In this document: in pieces, positions 1-64,000 of the stretch
How the letters are laid out: every line of letters begins with the position of its first letter
Numbering within the stretch: position 1 is the stretch's first letter
Origin: Alphaproteobacteria bacterium
GTDB lineage: Bacteria; Pseudomonadota; Alphaproteobacteria; Rhodospirillales; Rhodospirillaceae
DNA: 64,000 nucleotides
Direction of reading: 5' to 3'
NCBI GenBank assembly: GCA_030835385.1
Contig: JAURPI010000025.1
Span: 1 to 64,000 of the forward strand
Made by a program: the position numbers and the translations under genes
The notes under the pieces: model-generated
Told to the model about the DNA's origin: nothing
The model's database searches: none
Seen by the model: only the letters and a program-made list of their open reading frames with translations

Positions 1-837
1 ATCTTTTACCCCTGCGTATGTGGTTCGCATGGATGTAAAGCCGGGGTCGAATCCGAAACATTCCGAAACCACTTGGCTGCGGGCCACCTCACTGAGCGCC
101 TCACAAAACAGATCTGATGAATCATATTCGTAAGCTGCATAGCGTGTGACGGCTGGCCGTTTTAGCAGTTGAAGTGTCGCGGTTGCCTTGATGCCCAGAG
201 CACCGCAGTCGCCGACAAATAGTCCCGTTAAATCTGGTCCGTAGTGCCGAAGGAAAGGGGTTGCCGCTTGGTCGTTGCCACCGGTTCCGGTCTTAATGAT
301 GTTACCGTTGGCAACCACGACGTCGAGACCGATGACAGATTGCCCGGCAAACCCATGTTGCCCCGAGCCGTAGTTGATCCCGTTCTGCGACAGAGTTGCG
401 CCAACTGTCGCGTGTTTGCCCGACCCGGTGCCCCAAAACGGGGTGCGTAGCCCACGTTTAGCCAGTGCGGCGTCTAACTCTTGCCAAGTCACGCCCGTCT
501 CGACTGTGACGAACATATCTTCTTCATTAATTGCAACGATTTGATTGAGCCGTCGTGTATCGATGACCACGGCATCACTGCGGTTTGCGATGTATCCCGC
601 AGAGTAAGAGAGTCCTCCGCCACGCGGAACAACGACCAATCCCGACTCCGCAATGGTTTTTACCGCAGCAGCGAGTTGCTCGACAGACCCTGGACTGATG
701 ACCGCGCTTGGGGCAATGCCTTCGTAGAACAAGTCTGTGGAGAAAAATGCCCGCGCTGCATCGTCGGTCAGCACGTGCTCTGCGCCTAGAGACTCGGCCA
801 GCGCAGCGAGGGCGACGTCAGCGGTTTGTATGTTCAC
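1..837 (-). CDS. FAD-binding oxidoreductase, GlcD/PCMH type (C-terminus outside window)
   Basis: Reading the complement from a GTG at 837 gives 279 codons open to the window edge. The protein is like the FAD/FMN-containing dehydrogenases of the GlcD/VAO superfamily. A P-R-G-G-G-L-S-Y motif near residue 70 is the FAD diphosphate loop, and W-G-T-G-S-G-K-H with G-A-T-L-S-Q-N-G and G-F-A-G-Q-S-V-I-G-L-D follow in the usual PCMH order. Members oxidise 2-hydroxy acids or related alcohols with covalent or tightly bound FAD; the substrate here is unknown. An in-frame TAA lies four codons upstream of the GTG, so this is the longest possible start. It begins 9 nt after the stop of the methyltransferase gene upstream and is probably cotranscribed with it. 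The C-terminal substrate domain is not visible. Confidence 0.88.
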   Translation of the reverse strand, partial: MNIQTADVALAALAESLGAEHVLTDDAARAFFSTDLFYEGIAPSAVISPGSVEQLAAAVKTIAESGLVVVPRGGGLSYSAGYIANRSDAVVIDTRRLNQIVAINEEDMFVTVETGVTWQELDAALAKRGLRTPFWGTGSGKHATVGATLSQNGINYGSGQHGFAGQSVIGLDVVVANGNIIKTGTGGNDQAATPFLRHYGPDLTGLFVGDCGALGIKATATLQLLKRPAVTRYAAYEYDSSDLFCEALSEVARSQVVSECFGFDPGFTSMRTTYAGVKD

Positions 838-846
838 GAGAGTGTC

Positions 847-2022
847 TTAACTGGACCTGGTGCCGCAAAGATAACTCATGCCCCGCGCACCGCGCGACGC
901 ACCCATTACTTTTTCCGCCTCCACTTCTGGCTGGATGCTGTGGGCTTCAGCAGGACCAAACCCAATCTCAGAAAACACATCGTCGTTTTTCCAGCCATGG
1001 GATTTGGCAACGGCGGGTAGGTCCATATCCAGAACCGTGCCCCAGAACGGTTCATTGTTGTTGAAGGAATCCCAATCACGGGTGAAATCGAGCCACGGGT
1101 CTTCGTGGCGATAAGGTTGAATCTCCTGATGGACCATCATGCCACCGGGTTTCAGCAGACGACGACTTTCCTCAAGCACGTTGAACGTGGCCTGAAGGCC
1201 AGTCTCGTGTAGGAAGCCGGCAGACACGACCAGGTCGAAACTCTCATCTTCAAAGTCAGTTTTCTCAGCATTTTGTTGAGAAAAATGGACAGCGACGCCG
1301 AGATGCTCCGCCCGTCCATGACCATACCGCAGGCACGGTCCGCCGGTGTCGATGCCCCAAACCTCCGCTTCGGGGAAGCCCTCTTTAAGGGCAACCGTTG
1401 AAGCGCCAACCGTGCAGCCCATGTCGAGGATGCGGGTCGGTTTAAAATCTCGGAAACGAGTTTGAATGTACTTTGTCAGGGCGACGCCGAGACCATCATT
1501 GCGCGGTCCAAAATTCCCGTCCACATAAATGAAGGCGCCGCGATCATATACGGCGCCCATACCAACATCATCTTCCGTTACTTCCGTATGGTAGCCACCG
1601 GCCATGCAGTGATGATGGTTCTCGTCCAGGTAAGATGGAATCTGCACGTCAGGGTTGAGCGTCAGACTGCCTTTGACTGGACCATCGGCAATGCGGCGGA
1701 AGTTGGTGATCATGTCTGGCAACTGTCGCTCGACAGTTTCAGCAACCGAACTCCACATCATTTCTTGGGAGCAGCGTTGCAGGGCGCTGGACATACGGTA
1801 TTCGCGGGTCGGCAGCATGGCTTTGCGGACTTCTTGGCGAGTCTCCGGTGCGCGCCCATGACTTTTCATAAACGCGGGGCGCACAGTTTCCTCGTAGACC
1901 GTCTTGTTGTGTGGCGTGATGTCACTACGAATAAAATTCGACAGATGATGTACAAAATCCGTACGGGCCGCCTCGTCATGGGTCGGCACCGGCATCATCG
2001 GGTGGGCGGCCTGTTCACGCAT
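847..2022 (-). CDS. SAM-dependent methyltransferase with long N-terminal domain (paralogue A)
   Basis: 391 aa. A class I methyltransferase fold occupies about residues 195-350: motif I I-L-D-M-G-C-T-V-G begins at residue 198, the acidic motif II is W-G-I-D, and motif IV is F-D-L-V-V-S. Before it lies a roughly 190-residue helical-looking region with E-R-Q-L-P-D, Q-E-M-M-W and a H-H-H-C-M-A-G-G-Y motif. After it comes N-N-N-E-P-F-W. The same architecture recurs in the genes at 5623 and 51911. ATG 2022 was chosen over upstream TTG/GTG codons because GGAG lies 10 nt before it. A VOC gene lies upstream and a FAD oxidoreductase 9 nt downstream, both on the same strand. Methyl acceptor unknown; a small-molecule substrate is only a guess. 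Confidence 0.85.
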   Translation of the reverse strand: MREQAAHPMMPVPTHDEAARTDFVHHLSNFIRSDITPHNKTVYEETVRPAFMKSHGRAPETRQEVRKAMLPTREYRMSSALQRCSQEMMWSSVAETVERQLPDMITNFRRIADGPVKGSLTLNPDVQIPSYLDENHHHCMAGGYHTEVTEDDVGMGAVYDRGAFIYVDGNFGPRNDGLGVALTKYIQTRFRDFKPTRILDMGCTVGASTVALKEGFPEAEVWGIDTGGPCLRYGHGRAEHLGVAVHFSQQNAEKTDFEDESFDLVVSAGFLHETGLQATFNVLEESRRLLKPGGMMVHQEIQPYRHEDPWLDFTRDWDSFNNNEPFWGTVLDMDLPAVAKSHGWKNDDVFSEIGFGPAEAHSIQPEVEAEKVMGASRGARGMSYLCGTRSS

Positions 2023-2116
2023 CGTCACCAAGCTCCAACTTAGAAGGACCGTGTGAATCGCAAGCAGGATAGAACATTGTATGTGCTCGTCAAACCCTCA
2101 GCTAATAAAGCGGCTT

Positions 2117-2602
2117 TCAGGTGAGGGGTTCAAACACTTCCAGAAAATACCAATCTGGGTCTTGGGCCATGAACAGCCGTGCCGGAACGAAATCTCCCGT
2201 CTCGTCTCCAAGGTTGCGGGCCTCAGTCACCGGCATAACGATTTCTCCGCCTAGCTCTGGTACCGCCTTTGCAGCGGCGTTTGCATTTGATGTGGAGAGA
2301 ACTAAGGCGACGCTGCCAATACCGAGGCGGCGAATATCACGATTCGGTTCTGGTAGAGGTGGATCGCGCATTTCCATAAGGCCGATCATGGAAACAAGTG
2401 GATTTTCACCCTTGAGGATGATGAAACGTCCGTCGCCGCCGCGCGGCTCCTCGCCGACAGGAAAGAAAGGGACGCGTGCCATATCGACCGTTAGTTCAGC
2501 GTAAACTGAAAGGCCAAACACACCACCATAAAATGCAAGTGACCGTTCTATATCGCGCACCAGCAAAGTTGCGCGGCGCAACGTGCTGGTTACATCACTC
2601 AT
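2117..2602 (-). CDS. VOC (glyoxalase/bleomycin-resistance) family protein
   Basis: 161 aa, one VOC module with two beta-alpha-beta-beta-beta halves. The first half starts with R-A-T-L-L-V-R-D-I-E-R-S-L-A-F-Y and the second ends with M-A-Q-D-P-D-W-Y-F-L-E-V-F, where the final Glu is the usual metal ligand. VOC proteins are metal-dependent lyases, isomerases or extradiol dioxygenases, or bind small molecules; the reaction here is not predictable. The protein resembles the exported VOC protein at 13805-14371 (shared D-I-E-R-S and D-P-P-L-P). Start ATG with an A/G-rich stretch about 10 nt upstream. It lies between the fused hydrolase and methyltransferase A in a same-strand run. Confidence 0.85.
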   Translation of the reverse strand: MSDVTSTLRRATLLVRDIERSLAFYGGVFGLSVYAELTVDMARVPFFPVGEEPRGGDGRFIILKGENPLVSMIGLMEMRDPPLPEPNRDIRRLGIGSVALVLSTSNANAAAKAVPELGGEIVMPVTEARNLGDETGDFVPARLFMAQDPDWYFLEVFEPLT

Positions 2603-2624
2603 CTAAACCGTTCTCCGCACCTAT

Positions 2625-4322
2625 TTAGTTCGCAAGGAAGCCAAGAATGGCTCTTGCCCTTGCGGTCGGGTCCGCCGGCCGTGCGGCGGCGGTTCCGTTG
2701 GCCAAGCCATTAACGGCATCCCCCGCCCAGCGGTACCGCACATCTTCTTCCGTTTCGAACACCAGAGTTGGAGCCGACACATCTGTCAGACATGCTTTAC
2801 CGTCGATGCTAAGTGCTGCTGCGATTGCATCGCCCGCGTGATCCCATTGTTTCAACGTATCAACAAGACGCATGTGTAAGTTCTGAGGTTCAATGTCTGG
2901 TGTGATTTTGCGGATCGCGCCAACGCCGCCATCATACCATGGCCAATGCACTGCCTGATCACGCAGCATATGCCAACACCGGTGTAAGTGTGTGCCATCC
3001 ATCTGAGGGCGCAGATCCGGCAAATAATTCACTTTCATTTCCGCGCTTAAGTCTGTGTCGGGAAGGGCGACACCATCAAGGACAAGGTGCTGCACGCGGT
3101 TACCGGCCTGACCAGCCAACGCAAGAGCGAGTGGTGTGCTCATCCCGTCTGCAACCAGGTCGACTTGGTCTAGGCCGAGGACATCTAAAGCGGCGATAAG
3201 GGCGGTGGCATAAGAGGCCGCGTCTGGTTGGGCCAGAGGATCGGAGTCATTGCAGCCTGGCAGGTCTAATCCGAAAGCCGGGCGACCCTGGCCAAGGGCT
3301 TTGAGAAAAGTTTCATCAGCTCGGGCGCTACCCGGTAAGTCGTGCAAGTACACGATCGGCCTACCTGTGCCCTGGCCAGCACGGCGGACCAAGATCTGGC
3401 CAGCTCCCGTATCCACATACCCCCGGGTAACAGCGCCGCCACCAAGTGGGTCCTTCAATGGATCGGGTGGAGAGAAATCACCCGCACCGTCGTGGTCTGC
3501 ATAATCGTTGAAGAGTTCACCAAGACGCGCTTTCCATGCGTCCCGGTCTGGCGATAAGCGTTCAATGGTGCTGCCGTCTGGAAGGGGGTCGGGCAGGGCA
3601 TCAAGGAAGGCGTAGAGCACATCATCTTCCCGCGCCATGAATACGCAACGCGCTGACAAAGTCGGTACCACGGGTACGGCCTTGTATCGCATCGCGGCGG
3701 AGTAGGCGTCCGAGAAGTGCGGCCCGGCCATGAACAGGTCCATGCTATAGGCCTGCATATATTTCATGTCGCGTTGAGCCATTGGCAGGCGGGTTGCCTT
3801 TGATTTGGCAAACCAAGGGAACCAGCGTTGGAAATCTCGCACCCGAGTCCATTCTTCACCTAAATAGCTGCCAGTACCCGTCACCTTAAACGGACGCATG
3901 TAGCTGTTGATGAAGGCGTGATCCGTGTCGCCCGCGGGTAAGGACAATCCGTCCATAATCGCGACCGCAACACGCTCTGGGTGATTGGCTGCAAAATCCA
4001 GCAAGATTTTCGAACTGGTGTGAAAGCCATAAACGGGGCAGCGCTCCACGCCGAACCCGAGAATTGTTTCTGCCAGCGCGCTGGAGAAATCACCAATCTC
4101 TGGTCGAGGTTCGGGCGGAAGAGGTGTCGAATTGCCGTATCCGGGTGTGTCGATAGCGATGGTCGTGAAGCGATCTGAAAAGTGTTCGACCAAAGGCTCA
4201 TGCAGAACCGACGATCGTGGGGAATCGTGCAAAAGAATAACCGGTGGGCCAGAGCCTGCCGCACGATAGTGGACCTGGCCGGCCCCAACATTAACGAAAC
4301 CCTTGCGAACTTTGGCCGACAT
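2625..4322 (-). CDS. Tandem alpha/beta-hydrolase fusion with atypical nucleophile elbows
   Basis: 565 aa, two alpha/beta-hydrolase domains in one chain, about residues 7-290 and 300-565. Each begins with the strand and oxyanion loop (V-I-L-L-H-D-S-P and I-V-Y-L-H-D-L-P) and continues with the D-T-P-G-Y-G-N-S or D-L-P-G-C-N-D-S stretch typical of the fold. The nucleophile elbow expected as G-x-S-x-G is G-F-H-T-S in domain 1 (His at residue 101) and A-D-G-M-S in domain 2 (Gly at residue 393), so neither has the catalytic serine. ATG 4322 follows GAGGGAG at good spacing and is preferred to a TTG five codons earlier. It could be a non-hydrolytic or differently catalysing member, or a binding protein. 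Located downstream of the double cupin gene. Confidence 0.85.
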   Translation of the reverse strand: MSAKVRKGFVNVGAGQVHYRAAGSGPPVILLHDSPRSSVLHEPLVEHFSDRFTTIAIDTPGYGNSTPLPPEPRPEIGDFSSALAETILGFGVERCPVYGFHTSSKILLDFAANHPERVAVAIMDGLSLPAGDTDHAFINSYMRPFKVTGTGSYLGEEWTRVRDFQRWFPWFAKSKATRLPMAQRDMKYMQAYSMDLFMAGPHFSDAYSAAMRYKAVPVVPTLSARCVFMAREDDVLYAFLDALPDPLPDGSTIERLSPDRDAWKARLGELFNDYADHDGAGDFSPPDPLKDPLGGGAVTRGYVDTGAGQILVRRAGQGTGRPIVYLHDLPGSARADETFLKALGQGRPAFGLDLPGCNDSDPLAQPDAASYATALIAALDVLGLDQVDLVADGMSTPLALALAGQAGNRVQHLVLDGVALPDTDLSAEMKVNYLPDLRPQMDGTHLHRCWHMLRDQAVHWPWYDGGVGAIRKITPDIEPQNLHMRLVDTLKQWDHAGDAIAAALSIDGKACLTDVSAPTLVFETEEDVRYRWAGDAVNGLANGTAAARPADPTARARAILGFLAN

Positions 4323-4420
4323 GGCGTGCTCCCTCAAACGTGACGGAGCAGACTAGCGCCCTCCGCCCTCGGGCGCGAGTGTCACGTGGGGTTGGCGGTC
4401 GAAATCTGTTCAGACAGCGG

Positions 4421-5269
4421 TCAGTAAGGCAGAGAGGGGTCGTAATCCGGCGCGAGACCGGCCGCCAGTTCATCTGGGAGATAAGGTTTGTAAGGTGCAT
4501 CCCATTGAACCGGATGAGCTTCATCTGACCATTCCGTCGTCAGTGGGCCACCCTTGCAGCGGAACAAACCTAGAGCCCCTGTGTTGGTGCCCACTGGTCC
4601 GTGGGGAATGCCGGGTGGTCGCCAAAAGTAGGCGCCCTTCTTAAGAACACCCATGGGCATGTGAAACTCGCCGGACAGCAAGAAGACTTCTTCGACAACC
4701 GGATGCGTTTCAAGTCGGTTGACCTCTCCGGTCATGCCCGTTTCATCGACATCCAACATCCAAGTGGTATCACCCGTATCCGGGTCTTGGCGTAAACCTA
4801 ATCGTTTTACGCCTGGTGCCGCGACTTTGGGATCAGTAGCGCTGCCCCAAGTTACGGACTTGGTCGGAATGCGCTCGACCAACTTGTCGCGGTTGTAAAG
4901 CCCGCTTGGCGCAGATCCTTCGACACGCTGATGCGCTCCCTCGAAAAATGTCATCACATCGGCACCGGTCGTTGACGTCATAGATGAGCGTTGGAACCCG
5001 GCCGGCAAATAGGCGTAGTCACCGTCTTCGTATGTCGTGCCGTTTATCGTGAGGGCGCCTGATAGAACGAATAACTCTTCATCGCTATCGACGTAATGAT
5101 CTTGTGCAAGGGTCCAGCCCGCAGGATAGCGCAGTATGGTGGTCACGGCCTTGGACGACTCATCGAAACTGAGGGGTTTTGCCTCTGCGCCAGGGCGTGC
5201 TGTGTCTTCGCCCATCGCACGCCAGGCGACAGCCTGGCACTGAATGAATTCGATGTGGGGCCGTGGCAT
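4421..5269 (-). CDS. Double-cupin domain protein
   Basis: 282 aa. Two cupin barrels. The first has E-E-L-F-V-L-S-G-A-L followed by G-D-Y-A-Y-L-P-A-G, the second E-E-V-F-L-L-S-G-E-F and K-G-A-Y-F-W-R-P-P-G-I-P-H-G, where the last His is in a metal-ligand position. Bicupins include dioxygenases, decarboxylases and isomerases of organic acids; no subgroup was recognised. ATG 5269 is preceded by AGAGGT at correct spacing and lies 13 nt after the small protein gene, in the same direction. A longer reading upstream would overlap that gene. It probably belongs to an operon with methyltransferase B, the small protein and the fused hydrolase. Confidence 0.83.
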   Translation of the reverse strand: MPRPHIEFIQCQAVAWRAMGEDTARPGAEAKPLSFDESSKAVTTILRYPAGWTLAQDHYVDSDEELFVLSGALTINGTTYEDGDYAYLPAGFQRSSMTSTTGADVMTFFEGAHQRVEGSAPSGLYNRDKLVERIPTKSVTWGSATDPKVAAPGVKRLGLRQDPDTGDTTWMLDVDETGMTGEVNRLETHPVVEEVFLLSGEFHMPMGVLKKGAYFWRPPGIPHGPVGTNTGALGLFRCKGGPLTTEWSDEAHPVQWDAPYKPYLPDELAAGLAPDYDPSLPY

Positions 5270-5282
5270 TCCAGCTACCTCT

Positions 5283-5609
5283 TTACGTGTTAGCTTCTTG
5301 ATCCGCTTGGCCTTCCAGCGTGGTGCGGGCTTCACGCACGGTCCGAAACAGGCGTCGGATTAATTGTTCTCTCTGGTCCCGGCGTTCTTCCCACGCTTTT
5401 TCATCGGGCTGCCAGTTTTCAATGTCAGAGCGGCTAACCGTGCCTTTCTCATCGAGAACTCGCTCAATGGTATCAAACCGGTCTGTGAGGACAGAGACCT
5501 CCGTGGCCAGTGCAATGATCATGGCATGCATCTGGTCCATGTTGGGATCGTCGAAATATTGAGGGCGCTTGCCTTGGGCCGGTCGGGGCGTGGTGATCTT
5601 ATCGGTCAT
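5283..5609 (-). CDS. Small coiled-coil-like conserved protein next to methyltransferase B
   Basis: 108 aa, highly charged, no signal peptide or membrane segment. The central region (about residues 28-50) has heptad-like hydrophobic spacing, M-I-I-A-L-A-T-E-V-S-V-L-T-D-R, followed by D-T-I-E-R-V and a second helix rich in Arg/Glu near residues 75-100. A clear homologue is at 53146-53511 in this window, also next to a methyltransferase of the same family. I do not recognise a named family. It starts 13 nt after the methyltransferase stop, so cotranscription is likely. A role as partner or regulator of the methyltransferase is an inference from this repeated proximity. Confidence 0.75.
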   Translation of the reverse strand: MTDKITTPRPAQGKRPQYFDDPNMDQMHAMIIALATEVSVLTDRFDTIERVLDEKGTVSRSDIENWQPDEKAWEERRDQREQLIRRLFRTVREARTTLEGQADQEANT

Positions 5610-5622
5610 GACGTGTGAGTAA

Positions 5623-6807
5623 TCAGGACTCGCGTTTGGTCATATGAGCATACCAAGCCTGTCCGCCCCCCCGGGTAGAGCCCATGAACTTTTTGTTCTG
5701 AACTTCCACAGCGCCAGTCAATTGATTGGCCTCCGCAATGCCCGGTCCGTTGCCCTGCCAGTAGTCGTTCCGGTTAAAACCAGCGGCTTCTGCGACATCT
5801 GCGAAGTCCATCTCATGCACGGCGCCCCAAAAGGGTTCGTTGTTATTGTAGGTGTCCCAATCTCGAACGAACTGAGTCCAAGGGTCTACCCCTTCGTATG
5901 GCGGTAACTCGGACAGCAAAAACACGCCGCCAGGCTTCAGCACACGATGGGCTTCTTTGAACACATTATAAACGGCGCTACGCGACATCTCGTGAAAAGA
6001 GGCCGGGCAGTTCACCAGGTCGAAGCCCTCGTCTTCAAAGGTCATCGCTTCGCCATTCATCTGGTGGAAATGAATTGCGACCCCCATGCTTTCTGCTCTC
6101 GCGTGGGCATATCGCAATACGGCGGGTCCTACATCGATGGCGTGAAGCTCTGCGTCGGGGAATGCCGACTTAAGGCCAGTGGTTGAGCCACCTGCCGTGC
6201 ACCCGATCTCTAGAATTTTATTTGGCCTCAAATCTGGGAAGGACGTAGCGATCATCAATGCGGCAGCTTTGCCAATGCCGTCCATGCGCGGTCCGAAAAG
6301 ACCTTGCGTGTAAATAAAGGCGCCTTTGTCGTAGAGCGCGCCGGCTGTAATGTCGTCATCGACGAGGTCGCCCGAGTATCCGCCCGGCATACAATGATGA
6401 TCGTTATCCGCCACGTAGGATGGGATTTCGAAATCCGGCTCCAGGTGCAAAGACCCAAGAGTATCGCCATCCCGAATGGTTTTAGCCGTGGCAATTAAGT
6501 CTGGCAGCTGCCTCTGAATTGTATCGTCGACCGAATTCCACATCATTTCCTGAACGGTGCGTTGGAATGAACTGGTCATTTGATAATAGGGATCGCGCAC
6601 CATCTCCTTGCGGATTTCGTGACGGCTTTCTGGGTCTCGGCCTTTCTCGGCTTTGATTTTTGGCAAGACCCGCCGCTGATAGGCTGCGGTGTTACCCGGC
6701 GTGATTTCATTGAGAACGTGCTTGCCGAGTTGATTGAGGAAATCTTGCCGCGCTTGTTCATTCACGGACGATTGCGGCAGAACGGCATGTGGCTCTTGGC
6801 GAAGCAT
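5623..6807 (-). CDS. SAM-dependent methyltransferase with long N-terminal domain (paralogue B)
   Basis: 394 aa, the same layout as the genes at 847 and 51911. An N-terminal region of about 190 residues carries Q-E-M-M-W-N-S-V, Q-R-Q-L-P-D-L-I and D-H-H-C-M-P-G-G-Y. The class I methyltransferase domain has motif I I-L-E-I-G-C-T-A-G-G, motif II H-A-I-D-V and motif IV F-D-L-V-N-C. A C-terminal tail includes W-D-T-Y-N-N-N-E-P-F-W-G. Start ATG with GGAG 7 nt upstream. First gene of a probable operon running to the small protein, the double cupin and the fused hydrolase. Substrate unknown; the paralogues differ after motif IV, so they may methylate different acceptors. Confidence 0.86.
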   Translation of the reverse strand: MLRQEPHAVLPQSSVNEQARQDFLNQLGKHVLNEITPGNTAAYQRRVLPKIKAEKGRDPESRHEIRKEMVRDPYYQMTSSFQRTVQEMMWNSVDDTIQRQLPDLIATAKTIRDGDTLGSLHLEPDFEIPSYVADNDHHCMPGGYSGDLVDDDITAGALYDKGAFIYTQGLFGPRMDGIGKAAALMIATSFPDLRPNKILEIGCTAGGSTTGLKSAFPDAELHAIDVGPAVLRYAHARAESMGVAIHFHQMNGEAMTFEDEGFDLVNCPASFHEMSRSAVYNVFKEAHRVLKPGGVFLLSELPPYEGVDPWTQFVRDWDTYNNNEPFWGAVHEMDFADVAEAAGFNRNDYWQGNGPGIAEANQLTGAVEVQNKKFMGSTRGGGQAWYAHMTKRES

Positions 6808-6874
6808 GGCCCACTCCAGGATTCAAAGGTCTAATACAGTAGCGCTGCTGGCCGATGTTGGCAAAGTGGTCGTC

Positions 6875-7816
6875 CTAAGTGGTTTCAATGACGTGGTGGA
6901 CCACGCCGTGGGGCCCGCGCACGGTGAACGAGAGGACCTTGCCGTAAGGAGACAGGCTGACTTCTGTCAGAGGCGCAACAATGTCAGCACCGAAAGACTC
7001 GGCGTTATAGGCCACTTGAGCAGCATCGTTAACGACCACTGTTGCACCCACTAAACCCCGATTAGGCATCACAGCTCGATCGTGCAAGGACTCATAGGCG
7101 GTTTCCGGCAAGCCATAATGAATCAGCCCAAAATAGGGTTCCGTCCGCACAATACCGACGTTCTTAGCGCGCAACTTCATTTTGTGTTTTGTACCCACCA
7201 ACTCGGCAAAACTTTCATGATCAATGCCGTATTCGTGGATGACGCCGAGGCCTAAGACTTTTTCGTAGAACGCCAACACGGCAGGTACATCTGAAATCGG
7301 TGTAGAAATGCTTTGTACTTCGGAGAAAAGTTTTTCTGAGGTGGTGACAAAATTTCGAAAGAAATCACTAGGTCCGCTGACCAGGGCCGTGACAACGGAG
7401 TCGGGGCCCCACAAATGTCCTTCAAGAAACTTGCCGTTTTCTAACTCGTATTCCGCCACCTCTTCCTTGAGATGATAGCCCTTCGCTTCAAGATGTTCCT
7501 TGGCGGCATAGAAATCTGGAGCATAGAAATCGATGACTTTCAGGGCGTCACTGTTGTAGCCCGATGACTTGTGACGAATCACAACGTCCGAAAGAGGGCT
7601 GAATTGAACCAGCCGAATACCGAATCGAGTGCCCGCTGTTTCAAGTAATACAGTTGCAGCGCTATGCCCTTCTATACCCCAAAGGGCGGCGATTGTTTCG
7701 GCGGTTAAGGTTTCCTCTGCGACAGGTGTAAGCCCGTATACGCCCTCAAAGACGCCTCTGTGTGCTGCCAAATCACCGCAACTGATGATAGGGCCATGGA
7801 TCGATGTCACTGCCAT
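6875..7816 (-). CDS. Two-module VOC family protein
   Basis: 313 aa. Two VOC modules: residues about 1-140, starting with I-H-G-P-I-I-S-C-G-D-L, and about 150-310, containing V-Q-S-I-S-T-P-I-S-D-V-P-A-V-L-A-F-Y-E-K-V-L-G-L. It ends with a beta strand V-R-G-P-H-G-V-V-H-H-V-I-E, whose Glu is a likely metal ligand. The layout is that of extradiol-dioxygenase-like or glyoxalase-like proteins of about 300 residues. ATG 7816 chosen; a TTG two codons upstream is weaker. Divergent from the cupin gene at 7929, with 112 bp between. Substrate unknown. Confidence 0.82.
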   Translation of the reverse strand: MAVTSIHGPIISCGDLAAHRGVFEGVYGLTPVAEETLTAETIAALWGIEGHSAATVLLETAGTRFGIRLVQFSPLSDVVIRHKSSGYNSDALKVIDFYAPDFYAAKEHLEAKGYHLKEEVAEYELENGKFLEGHLWGPDSVVTALVSGPSDFFRNFVTTSEKLFSEVQSISTPISDVPAVLAFYEKVLGLGVIHEYGIDHESFAELVGTKHKMKLRAKNVGIVRTEPYFGLIHYGLPETAYESLHDRAVMPNRGLVGATVVVNDAAQVAYNAESFGADIVAPLTEVSLSPYGKVLSFTVRGPHGVVHHVIETT

Positions 7817-7872
7817 TTGCAACTCACCACATGTAAAAGTTGAACCGAGCTATAGCCTTCCCAACGCGAACT

Positions 7873-7885
7873 ATGGTGATACCAT
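7873..7885. promoter_or_regulatory. Short perfect inverted repeat in a divergent promoter region
   Basis: ATGGT-GAT-ACCAT is a perfect 5-3-5 inverted repeat in the 112-bp gap between the divergent VOC gene (start 7816) and cupin gene (start 7929). Its position suits an operator, but the arms are short and no regulator gene is adjacent, so it may be chance. Confidence 0.25.
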
Positions 7886-7928
7886 TTTCGAACCGGGGGT
7901 AATCAAATTGCTCTTCACAAAGAAAAAA

Positions 7929-8540
7929 ATGACGGCAGGGGCGACGTATTTGGTTTTCGATCTCAATCGATTTGTGAAGGACTGTGAGCAGGCTGGCGGC
8001 GAGCTGAACTGCGCTGATTATGTCAGTGCCCGGTTGCGCTACGAGTTGAGCAACCACGTTTCAATGGCCGCCGCTCTTCCGCAGTATGAAGACGAAGAGG
8101 TGATATTACATGCCGACGATAACATCACGATCTTTCTTATCCAGCTGAGTCCCAATCTCAGATACCCGCCACACAACCACAATATGGCGACCACGATCGC
8201 GCTTTGCAGTGGCACAGAATCGGCGGTTTACTCTCGACTGCGTCAGGGCAAGCCTCAGGCAACGGTAACCCGCACCTATACGGCCGGGGAATTAGTGTTT
8301 CTCCCAGCCGATGTTATTCATGCCGTTGGTAACCCGGGCACGCAGAGATCTATGGCGTTGCATGTGTATTATGGAAACCTCCCGGTTGTCCGCCGCAGTT
8401 TGTGGGATTCTGAAACAGGACAAGAACTGCCGTTTACGGATGAGAATTATTTCAAATTGGCGCAGCCCCTAGATCCATCCCAGGCGTACAAGCCGCCTGA
8501 GCAAACTCAATGGGCGGGACGTCCAAGCACTACGCAATAG
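7929..8540 (+). CDS. Cysteine-dioxygenase-like cupin protein
   Basis: 203 aa from ATG 7929. The single cupin domain has P-P-H-N-H-N (two metal-ligand histidines) about residue 80, S-G-T-E-S-A-V-Y-S-R after it, and L-P-A-D-V-I-H-A-V-G-N with the third His. This matches the cysteine dioxygenase / COG5553-type cupins, which bind Fe(II) with three histidines and oxidise thiols with O2. The actual thiol substrate is not known. A much longer open frame extends upstream to 7629, but that part overlaps the divergent VOC gene on the other strand and shows no domain, so the shorter start is used. The last 11 nt overlap the convergent flavin monooxygenase gene. Confidence 0.75.
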   Translation: MTAGATYLVFDLNRFVKDCEQAGGELNCADYVSARLRYELSNHVSMAAALPQYEDEEVILHADDNITIFLIQLSPNLRYPPHNHNMATTIALCSGTESAVYSRLRQGKPQATVTRTYTAGELVFLPADVIHAVGNPGTQRSMALHVYYGNLPVVRRSLWDSETGQELPFTDENYFKLAQPLDPSQAYKPPEQTQWAGRPSTTQ

Positions 8541-9741
8541 CGTTAGCCCGTTCGAGCGAGTCCATGAGTGAGGACTCCCGTAAAAATTTATACGCTTTTG
8601 CTTCATCAGCAATGATGTCTTGCATCTCCTTGAGAGCGGCCATTCGTTTCCCGGTGTCTTTTTCGCGGTGTCGTTTATGATTGGCGTCTGATGTTTTCTG
8701 TATATCGGCACTGGCGGCGAAGTGGCGTTGTCGGGCGTAAAGATCGAGAAGACTGTTATCCTCTCCATTCCAAACACGAATCAGTTTGTCGGTGAGATTG
8801 AAGGCGTCATGGACGCCCCCATTCATACCGAAACCACCGGATGGGCTGTTTAAATGTGCGGCATCACCTGCCAATAGAATTCGCCCGACCCGCATGCGCT
8901 CGACCAAGCGGCGGTGCACGCTGTAGAGGCGCGCTGTGACAATCTCAAAGGGTCCGGCGCCAGGCAGAATGCGAGACAACCGAGACTGAACTTCTTGATC
9001 AGAGACTGCTGTTTCATCATCCATATCTATCGGAGGTGAGTAGCCGACCCGCCACATGTTTTTGGTTTGAAACATGCTGAACGACCAGCCGTCGGCCCAG
9101 AAATAGTTGACCCCACAAAGACCATCGATTTGTTTTTCGAAGGGAAAAGGCGTGCCAATGGATATAGACGTCGTCGGATAGGTTTCCCCGTCGAAAGCCA
9201 GGCCGAGATCCTTGCGCACCACACTGCTGGCGCCGTCAGCGCCGATCAGCCACAGCCCCTCCAGTCGCGTTTTCTCACCGTCAATGTCGACATCGATAGC
9301 AACACCCGTTTCGCTTTGACTGACCTTGGTCACATCGGCCTTGTGAACGAGAGCGCCCGGCTGTTCCGCTTCCAGCATCTTGCCGGCTTCGATGACTAGA
9401 TTGAGTTGTTCACACTGCAGTCGGTAGGGGTGGTTGGTGTCCTTGGCCAGCACGCTGAGGTCAAACACCGCCCGGTCTCCGGTTTCAAACATACAGTATT
9501 GCCAGGTGCGGGCTGGCCGCCCGAGGGCAACGAGTCGTTCACCAAGACCAAGTTCATCAAGTAGATCGACGGTGGGGGGATGAAAGGTCGAAGCGCGGGG
9601 CTCGGCATGTGGCAGATCAGCAGCTTCAAGAACAATCACAGGGATATTCGCGCGGGCGAGCCGCAAAGCCGCGACCAGCCCCACTGGCCCCGCCCCAACA
9701 ATGATGACGCGCTCATGGGCGGATGGGTTAAGGCCTGCCAT
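8530..9741 (-). CDS. FAD-dependent aromatic-type monooxygenase
   Basis: 403 aa, class A flavoprotein monooxygenase (PHBH/PheA/TfdB-like). The Rossmann dinucleotide motif is V-I-I-V-G-A-G-P-V-G-L-V near residue 12. The D-G motif G-A-D-G-A-S-S-V-V-R-K lies near residue 165, and L-L-A-G-D-A-A-H-L-N-S-P-S-G-G-F-G-M-N near residue 285 binds the FAD ribityl and NAD(P)H. Such enzymes hydroxylate phenolic rings using NAD(P)H and O2. The C-terminal thioredoxin-like domain seen in some relatives is absent. ATG 9741 begins just before the Rossmann strand; an open frame continues 24 codons upstream without a better start. Convergent with the cupin gene and divergent from the cfa-like gene. Confidence 0.88.
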   Translation of the reverse strand: MAGLNPSAHERVIIVGAGPVGLVAALRLARANIPVIVLEAADLPHAEPRASTFHPPTVDLLDELGLGERLVALGRPARTWQYCMFETGDRAVFDLSVLAKDTNHPYRLQCEQLNLVIEAGKMLEAEQPGALVHKADVTKVSQSETGVAIDVDIDGEKTRLEGLWLIGADGASSVVRKDLGLAFDGETYPTTSISIGTPFPFEKQIDGLCGVNYFWADGWSFSMFQTKNMWRVGYSPPIDMDDETAVSDQEVQSRLSRILPGAGPFEIVTARLYSVHRRLVERMRVGRILLAGDAAHLNSPSGGFGMNGGVHDAFNLTDKLIRVWNGEDNSLLDLYARQRHFAASADIQKTSDANHKRHREKDTGKRMAALKEMQDIIADEAKAYKFLRESSLMDSLERANAIA

Positions 9742-9848
9742 TATCGAAAATCCAACGTGCCTGTGAACGACTGACGGCGGACATTCGTCGCGCCTTGTGA
9801 AATACTCTAACAAATATTTGTTCGATCACGATCCCTGGAACCACTGCT

Positions 9849-11042
9849 GTGCTTATTGCTCGTTTTCTCAAACCCCTCATGAAAAGAGGGACCTTAGTCA
9901 TTATCGATCACGCCGGCCGCCGTCATGATGTCGGGACTGGGTCTGACCCCAAGGTCACAGTGACCTTTCATGACCCTAATTTGGGCACGAAGCTATTCCT
10001 CAATCCGGCACTTTACGCCGGCGAGGGTTATATGGACGGCACTCTGACGGTCGAGGACGGTGATCTATTCGACATGCTTGATCTGGTCATGTCGAACATT
10101 AGGGCGACTCACGGTCACTGGGCCGCACGGACACTGAAGTCCATTGAGCGATTTGGTGGTCTGCTGAGAACCTATAATCCTATCTCTCGCGCCGCCAACA
10201 ATGTGGCACATCACTACGACCTGTCTTCGACTTTGTACGAGCGCTTTCTTGATGAAGACATGCAGTACTCCATGGCCTACTACCGCTCGCCAAACGATAC
10301 GTTGGAGCAGGCCCAGCGCAATAAAGTTGATCACATCGCAACCAAGTTGTGCTTGGAACCGGGGATGTCCGTACTGGATGTCGGCTGCGGCTGGGGTGGT
10401 CTCGGACTGGCCTTGCATCAGCGCCACGGCGTCAACGTGACCGGGATTAGCCTGTCCGAAGAACAGCTCAAGGTGGCCAATCGGCGCGCCGAGGAAGCCG
10501 ACGCCGGAGATGCGGTTAAGTTTCTGTACAAAGATTATCGCGAAGTTGAAGGCACGTTTGATCGTATTGTTTCGGTCGGCATGTTCGAGCATGTCGGTCT
10601 GCCGATGTACCGCACCTTCTTCAAAACAATGAGGGAGCTTTTGGTCGATGATGGGGTGGCCCTGCTGCACACCATCGGCCGGGCCGACGGTCCCCGCGCG
10701 TCTGATTCATGGACTTTGAAATACATCTTCCCCGGCGGGTATGCCCCCGCTTTGTCTGAGATTGTTCCTCACGTCGAGAAGGCTGGTTTTTATATCACGG
10801 ATGTTGAGACGTTGCGGCTTCACTACGCTTACACGCTTAGGGAATGGCGACGTCGATTCATGGACCACCGTGACGAAATGGAAAAAATCTATGACGCCCG
10901 CTTCTGCCGGATGTGGGAATTCTTCCTGGCCAGTGCGGAATCAAGTTTCCATCACGCCTATCATGTTAATTTCCATATTCAGATGAGCCCTGAGCTGGAG
11001 ACCGTACCGCTAACCCGCGACTACATGTACGCGGGAACCTAG
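9849..11042 (+). CDS. cfa: Cyclopropane-fatty-acyl-phospholipid synthase
   Basis: 397 aa from GTG 9849. The N-terminal lipid-binding domain includes G-E-G-Y-M-D-G. The catalytic SAM domain starts with N-V-A-H-H-Y-D-L near residue 116, then Q-Y-S-M-A-Y-Y, motif I V-L-D-V-G-C-G-W-G-G and S-V-G-M-F-E-H-V-G. These are hallmark residues of CFA synthases, which transfer a methylene from SAM to the double bond of membrane phospholipid acyl chains at the inner membrane face. The length is normal for the family. It is a single gene read divergently from the monooxygenase, with a VOC gene convergent downstream. Confidence 0.93.
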   Translation: MLIARFLKPLMKRGTLVIIDHAGRRHDVGTGSDPKVTVTFHDPNLGTKLFLNPALYAGEGYMDGTLTVEDGDLFDMLDLVMSNIRATHGHWAARTLKSIERFGGLLRTYNPISRAANNVAHHYDLSSTLYERFLDEDMQYSMAYYRSPNDTLEQAQRNKVDHIATKLCLEPGMSVLDVGCGWGGLGLALHQRHGVNVTGISLSEEQLKVANRRAEEADAGDAVKFLYKDYREVEGTFDRIVSVGMFEHVGLPMYRTFFKTMRELLVDDGVALLHTIGRADGPRASDSWTLKYIFPGGYAPALSEIVPHVEKAGFYITDVETLRLHYAYTLREWRRRFMDHRDEMEKIYDARFCRMWEFFLASAESSFHHAYHVNFHIQMSPELETVPLTRDYMYAGT

Positions 11043-11048
11043 CGTTGC

Positions 11049-11912
11049 TCAGGTCGCGCTGAAGATCAGCATGGATCCGCAGGCCTCCGATGGGCTGACC
11101 CAGAGGTCGCCGGTCTCGCTTTCATGAAAAGCGACTCCATTCTCTGACAGCGTCACGCGCGTTGTTTCCATTTCGGTGACGTGGACCGTAAACCCGGCAA
11201 AGGCCGGTGGAGTCAGGTCAGCCACGGCCTCAAAGTAAGTTGCGAAAGAGGTTTGGTCTAAAAACGTCAGTCTTTGGCCATCAAAATCGATTTGATTGTT
11301 TCCCGATCGATGTGCCCCGGGGTACGCGCTGTAGTGAGTGATCGCTGCGTCATGATCATCGGTCAGTATCGTCACGCCCGTGACGCTCAACGCGCCGTTG
11401 GGGTGTCCTTCGACGGGGGGCTGAAACACCAGCGCGGGTGTGACCTGTTCGACCAGGCAAACGAATCCTTCATCGCCGAGGCTGTCTGGCGCCTTGAACC
11501 ATTTGAACTGGGCTTCCCCGTGTTGCGATCCGTAGGTGACGGTGCGACTGGCGCCTTGAACGGCAGGGACGTCTAGTCCCTGCGCCGAAAGTGTATTGTG
11601 GGCGCTGTCGGCGTTATCGCATCCGAAGGCCAAAATGTGCAGACCGTTTCGGCGCTTGAGAAAGGGAGCGAGATGATGCGCTGGGTCGGTGCTGGTCACC
11701 CCAGAAAGTTCCACATAACTATCTGCAAAAATGAGATGTGCCGAATCCTGCCCTAAGGGCACCGGTTCGTTGTTAACCACGCCCATCAATGGGACCGGTT
11801 CCGTCGGCGCAAACCCGAGCCGAATGTAAGCCGCCACCATGGCGGTGATGTCCCGACCGACCACACCCAGGTGATCAATCGCCGAAGTTTTTATTTGGGA
11901 TGCCGACTCCAT
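11049..11912 (-). CDS. VOC / glyoxalase-like domain protein
   Basis: 287 aa from ATG 11912. It starts with S-A-I-D-H-L-G-V-V-G-R-D-I-T-A-M, the first strand and helix of a glyoxalase-like module with a His ligand, and has a second module from about residue 165 (V-T-I-L-T-D-D-H-D-A). It resembles the Glyoxalase_3-type proteins of unknown reaction. An open frame continues 27 codons upstream but overlaps the divergent OsmC start region, and the ATG begins right before the fold. Divergent from osmC-like 11992, convergent with the cfa-like gene, 6 nt apart. Confidence 0.78.
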   Translation of the reverse strand: MESASQIKTSAIDHLGVVGRDITAMVAAYIRLGFAPTEPVPLMGVVNNEPVPLGQDSAHLIFADSYVELSGVTSTDPAHHLAPFLKRRNGLHILAFGCDNADSAHNTLSAQGLDVPAVQGASRTVTYGSQHGEAQFKWFKAPDSLGDEGFVCLVEQVTPALVFQPPVEGHPNGALSVTGVTILTDDHDAAITHYSAYPGAHRSGNNQIDFDGQRLTFLDQTSFATYFEAVADLTPPAFAGFTVHVTEMETTRVTLSENGVAFHESETGDLWVSPSEACGSMLIFSAT

Positions 11913-11991
11913 GTCTGATTGGTGCCATACTTGAGTTGGCTTTGGAAAGCCCGTCGCAGCGCGAGATAGAGAAATAGGTGGGGAGACACAC

Positions 11992-12609
11992 ATGAAAACC
12001 GACGTTACGTATCCAGGTTACATTGGAATTTCCGATGTCAGTTCACAGTCATTTGAGCAAATGCGCGTTGAAGGCTATTTCGAGGGCCAGCCATCCATCA
12101 TGTATGACGAGCCCGAAGGGTTTGACATTGGTGACCCGCCTGATTTGCAGGGTCGGTCTCGCGGGTGGACTCCGGTTCATGCTCAATTGTCAGCGCTGGC
12201 GGCCTGCACGTCCATTACCGTGCGCGTGGTCGCCCGCGACCAAGGATTCAAATACAAGGGTATTCGCACCGACATTCGATCGTTGATCGATATTCGCGGT
12301 TTCTTTTTTGATCTGCATCTTCAGCCCCAGTACGAACAGATCAACTTCGATCTCTATGTTGATAGCAAAGAAAGTGTGGCCCGGGTCAAGGCGCTTGCTA
12401 AAGAAACAGATCGACGTTGCCCGCAAATCGGTTTGTTCCGCATGGCGAAAATTCCCATGGTCATGAGTTGGTATCGCGAAGGAGCCAAGAAGCCGTTATT
12501 CGAGGACCGCTTCTTTATCGGTCGGAACGCGACCCCCGAAGACAAGCTCATCGCTCAGCAGAAAAAGATCGAAGCCAAGGAAGCTAAAGCTGCGAAGAAA
12601 AAGAAATAG
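11992..12609 (+). CDS. OsmC family protein
   Basis: 205 aa. The OsmC/Ohr fold is suggested by the helix L-S-A-L-A-A-C-T-S-I-T-V, whose Cys is near residue 71, and the second conserved Cys in E-T-D-R-R-C-P-Q-I near residue 143. The pair is in the position of the peroxidatic and resolving cysteines of OsmC proteins, which reduce organic hydroperoxides. The N-terminal strand region is longer than in E. coli OsmC, and the C-terminus has a lysine/alanine-rich tail of about 20 residues. GGGGAG lies 6 nt before the ATG. Gene alone between divergent VOC and the enoyl-CoA hydratase gene. Confidence 0.8.
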   Translation: MKTDVTYPGYIGISDVSSQSFEQMRVEGYFEGQPSIMYDEPEGFDIGDPPDLQGRSRGWTPVHAQLSALAACTSITVRVVARDQGFKYKGIRTDIRSLIDIRGFFFDLHLQPQYEQINFDLYVDSKESVARVKALAKETDRRCPQIGLFRMAKIPMVMSWYREGAKKPLFEDRFFIGRNATPEDKLIAQQKKIEAKEAKAAKKKK

Positions 12610-12692
12610 AGTTGCTGCACCCCTGTGTGGAGATTCCCAACGCCCTAGGGTAAAACCGTTGCATCTTTAGATTCACCAACCAGAGAGCTTGA

Positions 12693-13475
12693 ATGCCCGA
12701 CGACGCCATTTATCTAGATAAAACGGGTCCTCATGCGGTATTGCGCTTGAACCGGCCCGACAAGCGTAATGCTCTCAATTTGTCGATGTGGCAGCGCATG
12801 ATCGAATTGTTGGCCGAAGCTGAGTCCGATCCCGCAATTCGTTTGCTTATTGTGGCCGGTGAGGGGCCGTCATTTGCGGCGGGCGCAGACATTGATGAGA
12901 TGAAGGCTGTCTTCGACGACCCCAAGACGGCGGACACAATTGCCGAAGTTACTTATGAGGCGCAGAAGGCGTTGCATCGATTCCCGAAACCCACGATCGC
13001 TATGATTCGTGGTGCTTGTGTCGGGGGCGGCTGTGGCATCGCACTGTGCTGCGACCTCCGTTTTGCTGACCACAGTGCCAAAATGGGAATCACGCCCGGG
13101 AAGTTGGGGTTGGTATACAGCCTTGCAGACACCAAGCGACTGGTTGATGCCGTCGGCGCTTCGACGGCTAAGGACATACTGTATACCGGTCGCATTGTTG
13201 GGGCCGAAGAGGCGCAAACCTTGGGTCTGCTAGATCGTCTGGTCGAGAACGATGCCCTTGAGACTGATGTGCTTGCTTATGCCGATCACATTTGTGCGGC
13301 ATCACAGTTCTCTGCAGAGGCGACGAAAAAGATCACCCACATGATTCTTGATGGCGCTGAAGATGACACCCCTGAGACGCGCGCGCTATTTGTCGACGCT
13401 TTCTCCGGAGATGATTTCCGCGAAGGTTTTGAGGCATTTACCTCCAAGCGTACACCCAATTTCAACAAACGATGA
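12693..13475 (+). CDS. Enoyl-CoA hydratase/isomerase family protein
   Basis: 260 aa, the usual crotonase length. N-terminal L-N-R-P-D-K-R-N-A-L-N is followed by the first oxyanion-hole loop F-A-A-G-A-D-I-D-E-M and the second, G-A-C-V-G-G-G-C-G-I-A-L-C-C-D. In the position of the two catalytic glutamates of hydratases I see G-K-L-G-L-V-Y-S rather than a clear Glu pair, so isomerase or another crotonase activity is possible. Cytosolic CoA-thioester chemistry is expected. Followed after 27 nt by the short TPR gene in the same direction. Confidence 0.88.
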   Translation: MPDDAIYLDKTGPHAVLRLNRPDKRNALNLSMWQRMIELLAEAESDPAIRLLIVAGEGPSFAAGADIDEMKAVFDDPKTADTIAEVTYEAQKALHRFPKPTIAMIRGACVGGGCGIALCCDLRFADHSAKMGITPGKLGLVYSLADTKRLVDAVGASTAKDILYTGRIVGAEEAQTLGLLDRLVENDALETDVLAYADHICAASQFSAEATKKITHMILDGAEDDTPETRALFVDAFSGDDFREGFEAFTSKRTPNFNKR

Positions 13476-13502
13476 GACGCGGCGAAACGCTAGGGAGCCT
13501 GC

Positions 13503-13838
13503 GTGCCCAAGAAAGTTGAAGCCACTTTTCAAGCCGCCATTGATGCTCTGCGGGCTGGCCGCGCGGATGACGCGTTCAAGCACTTTCAGTCTGTTTTGGA
13601 ACTCGACCCCGATAATGCACCGTCTCTATACAATCTAGTAGCTCTGCATTTTCAAGTGGGGCGCTCAAAACAAGCTGAGGCTCACCTAAAAAAGGCGGCC
13701 GCACTCCGCCCCGATCATATCGACACCCGCTCGGTCCTAGCGGCTGTTCTTGTCGCCCTCAAAAACCTCCACGACGGCACCCAAGAAAAAGGCTTAGCGA
13801 CGACTTATTCGTCGTGCGGAATGATGCGGTCAACCTGA
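13503..13838 (+). CDS. Short TPR-repeat protein, possibly C-terminally truncated
   Basis: 111 aa from GTG 13503. Two complete tetratricopeptide repeats are visible, about residues 5-37 (A-L-R-A-G-R-A-D-D-A-F-K ... L-D-P-D-N) and 38-71 (F-Q-V-G-R-S-K-Q-A-E ... L-R-P-D-H), and a third starts and breaks off. The last 15 or so residues look non-TPR and are encoded antisense to the end of the convergent VOC gene (34-nt overlap). This suggests that the natural end has been lost or that the protein is simply a short TPR adaptor. No signal peptide. Confidence 0.6.
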   Translation: MPKKVEATFQAAIDALRAGRADDAFKHFQSVLELDPDNAPSLYNLVALHFQVGRSKQAEAHLKKAAALRPDHIDTRSVLAAVLVALKNLHDGTQEKGLATTYSSCGMMRST

Positions 13839-14371
13839 GTCATTTCAATCACCCACCCATCTGGGTCTTGCAAAAACATGATTGAGCCAAATTTTTTACC
13901 AACGACAGAGTTTGATGTGTATGGGCGAGGTCCATCAAGAATGCGCGCGCCCTGGGCGACAGCATTTTTGTGAGCCGTGTCGATATCATCTGTCACGATG
14001 ACCAGTACGGCATCAGATGTGCCAATGGTTTTGTCATCAGGGTTACGAGTCCACGGCAACGGCGGATCATCAAATTGGAGCAGACCAATCATCGCCCAAT
14101 CAGGATGCTGGCCTGAGAGAATTACGATGCGCGAGGTTGTCGACTTCTCATTTAAAGGCATGCCGACAGCGCCGTTGGGGTCCCGTGGTCCCGCCCGGTC
14201 AAGCCAGGTCGAGAAACCAATGCCCTTATAGAAAGCGATTGACCGCTCGATATCGGACACCAGCAACGTCGTTCGTTTAACAACAGATTCCACTGCACTC
14301 GCGGAAGATGAAATCAACAAAGTGAAAAAGGCGAACACCCAAAGGCATTCTCTGACCCAACGCCTCACCAT
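13805..14371 (-). CDS. Exported VOC family protein
   Basis: 188 aa. The N-terminus, about 26 residues, is a Sec-type signal peptide: R-R-W-V-R-E, then a hydrophobic run, then A-S-A as cleavage site. The mature part is one VOC module starting T-T-L-L-V-S-D-I-E-R-S-I-A-F-Y and ending F-L-Q-D-P-D-G-W-V-I-E-M, whose Glu is a likely metal ligand. Export is uncommon for VOC proteins. It is most similar in this window to the cytosolic VOC at 2117. The gene lies 14 nt downstream of a TRAP binding protein gene, itself exported, so the two may work together in the periplasm. Confidence 0.8.
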   Translation of the reverse strand: MVRRWVRECLWVFAFFTLLISSSASAVESVVKRTTLLVSDIERSIAFYKGIGFSTWLDRAGPRDPNGAVGMPLNEKSTTSRIVILSGQHPDWAMIGLLQFDDPPLPWTRNPDDKTIGTSDAVLVIVTDDIDTAHKNAVAQGARILDGPRPYTSNSVVGKKFGSIMFLQDPDGWVIEMTQVDRIIPHDE

Positions 14372-14385
14372 GACTCTGTCCTCCG

Positions 14386-15393
14386 CTACTCGTCGTCTTG
14401 TTGCGCCGCAAAGGCGGCCTTACCCTCTTGTACCAGGTCCCAAATCATTTGAGCTTCACCGCCGATACCATCAATGAGCCGACGGGACACGGGCGCCGTG
14501 GCTGCTTTCCACAGATCCCGTCGTTGGGCATCAATGCGATGCGTCGTGAAGCCCCATTTGTCTTGCTCGTCGAGGAAGGTGTTCCATTCAGCGCGGGTCC
14601 ATTGCCGCCCCTCGTTCACATCGATAAAGGAATTCAGCAAAATATCCCTTTGGCTTTCCGGCAATCGGTCGATCCATCGCTTTCTCATGACGATGATGGA
14701 GGTGGCGAAGGAGTGGTCGGTGAGGGTGAGGTGTTTGGCTTCGCTGGAAATGCCGGTCGGCACATACATGATAATCGCGCTTTCACCGGAGTCGACCAGT
14801 CCGGTCTGCAGTCCGGTGACAATATCCATGAAGCCCAGGGGGATGGCATCAGCGCCAATGGCTTCAGCAAACAAACGGGCGGACTCACTGGAGGAGGTGC
14901 GGAACCGCATCCCTTCTGCTTGTGTCGGAGCCAGGACCGGTGTCTTGCCGTAAATTTGGTTGAAGCCGATTTCGTCCCACTGAATCAGATGGACACCCTG
15001 TTCCGCCAACAGCTTTGAATAAGCCGCGAACAAATAGTTATCCATAATGAAGTCGGCTTCGGCGTAATTGTCGAAGAGAAACGGCGTATACAGCATCGCC
15101 ATTTCAGGTACGACGGTCGTGGTTGCTAGTCCCGACCAATTGGCCACGTGGACACGCCCGCGGCGAATGCCGTTTACTAAAATATCTTCGGAGCCCAGTT
15201 CACCGTAGATCAGCATGCGCATTTCGAGGTTGGGATCTCCCGCCGCCTCGACATTGGCTTGATAGGTCAGCCACTTCTTGTCACCGGCGGTGTCTTTCAC
15301 CCCCGTGCCGCCAACGGTGACAACGATGGCCTGACTCTCAATGGAAAGAGTTGAAATGAGAACGATGACGAAGACACGAAGCAGGGTGAGCAT
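14386..15393 (-). CDS. TRAP transporter solute-binding protein (DctP family), orphan 1
   Basis: 335 aa. Signal peptide of about 22 residues, then the DctP fold: L-E-M-R-M-L-I-Y-G-E-L-G-S-E in the first domain, G-M-R-F-R-T-S containing the conserved ligand-binding Arg, L-Q-T-G-L-V-D-S-G-E, and a C-terminal helix with I-G-G-E-A-Q-M-I-W. Binds a solute, usually an organic acid, in the periplasm for delivery to DctQM permeases. No permease gene is near; the only QM pair in the window is at 43852-45755. Cotranscribed with the exported VOC gene (14 nt gap). Confidence 0.87.
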   Translation of the reverse strand: MLTLLRVFVIVLISTLSIESQAIVVTVGGTGVKDTAGDKKWLTYQANVEAAGDPNLEMRMLIYGELGSEDILVNGIRRGRVHVANWSGLATTTVVPEMAMLYTPFLFDNYAEADFIMDNYLFAAYSKLLAEQGVHLIQWDEIGFNQIYGKTPVLAPTQAEGMRFRTSSSESARLFAEAIGADAIPLGFMDIVTGLQTGLVDSGESAIIMYVPTGISSEAKHLTLTDHSFATSIIVMRKRWIDRLPESQRDILLNSFIDVNEGRQWTRAEWNTFLDEQDKWGFTTHRIDAQRRDLWKAATAPVSRRLIDGIGGEAQMIWDLVQEGKAAFAAQQDDE

Positions 15394-15476
15394 GGGCGTC
15401 CTAAATGCGTTTATGGTTAGGCGCTAAGCATAGCGGTCCCGGTACCCTATGGAAACGGCGGCTTCAGGCGGGCATT

Positions 15477-18400
15477 TTACTCTGCAGGCTGTGCGGCAGG
15501 ACGTCCGAATCCCAGGCTCGCTTTAAGGCCTTCGGCTTGAATCATAGTCAACGCCGGGACAATCAGCAGTTGGACTGCCGTGCCGAAGAGCACACCAAAG
15601 CCAATACTGCAGGCCACGGGCACAAGGAATTGTGCCTGGATGCTGCGTTCGATGATCAATGGAAACACGCCAAGGAAGGTTGTCATCGCGGTCAGCATGA
15701 TAGGGCGGAAGCGCGACTTGGTGCCGTCAATAATGGCAAGGCGCGCTGGTTTTCCATTAGCGCGTTGCTCGTTGATGAAATCAATCATCACGAGGGCGCC
15801 GTTCACGATGACACCCGAAAGGCCGACGATGCCAAAGATGCCCGGCAGGGTAAGGTTGATGCCCAATATAAGGTGTCCAAGAATAGCCCCGATCGCTCCG
15901 AAGGGGATGGCGGCCATAATGATGATCGGTTGAACGTAGGACCGAAACGCAATGGCCAGCAGTGCATAAATGGCAAACAAAGCCATGACAAAATTACGGC
16001 CAAGAACAGGCAGGGTGCGCCGCTGCTCCCTCTGTTCGCCCCCAAAGTCGTATTTCAACCCGGGAAGTTCTTGCGCCAGCTGAGGTAGGATTACGTCTTC
16101 TAATTCCGCCGTGACTTCCTGGCCAGTGATCGAAACATTGTCCACATTTGCGGTGATAGCGACAATGCGTCGACCGTTGCGCCGCTTGATCATCGATGGA
16201 CTTAAGCCTTCGCTGAGGTCGGCGACCAAACCCAAGGGTACAAAGCCGCTGCCCGGGATTTGGATTCGGTAATCCAGTAAATCGGCAATCGAATTGCGTT
16301 GCTCTTCGGGTAGCCGCACATAGACACGGACCTCTTCACGGCCACGTTGTACCCGCAATGATTCCGCCCCAAAGAACGCCGCACGCACCTGTTGGGCTAA
16401 GCTCTCCAGTGTCAGTCCATAGACCCGGGCCTGTGGCTTGAGCCGGACTTCAATCTCCCGCTTGCCTTCGTCCATGTCATTGCGCACGTCAAATACACCG
16501 GCGATTTCCACCAGGTCGTTTTGCACAGAGTTGACGGCGTGACTTAATGTCTCTGGTGAATCTGCAGAGATCTCGACTTGTACCGGCTCTCCCAGGTTGA
16601 ACAGTTGCGACGAAAAAAACAGCCGGCTTATGCCTGGCGGCGTTCCAACCGCATCGCGCCAGCGACCTTGAAAGTCTTGTGCCGGGAAATCTCGTAATTC
16701 CGGATCCAATAATTCCAACACCACCGACGCCTTGTTGGCATCGGGAAGAATGCTGACACCACCGAAGGGCGGAGCGGCGAAATCTTGACTGCCAACCAAG
16801 ACATAGGCGGCCGAAACGAGGGGGTCGCTGTCCTCGGGGAGAAGGGCTTGCATCTCCGCTTCGATCTCGCGGCCGATCTTTAAGATGTGCTCCGCCATGT
16901 CTTCGGTTTGCGCCAAGGGTGTGCCGGGCTTCAGTTCCATACTGGCTGTGACATACCGGCCTTCCACCACGGGGAAGAATTGTATTTTAACGTAACCACC
17001 AACAACGAAGCCGAACGAGATCATGATCATCGCGACACCGGACGCGACAATCACCCAGGGATGGCCGGTGACAAAGCGCAGAGCTCGATCCAGTGGGCCG
17101 CCCACAAATCGACGTAAGGCGTCCGAGAACAGGGCCTGAATATTTTGTATGCGGTTGAGTAAAGAGCCGGGCTTGGTCGGGGCGCTGAAATTCTGATGGG
17201 AGAGGTGGTAGGGCAATACCAGCATGGCTTCGATCAGTGACAGCAGCAGTAAAATGATCACTACCACCGGCATTTGACCAAGGAATTTACCCCCCACGCC
17301 CGGCACCAAAAGCAGCGGAGAGAAGGCCGCAATTGTTGTCGCCACCGCAAACAGCACAGGCACCGATACTCGCTGTGCGCCGTGAATGGCGGCTTCTAAT
17401 GGGTCTCCACCTTTTTCGTTTGCGGTATAAATGTTCTCGCCAATGACGATGGCATCATCCACCACGATGCCGATGGCCAGGATAAATCCAAACAGCGCAA
17501 TCTGATTGATGGTGTTGTCGATGCCGTTGATCACCCCGATCGCGGCAACAAAGGCGACCAGAATGCCAAGTGATGTCCAGAAGGCGAGACGCACGTCCAG
17601 GAATAGGGCCAGCGTTACAATGACCAAAAGGAGACCGAGCGCCCCGTTCTTGAGAAGCAGACTCAAACGGCTTTCCAGTTCTTCTGCATCATTACGCCAG
17701 ACAATTACATCGGTGTCCGGCGGCAGAAGGGGCGCGAGCTCTTCTTCCAGGTAGGTGTCGACCACGTCGACGACTGTTAAAACTTGTTCGTCACCAGTCC
17801 GGAAAACTTTAACGAAAGCGGCTGGCTTACCGTCGAACAAACTGATGAGATCTTGGTCTCGGAATCCATCGTCGACGAGTGCCAGATCGCCTAGTTTGAC
17901 TTGTGCACCATTGCGCCCTGTGAGGACAATAATTTCACTGAAATCTTTGCCATCGTAGTTACGGCCGAGTGTCCGCAACACCACATCTTCATCGAGGGAT
18001 TCGATTTCACCGCCCGGTAGGTCGAGGCTTTCCTGACGAACAGTATTTGCGACAGAGGGAAGGGAAAGGTCGTATGCCCGCAGCGTTGCGTTGTCGATCT
18101 CAATAGACACTTCGTAATCGCGCACCGACGTAATTTCGACGATGGAGATGTCATCACTGAGGGTTAGGTCGTCTTTGACCTTGTTGGCCAGTTCCTTCAA
18201 CGCGCGTTCGTCTATATCGCCAATGATAGCGATTTCGATCACTCGCTGCCGATTGGTGGACTCCCGCACTTCCGGTTTTTCTGCACCCGCCGGAAAGGTG
18301 GTGATGCGGTCGATCTCCGCTTTGATTTCATCAAGTTTGCTGGCGCTGTCTTCGCCAATGGCCAATTCTATTGATACCGTGCCACGGTTTTCAATGGCGG

Positions 18401-18650
18401 TTGATGTGATGTCCTGCAGGCCATCAACACCGTCAACGCGCTCCTCAATCCGCTGGAGTATTGATTCCTCAATTTCGGACGGTGACGCTCCGAGGTACTC
18501 AACTTCTACCGTGATGGTATCGAGTTTGAGCTCCGGGAAAACTTCGACCGGAATGGTGAAAGCGTTGACGATGCCCGTCGCCAACATAAAAACCATCAAC
18601 AAATTGGCCGCGACCCCGTGTCGGGTCATCCATTCGATCAAGGTTCTCAT
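15477..18650 (-). CDS. RND efflux transporter permease subunit
   Basis: 1057 aa, the usual length for AcrB/HAE-type pumps. One N-terminal membrane helix, a large periplasmic porter domain, five helices including G-I-V-V-D-D-A-I-V-I-G-E-N with the proton-relay Asp pair, then a second half with the same plan. Moves drugs, lipids or metabolites from periplasm or inner membrane outward using the proton gradient. ATG 18650 starts M-R-T-L-I-E-W before the first helix; upstream codons are not needed. It starts 10 nt after the adaptor gene. No outer-membrane channel gene is adjacent, so a channel encoded elsewhere is needed. Likely repressed by the TetR gene at 20028. Confidence 0.93.
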   Translation of the reverse strand: MRTLIEWMTRHGVAANLLMVFMLATGIVNAFTIPVEVFPELKLDTITVEVEYLGASPSEIEESILQRIEERVDGVDGLQDITSTAIENRGTVSIELAIGEDSASKLDEIKAEIDRITTFPAGAEKPEVRESTNRQRVIEIAIIGDIDERALKELANKVKDDLTLSDDISIVEITSVRDYEVSIEIDNATLRAYDLSLPSVANTVRQESLDLPGGEIESLDEDVVLRTLGRNYDGKDFSEIIVLTGRNGAQVKLGDLALVDDGFRDQDLISLFDGKPAAFVKVFRTGDEQVLTVVDVVDTYLEEELAPLLPPDTDVIVWRNDAEELESRLSLLLKNGALGLLLVIVTLALFLDVRLAFWTSLGILVAFVAAIGVINGIDNTINQIALFGFILAIGIVVDDAIVIGENIYTANEKGGDPLEAAIHGAQRVSVPVLFAVATTIAAFSPLLLVPGVGGKFLGQMPVVVIILLLLSLIEAMLVLPYHLSHQNFSAPTKPGSLLNRIQNIQALFSDALRRFVGGPLDRALRFVTGHPWVIVASGVAMIMISFGFVVGGYVKIQFFPVVEGRYVTASMELKPGTPLAQTEDMAEHILKIGREIEAEMQALLPEDSDPLVSAAYVLVGSQDFAAPPFGGVSILPDANKASVVLELLDPELRDFPAQDFQGRWRDAVGTPPGISRLFFSSQLFNLGEPVQVEISADSPETLSHAVNSVQNDLVEIAGVFDVRNDMDEGKREIEVRLKPQARVYGLTLESLAQQVRAAFFGAESLRVQRGREEVRVYVRLPEEQRNSIADLLDYRIQIPGSGFVPLGLVADLSEGLSPSMIKRRNGRRIVAITANVDNVSITGQEVTAELEDVILPQLAQELPGLKYDFGGEQREQRRTLPVLGRNFVMALFAIYALLAIAFRSYVQPIIIMAAIPFGAIGAILGHLILGINLTLPGIFGIVGLSGVIVNGALVMIDFINEQRANGKPARLAIIDGTKSRFRPIMLTAMTTFLGVFPLIIERSIQAQFLVPVACSIGFGVLFGTAVQLLIVPALTMIQAEGLKASLGFGRPAAQPAE

Positions 18651-18660
18651 TGACGCAGAC

Positions 18661-19932
18661 TCATTGTGAGAGCGCCGTACCATTGACGGCTTGTACAGCT
18701 AGGCCGTCAGTCGCGATGCCGAGGTCGCTTACCACCACGCGGGCGCCTGTATTCAGTTCTGGTCCGCGTATGGCGATATGGTCACCCTGATCTTGAACAA
18801 CTTCGATAGTGACGACATCCAGCGTGTCATCGGCGTTGACCAGCCAAATCGTATCGTTTTCCCGCAGTGCGGCACGTGGGACCATGGCGTAAGATAATGT
18901 CACGCCTTCGATCTCGATGGCGGCATAGGCGCCAGCCAATAATGGCGGCGCATCTGCAAGGGGCGCAATAGCGGTCTCTGTACTTTCGGTTGTTTTAAGT
19001 CGGCCCCGCTGGGTTGGATTAGGAATGCGAACAACGACATCAATGGTGCGCGTGTCCGGGTCGATTCCCGCTTCCACTCGGTCAACGTAACCGTCCCATA
19101 TGTAAAGATTACCGCGATAGGGCAGCGTTGCACTTGCGGGCGCGCGATTAATCATCGTTTCATCCCATAGTCCTGGAATGAGTGATGCCTCACGGTCTGA
19201 CATTGGCACGACGATTTCAAAAATGTCGTTGGCATAAATACGCGCGATCTCTGCGCCCGGTTGAACAACCGATCCGACGTCAACGCTCTCTGTAAAGACA
19301 CGGCCATCAAATGGCGCGGTGATTGTTGTGCGCTCAAGGTCGATGGCCCGCATGGCGATGAGTGCATCCAGGCCCGCAATCTGCGATTGGGCACGATCTC
19401 TTTGATTGAGAGTTTCATCCCGCCGCCGTTCGCTGGCCGCGCCGCTTCTGGCCAATTTGTCGTCGCGTTCCAATTGGCGCTCTGCAAAGTCCAGATCGGC
19501 TTTCCGGGCGGCGCGATCCGCTTGGGCCTGAGTCAGCGCCGCCCGATAGGACCGCGAGTCAATCTGCGCCAGGGTGTCGCCCTTTTTAAAACTGCCGCCC
19601 GTCACCAACGCGTCGCTTGTTTCCGCAACTTCGCCAGACACCTGAGCAATAATGGTGACCTGGGCGCGTGGACGCACCGGTCCATCGCCGCGAATGGGGA
19701 TTGGGCCCTTTTGAACAACAACAGGGACGACTTGAACCAACGGTGCGCGATTGTCGCGTGGCACCTGAACCGGGTCAGATGACAACACCTGCAACAAAAC
19801 AAAGCCGAGTATACCCGCTGAAAAGATGCCGGCAGCAATCAGCCCCCATTTGCGACCGGATTCGGTGCTATGGGTGATCTCTGCCATACGCTGCGTGTAG
19901 GCCGCATCTGTTGATGAGCCGCTCTCGTTCAT
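18661..19932 (-). CDS. RND efflux periplasmic adaptor subunit
   Basis: 423 aa from ATG 19932 with AAGGGA 7 nt upstream. One N-terminal membrane anchor near residues 28-50, then the lipoyl-like half motifs (I-I-A-Q-V-S-G-E-V and T-I-T-A-P-F-D-G-R-V), a helical hairpin rich in Ala/Gln/Arg between them (about residues 125-190), and beta-barrel and membrane-proximal domains. Links the RND permease to an outer-membrane channel. First gene of the pump operon; the palindrome at 19963 lies just upstream. Confidence 0.92.
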   Translation of the reverse strand: MNESGSSTDAAYTQRMAEITHSTESGRKWGLIAAGIFSAGILGFVLLQVLSSDPVQVPRDNRAPLVQVVPVVVQKGPIPIRGDGPVRPRAQVTIIAQVSGEVAETSDALVTGGSFKKGDTLAQIDSRSYRAALTQAQADRAARKADLDFAERQLERDDKLARSGAASERRRDETLNQRDRAQSQIAGLDALIAMRAIDLERTTITAPFDGRVFTESVDVGSVVQPGAEIARIYANDIFEIVVPMSDREASLIPGLWDETMINRAPASATLPYRGNLYIWDGYVDRVEAGIDPDTRTIDVVVRIPNPTQRGRLKTTESTETAIAPLADAPPLLAGAYAAIEIEGVTLSYAMVPRAALRENDTIWLVNADDTLDVVTIEVVQDQGDHIAIRGPELNTGARVVVSDLGIATDGLAVQAVNGTALSQ

Positions 19933-19962
19933 TTTCGTCCCTTTCGTCTCAACCAGCACTTG

Positions 19963-19982
19963 CTGACTGACCAGTTAGTCAG
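19963..19982. promoter_or_regulatory. Palindromic operator between TetR regulator and RND operon
   Basis: CTGACTGACCAGTTAGTCAG is an imperfect 20-bp palindrome (16 of 20 positions self-complementary, outer 6-bp arms perfect). It lies 30 bp upstream of the adaptor start codon and 45 bp upstream of the TetR start codon. Size and placement fit a TetR-family operator controlling both divergent units. No footprint or family model is available, so binding is inferred. Confidence 0.65.
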
Positions 19983-20027
19983 TAGAATAGTAGTCCTGGC
20001 TCAAAAAGCAATGGGGAATATGAGGCA

Positions 20028-20657
20028 ATGCCAACGGCGGCTACGGTAAAGAAAGGGGTTCGAGCGGCCCAAAAAGAGGCGCGCCCGAAGGAGATAGTCG
20101 AGGCTGCACTGGCCATTTTTGCCCGCGATGGCTTTGCTGGGGCACGACTAGAAGATGTGGCCGACCGCGTGGGCATCAGCAAAGGCACGATCTATCTCTA
20201 CTTCGAAAATAAGGAAGAACTATTCAAAGCCTGCGTGCGTGAAACCCTTGGTTCCCACGTGAAAGAAACGATGGAAATGGCGGCGACGTTTGATGGTCCT
20301 ACGCCTGACCTGTTGCGGGAGATCGTCAGGCGAATCAGCGCGCGTCTCACCCAGCCTGCGTATCGCACGATCCTGCTTCTACTCATTTCCGAAGGGCAGC
20401 GCTTTCCAGAACTCGTAACTTTCTACCATTCCGAAATTATTGGTCCCGGTATTGAAGGCTTGGGTGGGGTTATTCAGCGGGGCGTCGATCGCGGTGAGTT
20501 TCGCGAGACCGGCCTCTCAAAGTTTCCGATGATGTTGATGAGCCCGGTTATCGCGTCGGTCATCTGGAATCATCTGTTTGGTGGCAATGTCGAAATAGAC
20601 CCGGCCGAGGCCTTGCAGGCTCATCTCAATACAATGCTGGATGGACTGAAAGCTTAG
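20028..20657 (+). CDS. TetR/AcrR family transcriptional regulator
   Basis: 209 aa. N-terminal helix-turn-helix, about residues 20-65, with I-V-E-A-A-L-A-I-F-A-R-D-G-F-A-G-A and the recognition part I-S-K-G-T-I-Y-L-Y-F-E-N-K-E-E-L. The C-terminal ligand domain resembles TetR_C types found with RND pumps. Divergent to the adaptor-permease operon and separated by a 95-bp gap with a palindrome, so the obvious role is ligand-relieved repression of the pump and of itself. Start ATG 20028 with a short GAGG upstream. Confidence 0.9.
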   Translation: MPTAATVKKGVRAAQKEARPKEIVEAALAIFARDGFAGARLEDVADRVGISKGTIYLYFENKEELFKACVRETLGSHVKETMEMAATFDGPTPDLLREIVRRISARLTQPAYRTILLLLISEGQRFPELVTFYHSEIIGPGIEGLGGVIQRGVDRGEFRETGLSKFPMMLMSPVIASVIWNHLFGGNVEIDPAEALQAHLNTMLDGLKA

Positions 20658-20663
20658 GAGCTA

Positions 20664-21692
20664 TTAGGTCTGGGCCATCACCGTCCACGTAAACTCGTCC
20701 GGAGCGGCGAAAGAGAACGTCGGCACGCCGAATTCGTCGACAAGAATGCCGCTGACGTTTGTTGCCGCGGAGCTTTTTACCCGCTCGTGCATCGCGTTGA
20801 CGTCATCAACACGAACCGAATAGAAAGAATATCCGAGGTTGCCCGGTTGCGCGCGCGCCATTCGGTCGTCCGGAGCGTTAGGGGTGCGCATTAGGAAACA
20901 GCGTAACCGGCCCGGCAAATGTTCGGCGTAGTCATCGCCGGCTTCCGGGTCATCAAAATCAACTTCCGAGAAGCTCTCTTCAGGGGTCAGTTCAAACATA
21001 TCGCTTGGCATGTAGCCAGGTTGGTACGAAATATCGACTTGGTGGTAGCGCTTAAAGCCAATTACCTCTTCGTAGAAATCAAAAATGGACAGGTCTTCTC
21101 CCTGCACCACAATGGCCATGTGACAACCTTCGCTAAGGCGCAACGGTGAGTCTTCATTGATCGTGCCATACTTCGGTACGGCAAAATTCATCCGGGTCAT
21201 GGCAACAAGTTGTGCTTCGGGCTGAAACAGCAAGACATCCCCGGACGCGGGTACCGGCTCGTCAAACGGCTTTTTCTCTTCGACCTTCTTAGCCAGATTA
21301 AAATTGTAGTGCGGGCCGACCAAGTGAATGGGTTTTCCTTGTTGTCTTAAAACCTCTCCATTCACATAAGCGTTGGCGATGTTGTCGGTACGGTGCACGG
21401 ACCAACGGCACCCGTGGGCCCGTAGGGGCGCCATCTGCAAGCCGGGTCCGGTTGGTTGATCCCACTTCATCAAGCGAATCAAACCAGCGGTGGCGTCCTG
21501 ATGAAGCATGCGAACGCAGGACACGCCTGAGTCCACGCCATACAACGCTTTGGCGGCTGAGGCTTCAAGTCGCCCTTCTGGTCCAGGGTGGTAGCCGCAG
21601 GATTGCCAAAAAGTTTGCGCAGCTGCCATGTCGCTGACGCCAACGCCTATGTCGTAAATGCCGCCGACCAGACCTGATGATGTCTTGCTCAT
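20664..21692 (-). CDS. Large VOC family protein
   Basis: 342 aa. Two VOC modules: about residues 8-150, opening G-G-I-Y-D-I-G-V-G-V-S-D-M-A-A-A-Q-T-F-W, and about 185-340, containing C-H-M-A-I-V-V-Q-G-E-D-L-S-I-F-D-F-Y. The length is that of two-domain glyoxalase or extradiol-dioxygenase-like proteins. Reaction unknown. CAGGAG lies 6 nt before the ATG. Convergent with the TetR gene (6 nt gap) and divergent from the phosphotransferase gene. Confidence 0.8.
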   Translation of the reverse strand: MSKTSSGLVGGIYDIGVGVSDMAAAQTFWQSCGYHPGPEGRLEASAAKALYGVDSGVSCVRMLHQDATAGLIRLMKWDQPTGPGLQMAPLRAHGCRWSVHRTDNIANAYVNGEVLRQQGKPIHLVGPHYNFNLAKKVEEKKPFDEPVPASGDVLLFQPEAQLVAMTRMNFAVPKYGTINEDSPLRLSEGCHMAIVVQGEDLSIFDFYEEVIGFKRYHQVDISYQPGYMPSDMFELTPEESFSEVDFDDPEAGDDYAEHLPGRLRCFLMRTPNAPDDRMARAQPGNLGYSFYSVRVDDVNAMHERVKSSAATNVSGILVDEFGVPTFSFAAPDEFTWTVMAQT

Positions 21693-21813
21693 TTTATTCT
21701 CCTGAGCGCGACTGTGCGGTCTATGGCTGTGAAGTCAAGCACGCGGTACCTCACGTGGCTTGACAACCAATAGGTCAGGCCGGTCTGCTGCAATCTAGGA
21801 GTATTTGGCACGT

Positions 21814-22788
21814 ATGGTTTTTCCCGTAATTCACTCAACCCTTGATCCACGGGCGCTGGAGCAAGAACTCACATCGCGTTACGCCCTATCGCAACCCTTG
21901 CGCTGCCAACTCATGAGCCGGGCCAACAATGATTTTTATGAGGTAACTGCGGGCACGGATCGATACGCATTACGGGTCGCCAAGGCCGATTTTCGATCAC
22001 GCGAAGCCTATACCTTTGAAGCCGCCTATGTGCATCACATTCATGCCAAAGGGTGTCGCGTGCCGGGCCCGGTCCCGGCCAAGGATGGGAGTTTGTTTTT
22101 TGAAGTAGAAGCGCCTGAAGGTGTGCGTACCATCACTCTGATGCGCTGGCTCGATGGAACAACATTTACTGAAGCGTTGTCCGTACAGGATGCACGCGAG
22201 ATCGGGCGATCGCTCGCCGAACTTCACCTTGCCGGGGCCGATTTCAAATCAGACGCGGCCCGAACGATCAGCGCGTCCGCCATGCTTGACGAGCGTATGC
22301 CTCACCTTCTTGGCATGCTCAAAGCTGATCCCGAGCATCATGATTTCTATGTTGATGCCACGGCCGCTGTGCAGTCCGCCTATGCTGAGATGGAAAAAGC
22401 GAATCTGCGGCGTGGACCGGTTCACGGTGACTATCAGTTCGCCAATGTTATGCGCACCAAGACCGGAAACCTCGCTGCCTTAGACTTTGACACCTGCGGT
22501 ATTGGGTGTTTGGCGGAGGATCTTTTTACATTTGTGTGGCGCAGTGACATGGAAATTAGAAACGAGGCTGTCAACGACGCCTTTATTAGTGGGTATGAAG
22601 AGGTGCGCCCACTTTCGGATACGGAGCGGGATCACCTCGCACTTTTTCGGGTGGCGCGAGACCTGGTGATGTCTTCCACGTTTGCCATTTTAATCAATCG
22701 TGTCGGCCCTGTGCCTGGATTTGACGGCGACTTTGCACCTTTCACAGCACTTGCCCGCACGCACCTTGCTGACGCTGGACTGGCATGA
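21814..22788 (+). CDS. APH/homoserine-kinase-II-like phosphotransferase
   Basis: 324 aa from ATG 21814; an in-frame TTG three codons earlier is the alternative. N-lobe with Y-A-L-R-V-A-K, whose Lys is the nucleotide-binding residue near residue 50. C-lobe with H-G-D-Y-Q-F-A-N (catalytic Asp, Brenner motif) near residue 208 and L-D-F-D-T-C (Mg-binding Asp) near residue 225. Such kinases phosphorylate small hydroxyl compounds such as homoserine, choline or aminoglycosides with ATP; an antibiotic role is not implied. Followed by a deleted copy of itself at 22799. Confidence 0.87.
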   Translation: MVFPVIHSTLDPRALEQELTSRYALSQPLRCQLMSRANNDFYEVTAGTDRYALRVAKADFRSREAYTFEAAYVHHIHAKGCRVPGPVPAKDGSLFFEVEAPEGVRTITLMRWLDGTTFTEALSVQDAREIGRSLAELHLAGADFKSDAARTISASAMLDERMPHLLGMLKADPEHHDFYVDATAAVQSAYAEMEKANLRRGPVHGDYQFANVMRTKTGNLAALDFDTCGIGCLAEDLFTFVWRSDMEIRNEAVNDAFISGYEEVRPLSDTERDHLALFRVARDLVMSSTFAILINRVGPVPGFDGDFAPFTALARTHLADAGLA

Positions 22789-22798
22789 TGGGGCGCGC

Positions 22799-23227
22799 GT
22801 GACTTTTCCCGTCAGTCAGTCGGTGCTCGACGCTGACGCGCTCGCCAACGTGCTAACTAACCGATACGCCCTTTCCGGCAAGGTTCGCTGCAAGCCCCTC
22901 AGTCGCGGCATGAACGATATCTATCGCGTCGAACATGCTAACGGTCCCCACGCTCTTAAGGTTGCACGTTCGGGGAAGAGCAATGACTTTGACGGTCGCC
23001 CGGAGTCAGTCAACCAGGCGTTCGTGTCGGGGTATGACTCCGTGAGGTCGTTGTCGGCAGAAGAAAAAGAGGCACAGCCCTTATTCCGCCTTCTGCGTCA
23101 TTTGCTCATCACCTCGACCATGGCGCAATACGTCAACCGCATTGGTCCGGTCCCCGGCTTTGACAAAAACATCGACTATTATCTCGATATGATCCGGCGG
23201 TATGCAGAGGAGGCTGGCATCAGCTAA
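22799..23227 (+). pseudogene. Internally deleted paralogue of the upstream phosphotransferase
   Basis: 142 codons from GTG 22799, in frame throughout. The first ~64 residues match the N-lobe of the gene at 21814 (shared N-R-Y-A-L-S, then L-S-R with N-D-I-Y). The last ~72 match its C-terminus (shared V-N-x-A-F-x-S-G-Y and N-R-x-G-P-V-P-G-F-D). The ~170 residues between, including the whole catalytic H-G-D and D-F-D region, are missing, with the junction near residue 65 (around 22992). Kinase activity is impossible. It follows its paralogue by 10 nt, so a tandem duplication followed by an in-frame deletion is the simplest history. It may still be translated as a small protein. Confidence 0.8.
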
Positions 23228-23239
23228 TGCTTGCGACGC

Positions 23240-24367
23240 TTAATACCCCTTATCAATATCGACGACGGACAGCATTTTTTCGCCCGCCACATAGCGTCGT
23301 AGGTTCTCCCGGAAAATGACCCAGAACACATCACGGCCCGCATCGTTGAAGCTCGACATATGCGGAGTGATCAAAAGATTCGGCGCCTCCCACAAGGGGT
23401 GATCTGCGGGCACGGGCTCAGGGTCTTGTACGTCTAGGGCCGCCCCGGCGATGGTGCCGTTTTCCAACGCTGCTATTAAGTCTTCTGTCACGGCGCTGCC
23501 TCCACGCCCCACATTAATGAACAAGGCAGAGGGTTTCATGCGCTCAAAGAATGCCGCATCAAAAACACCACGCGTTGAGTCTGTTAGGGGCATTGCATTG
23601 ACCACCACATCTGCCTGTTCCGCCAATTCGGGCAACTCATCCGCAAGGCCGACGTAGTCGACAAAGTCGGGTCCCTCGCGGCTGGAGTTGCGCGTGGCGA
23701 TCACGCGCATGCCGAGGCCACTCGCCAGTCGTGCAGTTTGGGTGCCGATACCGCCCAGTCCAGCGACAAGCATGGTCTTGGTATTGACCGCCCACAGCTC
23801 GGCGGGTGAGGCAGCAAATCGGTCCCACTTTTTCTCCGCTTGGGCGGCGGCGTAGTGATCAAGCCCTCGGGCGAAATACAACATCATAGCCATAACGTGC
23901 TCCGCGATCTGCGGCCCGGCCAGGCGCTGCATATTGGTGATCAAATATCCGCCTTCAGCTACACTAGGAATAGATACGCATCGTGCGACGCCAGCGAAGG
24001 GCATGTGCAGCCAATGAATGTTTGGGCCAGCGCGGACGATATCGGCATTGCAGAACCCAACAACGGCTCTCACCGTACCCGCATTTTCTGCAGCGAGTTG
24101 CGCGGCTTCTGAATCGCTGCGAGCAGGCAAAAGCGTAACGGCGTCGGGCAATGCTTCTCTGTACCAATCCAGGCGATCAGGGCCATCGACCATGACAATG
24201 ACCGCCCCAGGGGGTGCCCAGCCGGGCATATCGCGCGCTGCAACTTCGCTTTCTTCTAGTCCAAGCCGGGCGATGACTTCGTAGGCGGCGGGTTGGGCAA
24301 ACGCCGTAGCGACACCTAAAACTGCGATCGCAAAAATAATCACCGGAAGAGAACGTAAAAGAGTCAT
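23240..24367 (-). CDS. Exported D-2-hydroxyacid dehydrogenase family protein
   Basis: 375 aa. Residues 1-24 form a clean Sec signal peptide ending A-F-A-Q. The rest is a D-isomer-specific 2-hydroxyacid dehydrogenase: nucleotide-binding G-L-G-G-I-G near residue 201, catalytic Arg in N-V-G-R-G-G near 286, the Glu region D-P-E-P-V near 314 and the catalytic His in T-P-H-M near 333. These enzymes normally use NAD(P)H in the cytosol, so an export signal is odd. It might be a periplasmic binding protein, or the true start might be internal. GGAGAC precedes this ATG at good spacing, which supports the full-length form. Confidence 0.85.
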   Translation of the reverse strand: MTLLRSLPVIIFAIAVLGVATAFAQPAAYEVIARLGLEESEVAARDMPGWAPPGAVIVMVDGPDRLDWYREALPDAVTLLPARSDSEAAQLAAENAGTVRAVVGFCNADIVRAGPNIHWLHMPFAGVARCVSIPSVAEGGYLITNMQRLAGPQIAEHVMAMMLYFARGLDHYAAAQAEKKWDRFAASPAELWAVNTKTMLVAGLGGIGTQTARLASGLGMRVIATRNSSREGPDFVDYVGLADELPELAEQADVVVNAMPLTDSTRGVFDAAFFERMKPSALFINVGRGGSAVTEDLIAALENGTIAGAALDVQDPEPVPADHPLWEAPNLLITPHMSSFNDAGRDVFWVIFRENLRRYVAGEKMLSVVDIDKGY

Positions 24368-24745
24368 CTATTGTCTCCGTTATCAGCCGTCTGAGGCGCG
24401 CAAAAATGTGCCCTATTATCTCCCAGAAATTCAGCCGCAAGGCGAGTCTTCTCCAGCCGTGCGTGATGGGTTCTGTTCGAGGTGCAGGTGCCAGATGCCC
24501 GCGAAACTGCCGAGAATTACTGACCTTGCCGTACTTCGCGCGCACGACTTGTTTGTATTCCGGTTAGGATATTGATTCTAAAAGAGAATTATCATGAGAG
24601 CGGGCTGTGCATGGGCTCGTTCCACGCAAAGTGTCCTGCATATTTTTCATAAGGGTGGCTTCTTCGTCTATTGAGCGAATCTGATCTGTTCACGGCGACC
24701 TCGCGTAGACTCCATGTGGTTCCAGCGTACGAGGAGTTGATCACT
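24368..24745. other. 378-bp divergent intergenic region with a short A/T-rich inverted repeat
   Basis: No convincing gene. An inverted repeat ATTCT-N5-AGAAT sits at 24575-24589 inside the A/T-rich stretch GATTCTAAAAGAGAATTATC. It loosely resembles iron-regulator sites, and a heme-binding-type gene lies downstream, but the match is partial and could be chance. The region must hold promoters for the two divergent genes; I could not single out -35/-10 boxes with confidence. Confidence 0.4.
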
Positions 24746-25393
24746 ATGCTTATTCGATCCGTTGCGTCCCTCTTAGGGTCCACTTTGCTTGCGGGATGTT
24801 CGGTGGTGGGTGTTCGCGCTGGCACGGAACAACCTAAGTACGAAGTGGTAGCTCGACCGGCTGAAGGCGTTGAGGTTCGTCAGTACGGCAATCGTATTGC
24901 AGCTGAGGTGACAGTTAGTCGAGGACGAAGGGGTGCCAACGAAAATGCTGCCTTTGGCGCGCTCGCTGGCTACATCTTCGGGAAGAATCAAACGCGGACA
25001 GATATCGACATGACCTCCCCTGTCGAAAGCCGCACGTCTGAAAAAATTGCTATGACTGCCCCAGTCGAAACAGCGTCAACTGAACAGAGCATGACAATGC
25101 GGTTCTATTTGCCATCTGAATACACACTTGAGGATGTGCCTAAGCCTCTTAACCCAAAGGTGGCAATCATCCCAATATCGTCTGCAACAATTGCAACATT
25201 AAAATTCTCTGGTTTACGCAGTTCGACGAATGTTGCAACTCATACCGCTCAGCTGCTTGAACGCCTGGACGGAACATCCTGGACTGTTACCGGTGAGCCA
25301 GTTGCGTATTTTTATGATCCACCGTGGACGGTGCCGAACTTACGTCGTAATGAGATTGCTGTGACTGTTGAAAAGCAGGACGAGGCTACCTAA
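24746..25393 (+). CDS. SOUL-family heme-binding lipoprotein
   Basis: 215 aa from ATG 24746, with GAGGAG 9 nt upstream. The lipobox L-L-A-G-C with Cys at residue 18 predicts lipidation and membrane anchoring in the periplasm. The mature part follows the SOUL/HBP pattern: Y-E-V-V-A-R-P-A-E-G-V-E-V-R-Q-Y, then M-T-S-P-V and I-A-M-T-A-P-V repeats, then F-Y-L-P-S-E-Y and a C-terminal Y-F-Y-D-P-P-W-T-V-P. SOUL proteins bind heme or related tetrapyrroles; function in bacteria is unclear. A longer frame begins at 24671 but lacks a ribosome site and would bury the lipoprotein signal. It ends 4 nt into the convergent gene at 25390. Confidence 0.86.
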   Translation: MLIRSVASLLGSTLLAGCSVVGVRAGTEQPKYEVVARPAEGVEVRQYGNRIAAEVTVSRGRRGANENAAFGALAGYIFGKNQTRTDIDMTSPVESRTSEKIAMTAPVETASTEQSMTMRFYLPSEYTLEDVPKPLNPKVAIIPISSATIATLKFSGLRSSTNVATHTAQLLERLDGTSWTVTGEPVAYFYDPPWTVPNLRRNEIAVTVEKQDEAT

Positions 25394-26124
25394 AGGTTCT
25401 CCGTCAGTTCGACCAGTTCGTAATGGGTCTGCATGTAGCCGTCGACCTGCCCCTTGAGAAAGATGTAGTCGCCGTCTGTTGTCGTCCACACATTGTAGAT
25501 CGGATGTTCTTCTGGGAGGCCTTCCACTGCGACGAACTGGAAGTGGTGTGCCGTGAATGACCCGGCGCCCACGGTAATGTCTTCATCGCCAACGTAAATC
25601 ACGGTTGGTCGTGCCTCCGAAATCGTAGGTCCTGTCGCGCCGCGATGATCCGTGGATGAAACGAGTTGCGAGAAGGTTTGCCGCTCGCCTGGTTTGGAAA
25701 GATCCACAGAGGCGCATACCCAACCATCGTTCTGAATCGCGTGTCCCCCGAAGCCAGGGCAGACGCCCGTGTATGGCACGCGCTGCGATAAGCGACCTTC
25801 AAGTTTTGTCACTGTCTCGCATTCAGCAATGCCATCGGCGAAGCGATACCAACCTGATCCCCGGAACTCATCGCCTACGGTGATCCGCACAAAGGCGTCG
25901 ACCGGTGACCAATCTGCATCGGCAGTGACATGTACGAAGCGCAAAACACTGGGACGATCATCAATCTCACCGTGAGACATGATCGAGCGGCGGCCATCCT
26001 GATGCCGGGTCATGGTCCAACGTTCGCGCCCGCGCTCTTCGTCCATGCGGTCGGGCTTCTTTGAGGTATAGAGAAGTCGCCCCGTCCGCGTGACATGATC
26101 CCGCTGATGATATTCTTTTGTCAT
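25390..26124 (-). CDS. Conserved hypothetical protein, tandem family member 2
   Basis: 244 aa, no signal peptide or membrane helix. I do not recognise the family. It is clearly paralogous to the gene 14 nt upstream (26139-26897). Shared blocks include Y-T-S-K-K-P near residue 19, I-D-D-R-P-S-V near 54, G-A-T-G-P near 163, V-G-A-G-[ST]-F near 185, L-P-E-E-H-P near 203, T-T-D-G-D-Y near 215 and G-Y-M-Q-T-H-Y-E-L near 230. The many aromatic and Asp/Gly residues suggest a beta-rich, perhaps lipocalin-like or ligand-binding fold, which is only a guess. Confidence 0.78.
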   Translation of the reverse strand: MTKEYHQRDHVTRTGRLLYTSKKPDRMDEERGRERWTMTRHQDGRRSIMSHGEIDDRPSVLRFVHVTADADWSPVDAFVRITVGDEFRGSGWYRFADGIAECETVTKLEGRLSQRVPYTGVCPGFGGHAIQNDGWVCASVDLSKPGERQTFSQLVSSTDHRGATGPTISEARPTVIYVGDEDITVGAGSFTAHHFQFVAVEGLPEEHPIYNVWTTTDGDYIFLKGQVDGYMQTHYELVELTENL

Positions 26125-26138
26125 GCTCTGATTCTGAT

Positions 26139-26897
26139 TTAGCCGACCGTTTTCTCAAATTCCATCAGCTCGTAATGGGTTTGCATGTAGCCTGCGACGC
26201 CTCCTTTTAGGAAGGTGTAATCCCCGTCCGTCGTCGTATAGACCTGATAGGGCGGGTGCTCTTCGGGTAAATCATTGTTGGTGGGCACTTGGAAGTGGTG
26301 GGCATTGAACGTCCCGGCACCCACTGTAATTTTCTCGTCACCCAGGTATTCCATGTCGAGGCGCAGTGGGTAAAGCATCGGGCCTGTGGCGCCACGGTGA
26401 TCGGGAGAACACAGCAGCAATTCGTCGACACTTTGTATGCCAGGACCTTTGCTTAGGTCGTAGTGGGCGAAGTGCCAACTGTCACAGGCGATAGCATGAT
26501 TCTGGAACGACTTTAGTGGTCCGTGTTTGTGGTTCATGCGCTGTGACACACGTCCTTCAAGTGCGGTAAACGTTTCGCACTCAGTGTAGTCGTCGTACAT
26601 CTTAAACCAGCCGGTGCCCATAAACTTGTCGGCAACGGTGAGCCGGACAAAACAGTCTTGCGGCATCCAGTTTGAATCGACCGTATAGGTCGCATCTCTC
26701 ATCACAGAAGGCCGATCATCGATTTCGGTATGCACACCAATTGTGCGACCGCCGTCACCGTATTTGGTAATGGTATAAAATTCGCGTCCACGCTCCTGGT
26801 CCATGCGCTCCGGTTTTTTAGACGTGTAACCAATAACACCGCGAACGACGGTATGTTCGATTTGAGTGATGGGCTGATTCGGATCAGTTGCAGTCAT
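26139..26897 (-). CDS. Conserved hypothetical protein, tandem family member 1
   Basis: 252 aa, first of the tandem pair. The same conserved blocks as the gene at 25390 appear in the same order and spacing, with the N-terminus about 6 residues longer. Cytosolic by appearance. C-terminal V-Y-T-T-T-D-G-D-Y-T-F-L-K-G followed by G-Y-M-Q-T-H-Y-E-L is nearly unchanged between the two, so it is probably the functional core. Divergent from the YciI gene, with 118 bp between. Function unknown. Confidence 0.78.
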   Translation of the reverse strand: MTATDPNQPITQIEHTVVRGVIGYTSKKPERMDQERGREFYTITKYGDGGRTIGVHTEIDDRPSVMRDATYTVDSNWMPQDCFVRLTVADKFMGTGWFKMYDDYTECETFTALEGRVSQRMNHKHGPLKSFQNHAIACDSWHFAHYDLSKGPGIQSVDELLLCSPDHRGATGPMLYPLRLDMEYLGDEKITVGAGTFNAHHFQVPTNNDLPEEHPPYQVYTTTDGDYTFLKGGVAGYMQTHYELMEFEKTVG

Positions 26898-27015
26898 GAG
26901 GTCCCCCGTACGGTTGAGCGCTTTTGTTGATTGGTCGTGGCCGTCATCATACGCTGGCCGCTATCGTTGTCCACGCCGCTTGAGGGTTAGTCCGCGGCGG
27001 CAGGAGAAATCTCAG

Positions 27016-27324
27016 ATGTTGTTTATTGCTCGCTTTGAAGATCGCCCCGCCAGCCTGCATTTGCGCCACGCAAATCAAGAGGCTCACGATAGCTATATCG
27101 AAGCGAACAGATCTCAAATCCTTACGTCTGGTCCCCTCCGGCGGGACGATTTTGACAATCCGGTCGGCGGCCTCTGGTATATCGAGGCCAAGGATCGCCA
27201 AGTGACCGAAGCGTTCTGCCACAACGACCCATTCTGGACCGCGGGTGTTCACACTGCCGTCACACTCATGCCACAACAAGCGTCCACGAATCCCTATGCG
27301 AGTATGCGTGTCATATGTTTGTAG
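27016..27324 (+). CDS. YciI family protein
   Basis: 102 aa from ATG 27016, with CAGGAG 9 nt upstream. Matches the small ferredoxin-like YciI fold: M-L-F-I-A-R-F-E-D, R-x-x-H-x-x-Y-I near residues 20-30 (His of the proposed active site), S-G-P-L near 42, and the motif D-P-F-W-T-A-G-V near 76. YciI proteins may dehalogenate or isomerise, but their general role is uncertain. An open frame extends upstream to 26896 into the divergent gene and is not used. Confidence 0.82.
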   Translation: MLFIARFEDRPASLHLRHANQEAHDSYIEANRSQILTSGPLRRDDFDNPVGGLWYIEAKDRQVTEAFCHNDPFWTAGVHTAVTLMPQQASTNPYASMRVICL

Positions 27325-27358
27325 GAAAGCGGCTATGTCGCGCTGAAGAGGAACAAGT

Positions 27359-28369
27359 ATGAGCCGTTTTTTGATTGCCGCATTCTGCGTCTTGCTGAGT
27401 TTGCCGACCGCATTGGCAGACCCGTTAACTGGGCGAGCCGCTGGTAGTGTGCCGAAGGGATCGATCTGGGATGAGCACTGGCAGTTCCGCAAGAGCGTGC
27501 TGATGGGCAGCCCCGAAGTCGACTTCGAATATTACATATATGGCGAGCTCGGCAATGAAGAAGAGATGGTGAATAGCCTTCGTCGCAACCGGGTGCAAAT
27601 TTCGTCTGCATCGTTGTGGGGGTTGTCTTCGACGATCCCAGAGGCTGCCGTACTTTCATTGCCCTATCTGTTCGAAAGCCCGGAAGAGGCGGATTACTTT
27701 TACGATTGCTGTGCCGGTGACATCATCAGGACTTACCTAGAAGCCATCGGTATCACGCACCTCGGTTGGTCAGAGGCAGGGTGGACAGGGTTCTACGGCC
27801 CCAAGAGCTATGTAGACCCAGCTCTCGTGAAAGGTGAGAAACTGTGCACACCGTCGACTCCGTCTGTTGCGGTGTTCTTCCGATCTCTCGGTATCGATAC
27901 GGTGTTTCTCGGTATTGGGGATGTTGTGCCGGCGCTGCAAACCGGGTTGGTCGAGGGCGGCGCATCCAGTTTGCCGTGGTATGTCAATGCCTTCAAAGAT
28001 CATGCGCCTCACTACACCCTGACGGGTCATCACTACGAGAGCACAGTCATCATGTCCTCGAAGAAGTGGCTCGACTCAGCAACCCCCGTGCAGCGCGATG
28101 TGATCGACAAGGCCTTCAACGTCTTTCCCAGTCAGCGGGCGGGTGTTCGCGAAGATGCCGAAAAGAAGATCGATGGTCTGCGTGAAGCCGGTGCGCTTGT
28201 TTACGATCTGACGGCGGAACAGCGCGCGCGATGGATTGCGGCAGCGCAGGCGGTGCATCCGGCCATACTGCGCGACATTGGTGGTGATGCGGAAGCGGTC
28301 TATGCGCAGGTGTTGGCGGCGAAAGCCGAATTTCAGGCCCGCCACGGCCAAAATACTTTCGGCGAATGA
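27359..28369 (+). CDS. TRAP transporter solute-binding protein (DctP family), orphan 2
   Basis: 336 aa. Signal peptide M-S-R-F-L-I-A-A-F to A-L-A-D (about 20 residues), then the DctP fold with F-E-Y-Y-I-Y-G-E-L-G and L-Q-T-G-L-V-E-G-G-A. At the place where the other four copies in this window have an Arg before the binding helix, this one has E-K-L-C-T-P, so the usual carboxylate-binding Arg appears to be Cys. The ATGA overlap with the next gene implies translational coupling to a VOC protein. No permease gene adjacent. Confidence 0.86.
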   Translation: MSRFLIAAFCVLLSLPTALADPLTGRAAGSVPKGSIWDEHWQFRKSVLMGSPEVDFEYYIYGELGNEEEMVNSLRRNRVQISSASLWGLSSTIPEAAVLSLPYLFESPEEADYFYDCCAGDIIRTYLEAIGITHLGWSEAGWTGFYGPKSYVDPALVKGEKLCTPSTPSVAVFFRSLGIDTVFLGIGDVVPALQTGLVEGGASSLPWYVNAFKDHAPHYTLTGHHYESTVIMSSKKWLDSATPVQRDVIDKAFNVFPSQRAGVREDAEKKIDGLREAGALVYDLTAEQRARWIAAAQAVHPAILRDIGGDAEAVYAQVLAAKAEFQARHGQNTFGE

Positions 28370-28758
28370 CGGAAAAAACTCTCATAAAGAAAGTTGCGGC
28401 AGCGCGTATTTTTGTCGCGAATGTTGACAAGGCAGTGAGATTTTATCGCGACACACTTGGTCTACCGTTGTCTGGTCAGACCGCAGACTCCGCCGGGTTT
28501 AAGCCGAAAGATATCGATTTCATTGTTGAGAGGGTGAATCCAGCTGATCCGGATGCAGCTGAAATGATAGGGCGCTTTACGGCGCTGTCCTTTGCGGTAG
28601 ACGACTGTATGGCAGCCGTAGGTTCACTCACTGGCAAGAGTGTACAGTTTCTCGGTCCGGCCCAGAAGCAGGCCTGGGGAGGTACCGTCGCCCATTTTCT
28701 TGATCCAGATGGCAATGTTTTGACCTTGGTTGAATACCCGAAAGCGACCCCGGCGTGA
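28366..28758 (+). CDS. VOC family protein in TRAP-binding-protein operon
   Basis: 130 aa, one VOC module: A-A-R-I-F-V-A-N-V-D-K-A-V-R-F-Y at the start and F-L-D-P-D-G-N-V-L-T-L-V-E at the end, with the final Glu as metal ligand. Its ATG overlaps the stop of the upstream DctP-type gene (ATGA) and its TGA overlaps the GTG of the next gene (GTGA), so the three genes are tightly coupled. Cytosolic. Substrate unknown; it may act on the compound bound by the transporter protein, which is an inference from the overlap. Confidence 0.83.
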   Translation: MTEKTLIKKVAAARIFVANVDKAVRFYRDTLGLPLSGQTADSAGFKPKDIDFIVERVNPADPDAAEMIGRFTALSFAVDDCMAAVGSLTGKSVQFLGPAQKQAWGGTVAHFLDPDGNVLTLVEYPKATPA

Positions 28759-30173
28759 AAACTACTGTCGCGAATTTTTGTGTAGCGGTGATTTCCCTGT
28801 TCATTGCAGCTGGTTTAGCCGTTGCTGCTTTGGAAGGTGTCTTGCGCACCGGTGCGTTGCAGTCGGGCAGTGTGCCGTGGATTACACCCGACGGGGTAGC
28901 GTTAGATGCAAAGATCGATAAAGTGAACGGTGAGCTTGCTGCACTGCACCCCTATGCGTTTACTGACCTCATCCATGCAGGTCTGGGGTCAGATGATGCG
29001 GGATACAGGGTCGCTGTGTTGGGCGACTCCTTTGTTTGGGGTGACGGTTTGCGCCTTGGCCAACCCTGGCCACACAAGCTCCAGCGCAAACTGAATGCCA
29101 TGGGCGCCGACGTCACTATTCAGTCTTGGGGGATCAACGGTTGGTCCACTCGTGATCACCTCACTTTTCTGAAGGCCGTCAAACGAGACGAAGGCGCTTT
29201 GAACATAGATGAGGTGTTGATCGGCTTTGTCACCAATGACCCGGATATGGGTGACATTGAGCAGAGGCAAGCGCCAAAATTTCAGATTCCGCCGCGCGCT
29301 TTCATGTCTTTGTTTCCATTGGCTGATGCTTACTTAACCGCCCACTTGCAGGCGGTGTACGAAACTGTGGTTGACCCTGGTTCTGGATATGGTGCCTGGG
29401 AAGCATCGCTGTGGACAGACGCAAACCTAGAATCCTATCGCGCAGTTTTATTTGAGCTTAAGACCTTCTCGGTCGAGAACGGTTTGCCCATCGCTTTTGT
29501 CTTAACGCCACACAACCCCAATGAAAGTTCGTTTAAGTCTCGATATGAGGCGCTCAAGTCTTTACTTGGTGACATTGGGATTCCGGTGATCGATTTGTTG
29601 CCGTCTGTTGTCAACCAACTCTCTGATGCTGGGACGCCCCCTTTGTATCGTCACCTTTGGGCCAATCGCGGTGATGGTCATCCCGGTGATATGCTGACAG
29701 ACATTTACGCCCAAGACGTCGCAGAGGTTTTGTTGTCTCGCCAGGCAGAGACAGTCGGCACAGGTACTGTTTTACCGTCTCTGCCGGATCAAGTTTGCAC
29801 GAGTGGTGAAATCATTGCCGTTGTGCCTCAGCCAGTCAGGTTTGACTTTGGACCAGACTCTTATGTGCGTCTTGTGGGCCAGGTATCCACTTCGGCCGGT
29901 GGTGGCGACGCGGTGGCATCCCGTGCGGTTGTGCAATGGCCTGGCGGGGAGGCGGCTGCCTATCACCGTGACGTTTTAGCTGGTGAGATCCCGCGCGAAT
30001 ACGACCGGGCCAATTCCACGAAAATAGAACCTGCATCAAAATTCTGGGCTGACATTCCAGGCGACACAGACCTCTCCAATCTATCTTTATACGTGAAGAC
30101 AGAGGCTGGCTGCGTTTATGTGGCGCCGCTCACAGTCCAGAATCGGCCAATTCATTTGACCGAGGACCTTTAG
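28755..30173 (+). CDS. SGNH/GDSL hydrolase family protein, membrane-anchored
   Basis: 472 aa from GTG 28755. An N-terminal hydrophobic segment, residues 7-27, is likely an uncleaved anchor or signal. The SGNH domain has block I V-L-G-D-S-F-V-W-G-D-G near residue 88 (nucleophile Ser), block III-like G-F-V-T-N-D near residue 157 and the C-terminal D-G-H-P-G-D near 308. A further ~150-residue region of unknown type, with two Cys, follows. Such enzymes are esterases or acyl-transferases acting on carbohydrates or lipids, here probably in the periplasm. Last gene of the coupled set with the TRAP binding protein and the VOC protein. Confidence 0.8.
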   Translation: MKTTVANFCVAVISLFIAAGLAVAALEGVLRTGALQSGSVPWITPDGVALDAKIDKVNGELAALHPYAFTDLIHAGLGSDDAGYRVAVLGDSFVWGDGLRLGQPWPHKLQRKLNAMGADVTIQSWGINGWSTRDHLTFLKAVKRDEGALNIDEVLIGFVTNDPDMGDIEQRQAPKFQIPPRAFMSLFPLADAYLTAHLQAVYETVVDPGSGYGAWEASLWTDANLESYRAVLFELKTFSVENGLPIAFVLTPHNPNESSFKSRYEALKSLLGDIGIPVIDLLPSVVNQLSDAGTPPLYRHLWANRGDGHPGDMLTDIYAQDVAEVLLSRQAETVGTGTVLPSLPDQVCTSGEIIAVVPQPVRFDFGPDSYVRLVGQVSTSAGGGDAVASRAVVQWPGGEAAAYHRDVLAGEIPREYDRANSTKIEPASKFWADIPGDTDLSNLSLYVKTEAGCVYVAPLTVQNRPIHLTEDL

Positions 30174-30291
30174 GACTCTGTTGATTTTTAGATCGCGAGA
30201 CTTTCTTGCATCCAATCGATGTCTTCCGTGCATCTCATGATTATCGGGGTGTAGACGAAACGGGACTTAACCAAGGAGAAAGACCTATGAA

Positions 30292-30561
30292 ATGGATTTA
30301 GTCGTAGCGGCTTTGGCGCCAGGCAGTGATGAAAAGGGCGTTGATGCTCTAACGATGCAGATCATCGGATTTGGCTCGGAAGCGTCCTGCCAGGCGGCAC
30401 GGTCAGGCGTGGTGTGGCGGGTTGAGGGTGTAATGGAGCCAGACGTCATTAAGCAGTTTGTCACTGAAGAGATTCGCAAATCTGGCGATGTGCCCAATCC
30501 TGAAGCATTTGCTGATTTATTTCTTGGGCGGGTCAGTGCGGCCTGCTATCGCGCAGACTAA
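30292..30561 (+). CDS. Small protein of unknown family, probably 5'-frameshifted exported protein
   Basis: 89 aa from ATG 30292; family not recognised. The residues after the start, L-V-V-A-A-L-A-P-G-S, look like the end of a signal peptide, and two Cys (E-A-S-C and A-A-C-Y) could form a disulfide. A better-placed ATG at 30287, 8 nt after AAGGAG, reads M-K-W-I and then stops. If one T had been lost from the T run at 30297-30299, that ATG would give M-K-W-I-L-V-V-A-A-L-A and run on in this frame. So the gene may be a frameshifted version of an exported ~91-aa protein. The end overlaps the convergent amidase stop by 4 nt. Confidence 0.55.
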   Translation: MDLVVAALAPGSDEKGVDALTMQIIGFGSEASCQAARSGVVWRVEGVMEPDVIKQFVTEEIRKSGDVPNPEAFADLFLGRVSAACYRAD

Positions 30562-31934
30562 ATACCAGACGCATTCTCAAACGCAGTGCCAATACGCAGC
30601 GCTGTCGCTTCTTCCCGCTTCGGCGTGACCACCTGTAGTCCAAGGGGAAGGCCGTCCTCGGTCTTCCCCATTGGGACAGAAAGTGCGGGGCAGCCGGCAT
30701 AGTTGGCAAAGGCTGTAAACGTTGTGATCGTCTTTGGCATCGCTGCCTCGAAAGAAAATGCTGGAACGGGCGTGGTGGGCGTGACCAGTGCATCAACCGT
30801 TCCAAACAGGCGCCGAGCGACGGGTCTCACTTGTTCAATGAGTCTCATTGCTTTCGCCAGCTTTGGTGCTGATTGAGCGCGCCCAAATTCGATACCAGCG
30901 CGGAACGTTTCTGTAAATCCGTCCGGATTGCTGTCCAGTGCATCTGAATGAATGTTGGCCAGGTCGGCTTCAATCAAAAGCATGGCCTTAGGGCGAACCA
31001 AGGCCGGGTCGTAACCATCCCAGCCAACCGGTTCCAATTTCGCGCCCAGCTCGCGCAGCTGATCAATTGATTTTGCATAGGCAACATAAACTGCTGAATC
31101 TACCGTATCTCCATTGATTTTGTTGAGGTCATTAAAATATCCCAGTGTCAGCCCATCAAGGGATGGCGACGCTTCGAGAGCCGAGGAAAAGTCTGTTGGG
31201 CCATGCCGACCCGCCGGGTCATCAGCATCAAACCCAGCCATTGCCGAGAGCATCAGCGTCAAGTCTTTGCACGACCGTGCCATGGGTCCGACGTGATCAA
31301 GAGCATAGGACAAAGGCATGACGCCACGAGTGCTCACCAAACCGTACGTCGGTTTTAACCCGGCAATACCGCAAAAGGATGCGGGGATCCGAACGGACCC
31401 TAGGGTATCTGACCCCAATGCACCGGCGCACAATCCAGCGGCCAATGCGGCGCCCGACCCACCTGAGGACCCGCCAGGCGTGTAGCCGTCTTTGTGCGGA
31501 TTCTGGCAGTAGCCGTATGCGTCATTGGCGGTCGTTGCGCCATGTGCAGCTTCGTGCATGTTGAGTTTGCCGAGAAATATTGCACCGGCCTCGCGCAAGC
31601 GCCGCACCACGTCGGCGTCATGCTCTGGTGTCGCGCGTCGGTATGCTTCAACACCACCTGTTGTAGGTATGCCTGCGACATCGATGTTGTCTTTTAAGGC
31701 AATTGGGATACCGTCTAAGGCGCTCAGCACGTTCCCATCTGCCCGCCGCTGGTCAGCGGCTTCTGCCTCTCGCAGAGCAGATTTGGTCGTCACTTTAATG
31801 AAGGCGTTCAGATCACTGTTCTGATCTTCAATGCGTTTAAGGTAGGTCTCGGTCGCCGTGGTCGATGTGGCTTTTCCCGATTCAAGGGCGTGCGCGAGCC
31901 CAGCAACTCCGAGGGCAACAATATCAACAGTCAT
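30558..31934 (-). CDS. Amidase (GatA-like amidase-signature family)
   Basis: 458 aa, normal length. The Ser-cisSer-Lys triad is visible: Lys in I-A-L-K-D-N near residue 80, cis-Ser in P-G-G-S-S-G-G-S near 155, and nucleophile Ser in D-T-L-G-S-V-R-I-P near 179. Hydrolyses amides or acts as an amidotransferase subunit. Because no gatB or gatC lies near, a stand-alone amidase is more likely. Cytosolic; no signal peptide. Followed by the PaaK-like and acyl-CoA dehydrogenase genes on the same strand, but with a 63-bp gap. Confidence 0.9.
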   Translation of the reverse strand: MTVDIVALGVAGLAHALESGKATSTTATETYLKRIEDQNSDLNAFIKVTTKSALREAEAADQRRADGNVLSALDGIPIALKDNIDVAGIPTTGGVEAYRRATPEHDADVVRRLREAGAIFLGKLNMHEAAHGATTANDAYGYCQNPHKDGYTPGGSSGGSGAALAAGLCAGALGSDTLGSVRIPASFCGIAGLKPTYGLVSTRGVMPLSYALDHVGPMARSCKDLTLMLSAMAGFDADDPAGRHGPTDFSSALEASPSLDGLTLGYFNDLNKINGDTVDSAVYVAYAKSIDQLRELGAKLEPVGWDGYDPALVRPKAMLLIEADLANIHSDALDSNPDGFTETFRAGIEFGRAQSAPKLAKAMRLIEQVRPVARRLFGTVDALVTPTTPVPAFSFEAAMPKTITTFTAFANYAGCPALSVPMGKTEDGLPLGLQVVTPKREEATALRIGTAFENASGI

Positions 31935-31997
31935 GGATTAACCCGATCACTTTTTCGCCAGCGTTGCTCTGACTTTATTGTTGGATGCATGCGACAA

Positions 31998-33392
31998 CTA
32001 ATCAAATCGCTCGTCACTTAGCCGTTTGGCTTTCTGCCGCTTATCAACCTCGGTAAATTTGGTCAGTTCGCCCGGTTGGTGAAGTTCGACGGGCATATCC
32101 ACACCTATGCGCGATTTGATCAAAGCCTTGAAGGCCTGCTCCAACTCTGGAGACGGGTCTGACGTGATTTCCGCCATGACAATCATATCGTCTCTGCCTT
32201 GGGCATCTCTCACCGCACGGCAGAAGTATTCACCATTGAACTCTGGTCGTTCCAACAGCACCCCACCAACGCCATGGGGAAAGACGTTAATGCCGCGCAG
32301 CTTCACCATGTTGTCGGACCGGCCAAAGATGCCCTGCATCCGCTTGAACACTAGACCGGTATCATTGGCGCCAGTGTGGAAAGCTGACACGTCGTGTGTG
32401 TTGAACCTGATCATCGGATAGAGATCGTCTTTGAATAGCACGGTGTCGATGACATCGCCTTGCTCGCCATCAGGCAACGGCTCGCCAGTATCGACATCTG
32501 TGATCTCAATGTAATGCGCATCTTCCCAGACATGCATACCCGTATGATCGTGCCCTTCGGCACAAATCGTTCCCGTGTCGCCAACGCCATACCAGTCGAA
32601 TGTCTCAGCACCACCCCACAGGCGTGAGATTTCATCGCGATCTTCCTGGCCGAAGTGACCGGATATCATGCGAATAGGAATATCTTTGCCAGGTTCCAAG
32701 CCTTCTTCAGCGGCTACGGCCGCGAGTTTGCGAAGGTAGTCAACAAAACCGACAATCACCGTCGTTTTAAACCGGTTCATGATGTGAACCTGCTGCACCG
32801 ATCGTGTTTCAACCCCTGTGCCCGCAGAGCAAAAGATCGCGTTCGTGAAATGGATTACGGCTTCACGCATGTAGTGACCGGCATTTACCATGCCGTGTCC
32901 GTAAATGGAGTGCACAACATCTGAGCCTTTCATGCCTTGCATGAGATAGGCCCGGGCGACCAGCAAGTTTTGCATCTCGCGAGTCTTCGGGCTGAACAGA
33001 AGTACCTGTGGGGTCCCCGTCGTGCCCGATGTGGTGTGCATCACGGCGTGCATGTGGTCGTCGTCCGAGAAATCAGTGCCGCCAAAATCACCAAAGGGTG
33101 GGCGGGCTGCAATAGACTCCATCAGGTCGGCTTTGCCAAAGGGTGGAATCTTGGTGATGTCGTCGAGGGACGTAATGTCTCCCGCTTCTAACCCGACGTT
33201 GCCCCAGTGACGTTGGTAGAATGGTACCTGCCACGCGCGATCAACGCATTTCATAAACCGCTGATTTTGCAGGTCGCGGAGTTCATCCCGGCTCATCTGT
33301 GTGAAAGTCGGTAGAAAGTCATCGCCGATGGGATGGTCGGTCAACATTTGATCGATATCGAAACCGGCGAAATAGGGCGGGCGAGTGACCAT
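31998..33392 (-). CDS. Phenylacetate-CoA ligase-like adenylate-forming enzyme
   Basis: 464 aa from ATG 33392. An ANL-superfamily protein of the PaaK group: P-loop T-T-S-G-T-T-G-T-P near residue 120, W-Y-G-V-G-D-T-G-T near 246, the D-[DN]-L-Y-P-M-I-R-F-N-T-H-D-V motif near 323, and G-R-S-D-N-M-V-K-L-R-G-I-N-V-F-P near 353. Activates an aromatic or other carboxylic acid to its CoA thioester with ATP. It overlaps nothing but begins 17 nt after the stop of the acyl-CoA dehydrogenase gene, so the two are likely cotranscribed. Longer TTG starts are possible but lack a ribosome site. Confidence 0.88.
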   Translation of the reverse strand: MVTRPPYFAGFDIDQMLTDHPIGDDFLPTFTQMSRDELRDLQNQRFMKCVDRAWQVPFYQRHWGNVGLEAGDITSLDDITKIPPFGKADLMESIAARPPFGDFGGTDFSDDDHMHAVMHTTSGTTGTPQVLLFSPKTREMQNLLVARAYLMQGMKGSDVVHSIYGHGMVNAGHYMREAVIHFTNAIFCSAGTGVETRSVQQVHIMNRFKTTVIVGFVDYLRKLAAVAAEEGLEPGKDIPIRMISGHFGQEDRDEISRLWGGAETFDWYGVGDTGTICAEGHDHTGMHVWEDAHYIEITDVDTGEPLPDGEQGDVIDTVLFKDDLYPMIRFNTHDVSAFHTGANDTGLVFKRMQGIFGRSDNMVKLRGINVFPHGVGGVLLERPEFNGEYFCRAVRDAQGRDDMIVMAEITSDPSPELEQAFKALIKSRIGVDMPVELHQPGELTKFTEVDKRQKAKRLSDERFD

Positions 33393-33408
33393 GCGAACAG
33401 ACTCGGTT

Positions 33409-34590
33409 TTAATAGGACCGCGGTAAACCGAGGACGTTCTGGCCGATGTAAGCAAGGATCAAGTTGGTTGAAACTGGTGCCACTTGATAAAGCCGCGTTT
33501 CTCGGAATTTCCGCTCGATGTCGTATTCCTCAGCGAAGGCAAAGCCGCCGAAGGTCTGGATGCACATTTCTGCTGCTTCCCATGATGCTTCCGACGCTAG
33601 CATTTTTCCCATGTTTGCCTCTTCGGCGCATTTCTCCCCGGCATCAAACTTGGCGGATGATTCACGGACCATCAGTGAGGCCGCGCGATAAGACGCATAA
33701 GCGCGTGCGATAGGAAACTGGACACCTTGATTCTTGCCAATCGGCGCTCCAAAGACTTTGCGTTCGCTCGCATAGTCTGTGGCTTTCTTGATGAACCATT
33801 GAGCATCACCCAGGCATTCCGACGCGATCAATGTGCGTTCGGCATTCATGCCATCAAGGATATAGCGGAAGCCTTTGCCTTCTTCTCCGATCAGGTTTTC
33901 CGCAGGAACTTTAACGTCGTCAAAAAACACTTCTGTGGTGGCATGGTTCATCATGGTGCGGATCGGCCGAATGGTCATGCCGTCCTTTAACGCATCACGC
34001 ATGTCGACCATAAACACCGACAGGCCATCGCCTTTTTTCTCGACTTTATCTTTTGGTGCCGTGCGGGCCAATAACACCATGAAGTCCGAGTGTTCAGCAC
34101 GGCTGGTCCAAATTTTTTGGCCGTTGACGACGTAATGGTCACCTTTTTTCACCGCTGTTGTCTGAAGAGATAGTGTGTCCGTGCCCGATGTTGGTTCGGT
34201 TACGCCAAAGGCTTGGAGTCGTATTTCACCTGACGCCACTTTCGGCAACCACGCTTGTTTTTGCTCTGCGCTGCCGTGTTTAAGAACGGTTCCCATGGTG
34301 TACATCTGCGCATGAATGGCGCCGGCATTGCATCCGCTCTTATGTATTTCTTCCAAGATGGTGCAAGCTGCAGTGAGGCCAAGGCCCGACCCCCCATATT
34401 CTTCTGGGATCAGTGCGGCCATAAAACCAGCTTCGGTCATGGCAGTAACGAAGGCGGTGGGGTATTCGCGCTTCTCGTCTAGTTCGCGCCAATACTCGCC
34501 GGGGAAGCCCTGACAAAGGGCACGGACGGAGTCGCGAATCGCTTCAAGTTCGTCTTCGGACAGGGCTGATGCGGCGGTGTCATCCCGCAT
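33409..34590 (-). CDS. Acyl-CoA dehydrogenase family protein with atypical catalytic position
   Basis: 393 aa. Standard ACAD three-domain plan: N-terminal helical domain, a middle beta domain with F-G-V-T-E-P-T-S-G-T-D near residue 124 (FAD/substrate), and a C-terminal helical domain. GAGGAG is 7 nt before the ATG. Where most ACADs carry Y-E-G-T with the proton-abstracting Glu, this reads L-Y-Q-V-A-P near residue 369, so Gln stands in that position. Another residue may act as the base, or the enzyme may not be a classical alpha-beta dehydrogenase. First gene of a unit continuing into the CoA ligase. Confidence 0.88.
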   Translation of the reverse strand: MRDDTAASALSEDELEAIRDSVRALCQGFPGEYWRELDEKREYPTAFVTAMTEAGFMAALIPEEYGGSGLGLTAACTILEEIHKSGCNAGAIHAQMYTMGTVLKHGSAEQKQAWLPKVASGEIRLQAFGVTEPTSGTDTLSLQTTAVKKGDHYVVNGQKIWTSRAEHSDFMVLLARTAPKDKVEKKGDGLSVFMVDMRDALKDGMTIRPIRTMMNHATTEVFFDDVKVPAENLIGEEGKGFRYILDGMNAERTLIASECLGDAQWFIKKATDYASERKVFGAPIGKNQGVQFPIARAYASYRAASLMVRESSAKFDAGEKCAEEANMGKMLASEASWEAAEMCIQTFGGFAFAEEYDIERKFRETRLYQVAPVSTNLILAYIGQNVLGLPRSY

Positions 34591-34815
34591 AGGGTGGGCT
34601 CCTCAAATATTACAGGCCGTATTCATTGACCGGCACTCTAGTCATAGCGCGGGGCAGCGCAACCGGTAAGGCCCATGTGCACGCGTGGCGGTCGGTTTTT
34701 GCCGCCCAGGAGCGGTTGGGCGCCAGCCCATATGACGAGCTTCGCCTCACAGCACGTGCGTTGTGGAGCGCTTATCCATTAAGATAACGTCTGACGTGAA
34801 AACTGGGAGGACGCG

Positions 34816-35427
34816 ATGTTTGGACTAAAGGGACTAAAAGTTAATGCTCTGGCGGCCGCGATTTGCATAGGCGGTTTTGTATCAGAGGCACAAGCGCACG
34901 TTATCATCGAGGGTTTCGAAGGCCGAGCAAATTACAATGAGTTTCTCAATCTCATGGTACCGCATGGTTGTGGTGTATTGGCCACGACAGAAATTCGCAT
35001 GAAAATTCCGGCTTCGGTTCCGCTCTTTGCCCCTGAAGAAAAAGACGGCTGGGAAACTGAGCTGGTCATGCGCACTCTGAACGAGCCTATCAAACGCGGC
35101 CGACAGACTATCACGGAAGTTTATGACGAAGTGATCTGGCGTGGAAATTTGCCAGCCACTCACCTAGGTGTGTTCAAATTTCTTGCACGTATCACCGGAC
35201 CAGTCGGCTCCGTGGTTCCCTTCAAACTGATTCAATCATGCGGCGAAAGGCAAGATCGCTGGGTTGATGTGGTTGACGACGGAGAGCCGGGCTGGAAGAT
35301 GTGGGCCTTAGAGGCGCCCGCCCCATTCGTCGTTGTTAGCGAAGGGGATGGACCTCAGCTTGGCGCAACCATGCAAGAAATTGGCGCCGAGCGGCAACGC
35401 CTTGGTCAAGGGAGTGGCCGTCAATAA
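34816..35427 (+). CDS. DUF1775 / YcnI-like copper-binding domain protein, exported
   Basis: 203 aa. Signal peptide of about 27 residues ending A-Q-A, followed directly by His, so cleavage would expose an N-terminal His. The mature part fits DUF1775: V-P-H-G-C near residue 49, T-T-E-I-R-M-K-I-P near 57, D-G-W-E-T-E and E-V-I-W-R-G-N-L-P near 110. In the characterised B. subtilis YcnI this N-terminal His and a nearby Glu make a mono-histidine copper site; that homology suggests periplasmic copper binding here. A 225-bp gap upstream holds the promoter. No copper exporter or PCuAC gene is adjacent. Confidence 0.83.
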   Translation: MFGLKGLKVNALAAAICIGGFVSEAQAHVIIEGFEGRANYNEFLNLMVPHGCGVLATTEIRMKIPASVPLFAPEEKDGWETELVMRTLNEPIKRGRQTITEVYDEVIWRGNLPATHLGVFKFLARITGPVGSVVPFKLIQSCGERQDRWVDVVDDGEPGWKMWALEAPAPFVVVSEGDGPQLGATMQEIGAERQRLGQGSGRQ

Positions 35428-35487
35428 ATTATCGGAGCGGCACGCCATAATTATTAAGGCTGGAAAGAGCAGGTGTATTAGATTGAT

Positions 35488-36006
35488 CTAATACCCTGCT
35501 TCGTCTTCAAAGTTGTTTTCGCGACCCAGGACCAAAATGGTGCGCTCGTAGGAGCAGATAACATCGCCCTTTTGGTTCTTGCCGATGGTCTTTACCGTCA
35601 CAATACCTTGGCCGGGCCGCGATTTGCTTGGACGTTTAGAGAGCACTTCTGACTCGGCGTAGATTGTGTCGCCAGCGTGAACGGGATGGGGCAGTTGAAT
35701 GTCTGTCCATCCCAAGTTGGCGACAGCTTTCTGACTGACGTCAGACACACTCATGCCGGTAATAATGGCCAGTGTTAAAGTTGAAACGATGAGTGGCTCT
35801 CCGAACTCTGAGTGCTTGGCGTATTCCGCATCGAAATGGATCGGATGACTGTTCATGGTGAGCGTTGTGAACCAAATATTGTCCGTCAGCGTAACCGTGC
35901 GACCTGGCCGATGCTCGTAAACATCTCCAACTTCGAAATCTTCGAAATAGCGTCCGCCGCGTTCGCGGTATCTGTTTTCTCCAACCTTGGCGGCTTCTAC
36001 AACCAT
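35488..36006 (-). CDS. MaoC family dehydratase
   Basis: 172 aa, single hot-dog domain. Contains F-E-D-F-E-V-G-D-V-Y-E-H, and further on the hydratase-2 type motif N-S-H-P-I-H-F-D-A-E-Y-A near residue 57 with the catalytic Asp/His positions. Likely adds water to an enoyl-CoA or a mesaconyl-type CoA ester. CAGGAG sits 6 nt before the ATG. It lies 30 nt upstream of no partner on this strand except the deacetylase 36037, whose stop precedes this start; the unit 37736-36006 and this gene run in the same direction. Confidence 0.86.
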   Translation of the reverse strand: MVVEAAKVGENRYRERGGRYFEDFEVGDVYEHRPGRTVTLTDNIWFTTLTMNSHPIHFDAEYAKHSEFGEPLIVSTLTLAIITGMSVSDVSQKAVANLGWTDIQLPHPVHAGDTIYAESEVLSKRPSKSRPGQGIVTVKTIGKNQKGDVICSYERTILVLGRENNFEDEAGY

Positions 36007-36036
36007 GGTGCGCTCCTGATATATTGTCTGTGAAAG

Positions 36037-36900
36037 TTAAACGGGTGCCGGGACTTGTGCGGCGTAGGCGTCTGCGATCTGCTTACGAGTAGCGAACCAC
36101 ACTTCGTCCTTAGCCGTGGCATGGGCAAGAAAGTTCTCAAAGGCTTTCATGCGTCCGGGTCGACCTACGATACGAAGGTGTACCCCGACCGACATCATTT
36201 TGTTGGGGGACTCGGCACACTCTGCGTAGAGCCAATCAAAGGTATCGATGAGGTACTTTTCCCATTGGTCTGGCGTATAGGCTGGGTCCATCCACATTTT
36301 CATGTCGTTGGTGTCGAGGGCATAGGGTGAAATCAGCATCGGCTTGCCATCGACGACGTCCCAGCGTGGAACATCATCTGAATAGTCGTCCATATGATAG
36401 GTGTAGCCCTCTTCCGCTAGGAGGCGTCGCGTATTCTCCGTCAACACGTAACGAGAGAGCCAGCCAGAAGGTCGTTCGCCACAAGTTTTTTCGATGGAAT
36501 CGGCAGCGTTGCGGATGAAGTCGCGTTCCATGTCTTCTTTCATCCAGTGCTGGTGTGCCCAGCGGTGTCCATGGGCGCACACTTCATGCCCGTCGGCGAT
36601 GATTTCCTTGGCGAGATCAGGGGCCCGTTCTAGAGCCAGGGCGGCAGCTGTAAACGTAGACGTCACACCATAATCCCTAAGAACTCTCAATACACGCGGC
36701 GCACCGGCGCGTATGCCATATTGATAGTTGGACTCGTTCCCAAGATTGCGGCCTTTTTTCATGATGACCTGAAGTTCATCAACGGGCTCCGGAGCACGGT
36801 CGCCGTCAGCGACGCTCTCTTCCGCGCCTTCCTCGACGTTCACAACAACGGAAACGGCAATGCGTTTCTCGTCGGGCCATGAAAAAGATGAGTCTGACAT
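36037..36900 (-). CDS. Polysaccharide deacetylase family protein, PuuE/allantoinase-like
   Basis: 287 aa from ATG 36900. NodB-homology fold. N-terminal V-V-N-V-E-E-G-A-E-E-S matches the characteristic E-E-G-A-E of PuuE-type cyclic amidases, with V-C-A-H-G-H-R-W-A-H-Q-H near residue 110 as metal-binding region. PuuE proteins hydrolyse allantoin or related cyclic amides without polysaccharide deacetylation. Here the substrate is unknown. It begins 2 nt after the SDR stop, in the same direction, so the two form an operon. Confidence 0.84.
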   Translation of the reverse strand: MSDSSFSWPDEKRIAVSVVVNVEEGAEESVADGDRAPEPVDELQVIMKKGRNLGNESNYQYGIRAGAPRVLRVLRDYGVTSTFTAAALALERAPDLAKEIIADGHEVCAHGHRWAHQHWMKEDMERDFIRNAADSIEKTCGERPSGWLSRYVLTENTRRLLAEEGYTYHMDDYSDDVPRWDVVDGKPMLISPYALDTNDMKMWMDPAYTPDQWEKYLIDTFDWLYAECAESPNKMMSVGVHLRIVGRPGRMKAFENFLAHATAKDEVWFATRKQIADAYAAQVPAPV

Positions 36901-36902
36901 GC

Positions 36903-37736
36903 CTAGTGATACTCCTCGCCACCGGAGACGTTCATTGCCTCGGCTGTGATGTAATCGGCCTGATCTGAACAGAGGAAGGCGCAAGCTTTGGCAATGTCGT
37001 CGACAAGCCCAACCCGACCAGCGGGAATGCGCCCACGCATGTCATTCAAATACTCTTCTTCCGTTTTACCCTGCGCTTTTGACATAAAATCGTTTTGCCA
37101 AGCTCCAAGGCCGGTGGTGACATGGTTGGGACAAATCGCGTTAACGGTGATCTTGTGAGGGGCAAGTTCGATCCCAGCAACGCGGGTCAGGCCGACCAGG
37201 CCATGTTTTGATGATGTGTATGCCGCTGTATTGCCAAAACCCGACTTAGCCGCTTGGCTAGCTATATTGATAATGCGCCCGCCTTCGCCCTGTTCGATCA
37301 TTTGTTTGGCGGCATGTTTGATACCAAAAAAACATCCTCGCAGGTTGACGCCAAGAACCGCGTCCCATTGTTCTTGAGTCATTTCAATAAGTGGACCGAA
37401 CAAATAGCCAATGCCGGCGTTGTTCACGAGAACGTCTATTCGACCGTAGGTCTTCACAGCAAAAGCGATGAGCCCAGCAACCTCTTCCTCAATCAACATA
37501 TCAGCGGCGTACCCGACGGCTTCACCGCCGTTCGCTTTGATGGTGTCTACCACCTGATCAATTTCATCGGATGTTCCAACGCCGTGTTTCGGTGCAATGT
37601 CTCCCTTGACCTTACCGATGTCATGAATCACCACCTTGCAGCCTTCTTCGGCAAGGCGGACCGCCATGGCTTCACCCAATCCTTTGGGCCGGCCAGCGCC
37701 GGTAATGACGGCGACCTTTCCGTCTAGGTCATACAT
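36903..37736 (-). CDS. SDR family NAD(P)-dependent oxidoreductase
   Basis: 277 aa. Classical short-chain dehydrogenase: cofactor motif T-G-A-G-R-P-K-G-L-G near residue 12, N-N-A-G near 105, S-Q-A-A near 160, catalytic Y-T-S-S-K near 172, then N-A-I-C-P near 200. Oxidises or reduces a hydroxyl/keto group. GAAAGGGAG precedes the ATG. First gene of an operon with the PuuE-like deacetylase. Confidence 0.93.
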   Translation of the reverse strand: MYDLDGKVAVITGAGRPKGLGEAMAVRLAEEGCKVVIHDIGKVKGDIAPKHGVGTSDEIDQVVDTIKANGGEAVGYAADMLIEEEVAGLIAFAVKTYGRIDVLVNNAGIGYLFGPLIEMTQEQWDAVLGVNLRGCFFGIKHAAKQMIEQGEGGRIINIASQAAKSGFGNTAAYTSSKHGLVGLTRVAGIELAPHKITVNAICPNHVTTGLGAWQNDFMSKAQGKTEEEYLNDMRGRIPAGRVGLVDDIAKACAFLCSDQADYITAEAMNVSGGEEYH

Positions 37737-37763
37737 ATAAATCTCCCTTTCAGGTATTGGGCG

Positions 37764-38435
37764 TTAAAACGGCTTCCACATGCCAATCGCACCAGCCAGC
37801 GCAACCAGACCCCAGATCGTGAAGATGGGGATACGCGTGATGTATAGGGCGCGCTTCATTTGAGCCAAATCTTCCGGTGTTTCTCCGTCCGTCATAACGC
37901 GGACGAACGCCGTCCTGAATGGCTTCATGGTATAGCGCGAGGCAATACCGCAAAACACAGTGCCAGCCCAGATCAGCAGTTTGACTGCGAGCCAATTGAA
38001 ATCTGTTAAGCCGGTCCCCATCAACGATGTGACTCCAATTGCAGTGATGGTGATGGCAATCACCCACCGCATAGGCAAGTCAACTTTGGTAATCCAGGCA
38101 ACTTTTTCGGGCCCGTCTGAGTTGAGAAAGAGGGACAGCACGAAATAGACCCAGACCAGGGCGATGACCCAAATCAGAATCAGCCACTCTGTCGCTAACT
38201 CAAAATACTGCATGCTCCCCATCGTGAAGCCGAGAGCGATAACCAATGGCATGCAGACACGCGGAAATTGGTCGAGCCAGTGCATGATTTTTCTGATCCA
38301 GGTGCGCCCATCTTTGCTCACACCCGATTTTAGAAGCTGGCCAGACGCATAAAACACGCCGAGGTCCCCGCCAAGCCAGTACACAAAGCAAAGCGTATGC
38401 AGATAAAGCAAAATTTCGTAGAGACCGATATCCAT
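37764..38435 (-). CDS. Six-helix integral membrane protein, unknown function
   Basis: 223 aa from ATG 38435. Six hydrophobic segments are visible: about residues 3-28 (with L-H-T-L-C-F-V-Y-W-L-G-G), 55-75, 80-100, 115-135, 142-160 and 200-222. The first helix motif with H and W-L-G-G resembles copper-resistance or DUF2269-like membrane proteins, but I would not assign it. A C-terminal cytosolic stretch is rich in charged residues before the last helix. It lies downstream of a 354-bp gap and 27 nt upstream of the SDR gene in the same direction. Confidence 0.75.
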   Translation of the reverse strand: MDIGLYEILLYLHTLCFVYWLGGDLGVFYASGQLLKSGVSKDGRTWIRKIMHWLDQFPRVCMPLVIALGFTMGSMQYFELATEWLILIWVIALVWVYFVLSLFLNSDGPEKVAWITKVDLPMRWVIAITITAIGVTSLMGTGLTDFNWLAVKLLIWAGTVFCGIASRYTMKPFRTAFVRVMTDGETPEDLAQMKRALYITRIPIFTIWGLVALAGAIGMWKPF

Positions 38436-38789
38436 GGCCCGCCCCCTTATTTTTATTGCGCGACCGTTTGCGCGCATCCCTGAACGGGGTATAGCATCCA
38501 GGCTTAGCGGGGACCAAGGTGCGCCGTCTATATATGTCGAGTCGATAGCGTGGGGCGCTTATCTTAACGCTCGAATCAAGGCCATACGCACTCACTTTTC
38601 ATCCAAATTCAAGGGAGCGGGCAACCTGATTCTGGCCGGAACCGGACCTCCTGGGGGGTGGGCCGCATTTCTTGTCGGCGCGTATTCGCTGCTCGGGTAC
38701 GAAGGGAGCTTGCGCATTGCCAACCTACGCTGCGACCTGAAAAACTGGGTGAGAACACAGGCTGCGGAGACGATGAACAGGGAGGCAAA
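38436..38789. other. 354-bp divergent intergenic region
   Basis: It lies between the divergent membrane protein (start 38435) and the Sel1-like protein (start 38790). The plus frame is open from an ATG at 38434, giving up to 124 codons, but no family, signal or ribosome site supports it. I see no clear repeat or promoter box. Confidence 0.4.
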
Positions 38790-39410
38790 ATGCGAGTCAT
38801 TCTAGCGACAACCACATTCGTATTGGCGATTACATTTGGTTTGGCCACGGTGTCTAATGCGGCACCCGATCCGGAAGCTGTGACGGAGTGTGACAAGCTT
38901 GCGTCCCACGGTTCAGATCCAGAGCGTGTTGCGCCGGGAGTTGGTCAATCAAGTATGCGCAAAGCGGCGGCGATTGCCGCGTGCTTAGCCGATACCGCGA
39001 TGCAGCCAGAGAACCGACGTTTGCGATACTTGCTGGGGCGGGCGTATTTCTACTCTGGCCGCGCGGCCGACGCGATGCCGCATCTCATTTTCTCTGCGGA
39101 GGCGGGCCATCGGCAGTCTCAATTCGTGCTTGGTTATATTTATGACAGTGGCCTTCAAGAGGTTGAGCAAGACAAGTGTAAGACCGAGTCTCTCTGGCTA
39201 CGGTCGGCACGCCAGGGCCGGTTTGCGGCTTTGGTGAGTTATCCTCACCATGTGGTGCGTGGACAGTTCGACGGCTGTGAGGTTCAAGCAAGCATTGCCG
39301 AAATGGCTGGCTTCTTGGAGACGGCTAAGGGCATGGCATCGGATTACTATCGCCGCATGTGGACGGCTGACGTGACAGAAGATTTCAATTCTTACAAAAA
39401 AGGACGTTAA
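38790..39410 (+). CDS. Exported Sel1/TPR-like protein, tandem copy 1
   Basis: 206 aa from ATG 38790, with GGGAGG 4-6 nt upstream. Signal peptide of about 24 residues ending S-N-A-A. The mature part has helix-turn-helix repeats like TPR/Sel1: L-R-Y-L-L-G-R-A-Y-F-Y-S-G-R-A-A-D-A near residue 77, A-G-H-R-Q-S-Q-F-V-L-G-Y-I-Y near 108, and L-W-L-R-S-A-R-Q-G-R-F-A-A. Four Cys (in T-E-C-D, A-A-C-L, D-K-C-K and D-G-C-E) are conserved in all three copies, which points to two disulfides in the periplasm. First of three tandem paralogues. Likely protein-protein interaction; partner unknown. Confidence 0.82.
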   Translation: MRVILATTTFVLAITFGLATVSNAAPDPEAVTECDKLASHGSDPERVAPGVGQSSMRKAAAIAACLADTAMQPENRRLRYLLGRAYFYSGRAADAMPHLIFSAEAGHRQSQFVLGYIYDSGLQEVEQDKCKTESLWLRSARQGRFAALVSYPHHVVRGQFDGCEVQASIAEMAGFLETAKGMASDYYRRMWTADVTEDFNSYKKGR

Positions 39411-39414
39411 AAAA

Positions 39415-40014
39415 ATGAGATACATTTCATTGGCTGCAGCATTGGTCGCGTTGGCTTTTTCTGGTTCGGCTTCTGCCGAAGGGGATTACATCACGGAATG
39501 TGATGCTTTGGTCTCTCACCCCGAAGATCCTGATCGTATTGCGCCTGGCGTGGGCGATGTTCTTTTGCTCGCAGGTCGGGCTGCTTGTGAAGCGGCGGTA
39601 GCAGAAGATCCCGAAAACCGTCGCTTACGCTATCAATTGGGTCGTGTGTTGTTCTACGCGGGCGACACTGAAGACTCGCTTCCTCACCTGGAGTTCGCAG
39701 CTGAAGCTGGTTCCAAGCAAGCCCAGTTTGTTTTGGGGTACATCATTGATGAAGCCCTGCAAGGTCTAAAGCGCGATGCATGTAAGGTTGAGGATTTATG
39801 GGTGCGTTCCGCACGTCAAGGCCGCTTCGCAGCTCGTGTCAGCTATCCGCGCAATGTGGCACTAGGAAAATTCAAGGGCTGCGAGATCCAGGCGAGTTCG
39901 TCTGAAATTAACAGCTTCCTAGATGCGGCTGGAGAGCAGGCTGATGGGTACTACCAGCATATCTTAGTGGAAGAGGTGGCTGCCACTTACGCAGCCTCTG
40001 ATCATGCCAAATAA
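39415..40014 (+). CDS. Exported Sel1/TPR-like protein, tandem copy 2
   Basis: 199 aa. Signal peptide of about 22 residues ending A-S-A. Same plan and same four Cys positions as copy 1: I-T-E-C-D, A-A-C-E, D-A-C-K, K-G-C-E. Repeats include L-R-Y-Q-L-G-R-V-L-F-Y-A-G and A-Q-F-V-L-G-Y-I-I. Starts 4 nt after copy 1 and overlaps copy 3 by 11 nt, so the three are one operon. Confidence 0.82.
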   Translation: MRYISLAAALVALAFSGSASAEGDYITECDALVSHPEDPDRIAPGVGDVLLLAGRAACEAAVAEDPENRRLRYQLGRVLFYAGDTEDSLPHLEFAAEAGSKQAQFVLGYIIDEALQGLKRDACKVEDLWVRSARQGRFAARVSYPRNVALGKFKGCEIQASSSEINSFLDAAGEQADGYYQHILVEEVAATYAASDHAK

Positions 40015-40633
40015 AAAAAGTCGCGTTACCTGTGCGGCCATCGTCTTTTCTATGTGTTGCTTCGCTGGTTATTCCAGCGGGGCGGCACAAGAGGCGATCA
40101 CCCTTTGTGATCGCCTTGCCGCCCACCCCCTAGACCCAGACCGTATTTCTGAAGGTGTGCCGACCTCTGATGTTGATCAACCCGCTGCTATTGCGGCTTG
40201 CGAAGCTGGTTTGGCGGATGACCCAGGCAACCCACGTCTGACCTACCAGTTGGCGCGGGTCTATTTTTATAATGGGCGGAGTGCCGAAGCCATTACGACG
40301 ATGGAGAAATCGGCAGAGGCCGGACACCGTCAGGCCCAGTTTGTGATGGGTGCGCTCATTTCCAACAAAAGGCCCGATGCTTCTGACAATATTTGTGATG
40401 CCGAGGCGTGGTGGGCGAGATCAGCGCAGGCAGGTCGCTTGGCGGCGCAAGTGTCTTACGTGCGTCATGTCACCAAGGGCTTGTTCGATGACTGCGAACT
40501 TCATGCCAATGTAGATGATATGGCAGCTTTTCTGGATAATGTTCGCGCCGTTGGGGGGCGGGATTATTATTTACGGCTCCTTATGGCAGACTTAACTGAA
40601 GATCTGGCTGCATACCGCGCCGCCAATCGATAA
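40004..40633 (+). CDS. Exported Sel1/TPR-like protein, tandem copy 3
   Basis: 209 aa; its ATG lies inside the last codons of copy 2 (11-nt overlap). Signal peptide of about 28 residues. The same four Cys positions and repeat blocks occur: L-T-Y-Q-L-A-R-V-Y-F-Y-N-G, A-Q-F-V-M-G, W-W-A-R-S-A-Q-A-G-R-L-A-A. This copy is the most diverged at the N-terminus. Followed after 30 nt by the MDR reductase gene. Role unknown. Confidence 0.82.
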   Translation: MPNKKSRVTCAAIVFSMCCFAGYSSGAAQEAITLCDRLAAHPLDPDRISEGVPTSDVDQPAAIAACEAGLADDPGNPRLTYQLARVYFYNGRSAEAITTMEKSAEAGHRQAQFVMGALISNKRPDASDNICDAEAWWARSAQAGRLAAQVSYVRHVTKGLFDDCELHANVDDMAAFLDNVRAVGGRDYYLRLLMADLTEDLAAYRAANR

Positions 40634-40663
40634 AACAATCAATATACCAACCACGGGGACCGC

Positions 40664-41692
40664 ATGGCCGATACAAACAAACAAATTCAACTTGCACGTC
40701 AACCAGAGGGCGAGCCAAAAGTAAGCGACTTTCAGGTGGCAGAGACGGACATTCCGGCTGTAGGGCCCGGCGAGTTTCTTGCCCGCAACATCTACCTGTC
40801 TCTTGACCCTTACATGCGAGGAGCCATCTCTGGTCGTCACATGGGGCATAACCGATTGAACCAGGGCGACCTAATTGGTGGGCGCTGTGTTGCGCAGATT
40901 GTCGAGTCCAAACACGCCGATTACGCTGAAGGTGATTACATTGTCATAGAATCTGGGTGGCAGCAGTTCTGCGTGTCCGACGGCGGCGCGAAGGATGAAG
41001 TACGCAAGCTCGATCCAAATGGGGGCCCCTTGTCAGCGGCGCTCGGTGTGTTGGGGATGCCAGGACTCACCGCTTGGGCAGGGGTGGAGCGCCTCGCGCA
41101 GCCAGGTCTGGGTGACACGTTTGTTGTCACTGCTGCGGCCGGACCTGTTGGCGGCACAGCGGGACAACTTGCCAAGGCCAAAGGTTGTCGTGCGGTGGGA
41201 ATTGCAGGCTCTGACGAGAAATGCCGTATCGTCGTCGAGCAGTATGGGTTCGATGCGTGTGTAAATTATAAGAAAGATAATTTTGAAGAGGAGCTAAAGG
41301 CTGCCTGTCCTGATGGTATCGACGTTTACTTTGACAACGTCGGCGGTCCGATCCTCGACACGATTACCAAACAACTCAGCTTGTACGGCAAGATCGTCAT
41401 GTGTGGGCTTGTCTCTCAGTATAACCGCAGCGGCGAAGGTGATTTTCATGGCCACAATATGGGGCCCTTTGTTGGTAAACGTGCTCAGTTGCTCGGGCTT
41501 GTCGTCTATGACTACTACGATCAAATTGATGAGTTTCTTAAAGCAGCCGTGCCCCTGGTTAAGGCGGGCCGTTTGAATTTTCATGAAGATCGAATTGACG
41601 GATTGGAAAACACGCCGGCTCATTTTGCCAAGTTGATGAGCGGTCAAAACGTTGGCAAGGCCATGGTGACCATCGGACCTGAAAAGACCTAG
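40664..41692 (+). CDS. NADP-dependent MDR oxidoreductase (CurA/LTB4-dehydrogenase-like), copy 1
   Basis: 342 aa. Zinc-free medium-chain reductase: L-S-L-D-P-Y-M-R near residue 46, A-A-A-G-P-V-G near 157 as nucleotide loop, V-G-I-A-G-S-D-E-K-C near 180, Y-F-D-N-V-G-G near 226, and the C-terminal E-N-T-P-A-H-F near 318. Members reduce alpha-beta double bonds of enones using NADPH. Starts with ATG; tandem with a paralogue 16 nt downstream. Confidence 0.9.
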   Translation: MADTNKQIQLARQPEGEPKVSDFQVAETDIPAVGPGEFLARNIYLSLDPYMRGAISGRHMGHNRLNQGDLIGGRCVAQIVESKHADYAEGDYIVIESGWQQFCVSDGGAKDEVRKLDPNGGPLSAALGVLGMPGLTAWAGVERLAQPGLGDTFVVTAAAGPVGGTAGQLAKAKGCRAVGIAGSDEKCRIVVEQYGFDACVNYKKDNFEEELKAACPDGIDVYFDNVGGPILDTITKQLSLYGKIVMCGLVSQYNRSGEGDFHGHNMGPFVGKRAQLLGLVVYDYYDQIDEFLKAAVPLVKAGRLNFHEDRIDGLENTPAHFAKLMSGQNVGKAMVTIGPEKT

Positions 41693-41708
41693 CGGAGCGA
41701 TCATCACC

Positions 41709-42719
41709 GTGGCCGCGAACCTTCAAATACAACTAATCAAGCAGCGGGATGGTATGCCCGACGCCAGCGATTTCGAAGTTGCTGAGGTGCCGATTCCGCG
41801 TCCCGCGCCTGGTCAGATATTGGTGCGAACGGTCTATCTCTCTCTTGATCCTTATGTGCGCAAGGCTATCCGCGGGGATCATCCTGGCCATGAGGCTTTG
41901 GTCGAAGGTGATGTCATTTATGGCCGCAGTGTTTGCCGTGTTGTTCGTTCTCATGATGAGTCCTTTAAGGTCGGCGACTACTTGGTTGCAGAAACGGGGT
42001 GGCGGCAACATGCGGCGATCGGCCCCGATAAAGTGGTACAGCGCATTGACCCCACAGTTGGGCCGTTGTCTGCGGCAATCGGAGCGCTCGGCATGCCAGG
42101 GCTCACGGCGTGGGGCTCGGTTGAACATCTCAGCCTGCCGACCCTTGGGGAAACACTTGTGGTGTCTGCGGCTGCCGGACCCGTCGGCGGTTGCGTTGGG
42201 CAGCTCGCTAAACTGCGTGGGGCACGTGTGGTTGGGATCGCTGGCTCCACTGAAAAATGTGACCTTGTAACCAAGACTTATGGCTTCGACGCGTGCATCA
42301 ATTACAAAGAAGCCGACTGGGAAGAGAGTCTTAAGTCTCTTTGTCCCAACGGTGTTGATGTGTATCACGACAATGTTGGCGGGACGCTCCTTGCGGATAT
42401 GGCGAAGCATTTATCCCTTTATGGGCGTGTTGTTATGTGTGGTCGGCCCGCAGATTACCATTCGTCAAAATTTCACGGCGTAGGTTTGGGTCCCTTTATC
42501 GGTCGTCGCGCGAAACTTTTAGGGCTTGTTGTCTACGATTATGAGCATGATCTTGATCGGTACTTGCGTTTAGCTGGTGCATGGATGCGAGAGGGCAGGT
42601 TGAAAATAAAAGAAGACCGCGTGGATAGACTAGAGAATGCCCCCGCTCATTTTATGAAGTTGATGCGCGGAGAGAATATCGGCAAAGCCATAGTCGCGGT
42701 GGGACCAGAAAAAGCTTAG
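41709..42719 (+). CDS. NADP-dependent MDR oxidoreductase (CurA-like), copy 2
   Basis: 336 aa from GTG 41709. Same family and order of motifs as copy 1: L-S-L-D-P-Y-V-R, A-A-A-G-P-V-G, V-G-I-A-G-S-T-E-K-C, Y-H-D-N-V-G-G and E-N-A-P-A-H-F. About half of the residues match by eye, so an old tandem duplication. Probable differences in substrate pocket. Followed by a DUF1330 gene after 39 nt. Confidence 0.9.
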   Translation: MAANLQIQLIKQRDGMPDASDFEVAEVPIPRPAPGQILVRTVYLSLDPYVRKAIRGDHPGHEALVEGDVIYGRSVCRVVRSHDESFKVGDYLVAETGWRQHAAIGPDKVVQRIDPTVGPLSAAIGALGMPGLTAWGSVEHLSLPTLGETLVVSAAAGPVGGCVGQLAKLRGARVVGIAGSTEKCDLVTKTYGFDACINYKEADWEESLKSLCPNGVDVYHDNVGGTLLADMAKHLSLYGRVVMCGRPADYHSSKFHGVGLGPFIGRRAKLLGLVVYDYEHDLDRYLRLAGAWMREGRLKIKEDRVDRLENAPAHFMKLMRGENIGKAIVAVGPEKA

Positions 42720-42758
42720 CTGTGGTGTTATCAAATTCTAAGAACCAGGAGAAACATT

Positions 42759-43061
42759 ATGACAGTCTATGTTATTGGCCAGGCCCGTGTCACAGATCCG
42801 GCGGGCTTTAAGAAGTACGCGGAAACGGTTGCCGGACTGGCGGAAAAATTTGGCGGCAAATTGATCGGTGCCGGCGGCCCTGATGAAAAGACAATCATCG
42901 AAGGTGATCAGTTCAGCGAAGGCCGGGTTGTGATTTTCGAATACCCCTCCCTTGAGGCATATCAACAGTATGTGGCGTCAGAGAAATATCAGGAAGGGAA
43001 GGGCTATCGTTTGGAGTCTGGCACCCTGGACGTCTGCGTCGTACCTGCCGTCGGGAAGTAG
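42759..43061 (+). CDS. DUF1330 domain protein
   Basis: 100 aa, usual length. Ferredoxin-like fold: V-Y-V-I-G-Q-A-R-V-T-D-P-A-G-F-K-K-Y, G-G-K-L-I-G-A-G-G near residue 36, and F-E-Y-P-S-L-E-A-Y near 66. CAGGAG is a good ribosome site. DUF1330 proteins have no settled function. Last gene of a same-strand run before a convergent hairpin. Confidence 0.9.
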   Translation: MTVYVIGQARVTDPAGFKKYAETVAGLAEKFGGKLIGAGGPDEKTIIEGDQFSEGRVVIFEYPSLEAYQQYVASEKYQEGKGYRLESGTLDVCVVPAVGK

Positions 43062-43069
43062 ATAGACGA

Positions 43070-43091
43070 CCCTAGGGAGTTGGCCCTAGGG
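43070..43091. terminator. Possible bidirectional hairpin between convergent genes
   Basis: CCCTAGGG at 43070-43077 and CCCTAGGG at 43084-43091 can pair as an 8-bp stem with a 6-nt loop, right after the DUF1330 stop and overlapping the end of the convergent DUF1698 gene. No T-run follows on either strand, so a Rho-independent role is uncertain. Confidence 0.45.
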
Positions 43092-43841
43092 GGGCTGGGT
43101 AGTCGGCATGTCTTGCTTGATCGCACGTACAAAGCCACGGCAAGACGCGGGGTTTAGTGGCTTATTCATGAGCTTCCAGGCTTCAACGTTGCTGAAGCCA
43201 GCAGCCGCAACCATGTTGGCCAGACAATTCAGAGTCGGAGCCCACCAGTTCGACCAATTGTTGCCATAATTATTGCCGGGATAGAACTCCATCACCATCT
43301 GCTTGCCCGGGTAGCCGTTATTCATTCCGCCTTTGTACGGGCTGAAGTCATCGAGAATTGCACTCTCGATGAATATGGACCCCTTGCTCACTGCTGAAAG
43401 GGTATCTAGAGCCAACAAAGGGTGCCTTAGGTGATAAAGCGTGCCGAAAAAGAAGATCACGTCAAACGCGCCAAATCTTTCTGGCGTAACGTCATAGACG
43501 GTCAATTCTTCACGCTTACATTGTTCTTCTGAATAACCGAAGGTATCTCGACATAGATCAAAGGTATCCCATGCCGTGCGCTTGACGTTCTCACTTAGGT
43601 GGTCGGAGAAGTCGTCTATAGCGACGACTTCTTTGGCCCCCCGCTTTAGGGCTTCAAAGGTCCAATAGCCATCCCAGGCGCCGACATCCAGAACGCGTTT
43701 ACCTTCAAGGCTATCGGGAATGTCATAAATCTTAGACGACAACGGCGCCCAACCGGGCGTTATGATGCCGCCTGGGAGCTCAATGCGATGATACCAATAA
43801 TCGAACGCGTCGATCCTGCTCTGAATATCAGATGACGTCAT
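43086..43841 (-). CDS. DUF1698 class I methyltransferase (CmoB-like)
   Basis: 251 aa. SAM fold: V-L-D-V-G-A-W-D-G near residue 50 (motif I, with W as in CmoB-type proteins), V-V-A-I-D-D near 71, F-D-V-I-F-F-F-G-T-L-Y-H-L-R-H-P near 126. The first half resembles the DUF1698 and tRNA mo5U34 methyltransferase group, but it is shorter than CmoB, so the acceptor is open. It starts 11 nt after the TRAP large permease gene, in the same direction, and is therefore probably part of the TRAP operon. Confidence 0.82.
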   Translation of the reverse strand: MTSSDIQSRIDAFDYWYHRIELPGGIITPGWAPLSSKIYDIPDSLEGKRVLDVGAWDGYWTFEALKRGAKEVVAIDDFSDHLSENVKRTAWDTFDLCRDTFGYSEEQCKREELTVYDVTPERFGAFDVIFFFGTLYHLRHPLLALDTLSAVSKGSIFIESAILDDFSPYKGGMNNGYPGKQMVMEFYPGNNYGNNWSNWWAPTLNCLANMVAAAGFSNVEAWKLMNKPLNPASCRGFVRAIKQDMPTTQPP

Positions 43842-43851
43842 ATCAATGTTG

Positions 43852-45165
43852 CTAACTAATCAAGAACAGAGAAAGCCACGGCACAAACATCACAACAATA
43901 AGGCACAGCAACATCAAAATTATAAAGGGAATGACTCCCTTGATGATGGTCAGGAAATCCTCTCTAAACGCTCCCATCGCGATGATAATATTTAAGCCCA
44001 TCGGGGGCGTGAGGTAACCGATCTCCAAGTTAACGATCATCATGATGCCGAAGTGGATTGTATCCATTCCGTAATCTGCGGCCATTGGCGGCAGCAGTGG
44101 GCTTAAGATCAAAATCGCAGCGCCGATATCAAGGAACAGACCGACGGCTAAGAGCAGAATATTTGTCATCAGCAAGAACAGCAGTTTTGAATCGATGAAA
44201 AGCGTCATCGCTTCAACGATGCGACCTGGTACCTGTTCGTAGGTCATAAACACGTTGAGAGACAGCGCGATCGCTAAGATGGGGAATAAACTTCCCATGA
44301 GCGTCGAAGTGTCTCCGACAACGCGCCAAACAAGAGCCCCCGCTTCTTTGATCGTGACCCACAGATCGGCAAAGCGTCCGGTGACGATATTCACAAAGCC
44401 CCCTTTATGGGCGAACACCTCTACTGCAAGCGCCGTAAGAACGGCGACTGACGCGGATTCTGTTGGTGTGAAATACCCGGAGTAGATTCCACCGAGTATG
44501 ACCACGGGCGTCATCAGGGCGAATATCGCGCCTTTCAGTGTGCGCCAGATTTCACTGCCGTCCCATAGCTCACCGCGATGGGACCAATTAACTGTCATGG
44601 CGTAGAGGCTGAGCACAATGAGCAGCAAAGCTGCTGGCCCCGTCCCTGCAAGAAATAGATCGGCGATCGATTTTTGTGTCATCACCCCATACAGAATGAG
44701 AGGAATTGACGGTGGGATGATGATGCCAAGAGTACCACCAGCGCAAAGCATGCCGATAGAGAAGGGGCGTGAGTAGCCTTCTTGGATGAGGGCGGGGTAC
44801 ATGATGGAGCCGACTGCCAACAAAGTTACCGCAGATGATCCAGAGATCGCCGCAAACACGCCACAGGACAAAAGCCCAGCAATAGCCAAGCCGCCAGGTA
44901 TGGGTTTGGTCAAAGATCGCATCAGCAGAATTAAGCGTTCTGCAATCGAGCCTTGAGACATGATTGAGCCGGCGAGGATATAGAGTGGGATTGAGAGCAG
45001 AACCTCTCGGTTAGAGGCATCCCACATGTCGTAGACGACGTTCATCAATTCGCCGCCGCCCCAGAAATAATAGGCCCAGAAGGTCGCCACCCCGAGGATG
45101 ACAATGATGTTCATCCTTAAAATCAGCAGGGCGATGAGAATGACCGCAAGCAGCAAACCGTTCAT
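43852..45165 (-). CDS. dctM: TRAP transporter large permease (DctM)
   Basis: 437 aa, about 12 membrane helices. Family motifs: P-L-Y-I-L-A-G-S-I-M near residue 55, C-A-G-G-T-L-G-I-I-I-P-P-S near 140, and L-D-I-G-A-A-I-L-I-L-S-P-L near 345. Forms the main translocation path driven by a sodium gradient. The ATG overlaps the DctQ stop (ATGA), a classic coupling. The binding protein gene lies upstream at 45842. Ligand unknown. Confidence 0.93.
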   Translation of the reverse strand: MNGLLLAVILIALLILRMNIIVILGVATFWAYYFWGGGELMNVVYDMWDASNREVLLSIPLYILAGSIMSQGSIAERLILLMRSLTKPIPGGLAIAGLLSCGVFAAISGSSAVTLLAVGSIMYPALIQEGYSRPFSIGMLCAGGTLGIIIPPSIPLILYGVMTQKSIADLFLAGTGPAALLLIVLSLYAMTVNWSHRGELWDGSEIWRTLKGAIFALMTPVVILGGIYSGYFTPTESASVAVLTALAVEVFAHKGGFVNIVTGRFADLWVTIKEAGALVWRVVGDTSTLMGSLFPILAIALSLNVFMTYEQVPGRIVEAMTLFIDSKLLFLLMTNILLLAVGLFLDIGAAILILSPLLPPMAADYGMDTIHFGIMMIVNLEIGYLTPPMGLNIIIAMGAFREDFLTIIKGVIPFIILMLLCLIVVMFVPWLSLFLIS

Positions 45166-45755
45166 CGCAGTTTTTCCTTTTGGAAATCCTGCTGGCTGTC
45201 CGCAATGCCTTCTGCGTCTGTGGCAATCTCGACTCCTTCAACGGCTTCCGGCGGTAGGGGGCGCAATTCGATAAAGACTCCATAAAGCGTGTGGCGTATG
45301 GCGACGAGCCCAAAACCCATGACAATGACGCCCTGAACCGGCCAAATCGGCCAGCGCAGCACGGCAGACACATCATCAAGTTCATAGCTCTCAACGGCGA
45401 CGTCAAAAGCGATGTAAGCCATGAAGTAGCAAAAAGCTGCAAAGCCAAATTCGCCAATGCGATTGGCCACTCGGTCCCACCGGCGAAGCACCACGTCAGC
45501 GAATTTTGGTCTGAAGTGAGATCCGTTCGCGGAGGCCAATGAGATTCCCATATAGGCAACCACGATCATGCCGACAACGCCGACCTGTGGCGCGCCAAAC
45601 CAACCAGAGCCGGTGAATTCCCGCCGCAAAACGTCACCCATCAGCGCTCCAGCCATCACCAAAAAGGCGAGGAAGCACAGGGTTTGCTCAAAAATACGGA
45701 GGTAGTGCAAAAAGGCCTTAGCAGCTTGCAAGGCAGATCCCCAAAACGCTGTCAC
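45162..45755 (-). CDS. dctQ: TRAP transporter small permease (DctQ)
   Basis: 197 aa from GTG 45755. Four membrane helices, at about residues 20-42, 56-76, 98-118 and 137-157, with the family R-R-E-F-T-G-S motif after the first. The C-terminal tail is cytosolic and acidic. Works with DctM and the DctP protein encoded upstream. The end overlaps dctM by 4 nt. Confidence 0.9.
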   Translation of the reverse strand: MTAFWGSALQAAKAFLHYLRIFEQTLCFLAFLVMAGALMGDVLRREFTGSGWFGAPQVGVVGMIVVAYMGISLASANGSHFRPKFADVVLRRWDRVANRIGEFGFAAFCYFMAYIAFDVAVESYELDDVSAVLRWPIWPVQGVIVMGFGLVAIRHTLYGVFIELRPLPPEAVEGVEIATDAEGIADSQQDFQKEKLR

Positions 45756-45841
45756 GGTTATTACTTGGGCAGCATCTTATCCACTGAGGTCCGGGTTGCA
45801 AACCTGAACCCAAGTTTCCCGGGGTGTTGTATGGATTTGTT

Positions 45842-46843
45842 CTAGTCTATGGCCGTGGGCTGGTCGGCAAAGGCGCGTTTACCCTCTTGAATAGCGGCAT
45901 ACACCTCGTTCGCGCGGCCACCAATCTCATCCAAGATAACCTGGTGAGACGGGGCGGTTGCCTCAACCCATTGTGCGCGTTGCTCTGCCGTCAAGCGGTG
46001 CACGCCCAGACCGCGAGAAATTAGGTCTGATCTCAACTCACCGATCAAATCTCGAACGTCTGCCCTTGCCGGAACAATGGGATAAAACGCCCCTTTGATA
46101 ACTGCGCGTTGCTCTTCGGCTAGGCTGTCCCACCACTGCTTATTGGCCATTTGAATGCCCTGGTCATAAGACTGATGTGTTTCGGTGACATCTGTCGCAA
46201 ACCCCGACAGCGCGTAATAGAAAAACACCATGCTGGACAGGCCGCCATCGACAAGCCCTGTCTGTAAAGCGGGCGCAATATCGGCGGTGCCTAGTGGAAT
46301 AGAATCAGCTCCGACGGATTGTAAAAAGGCTTGGGCTGCAAAGTTCGGTGATCCTCTAATTTTTAGGCCATCTGCATCACCAGGCGTTAGCACTGGCTGG
46401 TTGGCATATAGATTGCTCCACCCCACCTCGGACCAATCTAGAAACACCAATCCGCGATCCGCGAGAAATTCAGTGAAGAGGTCTTGTAGAAAATTGTCGA
46501 AAACAAAATCGACCTCTTCCGTTGATTCAAAAAGAAAGGGAATCATTGGGACGGCAGACTCCGGGACAATCCCAGCCAGTCCCCACATTGTTATCCCACC
46601 AATCTGAATACGATTCCGCCGTAAGGCCGTCAGCATCTGTTCTTCGGTGCCAACTTCCCCGCGGATGAAGTATTCCATTTCCACGACAGGTGATTCGTCG
46701 ATCTTGGCCTTGAAGTAATCCCAGTGCCGATCCCACGGTGAGTCTACTTGTGCAAGGGCGGTGACTTTGCCGCGCGCCACGTCATCAGCGGCAGCAGGTG
46801 CGGCAAGGATCATGAGCGCTAAAAAACATAAAAGCCGACTCAT
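45842..46843 (-). CDS. dctP: TRAP transporter solute-binding protein (DctP), with permease
   Basis: 333 aa. Signal peptide of about 20 residues ending A-A-A-D, then the DctP fold with V-E-M-E-Y-F-I-R-G-E-V-G, G-L-K-I-R-G-S with the conserved Arg, L-Q-T-G-L-V-D-G-G-L, and C-terminal I-G-G-R-A-N-E-V-Y. First gene of the only complete TRAP set here (P 46843-45842, Q 45755-45162, M 45165-43852). Binds a carboxylate or similar solute in the periplasm. Similar to the four orphan copies. Confidence 0.92.
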   Translation of the reverse strand: MSRLLCFLALMILAAPAAADDVARGKVTALAQVDSPWDRHWDYFKAKIDESPVVEMEYFIRGEVGTEEQMLTALRRNRIQIGGITMWGLAGIVPESAVPMIPFLFESTEEVDFVFDNFLQDLFTEFLADRGLVFLDWSEVGWSNLYANQPVLTPGDADGLKIRGSPNFAAQAFLQSVGADSIPLGTADIAPALQTGLVDGGLSSMVFFYYALSGFATDVTETHQSYDQGIQMANKQWWDSLAEEQRAVIKGAFYPIVPARADVRDLIGELRSDLISRGLGVHRLTAEQRAQWVEATAPSHQVILDEIGGRANEVYAAIQEGKRAFADQPTAID

Positions 46844-46913
46844 TGACGTTTCCTCAACTGGTGGTGCTCAATCAATGTTGATCTAGAAGACAGCCGCAAT
46901 GTGGCACTCTTTC

Positions 46914-47153
46914 TTAGTGATCCCCAACCGTCGGTTCTTTCGTCGGTTTGGTGTGGGGTCCGAGATACGGCTGCGTGCGCCAAATCACGGTGCAGAAGAA
47001 GCCATGTGAAATGCCGAAAAACAGCCAGACGGGCCAGGGCGGGATCGCGCCAAGTAGCATGGTTGTCATCATGAAGAGAATGACGGCGACAGCAACGGTC
47101 ATCCACACTATGACGCGCTTCCGATTCATTGGCGGGTTGGATGGTTTTGACAT
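46914..47153 (-). CDS. Small two-helix membrane protein
   Basis: 79 aa. Two hydrophobic segments, about residues 14-35 and 38-58, separated by P-P-W-P, which makes a helical hairpin; basic N-terminus and soluble C-terminal tail. GGAG sits very near the ATG, so the start might be at Met 9. Family not recognised. It precedes the dctP gene by 70 nt on the same strand. Confidence 0.6.
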   Translation of the reverse strand: MSKPSNPPMNRKRVIVWMTVAVAVILFMMTTMLLGAIPPWPVWLFFGISHGFFCTVIWRTQPYLGPHTKPTKEPTVGDH

Positions 47154-47259
47154 GGCTCCAGAATACCCGCTCGGTGATTATCCTCCAAGGCCTGGTTAAC
47201 GGCTGACAGCCGTAATCCATCCGCTAGAATGCGCAAAACAGAATGAGAAAGGGATTCAC

Positions 47260-47952
47260 GTGATCGATCTATATTATTGGCCAACCCCGAACGGCCACAA
47301 AGTCCCCATCATGCTAGAGGAGTGCGGTCTGGAGTATGAGGTCCATCCGATCAATATGTTGAAGGGGGATCAATTTGATGACGCGTATTTGAAGATCAAT
47401 CCTAATAACAAAATCCCAGCCATTGTCGATCGCGATGGACCGGGGGGTGAGCCATACACTGTGTTCGAATCAGGTGCGATCTTGTTGTATCTCGCCGATA
47501 AAACGAAAAAGTTCATCCCCAGTGACCCGGGTGCGCGCTACGATACAATTCAATGGCTGTTTTTTCAGATGGCGAATGTTGGTCCCATGTTCGGTCAGTG
47601 TGGTCATTTTCTGCAATATGCACCGGAGCGCATTCAATACGGCATTGATCGCTATCAGGGAGAGACCAAGCGGCTCTATCGCGTTATGGATAAGCGGTTG
47701 GGTGAAGTTGATTATCTTGCGGGAGACTATTCCATCGCCGACATGGCGACTTACCCCTGGGTCAAAATCAACCATTTCCATGAAATCGACATCGATGACT
47801 ATCCAAATGTCAAACGCTGGCGCGAAGCGGTTGGTGCGCGGCCGGCCGTGATTGCCGGTTGCGCTGTGCTTGAAGATGTCATGAAATTAGGTGACCCCGA
47901 TGACGAGGCCTTCGAGAATTTATTCAAGAATCAAAACGTAGATCGGAGATAG
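47260..47952 (+). CDS. Glutathione S-transferase, YfcG/Nu-class like
   Basis: 230 aa from GTG 47260. Thioredoxin-like N-domain with L-Y-Y-W-P-T-P-N-G-H-K near residue 4 and P-N-N-K-I-P-A-I-V-D near 49 (cis-Pro), E-S-G-A-I-L-L-Y-L near 72 (glutathione contact). All-helical C-domain with D-Y-L-A-G-D-Y-S-I-A-D near 150. The sequence N-x-x-K-I-P-A-I-V-D is typical of YfcG/YghU-like GSTs, which act as glutathione-dependent disulfide reductases. Downstream gene follows 3 nt later. Confidence 0.9.
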   Translation: MIDLYYWPTPNGHKVPIMLEECGLEYEVHPINMLKGDQFDDAYLKINPNNKIPAIVDRDGPGGEPYTVFESGAILLYLADKTKKFIPSDPGARYDTIQWLFFQMANVGPMFGQCGHFLQYAPERIQYGIDRYQGETKRLYRVMDKRLGEVDYLAGDYSIADMATYPWVKINHFHEIDIDDYPNVKRWREAVGARPAVIAGCAVLEDVMKLGDPDDEAFENLFKNQNVDRR

Positions 47953-47955
47953 TGC

Positions 47956-48507
47956 TTGATCCTCGATCGTGAGCGCTCACAGGTCGTAATTGTTGACGTG
48001 CAGGAGCGCCTTCTGCCAGCCATGCACGAGGGCGACCGCATGGTCGACAGATGTGGTGTGTTGATGCAAGGCGCTGTTGAGCTTGGAGTGCCTATCACCG
48101 TGTCCGAGCAATACCGCAAGGGCCTTGGCCCGACGGTGGCGCATCTCGACAACCTGAAAGGGGATGCCGTCGTCCGGGAGAAAATGCATTTCTCCAGTTC
48201 CGCTGATCCAGAGATTCTTGCTGACGTCTCTAATCACGCCAACGATGGCCGCCGTCAGATGGTAATTGCGGGAATTGAAGCCCACGTTTGCGTATTGCAA
48301 TCAGCGCTCGGCTTCAAGAAGGCTGGGTTTGACGTGTATGTCGCTATGGATGCAACAACATCGCGCCGACAAGATAGCGTTGACCTTGCCCGAGAACGCC
48401 TATTGGCCAACCGTGTGACACCGGTCAACGTCGAGATGGTGTTATTTGAGTGGTTGCATGTCTCGGGTACACCCGAATTTAAAGCCGTTAGCAAATTGGT
48501 GAAGTAG
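47956..48507 (+). CDS. Isochorismatase-like cysteine hydrolase
   Basis: 183 aa from TTG 47956, with GGAG 7 nt upstream. Catalytic triad visible: Asp in I-V-D-V-Q near residue 14, Lys in V-R-E-K-M-H-F-S near 76, Cys in A-H-V-C-V-L near 112, followed by a conserved D-A-T-T-S. Hydrolyses amides or esters of small compounds. It lies 3 nt after the GST gene, likely one operon, which may suggest a detoxification role for both. Confidence 0.88.
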   Translation: MILDRERSQVVIVDVQERLLPAMHEGDRMVDRCGVLMQGAVELGVPITVSEQYRKGLGPTVAHLDNLKGDAVVREKMHFSSSADPEILADVSNHANDGRRQMVIAGIEAHVCVLQSALGFKKAGFDVYVAMDATTSRRQDSVDLARERLLANRVTPVNVEMVLFEWLHVSGTPEFKAVSKLVK

Positions 48508-48516
48508 GGGGCTGGC

Positions 48517-49734
48517 TTAGGGCTCCGTTTGATCTTTAATTCGGATGGTAAAACCAGCTTCTGTCAATTGATCAATCACCAATTGCGCATGCGTTTCGTC
48601 ACGGGTCTCAATGGTAATGTTGAGTCGGGCCGCGCTGGCTGAGAGATCCATCGCAAATCGTGTGTGGGCGACTTCCAAGACATTGGCTCCGAGGTCTGCA
48701 CAAATACCAGCCACCGCGTTGAGCTGACCTGGTTTGTCCGGCATGGCGATGGACAGAGTCAGCACCTGCCCGGTGCGGACCAAATCGCGCATCAGCACAG
48801 ATGACAACATACGGGCGTCTATGTTGCCGCCAGAAAGAACAAGGCCAACCCGCCGCCCAGTGAATAGGTCTGGGTGTTCAATCAACGCAGCGAGAGACGC
48901 AGCGCCCGCTCCCTCGGCGACGGTTCTGTCGCGAGACAGAAACATAGAGACAGCACGTTCCATGCTGGTTTCTGATACAGTCACGACGTCTTTGATGTGT
49001 TCCTGAATGAGCGGTAAGGGTGTCGCACCGATGGTTCTAACTGCAATGCCTTCGCCGATGGTCGAGCCTTCGCAGGGGGAAGCGCCTTGCTTGAGGGCAT
49101 TGGTTAAGGACGGGTAGAGGTCAGGTTCCACGCCAATGATCTCTATGCCCGGTTTCAATGCTTTGGCCGCAACGGCGCAACCGGCAATCATGCCGCCACC
49201 GCCTACGGGTATGACCAAGACATCCAACTTGGGGTCGTCTTCGATCATTTCAAGCGCGATGGTGCCTTGACCCGCAATTACATCAGTATCGTCATACGGA
49301 TGGATAAAGGTAAGGCTTTGTTCCGAGGCCAGTGCTTGGGCATGGGCTGCGGCTTCTTCCAGTGTCTCGCCTTCGAGTTCGACTTTTGCGCCGTACTCTG
49401 TGGTCTTACGCACTTTCACGAAAGGGGTGCCTTGCGGCATGACAATGGTGGCTGGAATATTGAGACGCTGCGCCTGATAGGCGACCCCCTGCGCATGGTT
49501 GCCTGCAGACATTGCGACGACACCATGAGTATGTTGGTCCTCTGTCAGAGTCATCAGACGAGAAAGTGCGCCCCTCGCTTTAAAGGCGCCCGTGTGTTGT
49601 TGGTTTTCATATTTCACGACAACGGTTGTTCCCAAGCGTCGGGATAACCCCTCTGACTCAAGGCAAGGCGTGCGTACCACGCCGCAGGCGATACGATCCG
49701 CTGCCGTTTTGATGTCTGAAAAGGTGATGCTCAT
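48517..49734 (-). CDS. Threonine ammonia-lyase (serine/threonine dehydratase with ACT domain)
   Basis: 405 aa. PLP fold-type II: Schiff-base Lys in H-T-G-A-F-K-A-R-G-A near residue 53, S-A-G-N-H-A-Q-G near 79, phosphate loop P-V-G-G-G-G-M near 178. C-terminal ACT-like domain from about residue 325 with I-A-M-P-D-K-P-G-Q-L, for amino-acid feedback. Deaminates L-threonine to 2-oxobutanoate. Whether biosynthetic (ilvA) or catabolic (tdcB) is not decided, since no isoleucine gene is adjacent. Confidence 0.92.
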   Translation of the reverse strand: MSITFSDIKTAADRIACGVVRTPCLESEGLSRRLGTTVVVKYENQQHTGAFKARGALSRLMTLTEDQHTHGVVAMSAGNHAQGVAYQAQRLNIPATIVMPQGTPFVKVRKTTEYGAKVELEGETLEEAAAHAQALASEQSLTFIHPYDDTDVIAGQGTIALEMIEDDPKLDVLVIPVGGGGMIAGCAVAAKALKPGIEIIGVEPDLYPSLTNALKQGASPCEGSTIGEGIAVRTIGATPLPLIQEHIKDVVTVSETSMERAVSMFLSRDRTVAEGAGAASLAALIEHPDLFTGRRVGLVLSGGNIDARMLSSVLMRDLVRTGQVLTLSIAMPDKPGQLNAVAGICADLGANVLEVAHTRFAMDLSASAARLNITIETRDETHAQLVIDQLTEAGFTIRIKDQTEP

Positions 49735-50022
49735 GCCGCCACCTTCGCCGTGGTTGTGTCAGGTGTGAGTTGTATGGTTTCTCGAGGGACCATGATCGTC
49801 GGTCTCCATAAAGTTTCTAAAATGAGGGAACATGCGCAGGGTCAATGCCCGGATCTCCTTAGAGAACCGGGTTCGTAATTCGCGCAATGTTGTTCCTGAC
49901 GATCATGGGTATCGATTAGCAGCCTCTCAAACTCTCGTCCAGACAGGAGTTGTGTCTCGCCTATTGCGGTGGCTCCAGGCGGCGTATAGGACAGACATAG
50001 CTTCATTAATAAGGACGCATTA

Positions 50023-50943
50023 ATGACTCCAGGTCCTGTCGCAGAAAATCGAACTTTTGGCATTGGTCTGATGATCAGTGCCATGTTCACAATGACGGCG
50101 ATGGATGCGGCGGTGAAATGGGCTGTCGCAGACTATAGTCTTCAACAGGTGAATTTTATTCGTAGCATTGCTGCGATGCTGGTTCTCGTGCCGTTGATCT
50201 GGAATAACGGTGGGCTTCGCGCCCTTCATACCACACGGCCCTGGGTTCATGTCTGGCGGACTTCGCTGATGATCATAATCAGCTACACGTGGTTCTTTGC
50301 GCTCGGTCGAATGAAGCTGGCGGATATAGGCGCTATCGTTATGGTGTCACCACTCATGATCACCGCATTGTCCGCCCCGCTTTTGGGTGAGAAGGTTGGG
50401 TTGCGGCGTTGGATCGCCGTGGGCATCGGTTTTGCTGGAATGCTGACCATTGTGCGCCCGGGCGCTGGCGTATTTCAGCCCGTCGCTCTATTGGCGGTCA
50501 CTGTCGCCTTCGGCTATGCGCTGCTTATTTTGTCCAATCGTGCCAATCGTGCAAAAGAAAGTTTAGCCGCCCTGACATACTATCCGCTCATCGGAATATT
50601 TATTGTGTCTGGTGCTTTGTCGCCATTGGATTGGACTTCACCAACACCGGTCGCGTGGACCGCGATGATTTTTGTCGGTGTATGCGCCGGGATAGGCCAC
50701 GTGTGTTTGACCCTAGCGTTTCGATACGCGTCGCCACCGGTATTGGCACCGTTGGAATATTCGGGCCTGATTTGGGCGGTACTGTTTGGTTATTGGTTCT
50801 TTGACGAGTTGCCAGATCAATGGACGGTGGTTGGTATGGCTATGATCGCCAGCGCAGGCATATTCGTTGTTTATCGCGAGGCGTCCATGTCAGGCGATTC
50901 AGTGCCAGACACACCGGCAGCGAAAGCCGATTTGCCTTCCTGA
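50023..50943 (+). CDS. EamA/DMT superfamily transporter
   Basis: 306 aa, ten predicted helices in two EamA halves (about residues 13-140 and 155-290). Glu-rich motif A-P-L-L-G-E-K-V-G in the first half and P-L-E-Y-S-G-L-I-W in the second are family signs. Exports metabolites or drugs; substrate unknown. AAGGA precedes the ATG. The C-terminal 73 nt overlap the convergent TRAP binding protein gene. Confidence 0.87.
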   Translation: MTPGPVAENRTFGIGLMISAMFTMTAMDAAVKWAVADYSLQQVNFIRSIAAMLVLVPLIWNNGGLRALHTTRPWVHVWRTSLMIIISYTWFFALGRMKLADIGAIVMVSPLMITALSAPLLGEKVGLRRWIAVGIGFAGMLTIVRPGAGVFQPVALLAVTVAFGYALLILSNRANRAKESLAALTYYPLIGIFIVSGALSPLDWTSPTPVAWTAMIFVGVCAGIGHVCLTLAFRYASPPVLAPLEYSGLIWAVLFGYWFFDELPDQWTVVGMAMIASAGIFVVYREASMSGDSVPDTPAAKADLPS

Positions 50944-51914
50944 ATGAGGTCGTAGAGCGCCGCCGTCTCCCCGCCGATTTCGTCGATGAGAATGCGATGA
51001 CTGTTGGCCGAAGCCTGCTTCCACGCTTGGCGCTCACTCGCACTCAACTGGATGATCGTTGCCCCTTGATCGGCAGAGTAGGTGATCGCCTCCTCATCTT
51101 CTTGTCTTACGGCTAGGCGCAGCGCCTCAGTCGTCGCGATGCCAGCCATGACCAAATCTTGGTCGGCCTCTGTTTGTTGGTCGAACCAGGCTTTGTTGGC
51201 AAAGGTTGTGCCCGGATTGATCCCGTGCCGTGTCAGGGTCACGAATGGTGCCAACTCGTAGAGCGCGACGGTGCGATACATAGACGTGTTGGTTGCGCCT
51301 CCTGCCAGTAATCCAGTCTGCAGACCGGGAACGAGATCGGCGAAAGGAAGTTGGGCAACATCCGCGCCGACTTCTTGCAGAAACACCCTAGCTGCTGGGC
51401 CGCCCGCTGCCCGCATGCGCATATCTGAAATGTCGCTCGGTAGACGCACCGGGATCTGGCTGAACAAATTGAACCATCCGGAATCGATCCATTGAATGAA
51501 ATGCAAACCTTTGGCCGCGAATAGCGCTTGCACTTTTTCTAAGACAATTGTGTCGAGAACAAAGTCTGCTTCTTCGAAGGAATCGAACAAGAAGGGCGAC
51601 ATGAACAGGCTCATCTCGGGGACCACAGAAGATGTGCCGGCCGTGGTCAGCATTCCCATTTGTGCGCGGTCACGACGCACAGTGGCTGCCATGCTTTCCT
51701 CGGTGCCAACTTGACCATCGATCAGGAGCACGACATCAGCAGGGCTGGCCCAGCCGGCTTCCAGGCGTCGTTCTGTTGCGAGAAATTTGTCGCGCAGCTG
51801 GCCTTCGCCTGGGACCAGGGAGACGAAGTTAATCGTTTCAGCGCCTAGTGCGGAAAAGGTCGTAAAAGTGAGTACGCTGAGGATGGCGCCCAAACGCCCG
51901 ATGATTGCCTTCAC
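50871..51914 (-). CDS. TRAP transporter solute-binding protein (DctP family), orphan 3
   Basis: 347 aa from GTG 51914. Signal peptide of about 24 residues ending A-L-G-A, then D-V-V-L-L-I-D-G-Q-V-G-T-E, M-R-M-R-A-A with the conserved Arg, L-Q-T-G-L-L-A-G-G-A and C-terminal I-G-G-E-T-A-A-L-Y. The GTG overlaps the stop of methyltransferase C (GTGA), so synthesis is coupled to that enzyme. No permease adjacent. Its last ~15 residues, after the family end, run into the EamA gene on the other strand. Confidence 0.86.
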   Translation of the reverse strand: MKAIIGRLGAILSVLTFTTFSALGAETINFVSLVPGEGQLRDKFLATERRLEAGWASPADVVLLIDGQVGTEESMAATVRRDRAQMGMLTTAGTSSVVPEMSLFMSPFLFDSFEEADFVLDTIVLEKVQALFAAKGLHFIQWIDSGWFNLFSQIPVRLPSDISDMRMRAAGGPAARVFLQEVGADVAQLPFADLVPGLQTGLLAGGATNTSMYRTVALYELAPFVTLTRHGINPGTTFANKAWFDQQTEADQDLVMAGIATTEALRLAVRQEDEEAITYSADQGATIIQLSASERQAWKQASANSHRILIDEIGGETAALYDLIQEGKSAFAAGVSGTESPDMDASR

Positions 51915-53026
51915 TTTCGTGCGCTAATTGCCATATAGCCATACACCGGCTTGTCATCTGTCGCTTTGCCGACAAACTGGGCTTCGGCTTCGCCCAATGT
52001 CACCTTGTCCTCGTCGAACCCCGCCTGTGTGCAGATTCCAATAAAATCCTCATCTTGGACGGTGCCCAGATAAGGTTCATTGTTGTTGATCGACATCCAG
52101 TCCGAATAATATTTATCGAGTGGTTTATCGGGCGTTATGCCATCCATGTGGATCATGAGACCGCCAGGTGCAAGGAGGCGGTGGCATTCTCTGAAGATCG
52201 CGCGAATGGCACGCCGTGACGTTTCATGAAGGATAGCGTGAGAAACGATTAGGTCGAAACTGCCGTCTTCAAAGTTTGTGTGTTCCGCGTTCTGTTGCGA
52301 AAACTGGACTTCTTTGCCCATGGCAACAGCGCGGGCGTGTCCATATCGCAAACATGTCGCTGCGACATCAATGGCGTGAATCTCGGCGTCGGGAAACAAA
52401 TCACAATAGGGCAGGGTCGAGTGACCCACCGTACATCCCATATCTAGAACGCGCTTTGGTGAGATTTCGCCGAACTGTTGGCGCATCCATGCGGCGAGCG
52501 TGAAACCCATATCGTCGAGATTCGGACCGAGCCCGCCCATGGAGTAGAGGCGAAAGGTGCGATCAAATTCTGCGCCTGCAAAGACATCGTCAGCGACCAT
52601 TTCTTGCTGATAGCTTCCCGGCTTGCAGTGCATATCAACAGCTGACAAATACGGAGGTATTTTGACCGAGTCGTCGAGCGTGAGGGAGCCCAACTTGCCA
52701 CGCAACGATTTGGCGCGATCGATCAAATCAGGCAGTTGTCGCTCTATGCTGGGTCCAACTGTGTCGTAAAGCATTTCCTGGGTGGTGCGCATCATGGAAC
52801 TCCACCACATGTTATGTGGTTCGTTTTCTAGTGCTTCTCGCATCTCCCGTCGTGGTGGGCAGGACCCATCAGTTCGTTTTGACAAAACTTTTTCATTCAA
52901 GATGGCTTCGTTGCCATGGAAGAAGTTGCGCATGCCGAACACCCGGAGCGTTTTAATAAAGCTCTGTGCGCTTTGTTCGTCGTGGGTTGCGTCGGCGAAC
53001 ATGGCATGATCCGAATTGTTGCGCAT
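51911..53026 (-). CDS. SAM-dependent methyltransferase with long N-terminal domain (paralogue C)
   Basis: 371 aa from ATG 53026, with GGAG 8 nt upstream; an open frame of 28 more codons precedes it but lacks a site. Same plan as the genes at 847 and 5623: Q-E-M-L-Y-D-T-V, E-R-Q-L-P-D-L-I and M-H-C-K-P-G-S-Y in the N-terminal region, motif I V-L-D-M-G-C-T-V-G-H-S, H-A-I-D-V, F-D-L-I-V-S and N-N-N-E-P-Y. The HHC motif is here M-H-C. The small protein gene is divergent at 53146 and the TRAP binding protein is coupled downstream. Confidence 0.86.
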   Translation of the reverse strand: MRNNSDHAMFADATHDEQSAQSFIKTLRVFGMRNFFHGNEAILNEKVLSKRTDGSCPPRREMREALENEPHNMWWSSMMRTTQEMLYDTVGPSIERQLPDLIDRAKSLRGKLGSLTLDDSVKIPPYLSAVDMHCKPGSYQQEMVADDVFAGAEFDRTFRLYSMGGLGPNLDDMGFTLAAWMRQQFGEISPKRVLDMGCTVGHSTLPYCDLFPDAEIHAIDVAATCLRYGHARAVAMGKEVQFSQQNAEHTNFEDGSFDLIVSHAILHETSRRAIRAIFRECHRLLAPGGLMIHMDGITPDKPLDKYYSDWMSINNNEPYLGTVQDEDFIGICTQAGFDEDKVTLGEAEAQFVGKATDDKPVYGYMAISARK

Positions 53027-53145
53027 CGTGGCTCTCCGTAATGTCTCTTTAAGGGTGGCAGGCTCACCAGTATTACAGTCATAATATCGTATTACAGGGT
53101 AAAAACTCAAAGGCCGGACGGACCCGGCTGGTTGTGGGGCGCAAA

Positions 53146-53511
53146 ATGACGGCAGACTCTCGAAAACCGCGGCAAAAGACCGCCAAGGGCCGCCGCCCGT
53201 TCTTTTTGGAGAGTGCAGACTCTGACAGGCTTTTGGCCATGATCACGGCCCTTGTGGGGGAGGTGTCGATTCTTAAAGACAGGGTGGATACCCATGAGCG
53301 CCTTGCGGCGGCGGGCAAGGTCGCGACCCCTGAAGAAATAGAGGCTTATGAACCTGACGAATCCGTTGAAGATGAGCGTGAGGCGGCCAGGGTGGCTATG
53401 CTTGACCGCGTTTTCCGGATTATTTCGGCAAACCGGAATCAGGCGCAAACTTCGGATGATGAAGAATATGACGCGTTGATTGATCAGTTTGCCAACGACG
53501 ATAAAGCCTAG
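53146..53511 (+). CDS. Small coiled-coil-like protein, second copy, divergent to methyltransferase C
   Basis: 121 aa from ATG 53146 (a GTG four codons earlier is possible). Homologue of 5283-5609: M-I-T-A-L-V-G-E-V-S-I-L-K-D-R-V-D-T near residue 27, then P-D-E-S-V-E-D-E-R-E-A and a helix L-D-R-V-F-R-I-I-S. Basic N-terminus (R-K-P-R-Q-K-T-A-K-G-R-R) and acidic C-terminus. No family recognised. It is separated from the methyltransferase start by 119 bp on opposite strands, likely sharing a promoter region. Confidence 0.72.
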   Translation: MTADSRKPRQKTAKGRRPFFLESADSDRLLAMITALVGEVSILKDRVDTHERLAAAGKVATPEEIEAYEPDESVEDEREAARVAMLDRVFRIISANRNQAQTSDDEEYDALIDQFANDDKA

Positions 53512-53520
53512 CGACTCAGC

Positions 53521-54546
53521 CTAGGGTGATTGGCGCGCGAACGCGTCGCGGCCTGTCGCAATGAGATCCATGATTTCCTGCGCCCGACCACCGATTTCGT
53601 CAATCAGAGCTCGTTGGTTGGGGAGGGTGCGGTCTCGAAACTCTGAACGTTGTTCGGCTGATAGTTCATGAACTGTCGCACCCATCTCGGATAGGCGCTG
53701 TTCTTCATCGTTCAAAAGTTCATTCGCCATATCGCGTTGGGTCGATTCAGATCCGAAGCTCGTGGCAACAATGTCTTGGTCTGCTGGCGATAGACGATCA
53801 AACCAACGCCTGTTGACGACGCTAAACCCGAATTGCCGTGCATGTCGTGTGCGTGTCATGTGTCCTGCGTACTCTGCTTCGCCACCGCTGGCATATAAAA
53901 CCAAGCTCGACTCACCGCCTTCAACCAAACCGGTCTGCAGACTGGAGACAAGCTCGGTCCTCTGGATGTGGATGACATCAGCACCAATGGCCTGAAGAAA
54001 AAGGACAGATGCCGACGATTGCAAAGACCGCATCCGGTAACCTGCCGTGTCTGCAGGTGTCAGTAAGGGTTTGTTGCCGTAAATATTCAGCCAGCCAACA
54101 TCTTGCCAATTCAGAACGATAAATCCGCTATCTTCAGCAAGTTCGGCGTAGGGTTTCTTAAGATAGTTGTCGACGACGAAGTGAACCTCGTCGAGGCTGT
54201 CAAACAAGAAGGGTGCGGTCAGTAAACCAAATTCAGGAACAACCCGGGACATACCCGAGTCGCTAAAACTGGAAATGTGTACGCGACCCCGCAGGAGGGA
54301 CGGCATGCGGCTTTCCTCACCGCCTGTTTCGCCCCTGATCAGCATACGCAGTCTGATTTTACCCTGAGACCGTTCCTGCACGGTTTTCTCGTAGTCGAGC
54401 CAAATGCGTTCGCCGATGTCACCGGGAAATGTGGCTGCACCTACTGTGCCGAGAAACTCTTCTTCAGCGCCTTCGCTCGGAATAGAGATGATAATTACAA
54501 TCGTGAACACGATGGTGATGCCGATGTACCACATGAAGGAATGCAT
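53521..54546 (-). CDS. TRAP transporter solute-binding protein (DctP family), orphan 4
   Basis: 341 aa from ATG 54546 (an internal Met four codons later is possible). A hydrophobic signal peptide to about residue 26 (I-V-I-I-I-S-I-P-S-E-G-A), then I-R-L-R-M-L-I-R-G-E-T-G-G, G-Y-R-M-R-S-L with the conserved Arg, L-Q-T-G-L-V-E-G-G-E, and C-terminal I-G-G-R-A-Q-E-I-M. No permease near. Convergent with the small coiled-coil-like gene (9 nt between stops). Longer start codons up to 54615 are less likely, as the signal peptide would be buried. Confidence 0.84.
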   Translation of the reverse strand: MHSFMWYIGITIVFTIVIIISIPSEGAEEEFLGTVGAATFPGDIGERIWLDYEKTVQERSQGKIRLRMLIRGETGGEESRMPSLLRGRVHISSFSDSGMSRVVPEFGLLTAPFLFDSLDEVHFVVDNYLKKPYAELAEDSGFIVLNWQDVGWLNIYGNKPLLTPADTAGYRMRSLQSSASVLFLQAIGADVIHIQRTELVSSLQTGLVEGGESSLVLYASGGEAEYAGHMTRTRHARQFGFSVVNRRWFDRLSPADQDIVATSFGSESTQRDMANELLNDEEQRLSEMGATVHELSAEQRSEFRDRTLPNQRALIDEIGGRAQEIMDLIATGRDAFARQSP

Positions 54547-54681
54547 ATAAGTCACGCGCCTGATCGCTTTGAATTTACTGATCTTGGCATGTCGGTGTGA
54601 GCGTCTACAATGCACCTTAATCGATCAGACGGTGTGCTGGCGTCATGAAAAGCCAGAAGCGCCTGACTCATGGAGGGATGA

Positions 54682-55812
54682 ATGGAAATTAAGGCTGCGG
54701 TCTTGCGCGAAGTTGGGGCAAAGCCGCCCTATGCAGATAGCACCCCCCTCAAAATAGAAACCCTTGAGTTAGACCCGCCTGGTCCCGGTGAATTGCTTGT
54801 TCAAGTCAAAGCAGCGGGCCTGTGCCATTCCGACCTATCTGTAATCAATGGCAGTCGGCCGCGACCCACGCCTATGGCGCTCGGTCATGAAGCGGCTGGT
54901 GTGGTTAAGGAGGTTGGTAGTGGTGTGACCCGGTTCTCCGTCGGCGATCATGTGGTGCTGGTGTTTGTACCCAGTTGTGGTCATTGCGTGCCCTGTGCAG
55001 AGGGTCGACCAGCATTGTGTGAGCCTGGCGCAGCAGCAAACGTCGCCGGGACATTGGTGTCTGGTGAGCGGCGCCTGCATGTCGACAATGATGACGTGCA
55101 TCATCATCTTGGCGTTTCGGCTTTTGCAGATCATGCGGTGGTCAGCGAAACCTCCTGTGTCAAAATCGATCCGTCCCTCACGTTTGAAGAGGCGGCACTG
55201 TTCGGATGTGCTGTGATTACTGGGGTTGGCGCCGTGATAAACACGGCCAAGGTTGAGCCCGGCTCTCGTGTTGCGGTTATCGGCTTGGGTGGCGTTGGTC
55301 TGAACTCTTTGTTGGGTGCCGTCCTGGCCGGCGCGAAACAAATCGTTGCCGTAGACCTTCGTGACGACAAGCTTGCTTTGGCTCGGCAACTCGGCGCAAC
55401 AGACGCTGTAAATGCTAGCGATAATAACGCCATTGAAGCGATCAAAGAGCTGACCGGTGGTGGCGTGGACTATGCCTTTGAAATGGCCGGTTCCGTTCCG
55501 GCTTTGGAGTTGGCGTGGGCCATCACCGCCCGTGGTGGCGAAACCATAACGGCCGGTTTGCCGCATCCTGACAAACGCATGAACTTGCCGCCGGTTCAAT
55601 TGGTCGGCGAAGAACGGACGCTGAAGGGGAGTTATCTGGGGAGTTGCGTACCTGTCCGCGACATCCCGACCTACATCGACTTATATAAAAGCGGCAAGCT
55701 CCCCGTTGATCGACTGATGTCGGACCGCATCGCTCTGGGAGATATCAATGCAGCCTTTGATCGTCTCGCCGCCGGCGAAACCGTGCGCCAAGTTATTGTC
55801 TTTGATTCTTGA
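54682..55812 (+). CDS. Zinc-dependent alcohol dehydrogenase (MDR)
   Basis: 376 aa, the class-III-like length. Catalytic zinc ligands C-H-S-D near residue 48 and G-H-E-A-A-G near 69. Structural zinc set of four Cys in C-G-H-C-V-P-C-A-E-G-R-P-A-L-C, near 97-111. Cofactor loop G-L-G-G-V-G near 206. Oxidises an alcohol or aldehyde adduct with NAD. GGAGG precedes the ATG. First of a plus-strand unit with the M24 and ThDP genes, 27 nt before the next gene. Confidence 0.92.
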   Translation: MEIKAAVLREVGAKPPYADSTPLKIETLELDPPGPGELLVQVKAAGLCHSDLSVINGSRPRPTPMALGHEAAGVVKEVGSGVTRFSVGDHVVLVFVPSCGHCVPCAEGRPALCEPGAAANVAGTLVSGERRLHVDNDDVHHHLGVSAFADHAVVSETSCVKIDPSLTFEEAALFGCAVITGVGAVINTAKVEPGSRVAVIGLGGVGLNSLLGAVLAGAKQIVAVDLRDDKLALARQLGATDAVNASDNNAIEAIKELTGGGVDYAFEMAGSVPALELAWAITARGGETITAGLPHPDKRMNLPPVQLVGEERTLKGSYLGSCVPVRDIPTYIDLYKSGKLPVDRLMSDRIALGDINAAFDRLAAGETVRQVIVFDS

Positions 55813-55839
55813 TCCGCTTTACCTACTGAAAGATCAGTC

Positions 55840-57123
55840 ATGCTGTTGAACAAAGCCCGCGCCTATGAGGTGATGGATAAACATGGTCTCGACGGGTTGG
55901 TCGCCGTCAACCAGATTAATATTTACTACCTTACAGATTACTGGGGCCCGCTCATGCGGATGCGCCGGATGTTTTTCAATTATGCCGTCTTACCGCGCAA
56001 TGAAGATGCTCTAGCAGCCTTGGTTGAAACTGCGGTTGGGCTGTTACGATTGTTTGAAGATAAGTCGCTGACGTGGGTGCCCAACGTGTGCGGCTACACC
56101 CATCCGATCTATTCTGATCGCCGTGATTTCGATCCAGATGTGGAAGAGCCTGAAGCGGTGCAAGAGGGCATCAAGTGGCCCGTGAATGAATCGCTACTTT
56201 CTGCAACCGATGAGGACTACCTCAAGTACGCGGAAGAATTTAAGGGGCAGTACTCCGTCAACCCACTCTATGCTCTGAAGAAGGCGATCAAAGATGCGGG
56301 GTTAGAGAAAGCAAATGTGGGGTGTGATGATCCTCGAGTCATAAGTTGGCTGAACGATATTGGTTTGCCGGATCTTTCAGGAGTTGAGGCGACAACCATC
56401 TTCCGTGAAATTCGCATGGTCAAAACGCCCGATGAATTGACGATTCTGCGAGACGCCGCCGCGATGAATGAAATCGCAGTCAACACTGCGATCGAATCAC
56501 TTCATGTGGGGATGGAGCAAAGCGAACTCGAGATCATTTACAACACAGAGCTGGCCAAACGTGGCGGGAAGGGCGTGTATCTGTCGACGGGATCGATGGG
56601 CCGGCGGCGTTCTCAAGTGAAGGAAGGGCAGCTCATCACCTTTGATGGGTTGTGTGAGCACAAGCATTACCATGGCGATATGGGGCGTACGGCCATTTGT
56701 GGTGAGCCGACGGCTGAAATGCTCAAGCGCAATCAGATTATGCGGAAGGGCTGCGAAATCGCCTACGACATGATCAAGCCGGGTGTGAAGGGCCGTGAGA
56801 TGACAACCCGCGTAATAGATGAAATGCGAAAAATGGGTTTTCCTGGATTCTTTATATGTACACCCCACTCCGTCGGACTTGAGCATACGGACCACCCTCT
56901 CCCGATCGGTCCAATGATGCCGGGGTCGCAGGGTGAATTCGTTTTCGAAGAGAATATGGTTTTCACCGTCGACATGCCCTACTACGAAGTCGGATGGGGC
57001 AATATGCACTTGGAAGATACCGTGCGGGTCTCAGCGGATGGCTGTGATCCCTTTAATGGTTGCGAGGTCGGTCTTCGCATCGTGCCATCTCAGGGTGGAC
57101 CGGTGTCGATTGCCGCTGAGTAG
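55840..57123 (+). CDS. M24 family metallopeptidase (Xaa-Pro/creatinase-like)
   Basis: 427 aa. N-terminal creatinase-N-like domain to about residue 190, then the pita-bread domain with metal ligands: Asp in I-T-F-D-G near 269, Asp in H-G-D-M-G-R near 280, His in T-P-H-S-V-G-L-E-H near 347, and the final Glu in H-L-E-D-T near 395. At the penultimate ligand, where most have V-E-P, it reads V-D-M-P, so Asp replaces Glu. Could be a peptidase or a creatinase-like C-N hydrolase. Cytosolic; 8 nt before the ThDP gene. Confidence 0.88.
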   Translation: MLLNKARAYEVMDKHGLDGLVAVNQINIYYLTDYWGPLMRMRRMFFNYAVLPRNEDALAALVETAVGLLRLFEDKSLTWVPNVCGYTHPIYSDRRDFDPDVEEPEAVQEGIKWPVNESLLSATDEDYLKYAEEFKGQYSVNPLYALKKAIKDAGLEKANVGCDDPRVISWLNDIGLPDLSGVEATTIFREIRMVKTPDELTILRDAAAMNEIAVNTAIESLHVGMEQSELEIIYNTELAKRGGKGVYLSTGSMGRRRSQVKEGQLITFDGLCEHKHYHGDMGRTAICGEPTAEMLKRNQIMRKGCEIAYDMIKPGVKGREMTTRVIDEMRKMGFPGFFICTPHSVGLEHTDHPLPIGPMMPGSQGEFVFEENMVFTVDMPYYEVGWGNMHLEDTVRVSADGCDPFNGCEVGLRIVPSQGGPVSIAAE

Positions 57124-57131
57124 GAGAGGAC

Positions 57132-58892
57132 GTGGCCCGGCAAAAGAAGAAATCAGCTGCACCTAATACCAACCGCATGAATGGCGGTGAGGTCATTGCC
57201 CAGGCGCTTGCCGGTTATGGGGTGTGTACAGTGGCGTGTTTGTCGGGCACAGCCCATACGCACCTCTTGTTCGCGTTCGAGAACCAAAACATAGATATCG
57301 TATCTGGTCGGCATGAGACGGCAACGGTTGCTGTGGCTGACGGGTACGCGCGGGTAGCGGGTCGACTTGGTGTTGCCTTGATCAAAGCTGACCAAGGTTT
57401 GCCTAATGCTATGTCGGGGATCATTACAGCCAATCAGGCGTGCTCTCCTGTTGTTATATTGGTCTCTATGTTGCCTGATCCAAAACGTGAAGCGGCAGAT
57501 GAGTGGACCAACGACTGGTTGGACATGGTCAAACCTTACGCAAAGTGGGTGCGTAGTGTGCCATCTGCGGATCGTTTGGAAGAGTTTGTGCACGCTGCAG
57601 CCCGCCATGCTCTGACAGGGCGGCCTGGCGTAGCTGTCCTTGGCATTCCGCAACATTTTGAGGGACAAGCGGTCGACGCGGTCAAGTCTTATGCACCGGT
57701 AGCGCCAGAGTCACCTGCGCCCAATCTAGATTCAATTGACCGCGCCGCCGATCTTTTGGCGAAAGCAAAACGCCCAATGATTCTGGCAGGTAGTGGTGCA
57801 GCGCTGTCGGGTGCGGGAGCTGCTCTTAGAAAATTTTCTAAGTCGTTCAATATACCTACCCTTGCGAACGCTCTTGGGCGTGGTCTCGTTCCAGAGGATA
57901 TGACCCTCGGATTCTCTTGGCCGTTGGCGCAGGTTGCAGCCAAAGAGGCTGATGTTGTCTTGGTTGTTGGTATGCGTTTAACCGAACGTATAGGTTATGG
58001 CTTGGCGCCTCGCTTTAGTGGCAAAGCTAAGTTTATTCAGATCGATGTGGAAGCGGAGGAGATTGGTCGCAATCGCGTTGTCGATGCGCCGATCTGTGGC
58101 GACGCGCGCTTGTCAGTCGAAGCGATTCACAAGGCATTGAAGAAACGCAAGGCTGCCAGAAAAGGCAAGCCAACTTGGGTCAATAAAGCATTGAAGGCGC
58201 GATTGGCTCGTATAGAAGAGCTGGGTAAAAATTCTGACAGGCCAGTTCATCCTTATCGTATTGGTCGCGACCTCATGGCACTGATGCCCGCTGATGCAAT
58301 TTATGTGGGGGACGGCGCCGACGTACAAAACTGGATGCACGCCGTGTTACGCATTCGTTCTGAGCGCGGCTTTATGGATCACTATCCGCTGGGGTCGATG
58401 GGCATTGGTACTCCGTTGGCCATTGGTGCTGCTGCTGCGGCCCGGGACATAGCGCGAGAAAATGGTGGAGAGGCGAGGCCGGTTGTGCTTGTCACTGGTG
58501 ATGGTGCATTTGGATTTTATGCGGCTGAATTCAATGCTGCTGCACTGGCCGGGCTCAAGATTGTTTGTGTTATCTCCAATGATGGCGCTTGGGGGACAGA
58601 AAAGCATGGACAGCTCAACGCTGTTGGAAAGTCTATCAACTGCGAACTAGGTCAGTGGGATTATCACGTGATTGGTCAGATGTTTGGTGGGTATGGCGAA
58701 AAGGTCGAGTCTCCAGATAATGTTAAACCTGCTCTAACGCGTGCCTTTGCCGCAGATACGTTTTCGGTCATCAACGTTCTGACCGATCCCATGGCCGGTT
58801 TGGTGCGCAAACAAGACCCGCGCGTTCAGACGGTCGCTTTTGAAGATTTGGTTTCGAGTTTAAAAACACACCATACTCCGGACGTCGCCTAA
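57132..58892 (+). CDS. ThDP-dependent enzyme, acetolactate-synthase-like, copy 1
   Basis: 586 aa from GTG 57132. Three-domain ThDP plan: N-terminal domain with the activating Glu in S-G-R-H-E-T-A-T-V near residue 57, middle domain near 190-340, and C-terminal cofactor domain with G-D-G-A-F-G-F-Y, followed about 25 residues later by S-N-D-G-A-W-G-T-E (Mg/ThDP motif, near 456-485). Decarboxylase, lyase or carboligase on a 2-oxo acid; the substrate is not defined. Its tandem paralogue follows after 27 nt. Confidence 0.9.
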   Translation: MARQKKKSAAPNTNRMNGGEVIAQALAGYGVCTVACLSGTAHTHLLFAFENQNIDIVSGRHETATVAVADGYARVAGRLGVALIKADQGLPNAMSGIITANQACSPVVILVSMLPDPKREAADEWTNDWLDMVKPYAKWVRSVPSADRLEEFVHAAARHALTGRPGVAVLGIPQHFEGQAVDAVKSYAPVAPESPAPNLDSIDRAADLLAKAKRPMILAGSGAALSGAGAALRKFSKSFNIPTLANALGRGLVPEDMTLGFSWPLAQVAAKEADVVLVVGMRLTERIGYGLAPRFSGKAKFIQIDVEAEEIGRNRVVDAPICGDARLSVEAIHKALKKRKAARKGKPTWVNKALKARLARIEELGKNSDRPVHPYRIGRDLMALMPADAIYVGDGADVQNWMHAVLRIRSERGFMDHYPLGSMGIGTPLAIGAAAAARDIARENGGEARPVVLVTGDGAFGFYAAEFNAAALAGLKIVCVISNDGAWGTEKHGQLNAVGKSINCELGQWDYHVIGQMFGGYGEKVESPDNVKPALTRAFAADTFSVINVLTDPMAGLVRKQDPRVQTVAFEDLVSSLKTHHTPDVA

Positions 58893-58919
58893 AAGCGCTG
58901 ACGCCAGAAGAGAGGCCTT

Positions 58920-60665
58920 GTGTCGAACAAAACGAACCGGATGACGGGTGCTCAATTGATGCTGAGGGCACTCAAGAAATACGACCTAACCACCGCGTTT
59001 TGTTTGGCCGGCACGGCTCATGGCCCGCTGCTGATGGAAATCGCCAAAGAAAAAATCGCAATCGTATCCGGACGTAATGAGTCGGCTACGGTTGGTGAGG
59101 CAGATGGATATGCCCGTGTTACCGGAAAGCTCGGGCTTGCCCTCATCAATGCTGAGCACGGTCTGCCTAATGCAATGACGGGGATTCTTACGGCCAATGA
59201 AGCCTGCTCGCCCGTGCTTGTGTTGTTAACGATGCCCTATGGCAATCGGGCTGACGCGCAAGGTGGATATCCCTCCAATGTTCTAGAGATGGTCTCGCCA
59301 TTTGCCAAATATTGCCAACTCGTTCCAGATGCAAATCGGTTGCAAGAGTATATAGAGGTGGCGGCACGACATGCGTTGTCCGGTCGGCCAGGCGTTGCTG
59401 TTCTTGGGATTCCTAACGGCTTCCAAACCCAGGCCATTGATTACGCCGAAGGCATTAACCCATCCATTACGCTTTCACTGGCGCCGGAACCTGACGCGGG
59501 CGCGATTGCCGAAGCGGCAGCACTCATATCCAAAGCAAAGCGACCACTCATCTTGGCGGGATCAGGCGCTGCGCTATCGGGAGCAGGTGCGGCCCTGCGA
59601 AAATTGACCAAGGCCTACAACATTCCAGTTTTTGCAAATGCACTTGGTCGCGGCCTGGTGCCTGAAGACGATGTGCTGAGCTTTTCATGGCCGTTAGCCA
59701 ACATGTCCGCCGCGCCGGCTGATGTGGTTGTTGTCTTGGGTATGCGTCTAACCCAGCGCATGGGCTACGGCCTTGCACCTCGGTTCGATAAGAAGGCGAA
59801 ATTTATTCAGATCGATATCGAGCCAGAAGAGATTGGCCGGAACCGGCCAATCCACCTTCCCATTGCGAGTGACGCCCGACGGGCGATTGAATTGCTGCAC
59901 AAAGCGCTCAAGAAAAATAAGTCGAAGCCTAAAGCGCTGCCGGTATGGATCAATAAAGGCCTCAAGCCGCGTCTAGCCAGAATGAATGAATTGGCTAAAA
60001 GCCCGAAAGGCGGGCCCATTCAGGCCTTTGATATAGCGCGGGCGGTCACCGCCCAAATGCCAAAGAATGCTATTTACGCCGGAGATGGCGCGGACACGCA
60101 AAATTGGATGCACGGCTTTCTCCGTGTCCGCACAGAACGGGCGTTTCTTGATCATTATCCGGTTGGCTGCATGGGCACCGCGTTGCCGCTTGCCGTTGGC
60201 GCGGCCGCGGCCGCCAAGGAAGAGGCGTTAGACAAGGGTAAGAAACCGCGTCCGGTGGTGTTAGTGTCCGGCGATGGGGCCTTCGGATTTTACTGCAGCG
60301 AAATCAATGGCGCGGTCCAAGCTGGTCTGCCGTTAATCATTGTCATTTGTAATGATGGCGCGTGGGGGACAGAAAAACACGGTCAGATCATGCAAATGGG
60401 AAATGTCGTGAACTGTGAATTGGGTCATAACGATTATCAATTAATTGGTGAAGCTTATGGTGCGTTGGGCCTCAAAGTTGAAGACCCAGCAGACTTAGAT
60501 GCAACGATGAAGAAAGCGTTCAAGGCTGTGAATAATGGTCCGGTGGTTGTCAATGTGATTGTCGATGGCATGGCAGGATTGTTGCGCAAGAAGGAACCTT
60601 TAATTCAAACCATCGCATTCAGTGACTTATTGGCTGGGCAAAAAGCCCAATACGGACTCGACTGA
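58920..60665 (+). CDS. ThDP-dependent enzyme, acetolactate-synthase-like, copy 2
   Basis: 581 aa from GTG 58920. Same motifs as the preceding gene: S-G-R-N-E-S-A-T-V with the Glu, V-L-V-S-G-D-G-A-F-G-F-Y, and C-N-D-G-A-W-G-T-E-K-H-G. Clearly an old duplicate; both copies keep their catalytic motifs, so they could form a heteromeric enzyme or act on related substrates. Convergent with the NSS transporter gene. Confidence 0.9.
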   Translation: MSNKTNRMTGAQLMLRALKKYDLTTAFCLAGTAHGPLLMEIAKEKIAIVSGRNESATVGEADGYARVTGKLGLALINAEHGLPNAMTGILTANEACSPVLVLLTMPYGNRADAQGGYPSNVLEMVSPFAKYCQLVPDANRLQEYIEVAARHALSGRPGVAVLGIPNGFQTQAIDYAEGINPSITLSLAPEPDAGAIAEAAALISKAKRPLILAGSGAALSGAGAALRKLTKAYNIPVFANALGRGLVPEDDVLSFSWPLANMSAAPADVVVVLGMRLTQRMGYGLAPRFDKKAKFIQIDIEPEEIGRNRPIHLPIASDARRAIELLHKALKKNKSKPKALPVWINKGLKPRLARMNELAKSPKGGPIQAFDIARAVTAQMPKNAIYAGDGADTQNWMHGFLRVRTERAFLDHYPVGCMGTALPLAVGAAAAAKEEALDKGKKPRPVVLVSGDGAFGFYCSEINGAVQAGLPLIIVICNDGAWGTEKHGQIMQMGNVVNCELGHNDYQLIGEAYGALGLKVEDPADLDATMKKAFKAVNNGPVVVNVIVDGMAGLLRKKEPLIQTIAFSDLLAGQKAQYGLD

Positions 60666-60674
60666 GCCGCACAC

Positions 60675-62036
60675 TTAGAACCAAGCAGACGCCAGAACCC
60701 AGAAAATTCCGATCGGGCAGACAAAGCGCACCAAAAAGCGCCATGCTTTAAATACGGTCTCGCTCATACCCAACTCTTTGGTCAGCACATCCGACTTCAT
60801 CCACCATCCGGCAAATAAGGCGATTAGCATGCCGCCTAAAGGCAGCAGCGCTTGCCCGGTGATGTAATCCACCAGATCAAGAATGCCGGTGGTTTTGAAT
60901 TTATCGACAAAGCCCAGCACATAGACGTCCGACCATACGCTTGTTGAAAGAGCAGACCCGACTCCTACCAGCCAGATTGCACCACCGATGGACAGTGTCG
61001 CTGTGCGTCGCGTCCATCCGCTGCGTTCTTCTAGCCAGGAGACGGGCACCTCCAGGAGGGATATCGCTGACGTTAAAGCCGCGAATGCGAGGAGGACAAA
61101 GAAAGCCGTTCCGATCACGGCGCCACCAGTCATTTGTCCGAAGGCAAGAGGCAGTGTGACGAACACGAGTCCAGGACCTTCCGCGGAATCAAGGCCGTTG
61201 GCAAAAACGATGGGGAAGATGGCCAGGCCCGCGAGTATCGCAACCAGCGTGTCTGCGATAGCGATCATAACGCAGGCACGCGGTAGGGGAATGTCATCTG
61301 GAAGGTATGCCCCATAGGTAAACATGATTCCGATGCCAACACCGATAGAAAAGAAGGCCTGACCAATGGCAGCCAAGACAATTTCAGCCGTGATTTTTGA
61401 AAAATCAGGTTCGAACAAGAAGGATAAACCGGCTGAGAAATCACCAGCGGCAATGGCGTAGCCAACAATCAGCAACAGCATAATAAAGAGAGCGGGCATC
61501 ATGATTCTGACCGCGCGCTCAAGACCCGACTTAATGCCTTGGGCGACGATGGCCACAGTCACGGCAATAAAGACGGTATGCCAAAACAGTACGGAGGCAG
61601 GGTTTGCCAGCAAGGCGTCAAAATTTGCATCGACTGCCGCCGCGTCCATCCCAGTGAATGTGCCGGAAATTGTTTGCGGTACATACGCAATCACCCAGCC
61701 GCCGATGACGCTATAGAAAGAGAGAATCAGAAAAGCCGCCGCAACGCCAAACCAGCCGACCACACTCCAATTTTGCGAAGCTCCTACCTCCGCGGCTACT
61801 TTTTGCATCGACACAGGAGCGCTCATGTGGCCATGACGACCGATCATAGTTTCTGAAATGAGAACGGGGATTGCGATGAGGACAACGGCAGCAAGGTAAA
61901 TCAGCACAAAAGCGCCACCGCCATTGGTGCCGGTCATATATGGAAAGCGCCAAATATTGCCGAGACCGACGGCAGCACCGATGGCGGCCATTAGGAATGT
62001 TGTGCGTGAGGACCAGGTCTCATGTTTGAAGGTCAT
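60675..62036 (-). CDS. Sodium-dependent transporter, NSS/SNF family
   Basis: 453 aa, about 11-12 membrane helices. First helix holds the family motif A-A-V-G-L-G-N-I-W-R-F-P-Y near residue 20, with G-G-G-A-F after it. These symporters carry amino acids or amines with sodium. GGAGAG precedes the ATG. Single gene between the ThDP gene (convergent, 9 nt) and the GPH permease gene. Confidence 0.93.
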   Translation of the reverse strand: MTFKHETWSSRTTFLMAAIGAAVGLGNIWRFPYMTGTNGGGAFVLIYLAAVVLIAIPVLISETMIGRHGHMSAPVSMQKVAAEVGASQNWSVVGWFGVAAAFLILSFYSVIGGWVIAYVPQTISGTFTGMDAAAVDANFDALLANPASVLFWHTVFIAVTVAIVAQGIKSGLERAVRIMMPALFIMLLLIVGYAIAAGDFSAGLSFLFEPDFSKITAEIVLAAIGQAFFSIGVGIGIMFTYGAYLPDDIPLPRACVMIAIADTLVAILAGLAIFPIVFANGLDSAEGPGLVFVTLPLAFGQMTGGAVIGTAFFVLLAFAALTSAISLLEVPVSWLEERSGWTRRTATLSIGGAIWLVGVGSALSTSVWSDVYVLGFVDKFKTTGILDLVDYITGQALLPLGGMLIALFAGWWMKSDVLTKELGMSETVFKAWRFLVRFVCPIGIFWVLASAWF

Positions 62037-62150
62037 CGTGCGCTCTCCGCTGTAAGAAATGTCTTGCGGATGATGCTAGCGGAATTGCTGCTAAGGCAAA
62101 ACCTCTGCCATGGCGTTTAAGATTCGCTCACCTGCCACCTGTCTACGCCA

Positions 62151-63515
62151 TCAAATTTGGTTAATCGGCTGCTTAGCTAACGCATCCTCAGTCAAGGTAT
62201 AGCGGGACAAACAATAGCAGCTCAGAATCAACGTGACCGCTGGGACCAGCATGGCAATATCGATGGCCATTAGCGCCTGATCTGATTGCTCAACACGAAT
62301 ACCACCTTGCGCTTCGACCCATCCAAGCGCCCCTAATAGAAGCCCGAGGACCGCCGGGCCAAAGGCAAATGAGAACTTCTCAACGGTGGTATAAACGCCG
62401 GAGAAGATTCCTTCACGGCGCAAACCGGTTCGACGGAAGTCGTGTTCAATAGTGTCTGGTAAAAGGGACTGTCCGATCAGCATCAAACCGCCAGCGCCGA
62501 CCCCGGTTACGAGTGCCCTGACATTAATATACCAGTCCGGGTCGCTTGCGGTTCCGAGCACCCAAGATGCTGAGGCCACCGCGAAGATGGCTGATGTCAA
62601 ATAGTAGCAGGGTGTCTTTCCGTATCTGCGACTTAAAGATACCCACATAGGTTGGGAAGCAATTACCGCGCCAGCTTGGAATAAATAATAAGTTCCCAGA
62701 TAGGCGTAGGACACATCAAGAATGCGTGTGAACAAAAGTGGCAACGCTGCAATGAAAATGGAAAAACCAAAGAGCTGGGTAAATTTCACCATCATCAAGA
62801 CGAGGAACGGTTTGTTCTCTAGCGCTAACTTCAATTGATCGCGCAACGTGTAGCTGTGTTCGGTCACACGGACAGTGAATTTCGCGTCATGAGTGGACCA
62901 AAAACAAATCGCACAAACCGCGATGATGGCCACCCCCACCACAATAGACATTACGGAGTGCCCGAATAGTCCTCCACCGTAATAGGCAATAATAATGGGC
63001 CCAAGCACTGACGATAGCAGTTGTCCGCCGGCGATGGAGCTAACGCGAAATGACATCAGCGCGGTTCGTTCGTGATAGCTGTCCGTCATCTCTGCGGGCA
63101 TTGCCAAATATGGCACATTAAAAACAGTGTAGGCTGTTGCATTAAGAATGAGCGCAACAAGAACATAAACAATGATGGTGCTCTGACTTTCGAAAGTCGG
63201 GACCGTAAATATCATGGCGAAAGACAGGCCGGCGAGAATACCGCCAATCATGAGGTAGGGTCGCCGTCGACCCCATCGGCTCTTTGTTCGATCGCTGACA
63301 ACACCCATCAAAGGATCAGTAACCGCGTCATAAATTTTAGACACGAGAATGAGGGCGCCCGCCGTCACGGCCGGAATGCCGACAAACTCGATCAAAAACG
63401 TGAGCAGCAGCAAGCTGATGGCGTTAAACATGGCGGACATGGACATGCTGCCAAGTCCCCAGCCCAGCCGGAGTCTTAAAGACATCGAATTTGTCGGCCG
63501 AGTGCCGTCACTCAT
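62151..63515 (-). CDS. GPH-family MFS transporter (MelB-like sugar:cation symporter)
   Basis: 454 aa, about 12 helices. Family sign A-V-T-D-P-L-M-G-V-V-S-D-R-T near residue 62, followed by W-G-R-R-R-P-Y. GPH members import glycosides, pentosides or hexuronides, but several act on other substrates. The ligand is unknown. It lies downstream of the NTF2-like gene on the same strand (29 nt). Confidence 0.9.
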   Translation of the reverse strand: MSDGTRPTNSMSLRLRLGWGLGSMSMSAMFNAISLLLLTFLIEFVGIPAVTAGALILVSKIYDAVTDPLMGVVSDRTKSRWGRRRPYLMIGGILAGLSFAMIFTVPTFESQSTIIVYVLVALILNATAYTVFNVPYLAMPAEMTDSYHERTALMSFRVSSIAGGQLLSSVLGPIIIAYYGGGLFGHSVMSIVVGVAIIAVCAICFWSTHDAKFTVRVTEHSYTLRDQLKLALENKPFLVLMMVKFTQLFGFSIFIAALPLLFTRILDVSYAYLGTYYLFQAGAVIASQPMWVSLSRRYGKTPCYYLTSAIFAVASASWVLGTASDPDWYINVRALVTGVGAGGLMLIGQSLLPDTIEHDFRRTGLRREGIFSGVYTTVEKFSFAFGPAVLGLLLGALGWVEAQGGIRVEQSDQALMAIDIAMLVPAVTLILSCYCLSRYTLTEDALAKQPINQI

Positions 63516-63544
63516 GGCATTGATCCATCCGCGGTTTGTCCGGG

Positions 63545-64000
63545 TTAGTCTGCAAGAAAAGCATCGTCGACGTTGGACGCATAGTATTTTTCTAGGCGCA
63601 GCATAGGCGCAGCCGGCGCTTCAACATAGTGGCAGATCAGCCAGCGGTCTTCGCGCTGACGGAACAATGCTGTCACCCGAGTATCAATCCCAAATAGATG
63701 ATCGAAGCCCTTGATTTCACCGTTCCATTGCATCTGATACAGCCCGACCGCGAGGTCTGGCGCCAACAATTTTGCATTAATATCCCCAACCCGCATGGCA
63801 CAGCGTACCAGCCTATCTTGGGCATTGGCGTAGTAGGCGGTCAGCCTGTCCCATCCGATGATCGGGTCTCTAACCTCTTGAGGCAGTCAGTAAGGCTCGG
63901 CTTCTTCTGGGTCCCATAAGTCCCAGATGGTAGGTTGATTCATGTTGGTCCAACAGGTGCACAAGGTGTTCACAGTCGCCGTCACGTCTTCAACGATCGA
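63545..64000 (-). pseudogene. SnoaL/NTF2-like protein gene broken by in-frame TGA (5' end outside window)
   Basis: Reading the complement from the window edge gives continuous protein-like sequence: T-N-M-N-Q-P-T-I-W-D-L-W-D-P-E-E-A-E-P-Y, then TGA at 63889-63887, then L-P-Q-E-V-R-D-P and on to the stop at 63545. A Trp codon (TGG to TGA) would restore one frame. The part after the stop, with F-R-Q-R-E-D-R-W-L-I-C-H-Y, looks like the C-terminal half of a nuclear-transport-factor-2 / SnoaL-like domain. It may restart at ATG 63796, giving 83 aa. Either a real pseudogene or a sequence error. Confidence 0.65.

Follow-up and report, generated by a model that had tools for sequence, protein, structure and literature searches.

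A family of small proteins encoded beside class I SAM methyltransferase-fold proteins: a putative two-subunit enzyme of catabolic-looking gene clusters

We describe small partner proteins (SM) and methyltransferase-fold proteins (MT) that are encoded side by side in catabolic-looking gene clusters, and the best reading of the pair is that of a two-subunit SAM enzyme. SM is probably a dedicated small subunit; MT, the large subunit in this reading, has the class I SAM methyltransferase fold and carries a helical domain of its own at the N-terminus. Support for this reading comes from the homology of the SMs, the near-contact and mostly same-strand gene order, co-occurrence across genomes, co-divergence of the two proteins, and two models of read-through chains in which SM is docked. 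The window (the whole stretch of 64,000 nucleotides that was analysed) is the start of contig C13 of the source genome, an assembly of 3.28 Mb in 47 contigs.

RESULTS AND DISCUSSION

Small partner proteins and methyltransferases in the window

The window encodes two SMs and three MTs:

5283-5609, minus strand: SM B, small partner protein, 108 aa, ATG start
5623-6807, minus strand: MT B, class I SAM methyltransferase-fold enzyme of 394 aa, paired with SM B
53134-53511, plus strand: SM C, second small partner, 125 aa from a GTG start
51911-53026, minus strand: MT C, divergent from SM C, ATG start
847-2031, minus strand: MT A, no adjacent SM seen

An alternative ATG start of SM C at 53146 (53146-53511) gives a protein of 121 aa, and for MT C the ORF tool placed the start at a TTG (53110), as against the ATG at 53026. 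The first-pass annotation had proposed that the 108-aa and 121-aa proteins are homologues that share a motif, and that both genes adjoin the same methyltransferase family. BLASTP bears out the homology, with 34/97 identical residues (35%), no gaps, and an E value of 4e-20 for the single comparison; the quoted motif is present in both proteins, as IIALATEVSVLTDRFDT in SM B and ITALVGEVSILKDRVDT in SM C. The start of SM B lies 13 nt past the stop of MT B, SM C is divergent from MT C, and the three MTs do belong to one family, in which MT A and MT C are 47% and 39% identical to MT B, respectively.

MT A had been singled out as lacking a partner. A profile search likewise found no SM beside it; however, MT A is not exceptional in this, because 26 of the 49 MT ORFs of the source genome have no adjacent SM. 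MT A is the sister of MT B in a tree of the source genome's MTs, SM B sits 3.3 kb upstream of it on the same strand, and the contig begins at base 1 of the window, only 846 nt downstream of MT A.

Copy number and placement in the source genome

With SM B alone as the query, 23 SM places were found across the source genome (E 0.1), 21 of them beside an MT. Iterated profile searches of 32 stretches plus the window yielded 24 SM ORFs together with 49 MT ORFs (two of the MT ORFs are truncated at contig ends); 47 MT places were detected at E 1e-20 in a whole-genome MT profile search. Twenty-two of the 24 SM ORFs lie no more than 410 nt from an MT (20 on the same strand, two divergent). A whole-genome SM profile search returned the same 24 ORFs and three fragments at contig starts, making 27 places; the fragments on contigs C28 and C22 are each just upstream of an MT, and the one on C7 has no MT on its contig. 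Overall, 24 of the 27 SM places adjoin an MT, the exceptions being on C14, C32, and C7.

About 3.4% of the source genome is close enough to an MT to count as adjacent, and the nominal probability of finding 22 of 24 SM ORFs there is 1.6e-30, a figure that serves as a guide only since paralogous pairs are not independent. The placement of SM beside MT in this genome is not due to chance. These results point to a bacterium that carries more than 20 SM-MT pairs, in which the pair was copied many times. Seen from the MT side, 23 of the 49 ORFs have an adjacent SM, one of them having two, and a few of those without one are at contig ends.

An array of at least four MTs and three SMs is conserved between the source genome (C10:60000-76000) and five other loci (L151, L154, L155, L168, and L180), with two SMs in tandem behind one MT. 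This arrangement suggests mixed assemblies or shared subunits.

Distribution and adjacency in other genomes

Among 41 relatives, including the source genome, 11 encode SM and the same 11 encode MT. These carriers comprise 7/7 members of the genus, 4/18 from other genera of the family, and 0/16 from other families of the order, with 12 to 36 SM matches and 18 to at least 49 MT matches per carrier. In a sample drawn evenly from the class (385 genomes; thresholds of E 1e-4 for SM and E 1e-40 for MT), SM and MT were each found in 25 genomes, 23 of which were common to both. Two genomes had SM without MT (G047 and G411) and two had MT without SM (G100 and G264). Excluding the source genome, the shared genomes number 22 and are spread over 15 families; the nominal hypergeometric probability of this co-occurrence, which ignores relatedness, is 1.5e-32 (2e-31 without the source genome). 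In a phylum-level sample, SM occurred in 4 of 398 genomes, including the source, and two of the four belong to another class.

Adjacency outside the source genome was examined in two sets. The first, here termed distant, consisted of 40 stretches covering 42 of the 67 SM places in the other genomes of the class sample, at least one for each of 24 genomes. Thirty-three of its 40 SM ORFs are within 600 nt of an MT, three have an MT 1.3-1.6 kb away (L094, L096, and L103), and four have none in the stretch (L102, L118, L119, and L120), so that seven distant SM ORFs, like three of the 27 places in the source genome, lack an adjacent MT. For the SM places in G047 (E 1.2e-5) and G067 (a frame of 85 codons), no ORF was recovered, and neither stretch contained an MT. 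The second set was selected by MT: contigs of named genomes were scanned with seven MTs, and the best 80 of 397 relatives gave 79 loci. Among these, 68 have an SM within 700 nt, positioned downstream on the same strand in 65, upstream in two, and downstream on the other strand in one. Of the remaining 11, L194 has an SM 873 nt upstream; no SM occurs in the other ten loci. The MTs without an adjacent SM in the MT-selected loci (11/79) and in the source genome (26/49) indicate that not all MTs need SM in cis.

Carriers include Caulobacter, Sphingomonas, Novosphingobium, Blastomonas, Stenotrophomonas, and Lysobacter, as well as Nostoc, Methylonatrum, a Candidatus Binatia, and a Myxococcota MAG, although the titles of MAG records may be wrong. 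Random placement of the small gene in other genomes, which would have spoken against the pairing proposed in the first-pass annotation, was thus not found, SM being near MT for 33/40 distant SM ORFs and in 68/79 MT-selected loci.

Co-divergence of the two proteins

We compared SM and MT trees for 139 pairs (22 from the source genome, 33 distant, and 84 from named genomes), of which 136 have both genes on the same strand. The patristic distances obtained for the two proteins were correlated (Mantel Spearman 0.85, p 0.001; none of 999 permutations as high). For the 22 paralogous pairs of the source genome, with one MT entered twice, the correlation was 0.61 (p 1e-4; 9,999 permutations, best shuffle 0.50), and it is not due to the species tree, because all 22 pairs are in one genome.

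In a midpoint-rooted tree of 48 of the 49 MT ORFs of the source genome, with one short ORF left out, SM-bearing MTs occupy the deepest branches and most SM-less MTs are nested among them; the outlier, SM-less ORF C29:45415, is not. From this topology we infer that the pairing is probably ancestral and that SM was lost or came to be shared for some copies. Covariation between SM and MT columns gave top scores above those of 30 shuffles, linking residues of the long SM helix to the PGGY loop and HETS motif of MT. It was dropped as a guide to the interface since phylogeny confounds it and the shuffles do not keep relatedness.

The functional pair proposed from the sequence is therefore supported by placement, by presence and absence (23 shared genomes of 25 and 25), by tree covariation, and by two docked models (below), and the pairing would be physical or functional. 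Adjacency and co-divergence are also expected if the whole block is merely duplicated together, so that SM and MT might only travel together as an operon while SM does something separate, such as regulation or transport, and makes no contact with MT. The occurrence of SM without MT beside similar genes would fit such an arrangement. We consider it improbable in view of the predicted docking and of pairing that persists despite shifting gene neighbours across Alphaproteobacteria, Gammaproteobacteria, Binatia, a cyanobacterium, and others.

Structure models and fold

Twenty pairs, from 19 named loci, have MT and SM in the same frame, separated by a single stop. Two of these pairs were folded in AlphaFold as read-through chains, with the intervening stop read as glycine and with alignments of 128 and 107 rows drawn solely from the window and loci L141-L219. 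The chain from a Rhodospirillaceae MAG (L167) had a pLDDT of 90.2 and a pTM of 0.85, and that from Caulobacter endophyticus (L190) a pLDDT of 87.9 and a pTM of 0.86. Because pTM is an average over all residues as seen from one of them, its value with SM undocked would be expected to lie at or barely above the MT share of the chain, about 0.76 in both; to reach the observed values, the mean kernel of the remaining residues must be at least 0.36 (L167) and 0.42 (L190). As both pTM values exceed the undocked ceiling, they support docking of SM onto MT in the two pairs, as predicted here from single tethered chains, which differ from multimer predictions.

SM had been described as coiled-coil-like. 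The L167 model predicts one long helix (residues 415-448) followed by four shorter ones (453-458, 463-480, 482-492, and 495-508), a helical architecture that does not appear to be simply a coiled coil.

The MT part of the model adopts a class I fold, and its N-terminal region is helical. In VIA-align, the best row for the L167 model was 4wxh (Z 16.4, 3.0 Å over 213 residues, 13% identity), a comparison that hardly tests the SM part; the top rows were relatives of DnrK (a list including DnrK, RdmB, and TamK) tied with many other methyltransferases. The Pfam family Methyltransf_25 matched MT B at E 2.2e-20 (above its cut-off), MT A at 4.6e-18, and MT C at 5.1e-20. SAM-binding residues G202, G206, and the invariant D225 are present, with the motifs intact. 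The MTs thus belong to the class I SAM-dependent methyltransferase fold, with methyl transfer itself being a predicted activity.

Pairing and immediate gene contact would fit equally well if SM assisted MT folding or stability only transiently, as a private chaperone, and were not a subunit of the working enzyme, and the many MTs of the source genome with no adjacent SM (26/49) are in keeping with such a helper. We judge this unlikely: the predicted docking is onto a folded MT, and co-divergence suggests a lasting interface.

Family status and likeness to known systems

None of 59 SMs matched any Pfam family at E 0.01, and NCBIfam returned only three scattered weak families, each matching one or two SMs. 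Weak Pfam and NCBIfam matches of single SMs (MukF_M, DptG, and others) were below cut-offs or not common to the SMs and were rejected. A candidate relative, the N-terminus of nitrile hydratase alpha, was also rejected: the match was to a single chain, weakened from E 0.0023 to 0.033 once the profile was widened to 59 rows, and depends on a single 24-residue stretch that is present twice in that chain (i-Evalue 35). No natural MT-SM fusion was found among the long frames re-examined around SMs, which proved to be overlapping frames.

The closest likeness in role is to Trm112, also a small protein, whose class I SAM methyltransferase partners include Trm9, Trm11, Mtq2, and Bud23. Several of its partners depend on Trm112 for their stability, and Trm11 and HEMK2 need it to bind SAM (PMC5372719). 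SM is not a member of the Trm112 family, as it has no Pfam match, is predicted to be all-helical, and, in SM B, lacks cysteine, whereas Trm112 works via a zinc knuckle and a beta-zipper. Moreover, one Trm112 serves several enzymes that modify tRNA, rRNA, and eRF1, while SM genes accompany individual MT genes in a catabolic-looking setting. By this analogy, SM is best read as possibly Trm112-like in role and unrelated in sequence.

The MTs share their class I fold with the anthracycline-modifying DnrK/RdmB/TamK family, the source of the best, tied VIA-align rows. Unlike MT-SM, no small partner subunit is named for that family in the sections of PMC10491745 that concern RdmB. None of the window's MTs reached the gathering score of PF00891 (22.3); MT B scored 12.2 bits, MT C scored 18.4 bits, and MT A was not listed. 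We take the PF00891 O-methyltransferases to be the DnrK/RdmB group. The SAM domain of MT B also resembles UbiE/COQ5 and passes the Pfam Ubie_methyltran cut-off (43.7 versus 20.1 bits); it is not a UbiE equivalog, since NCBIfam TIGR01934 gave 40.9 against a cut-off of 158.35. In contrast to UbiE/COQ5, MT has about 170 extra N-terminal residues and occurs in tens of copies in the source genome.

The pair also occurs on plasmids pJE1 (Sphingomonas) and pTomTYG65b (Sphingobium), each with one MT place and SM directly after MT. In pJE1 the two are annotated as 'class I SAM-dependent methyltransferase' and 'hypothetical protein' and have TonB receptor, MFS, MmgE/PrpD, FAD oxidoreductase, and hydantoinase genes as neighbours; MFS, TonB receptor, and alcohol dehydrogenase genes are near the pTomTYG65b pair. 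These neighbours differ from those in the window. Searches of the open-access literature found no paper on the SM-MT pair, on pJE1, or on a nitrilase/TonB/methyltransferase cluster, nor did we recognise any account of this MT family having expanded.

Gene neighbourhood

MT B and SM B lie in a block of same-strand genes that includes the following:

8530-9813, minus strand: FAD-dependent monooxygenase (FAD_binding_3) at the head of the cluster, also in L141 and L142
6875-7822, minus strand: VOC protein of 315 aa upstream of MT B (Glyoxalase, E 1.1e-4; L142 orthologue 60% identical)
4421-5335, minus strand: ChrR-type cupin directly downstream of SM B (Cupin_7, E 4.6e-22), in the same place in L141 and L142; its true start is probably near 5269
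2625-4337, minus strand: alpha/beta hydrolase of 570 aa with two hydrolase stretches, in the same operon place in L141 and L142
2117-2602, minus strand: glyoxalase/dioxygenase (VOC) protein (L141 orthologue 69% identical)

With both VOC genes, the block in the window reads FAD monooxygenase, VOC, MT B, SM B, cupin, hydrolase, VOC. The order FAD monooxygenase, MT B, SM B, cupin, alpha/beta hydrolase is kept in two other genomes (L141 and L142), in which the MT B orthologues are 81% and 70% identical and the SMs beside them 73% and 66% identical to those of the window. L141 is without the upstream VOC by this test, and in L142 the VOC at 2117-2602 has no better than a 25% match, which lies at a greater distance and on the opposite strand.

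Recurrent neighbours elsewhere include FAD monooxygenases, PF01565 oxidases, isochorismatase-type and arylmalonate-decarboxylase-type proteins, and CN hydrolases, together with MmgE/PrpD, hydantoinase-like, TonB-receptor, and MFS genes recognised from the pJE1 annotation or from reading the sequences. Because of these recurrent oxygenases, oxidases, and hydrolases, most SM-MT pairs are in clusters that, judged from gene content, look catabolic and not biosynthetic. A toxin-antitoxin or defence role was considered and dropped in light of this setting and the many copies per genome.

Several further features were observed. In several Sphingomonadales loci (L207, L204, L215, and L219), a gene of the CN-hydrolase cluster is directly upstream of the MT-SM pair; the L207 copy is a PF00795 carbon-nitrogen hydrolase by test and starts with a Tat-like RRSVL stretch. 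The window contains five DctP-type TRAP solute-binding proteins (14386-15393, 27359-28369, 45842-46843, 50871-51914, and 53521-54615), of which only one seems, by eye, to be flanked by membrane subunits (43852-45755). Two adjacent proteins of about 250 aa (25390-26124 and 26139-26897) are alike by eye and have no Pfam match at 1e-4. At 38658-40633, three secreted-looking proteins (199-250 aa) encoded in a row are also alike by eye, and the first of them matches no Pfam family at 1e-4. Tandem duplications seen by eye among quinone-oxidoreductase-like (40664-42719) and thiamine-diphosphate-enzyme-like (57132-60665) genes fit a window rich in duplicated genes.

A clade of MTs with Tat-like signals

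Twelve of the 49 MT ORFs of the source genome open with an RRTLF-like pattern and a hydrophobic stretch, mostly with an A-x-A-like end, as judged by pattern and eye. These MTs are on contigs C22, C28, C31, C40, C47, C6, and C4 (e.g., L059:5064-6260, plus strand). The 11 of them in the tree form one clade together with three members that lack the pattern, one of which is cut by a contig end. With one clade member as the query, 40 of 45 MT ORF rows from 30 loci in 10 genomes carry the pattern; overlapping loci count a few of these ORFs twice, and the five without it include non-clade or truncated MTs. The pattern was found in 0/108 MT ORFs of named loci and 0/40 distant MT ORFs, sets that had been selected for resemblance to MT B or for proximity to SM. 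Four Tat-clade proteins of the source genome still match SAM methyltransferase models, and some members adjoin an SM without such a signal (on C40, C6, and C4) or an SM fragment (on C22 and C28).

Export of the Tat-clade MTs is predicted from these N-terminal patterns. To our knowledge, SAM is not known to be present in the periplasm, and we found no paper on an exported methyltransferase in the open-access literature. The clade thus raises a separate question, namely the role that a SAM-fold enzyme would have outside the cytoplasm. Signals for a compartment in which SAM is not known to occur, the catabolic rather than biosynthetic look of the clusters, and the presence of DnrK, RdmB, and TamK in the tied list of closest folds would all suit a large subunit that keeps SAM as a non-consumed cofactor, as RdmB and SlnM do, with SM shielding the active site. 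This version is compatible with SM as a subunit, and we regard it as having a small chance of being correct, given that the SAM-binding motifs of the MTs are intact, DnrK itself methylates, and many ordinary methyltransferases score equally. In RdmB and SlnM, SAM is required but its methyl group is not transferred (PMC10491745). It is a long shot that MT-SM is a non-methylating family in which bound SAM acts as a fixed electrostatic cofactor in the breakdown of natural aromatics; if so, Tat-clade MTs, folded and SAM-loaded in the cytoplasm, could turn over in the periplasm.

Proposed mechanism and significance

With SM as a dedicated small subunit, SM and MT would form a stable complex in the cell, and where their genes abut the subunits may be made together through translational coupling. 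Such coupling is excluded for the two divergent SM-MT pairs of the source genome and hence is not essential. By analogy with Trm112, SM may complete or stabilise the active-site region of MT and so permit binding of SAM or substrate. The enzyme could then modify an aromatic or enolic intermediate of catabolic pathways, as the FAD monooxygenase, VOC, cupin, and hydrolase genes of the window would suggest. Repeated duplication of the pair, with SM lost or shared for some copies, would have given a set of variants, presumably for different substrates.

The pairing gives a family of uncatalogued 'hypothetical proteins' a partner. MTs of this family may be unstable or inactive alone, and co-expression of both genes is therefore advised. 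Cultured carriers in Caulobacter, Novosphingobium, Sphingomonas, Stenotrophomonas, and Nostoc make the pair testable. In the source organism, more than 20 paralogous pairs in a 3.3-Mb genome, several of them near FAD monooxygenases, VOC proteins, and hydrolases, amount to an enzyme radiation in an uncultured alphaproteobacterial lineage.
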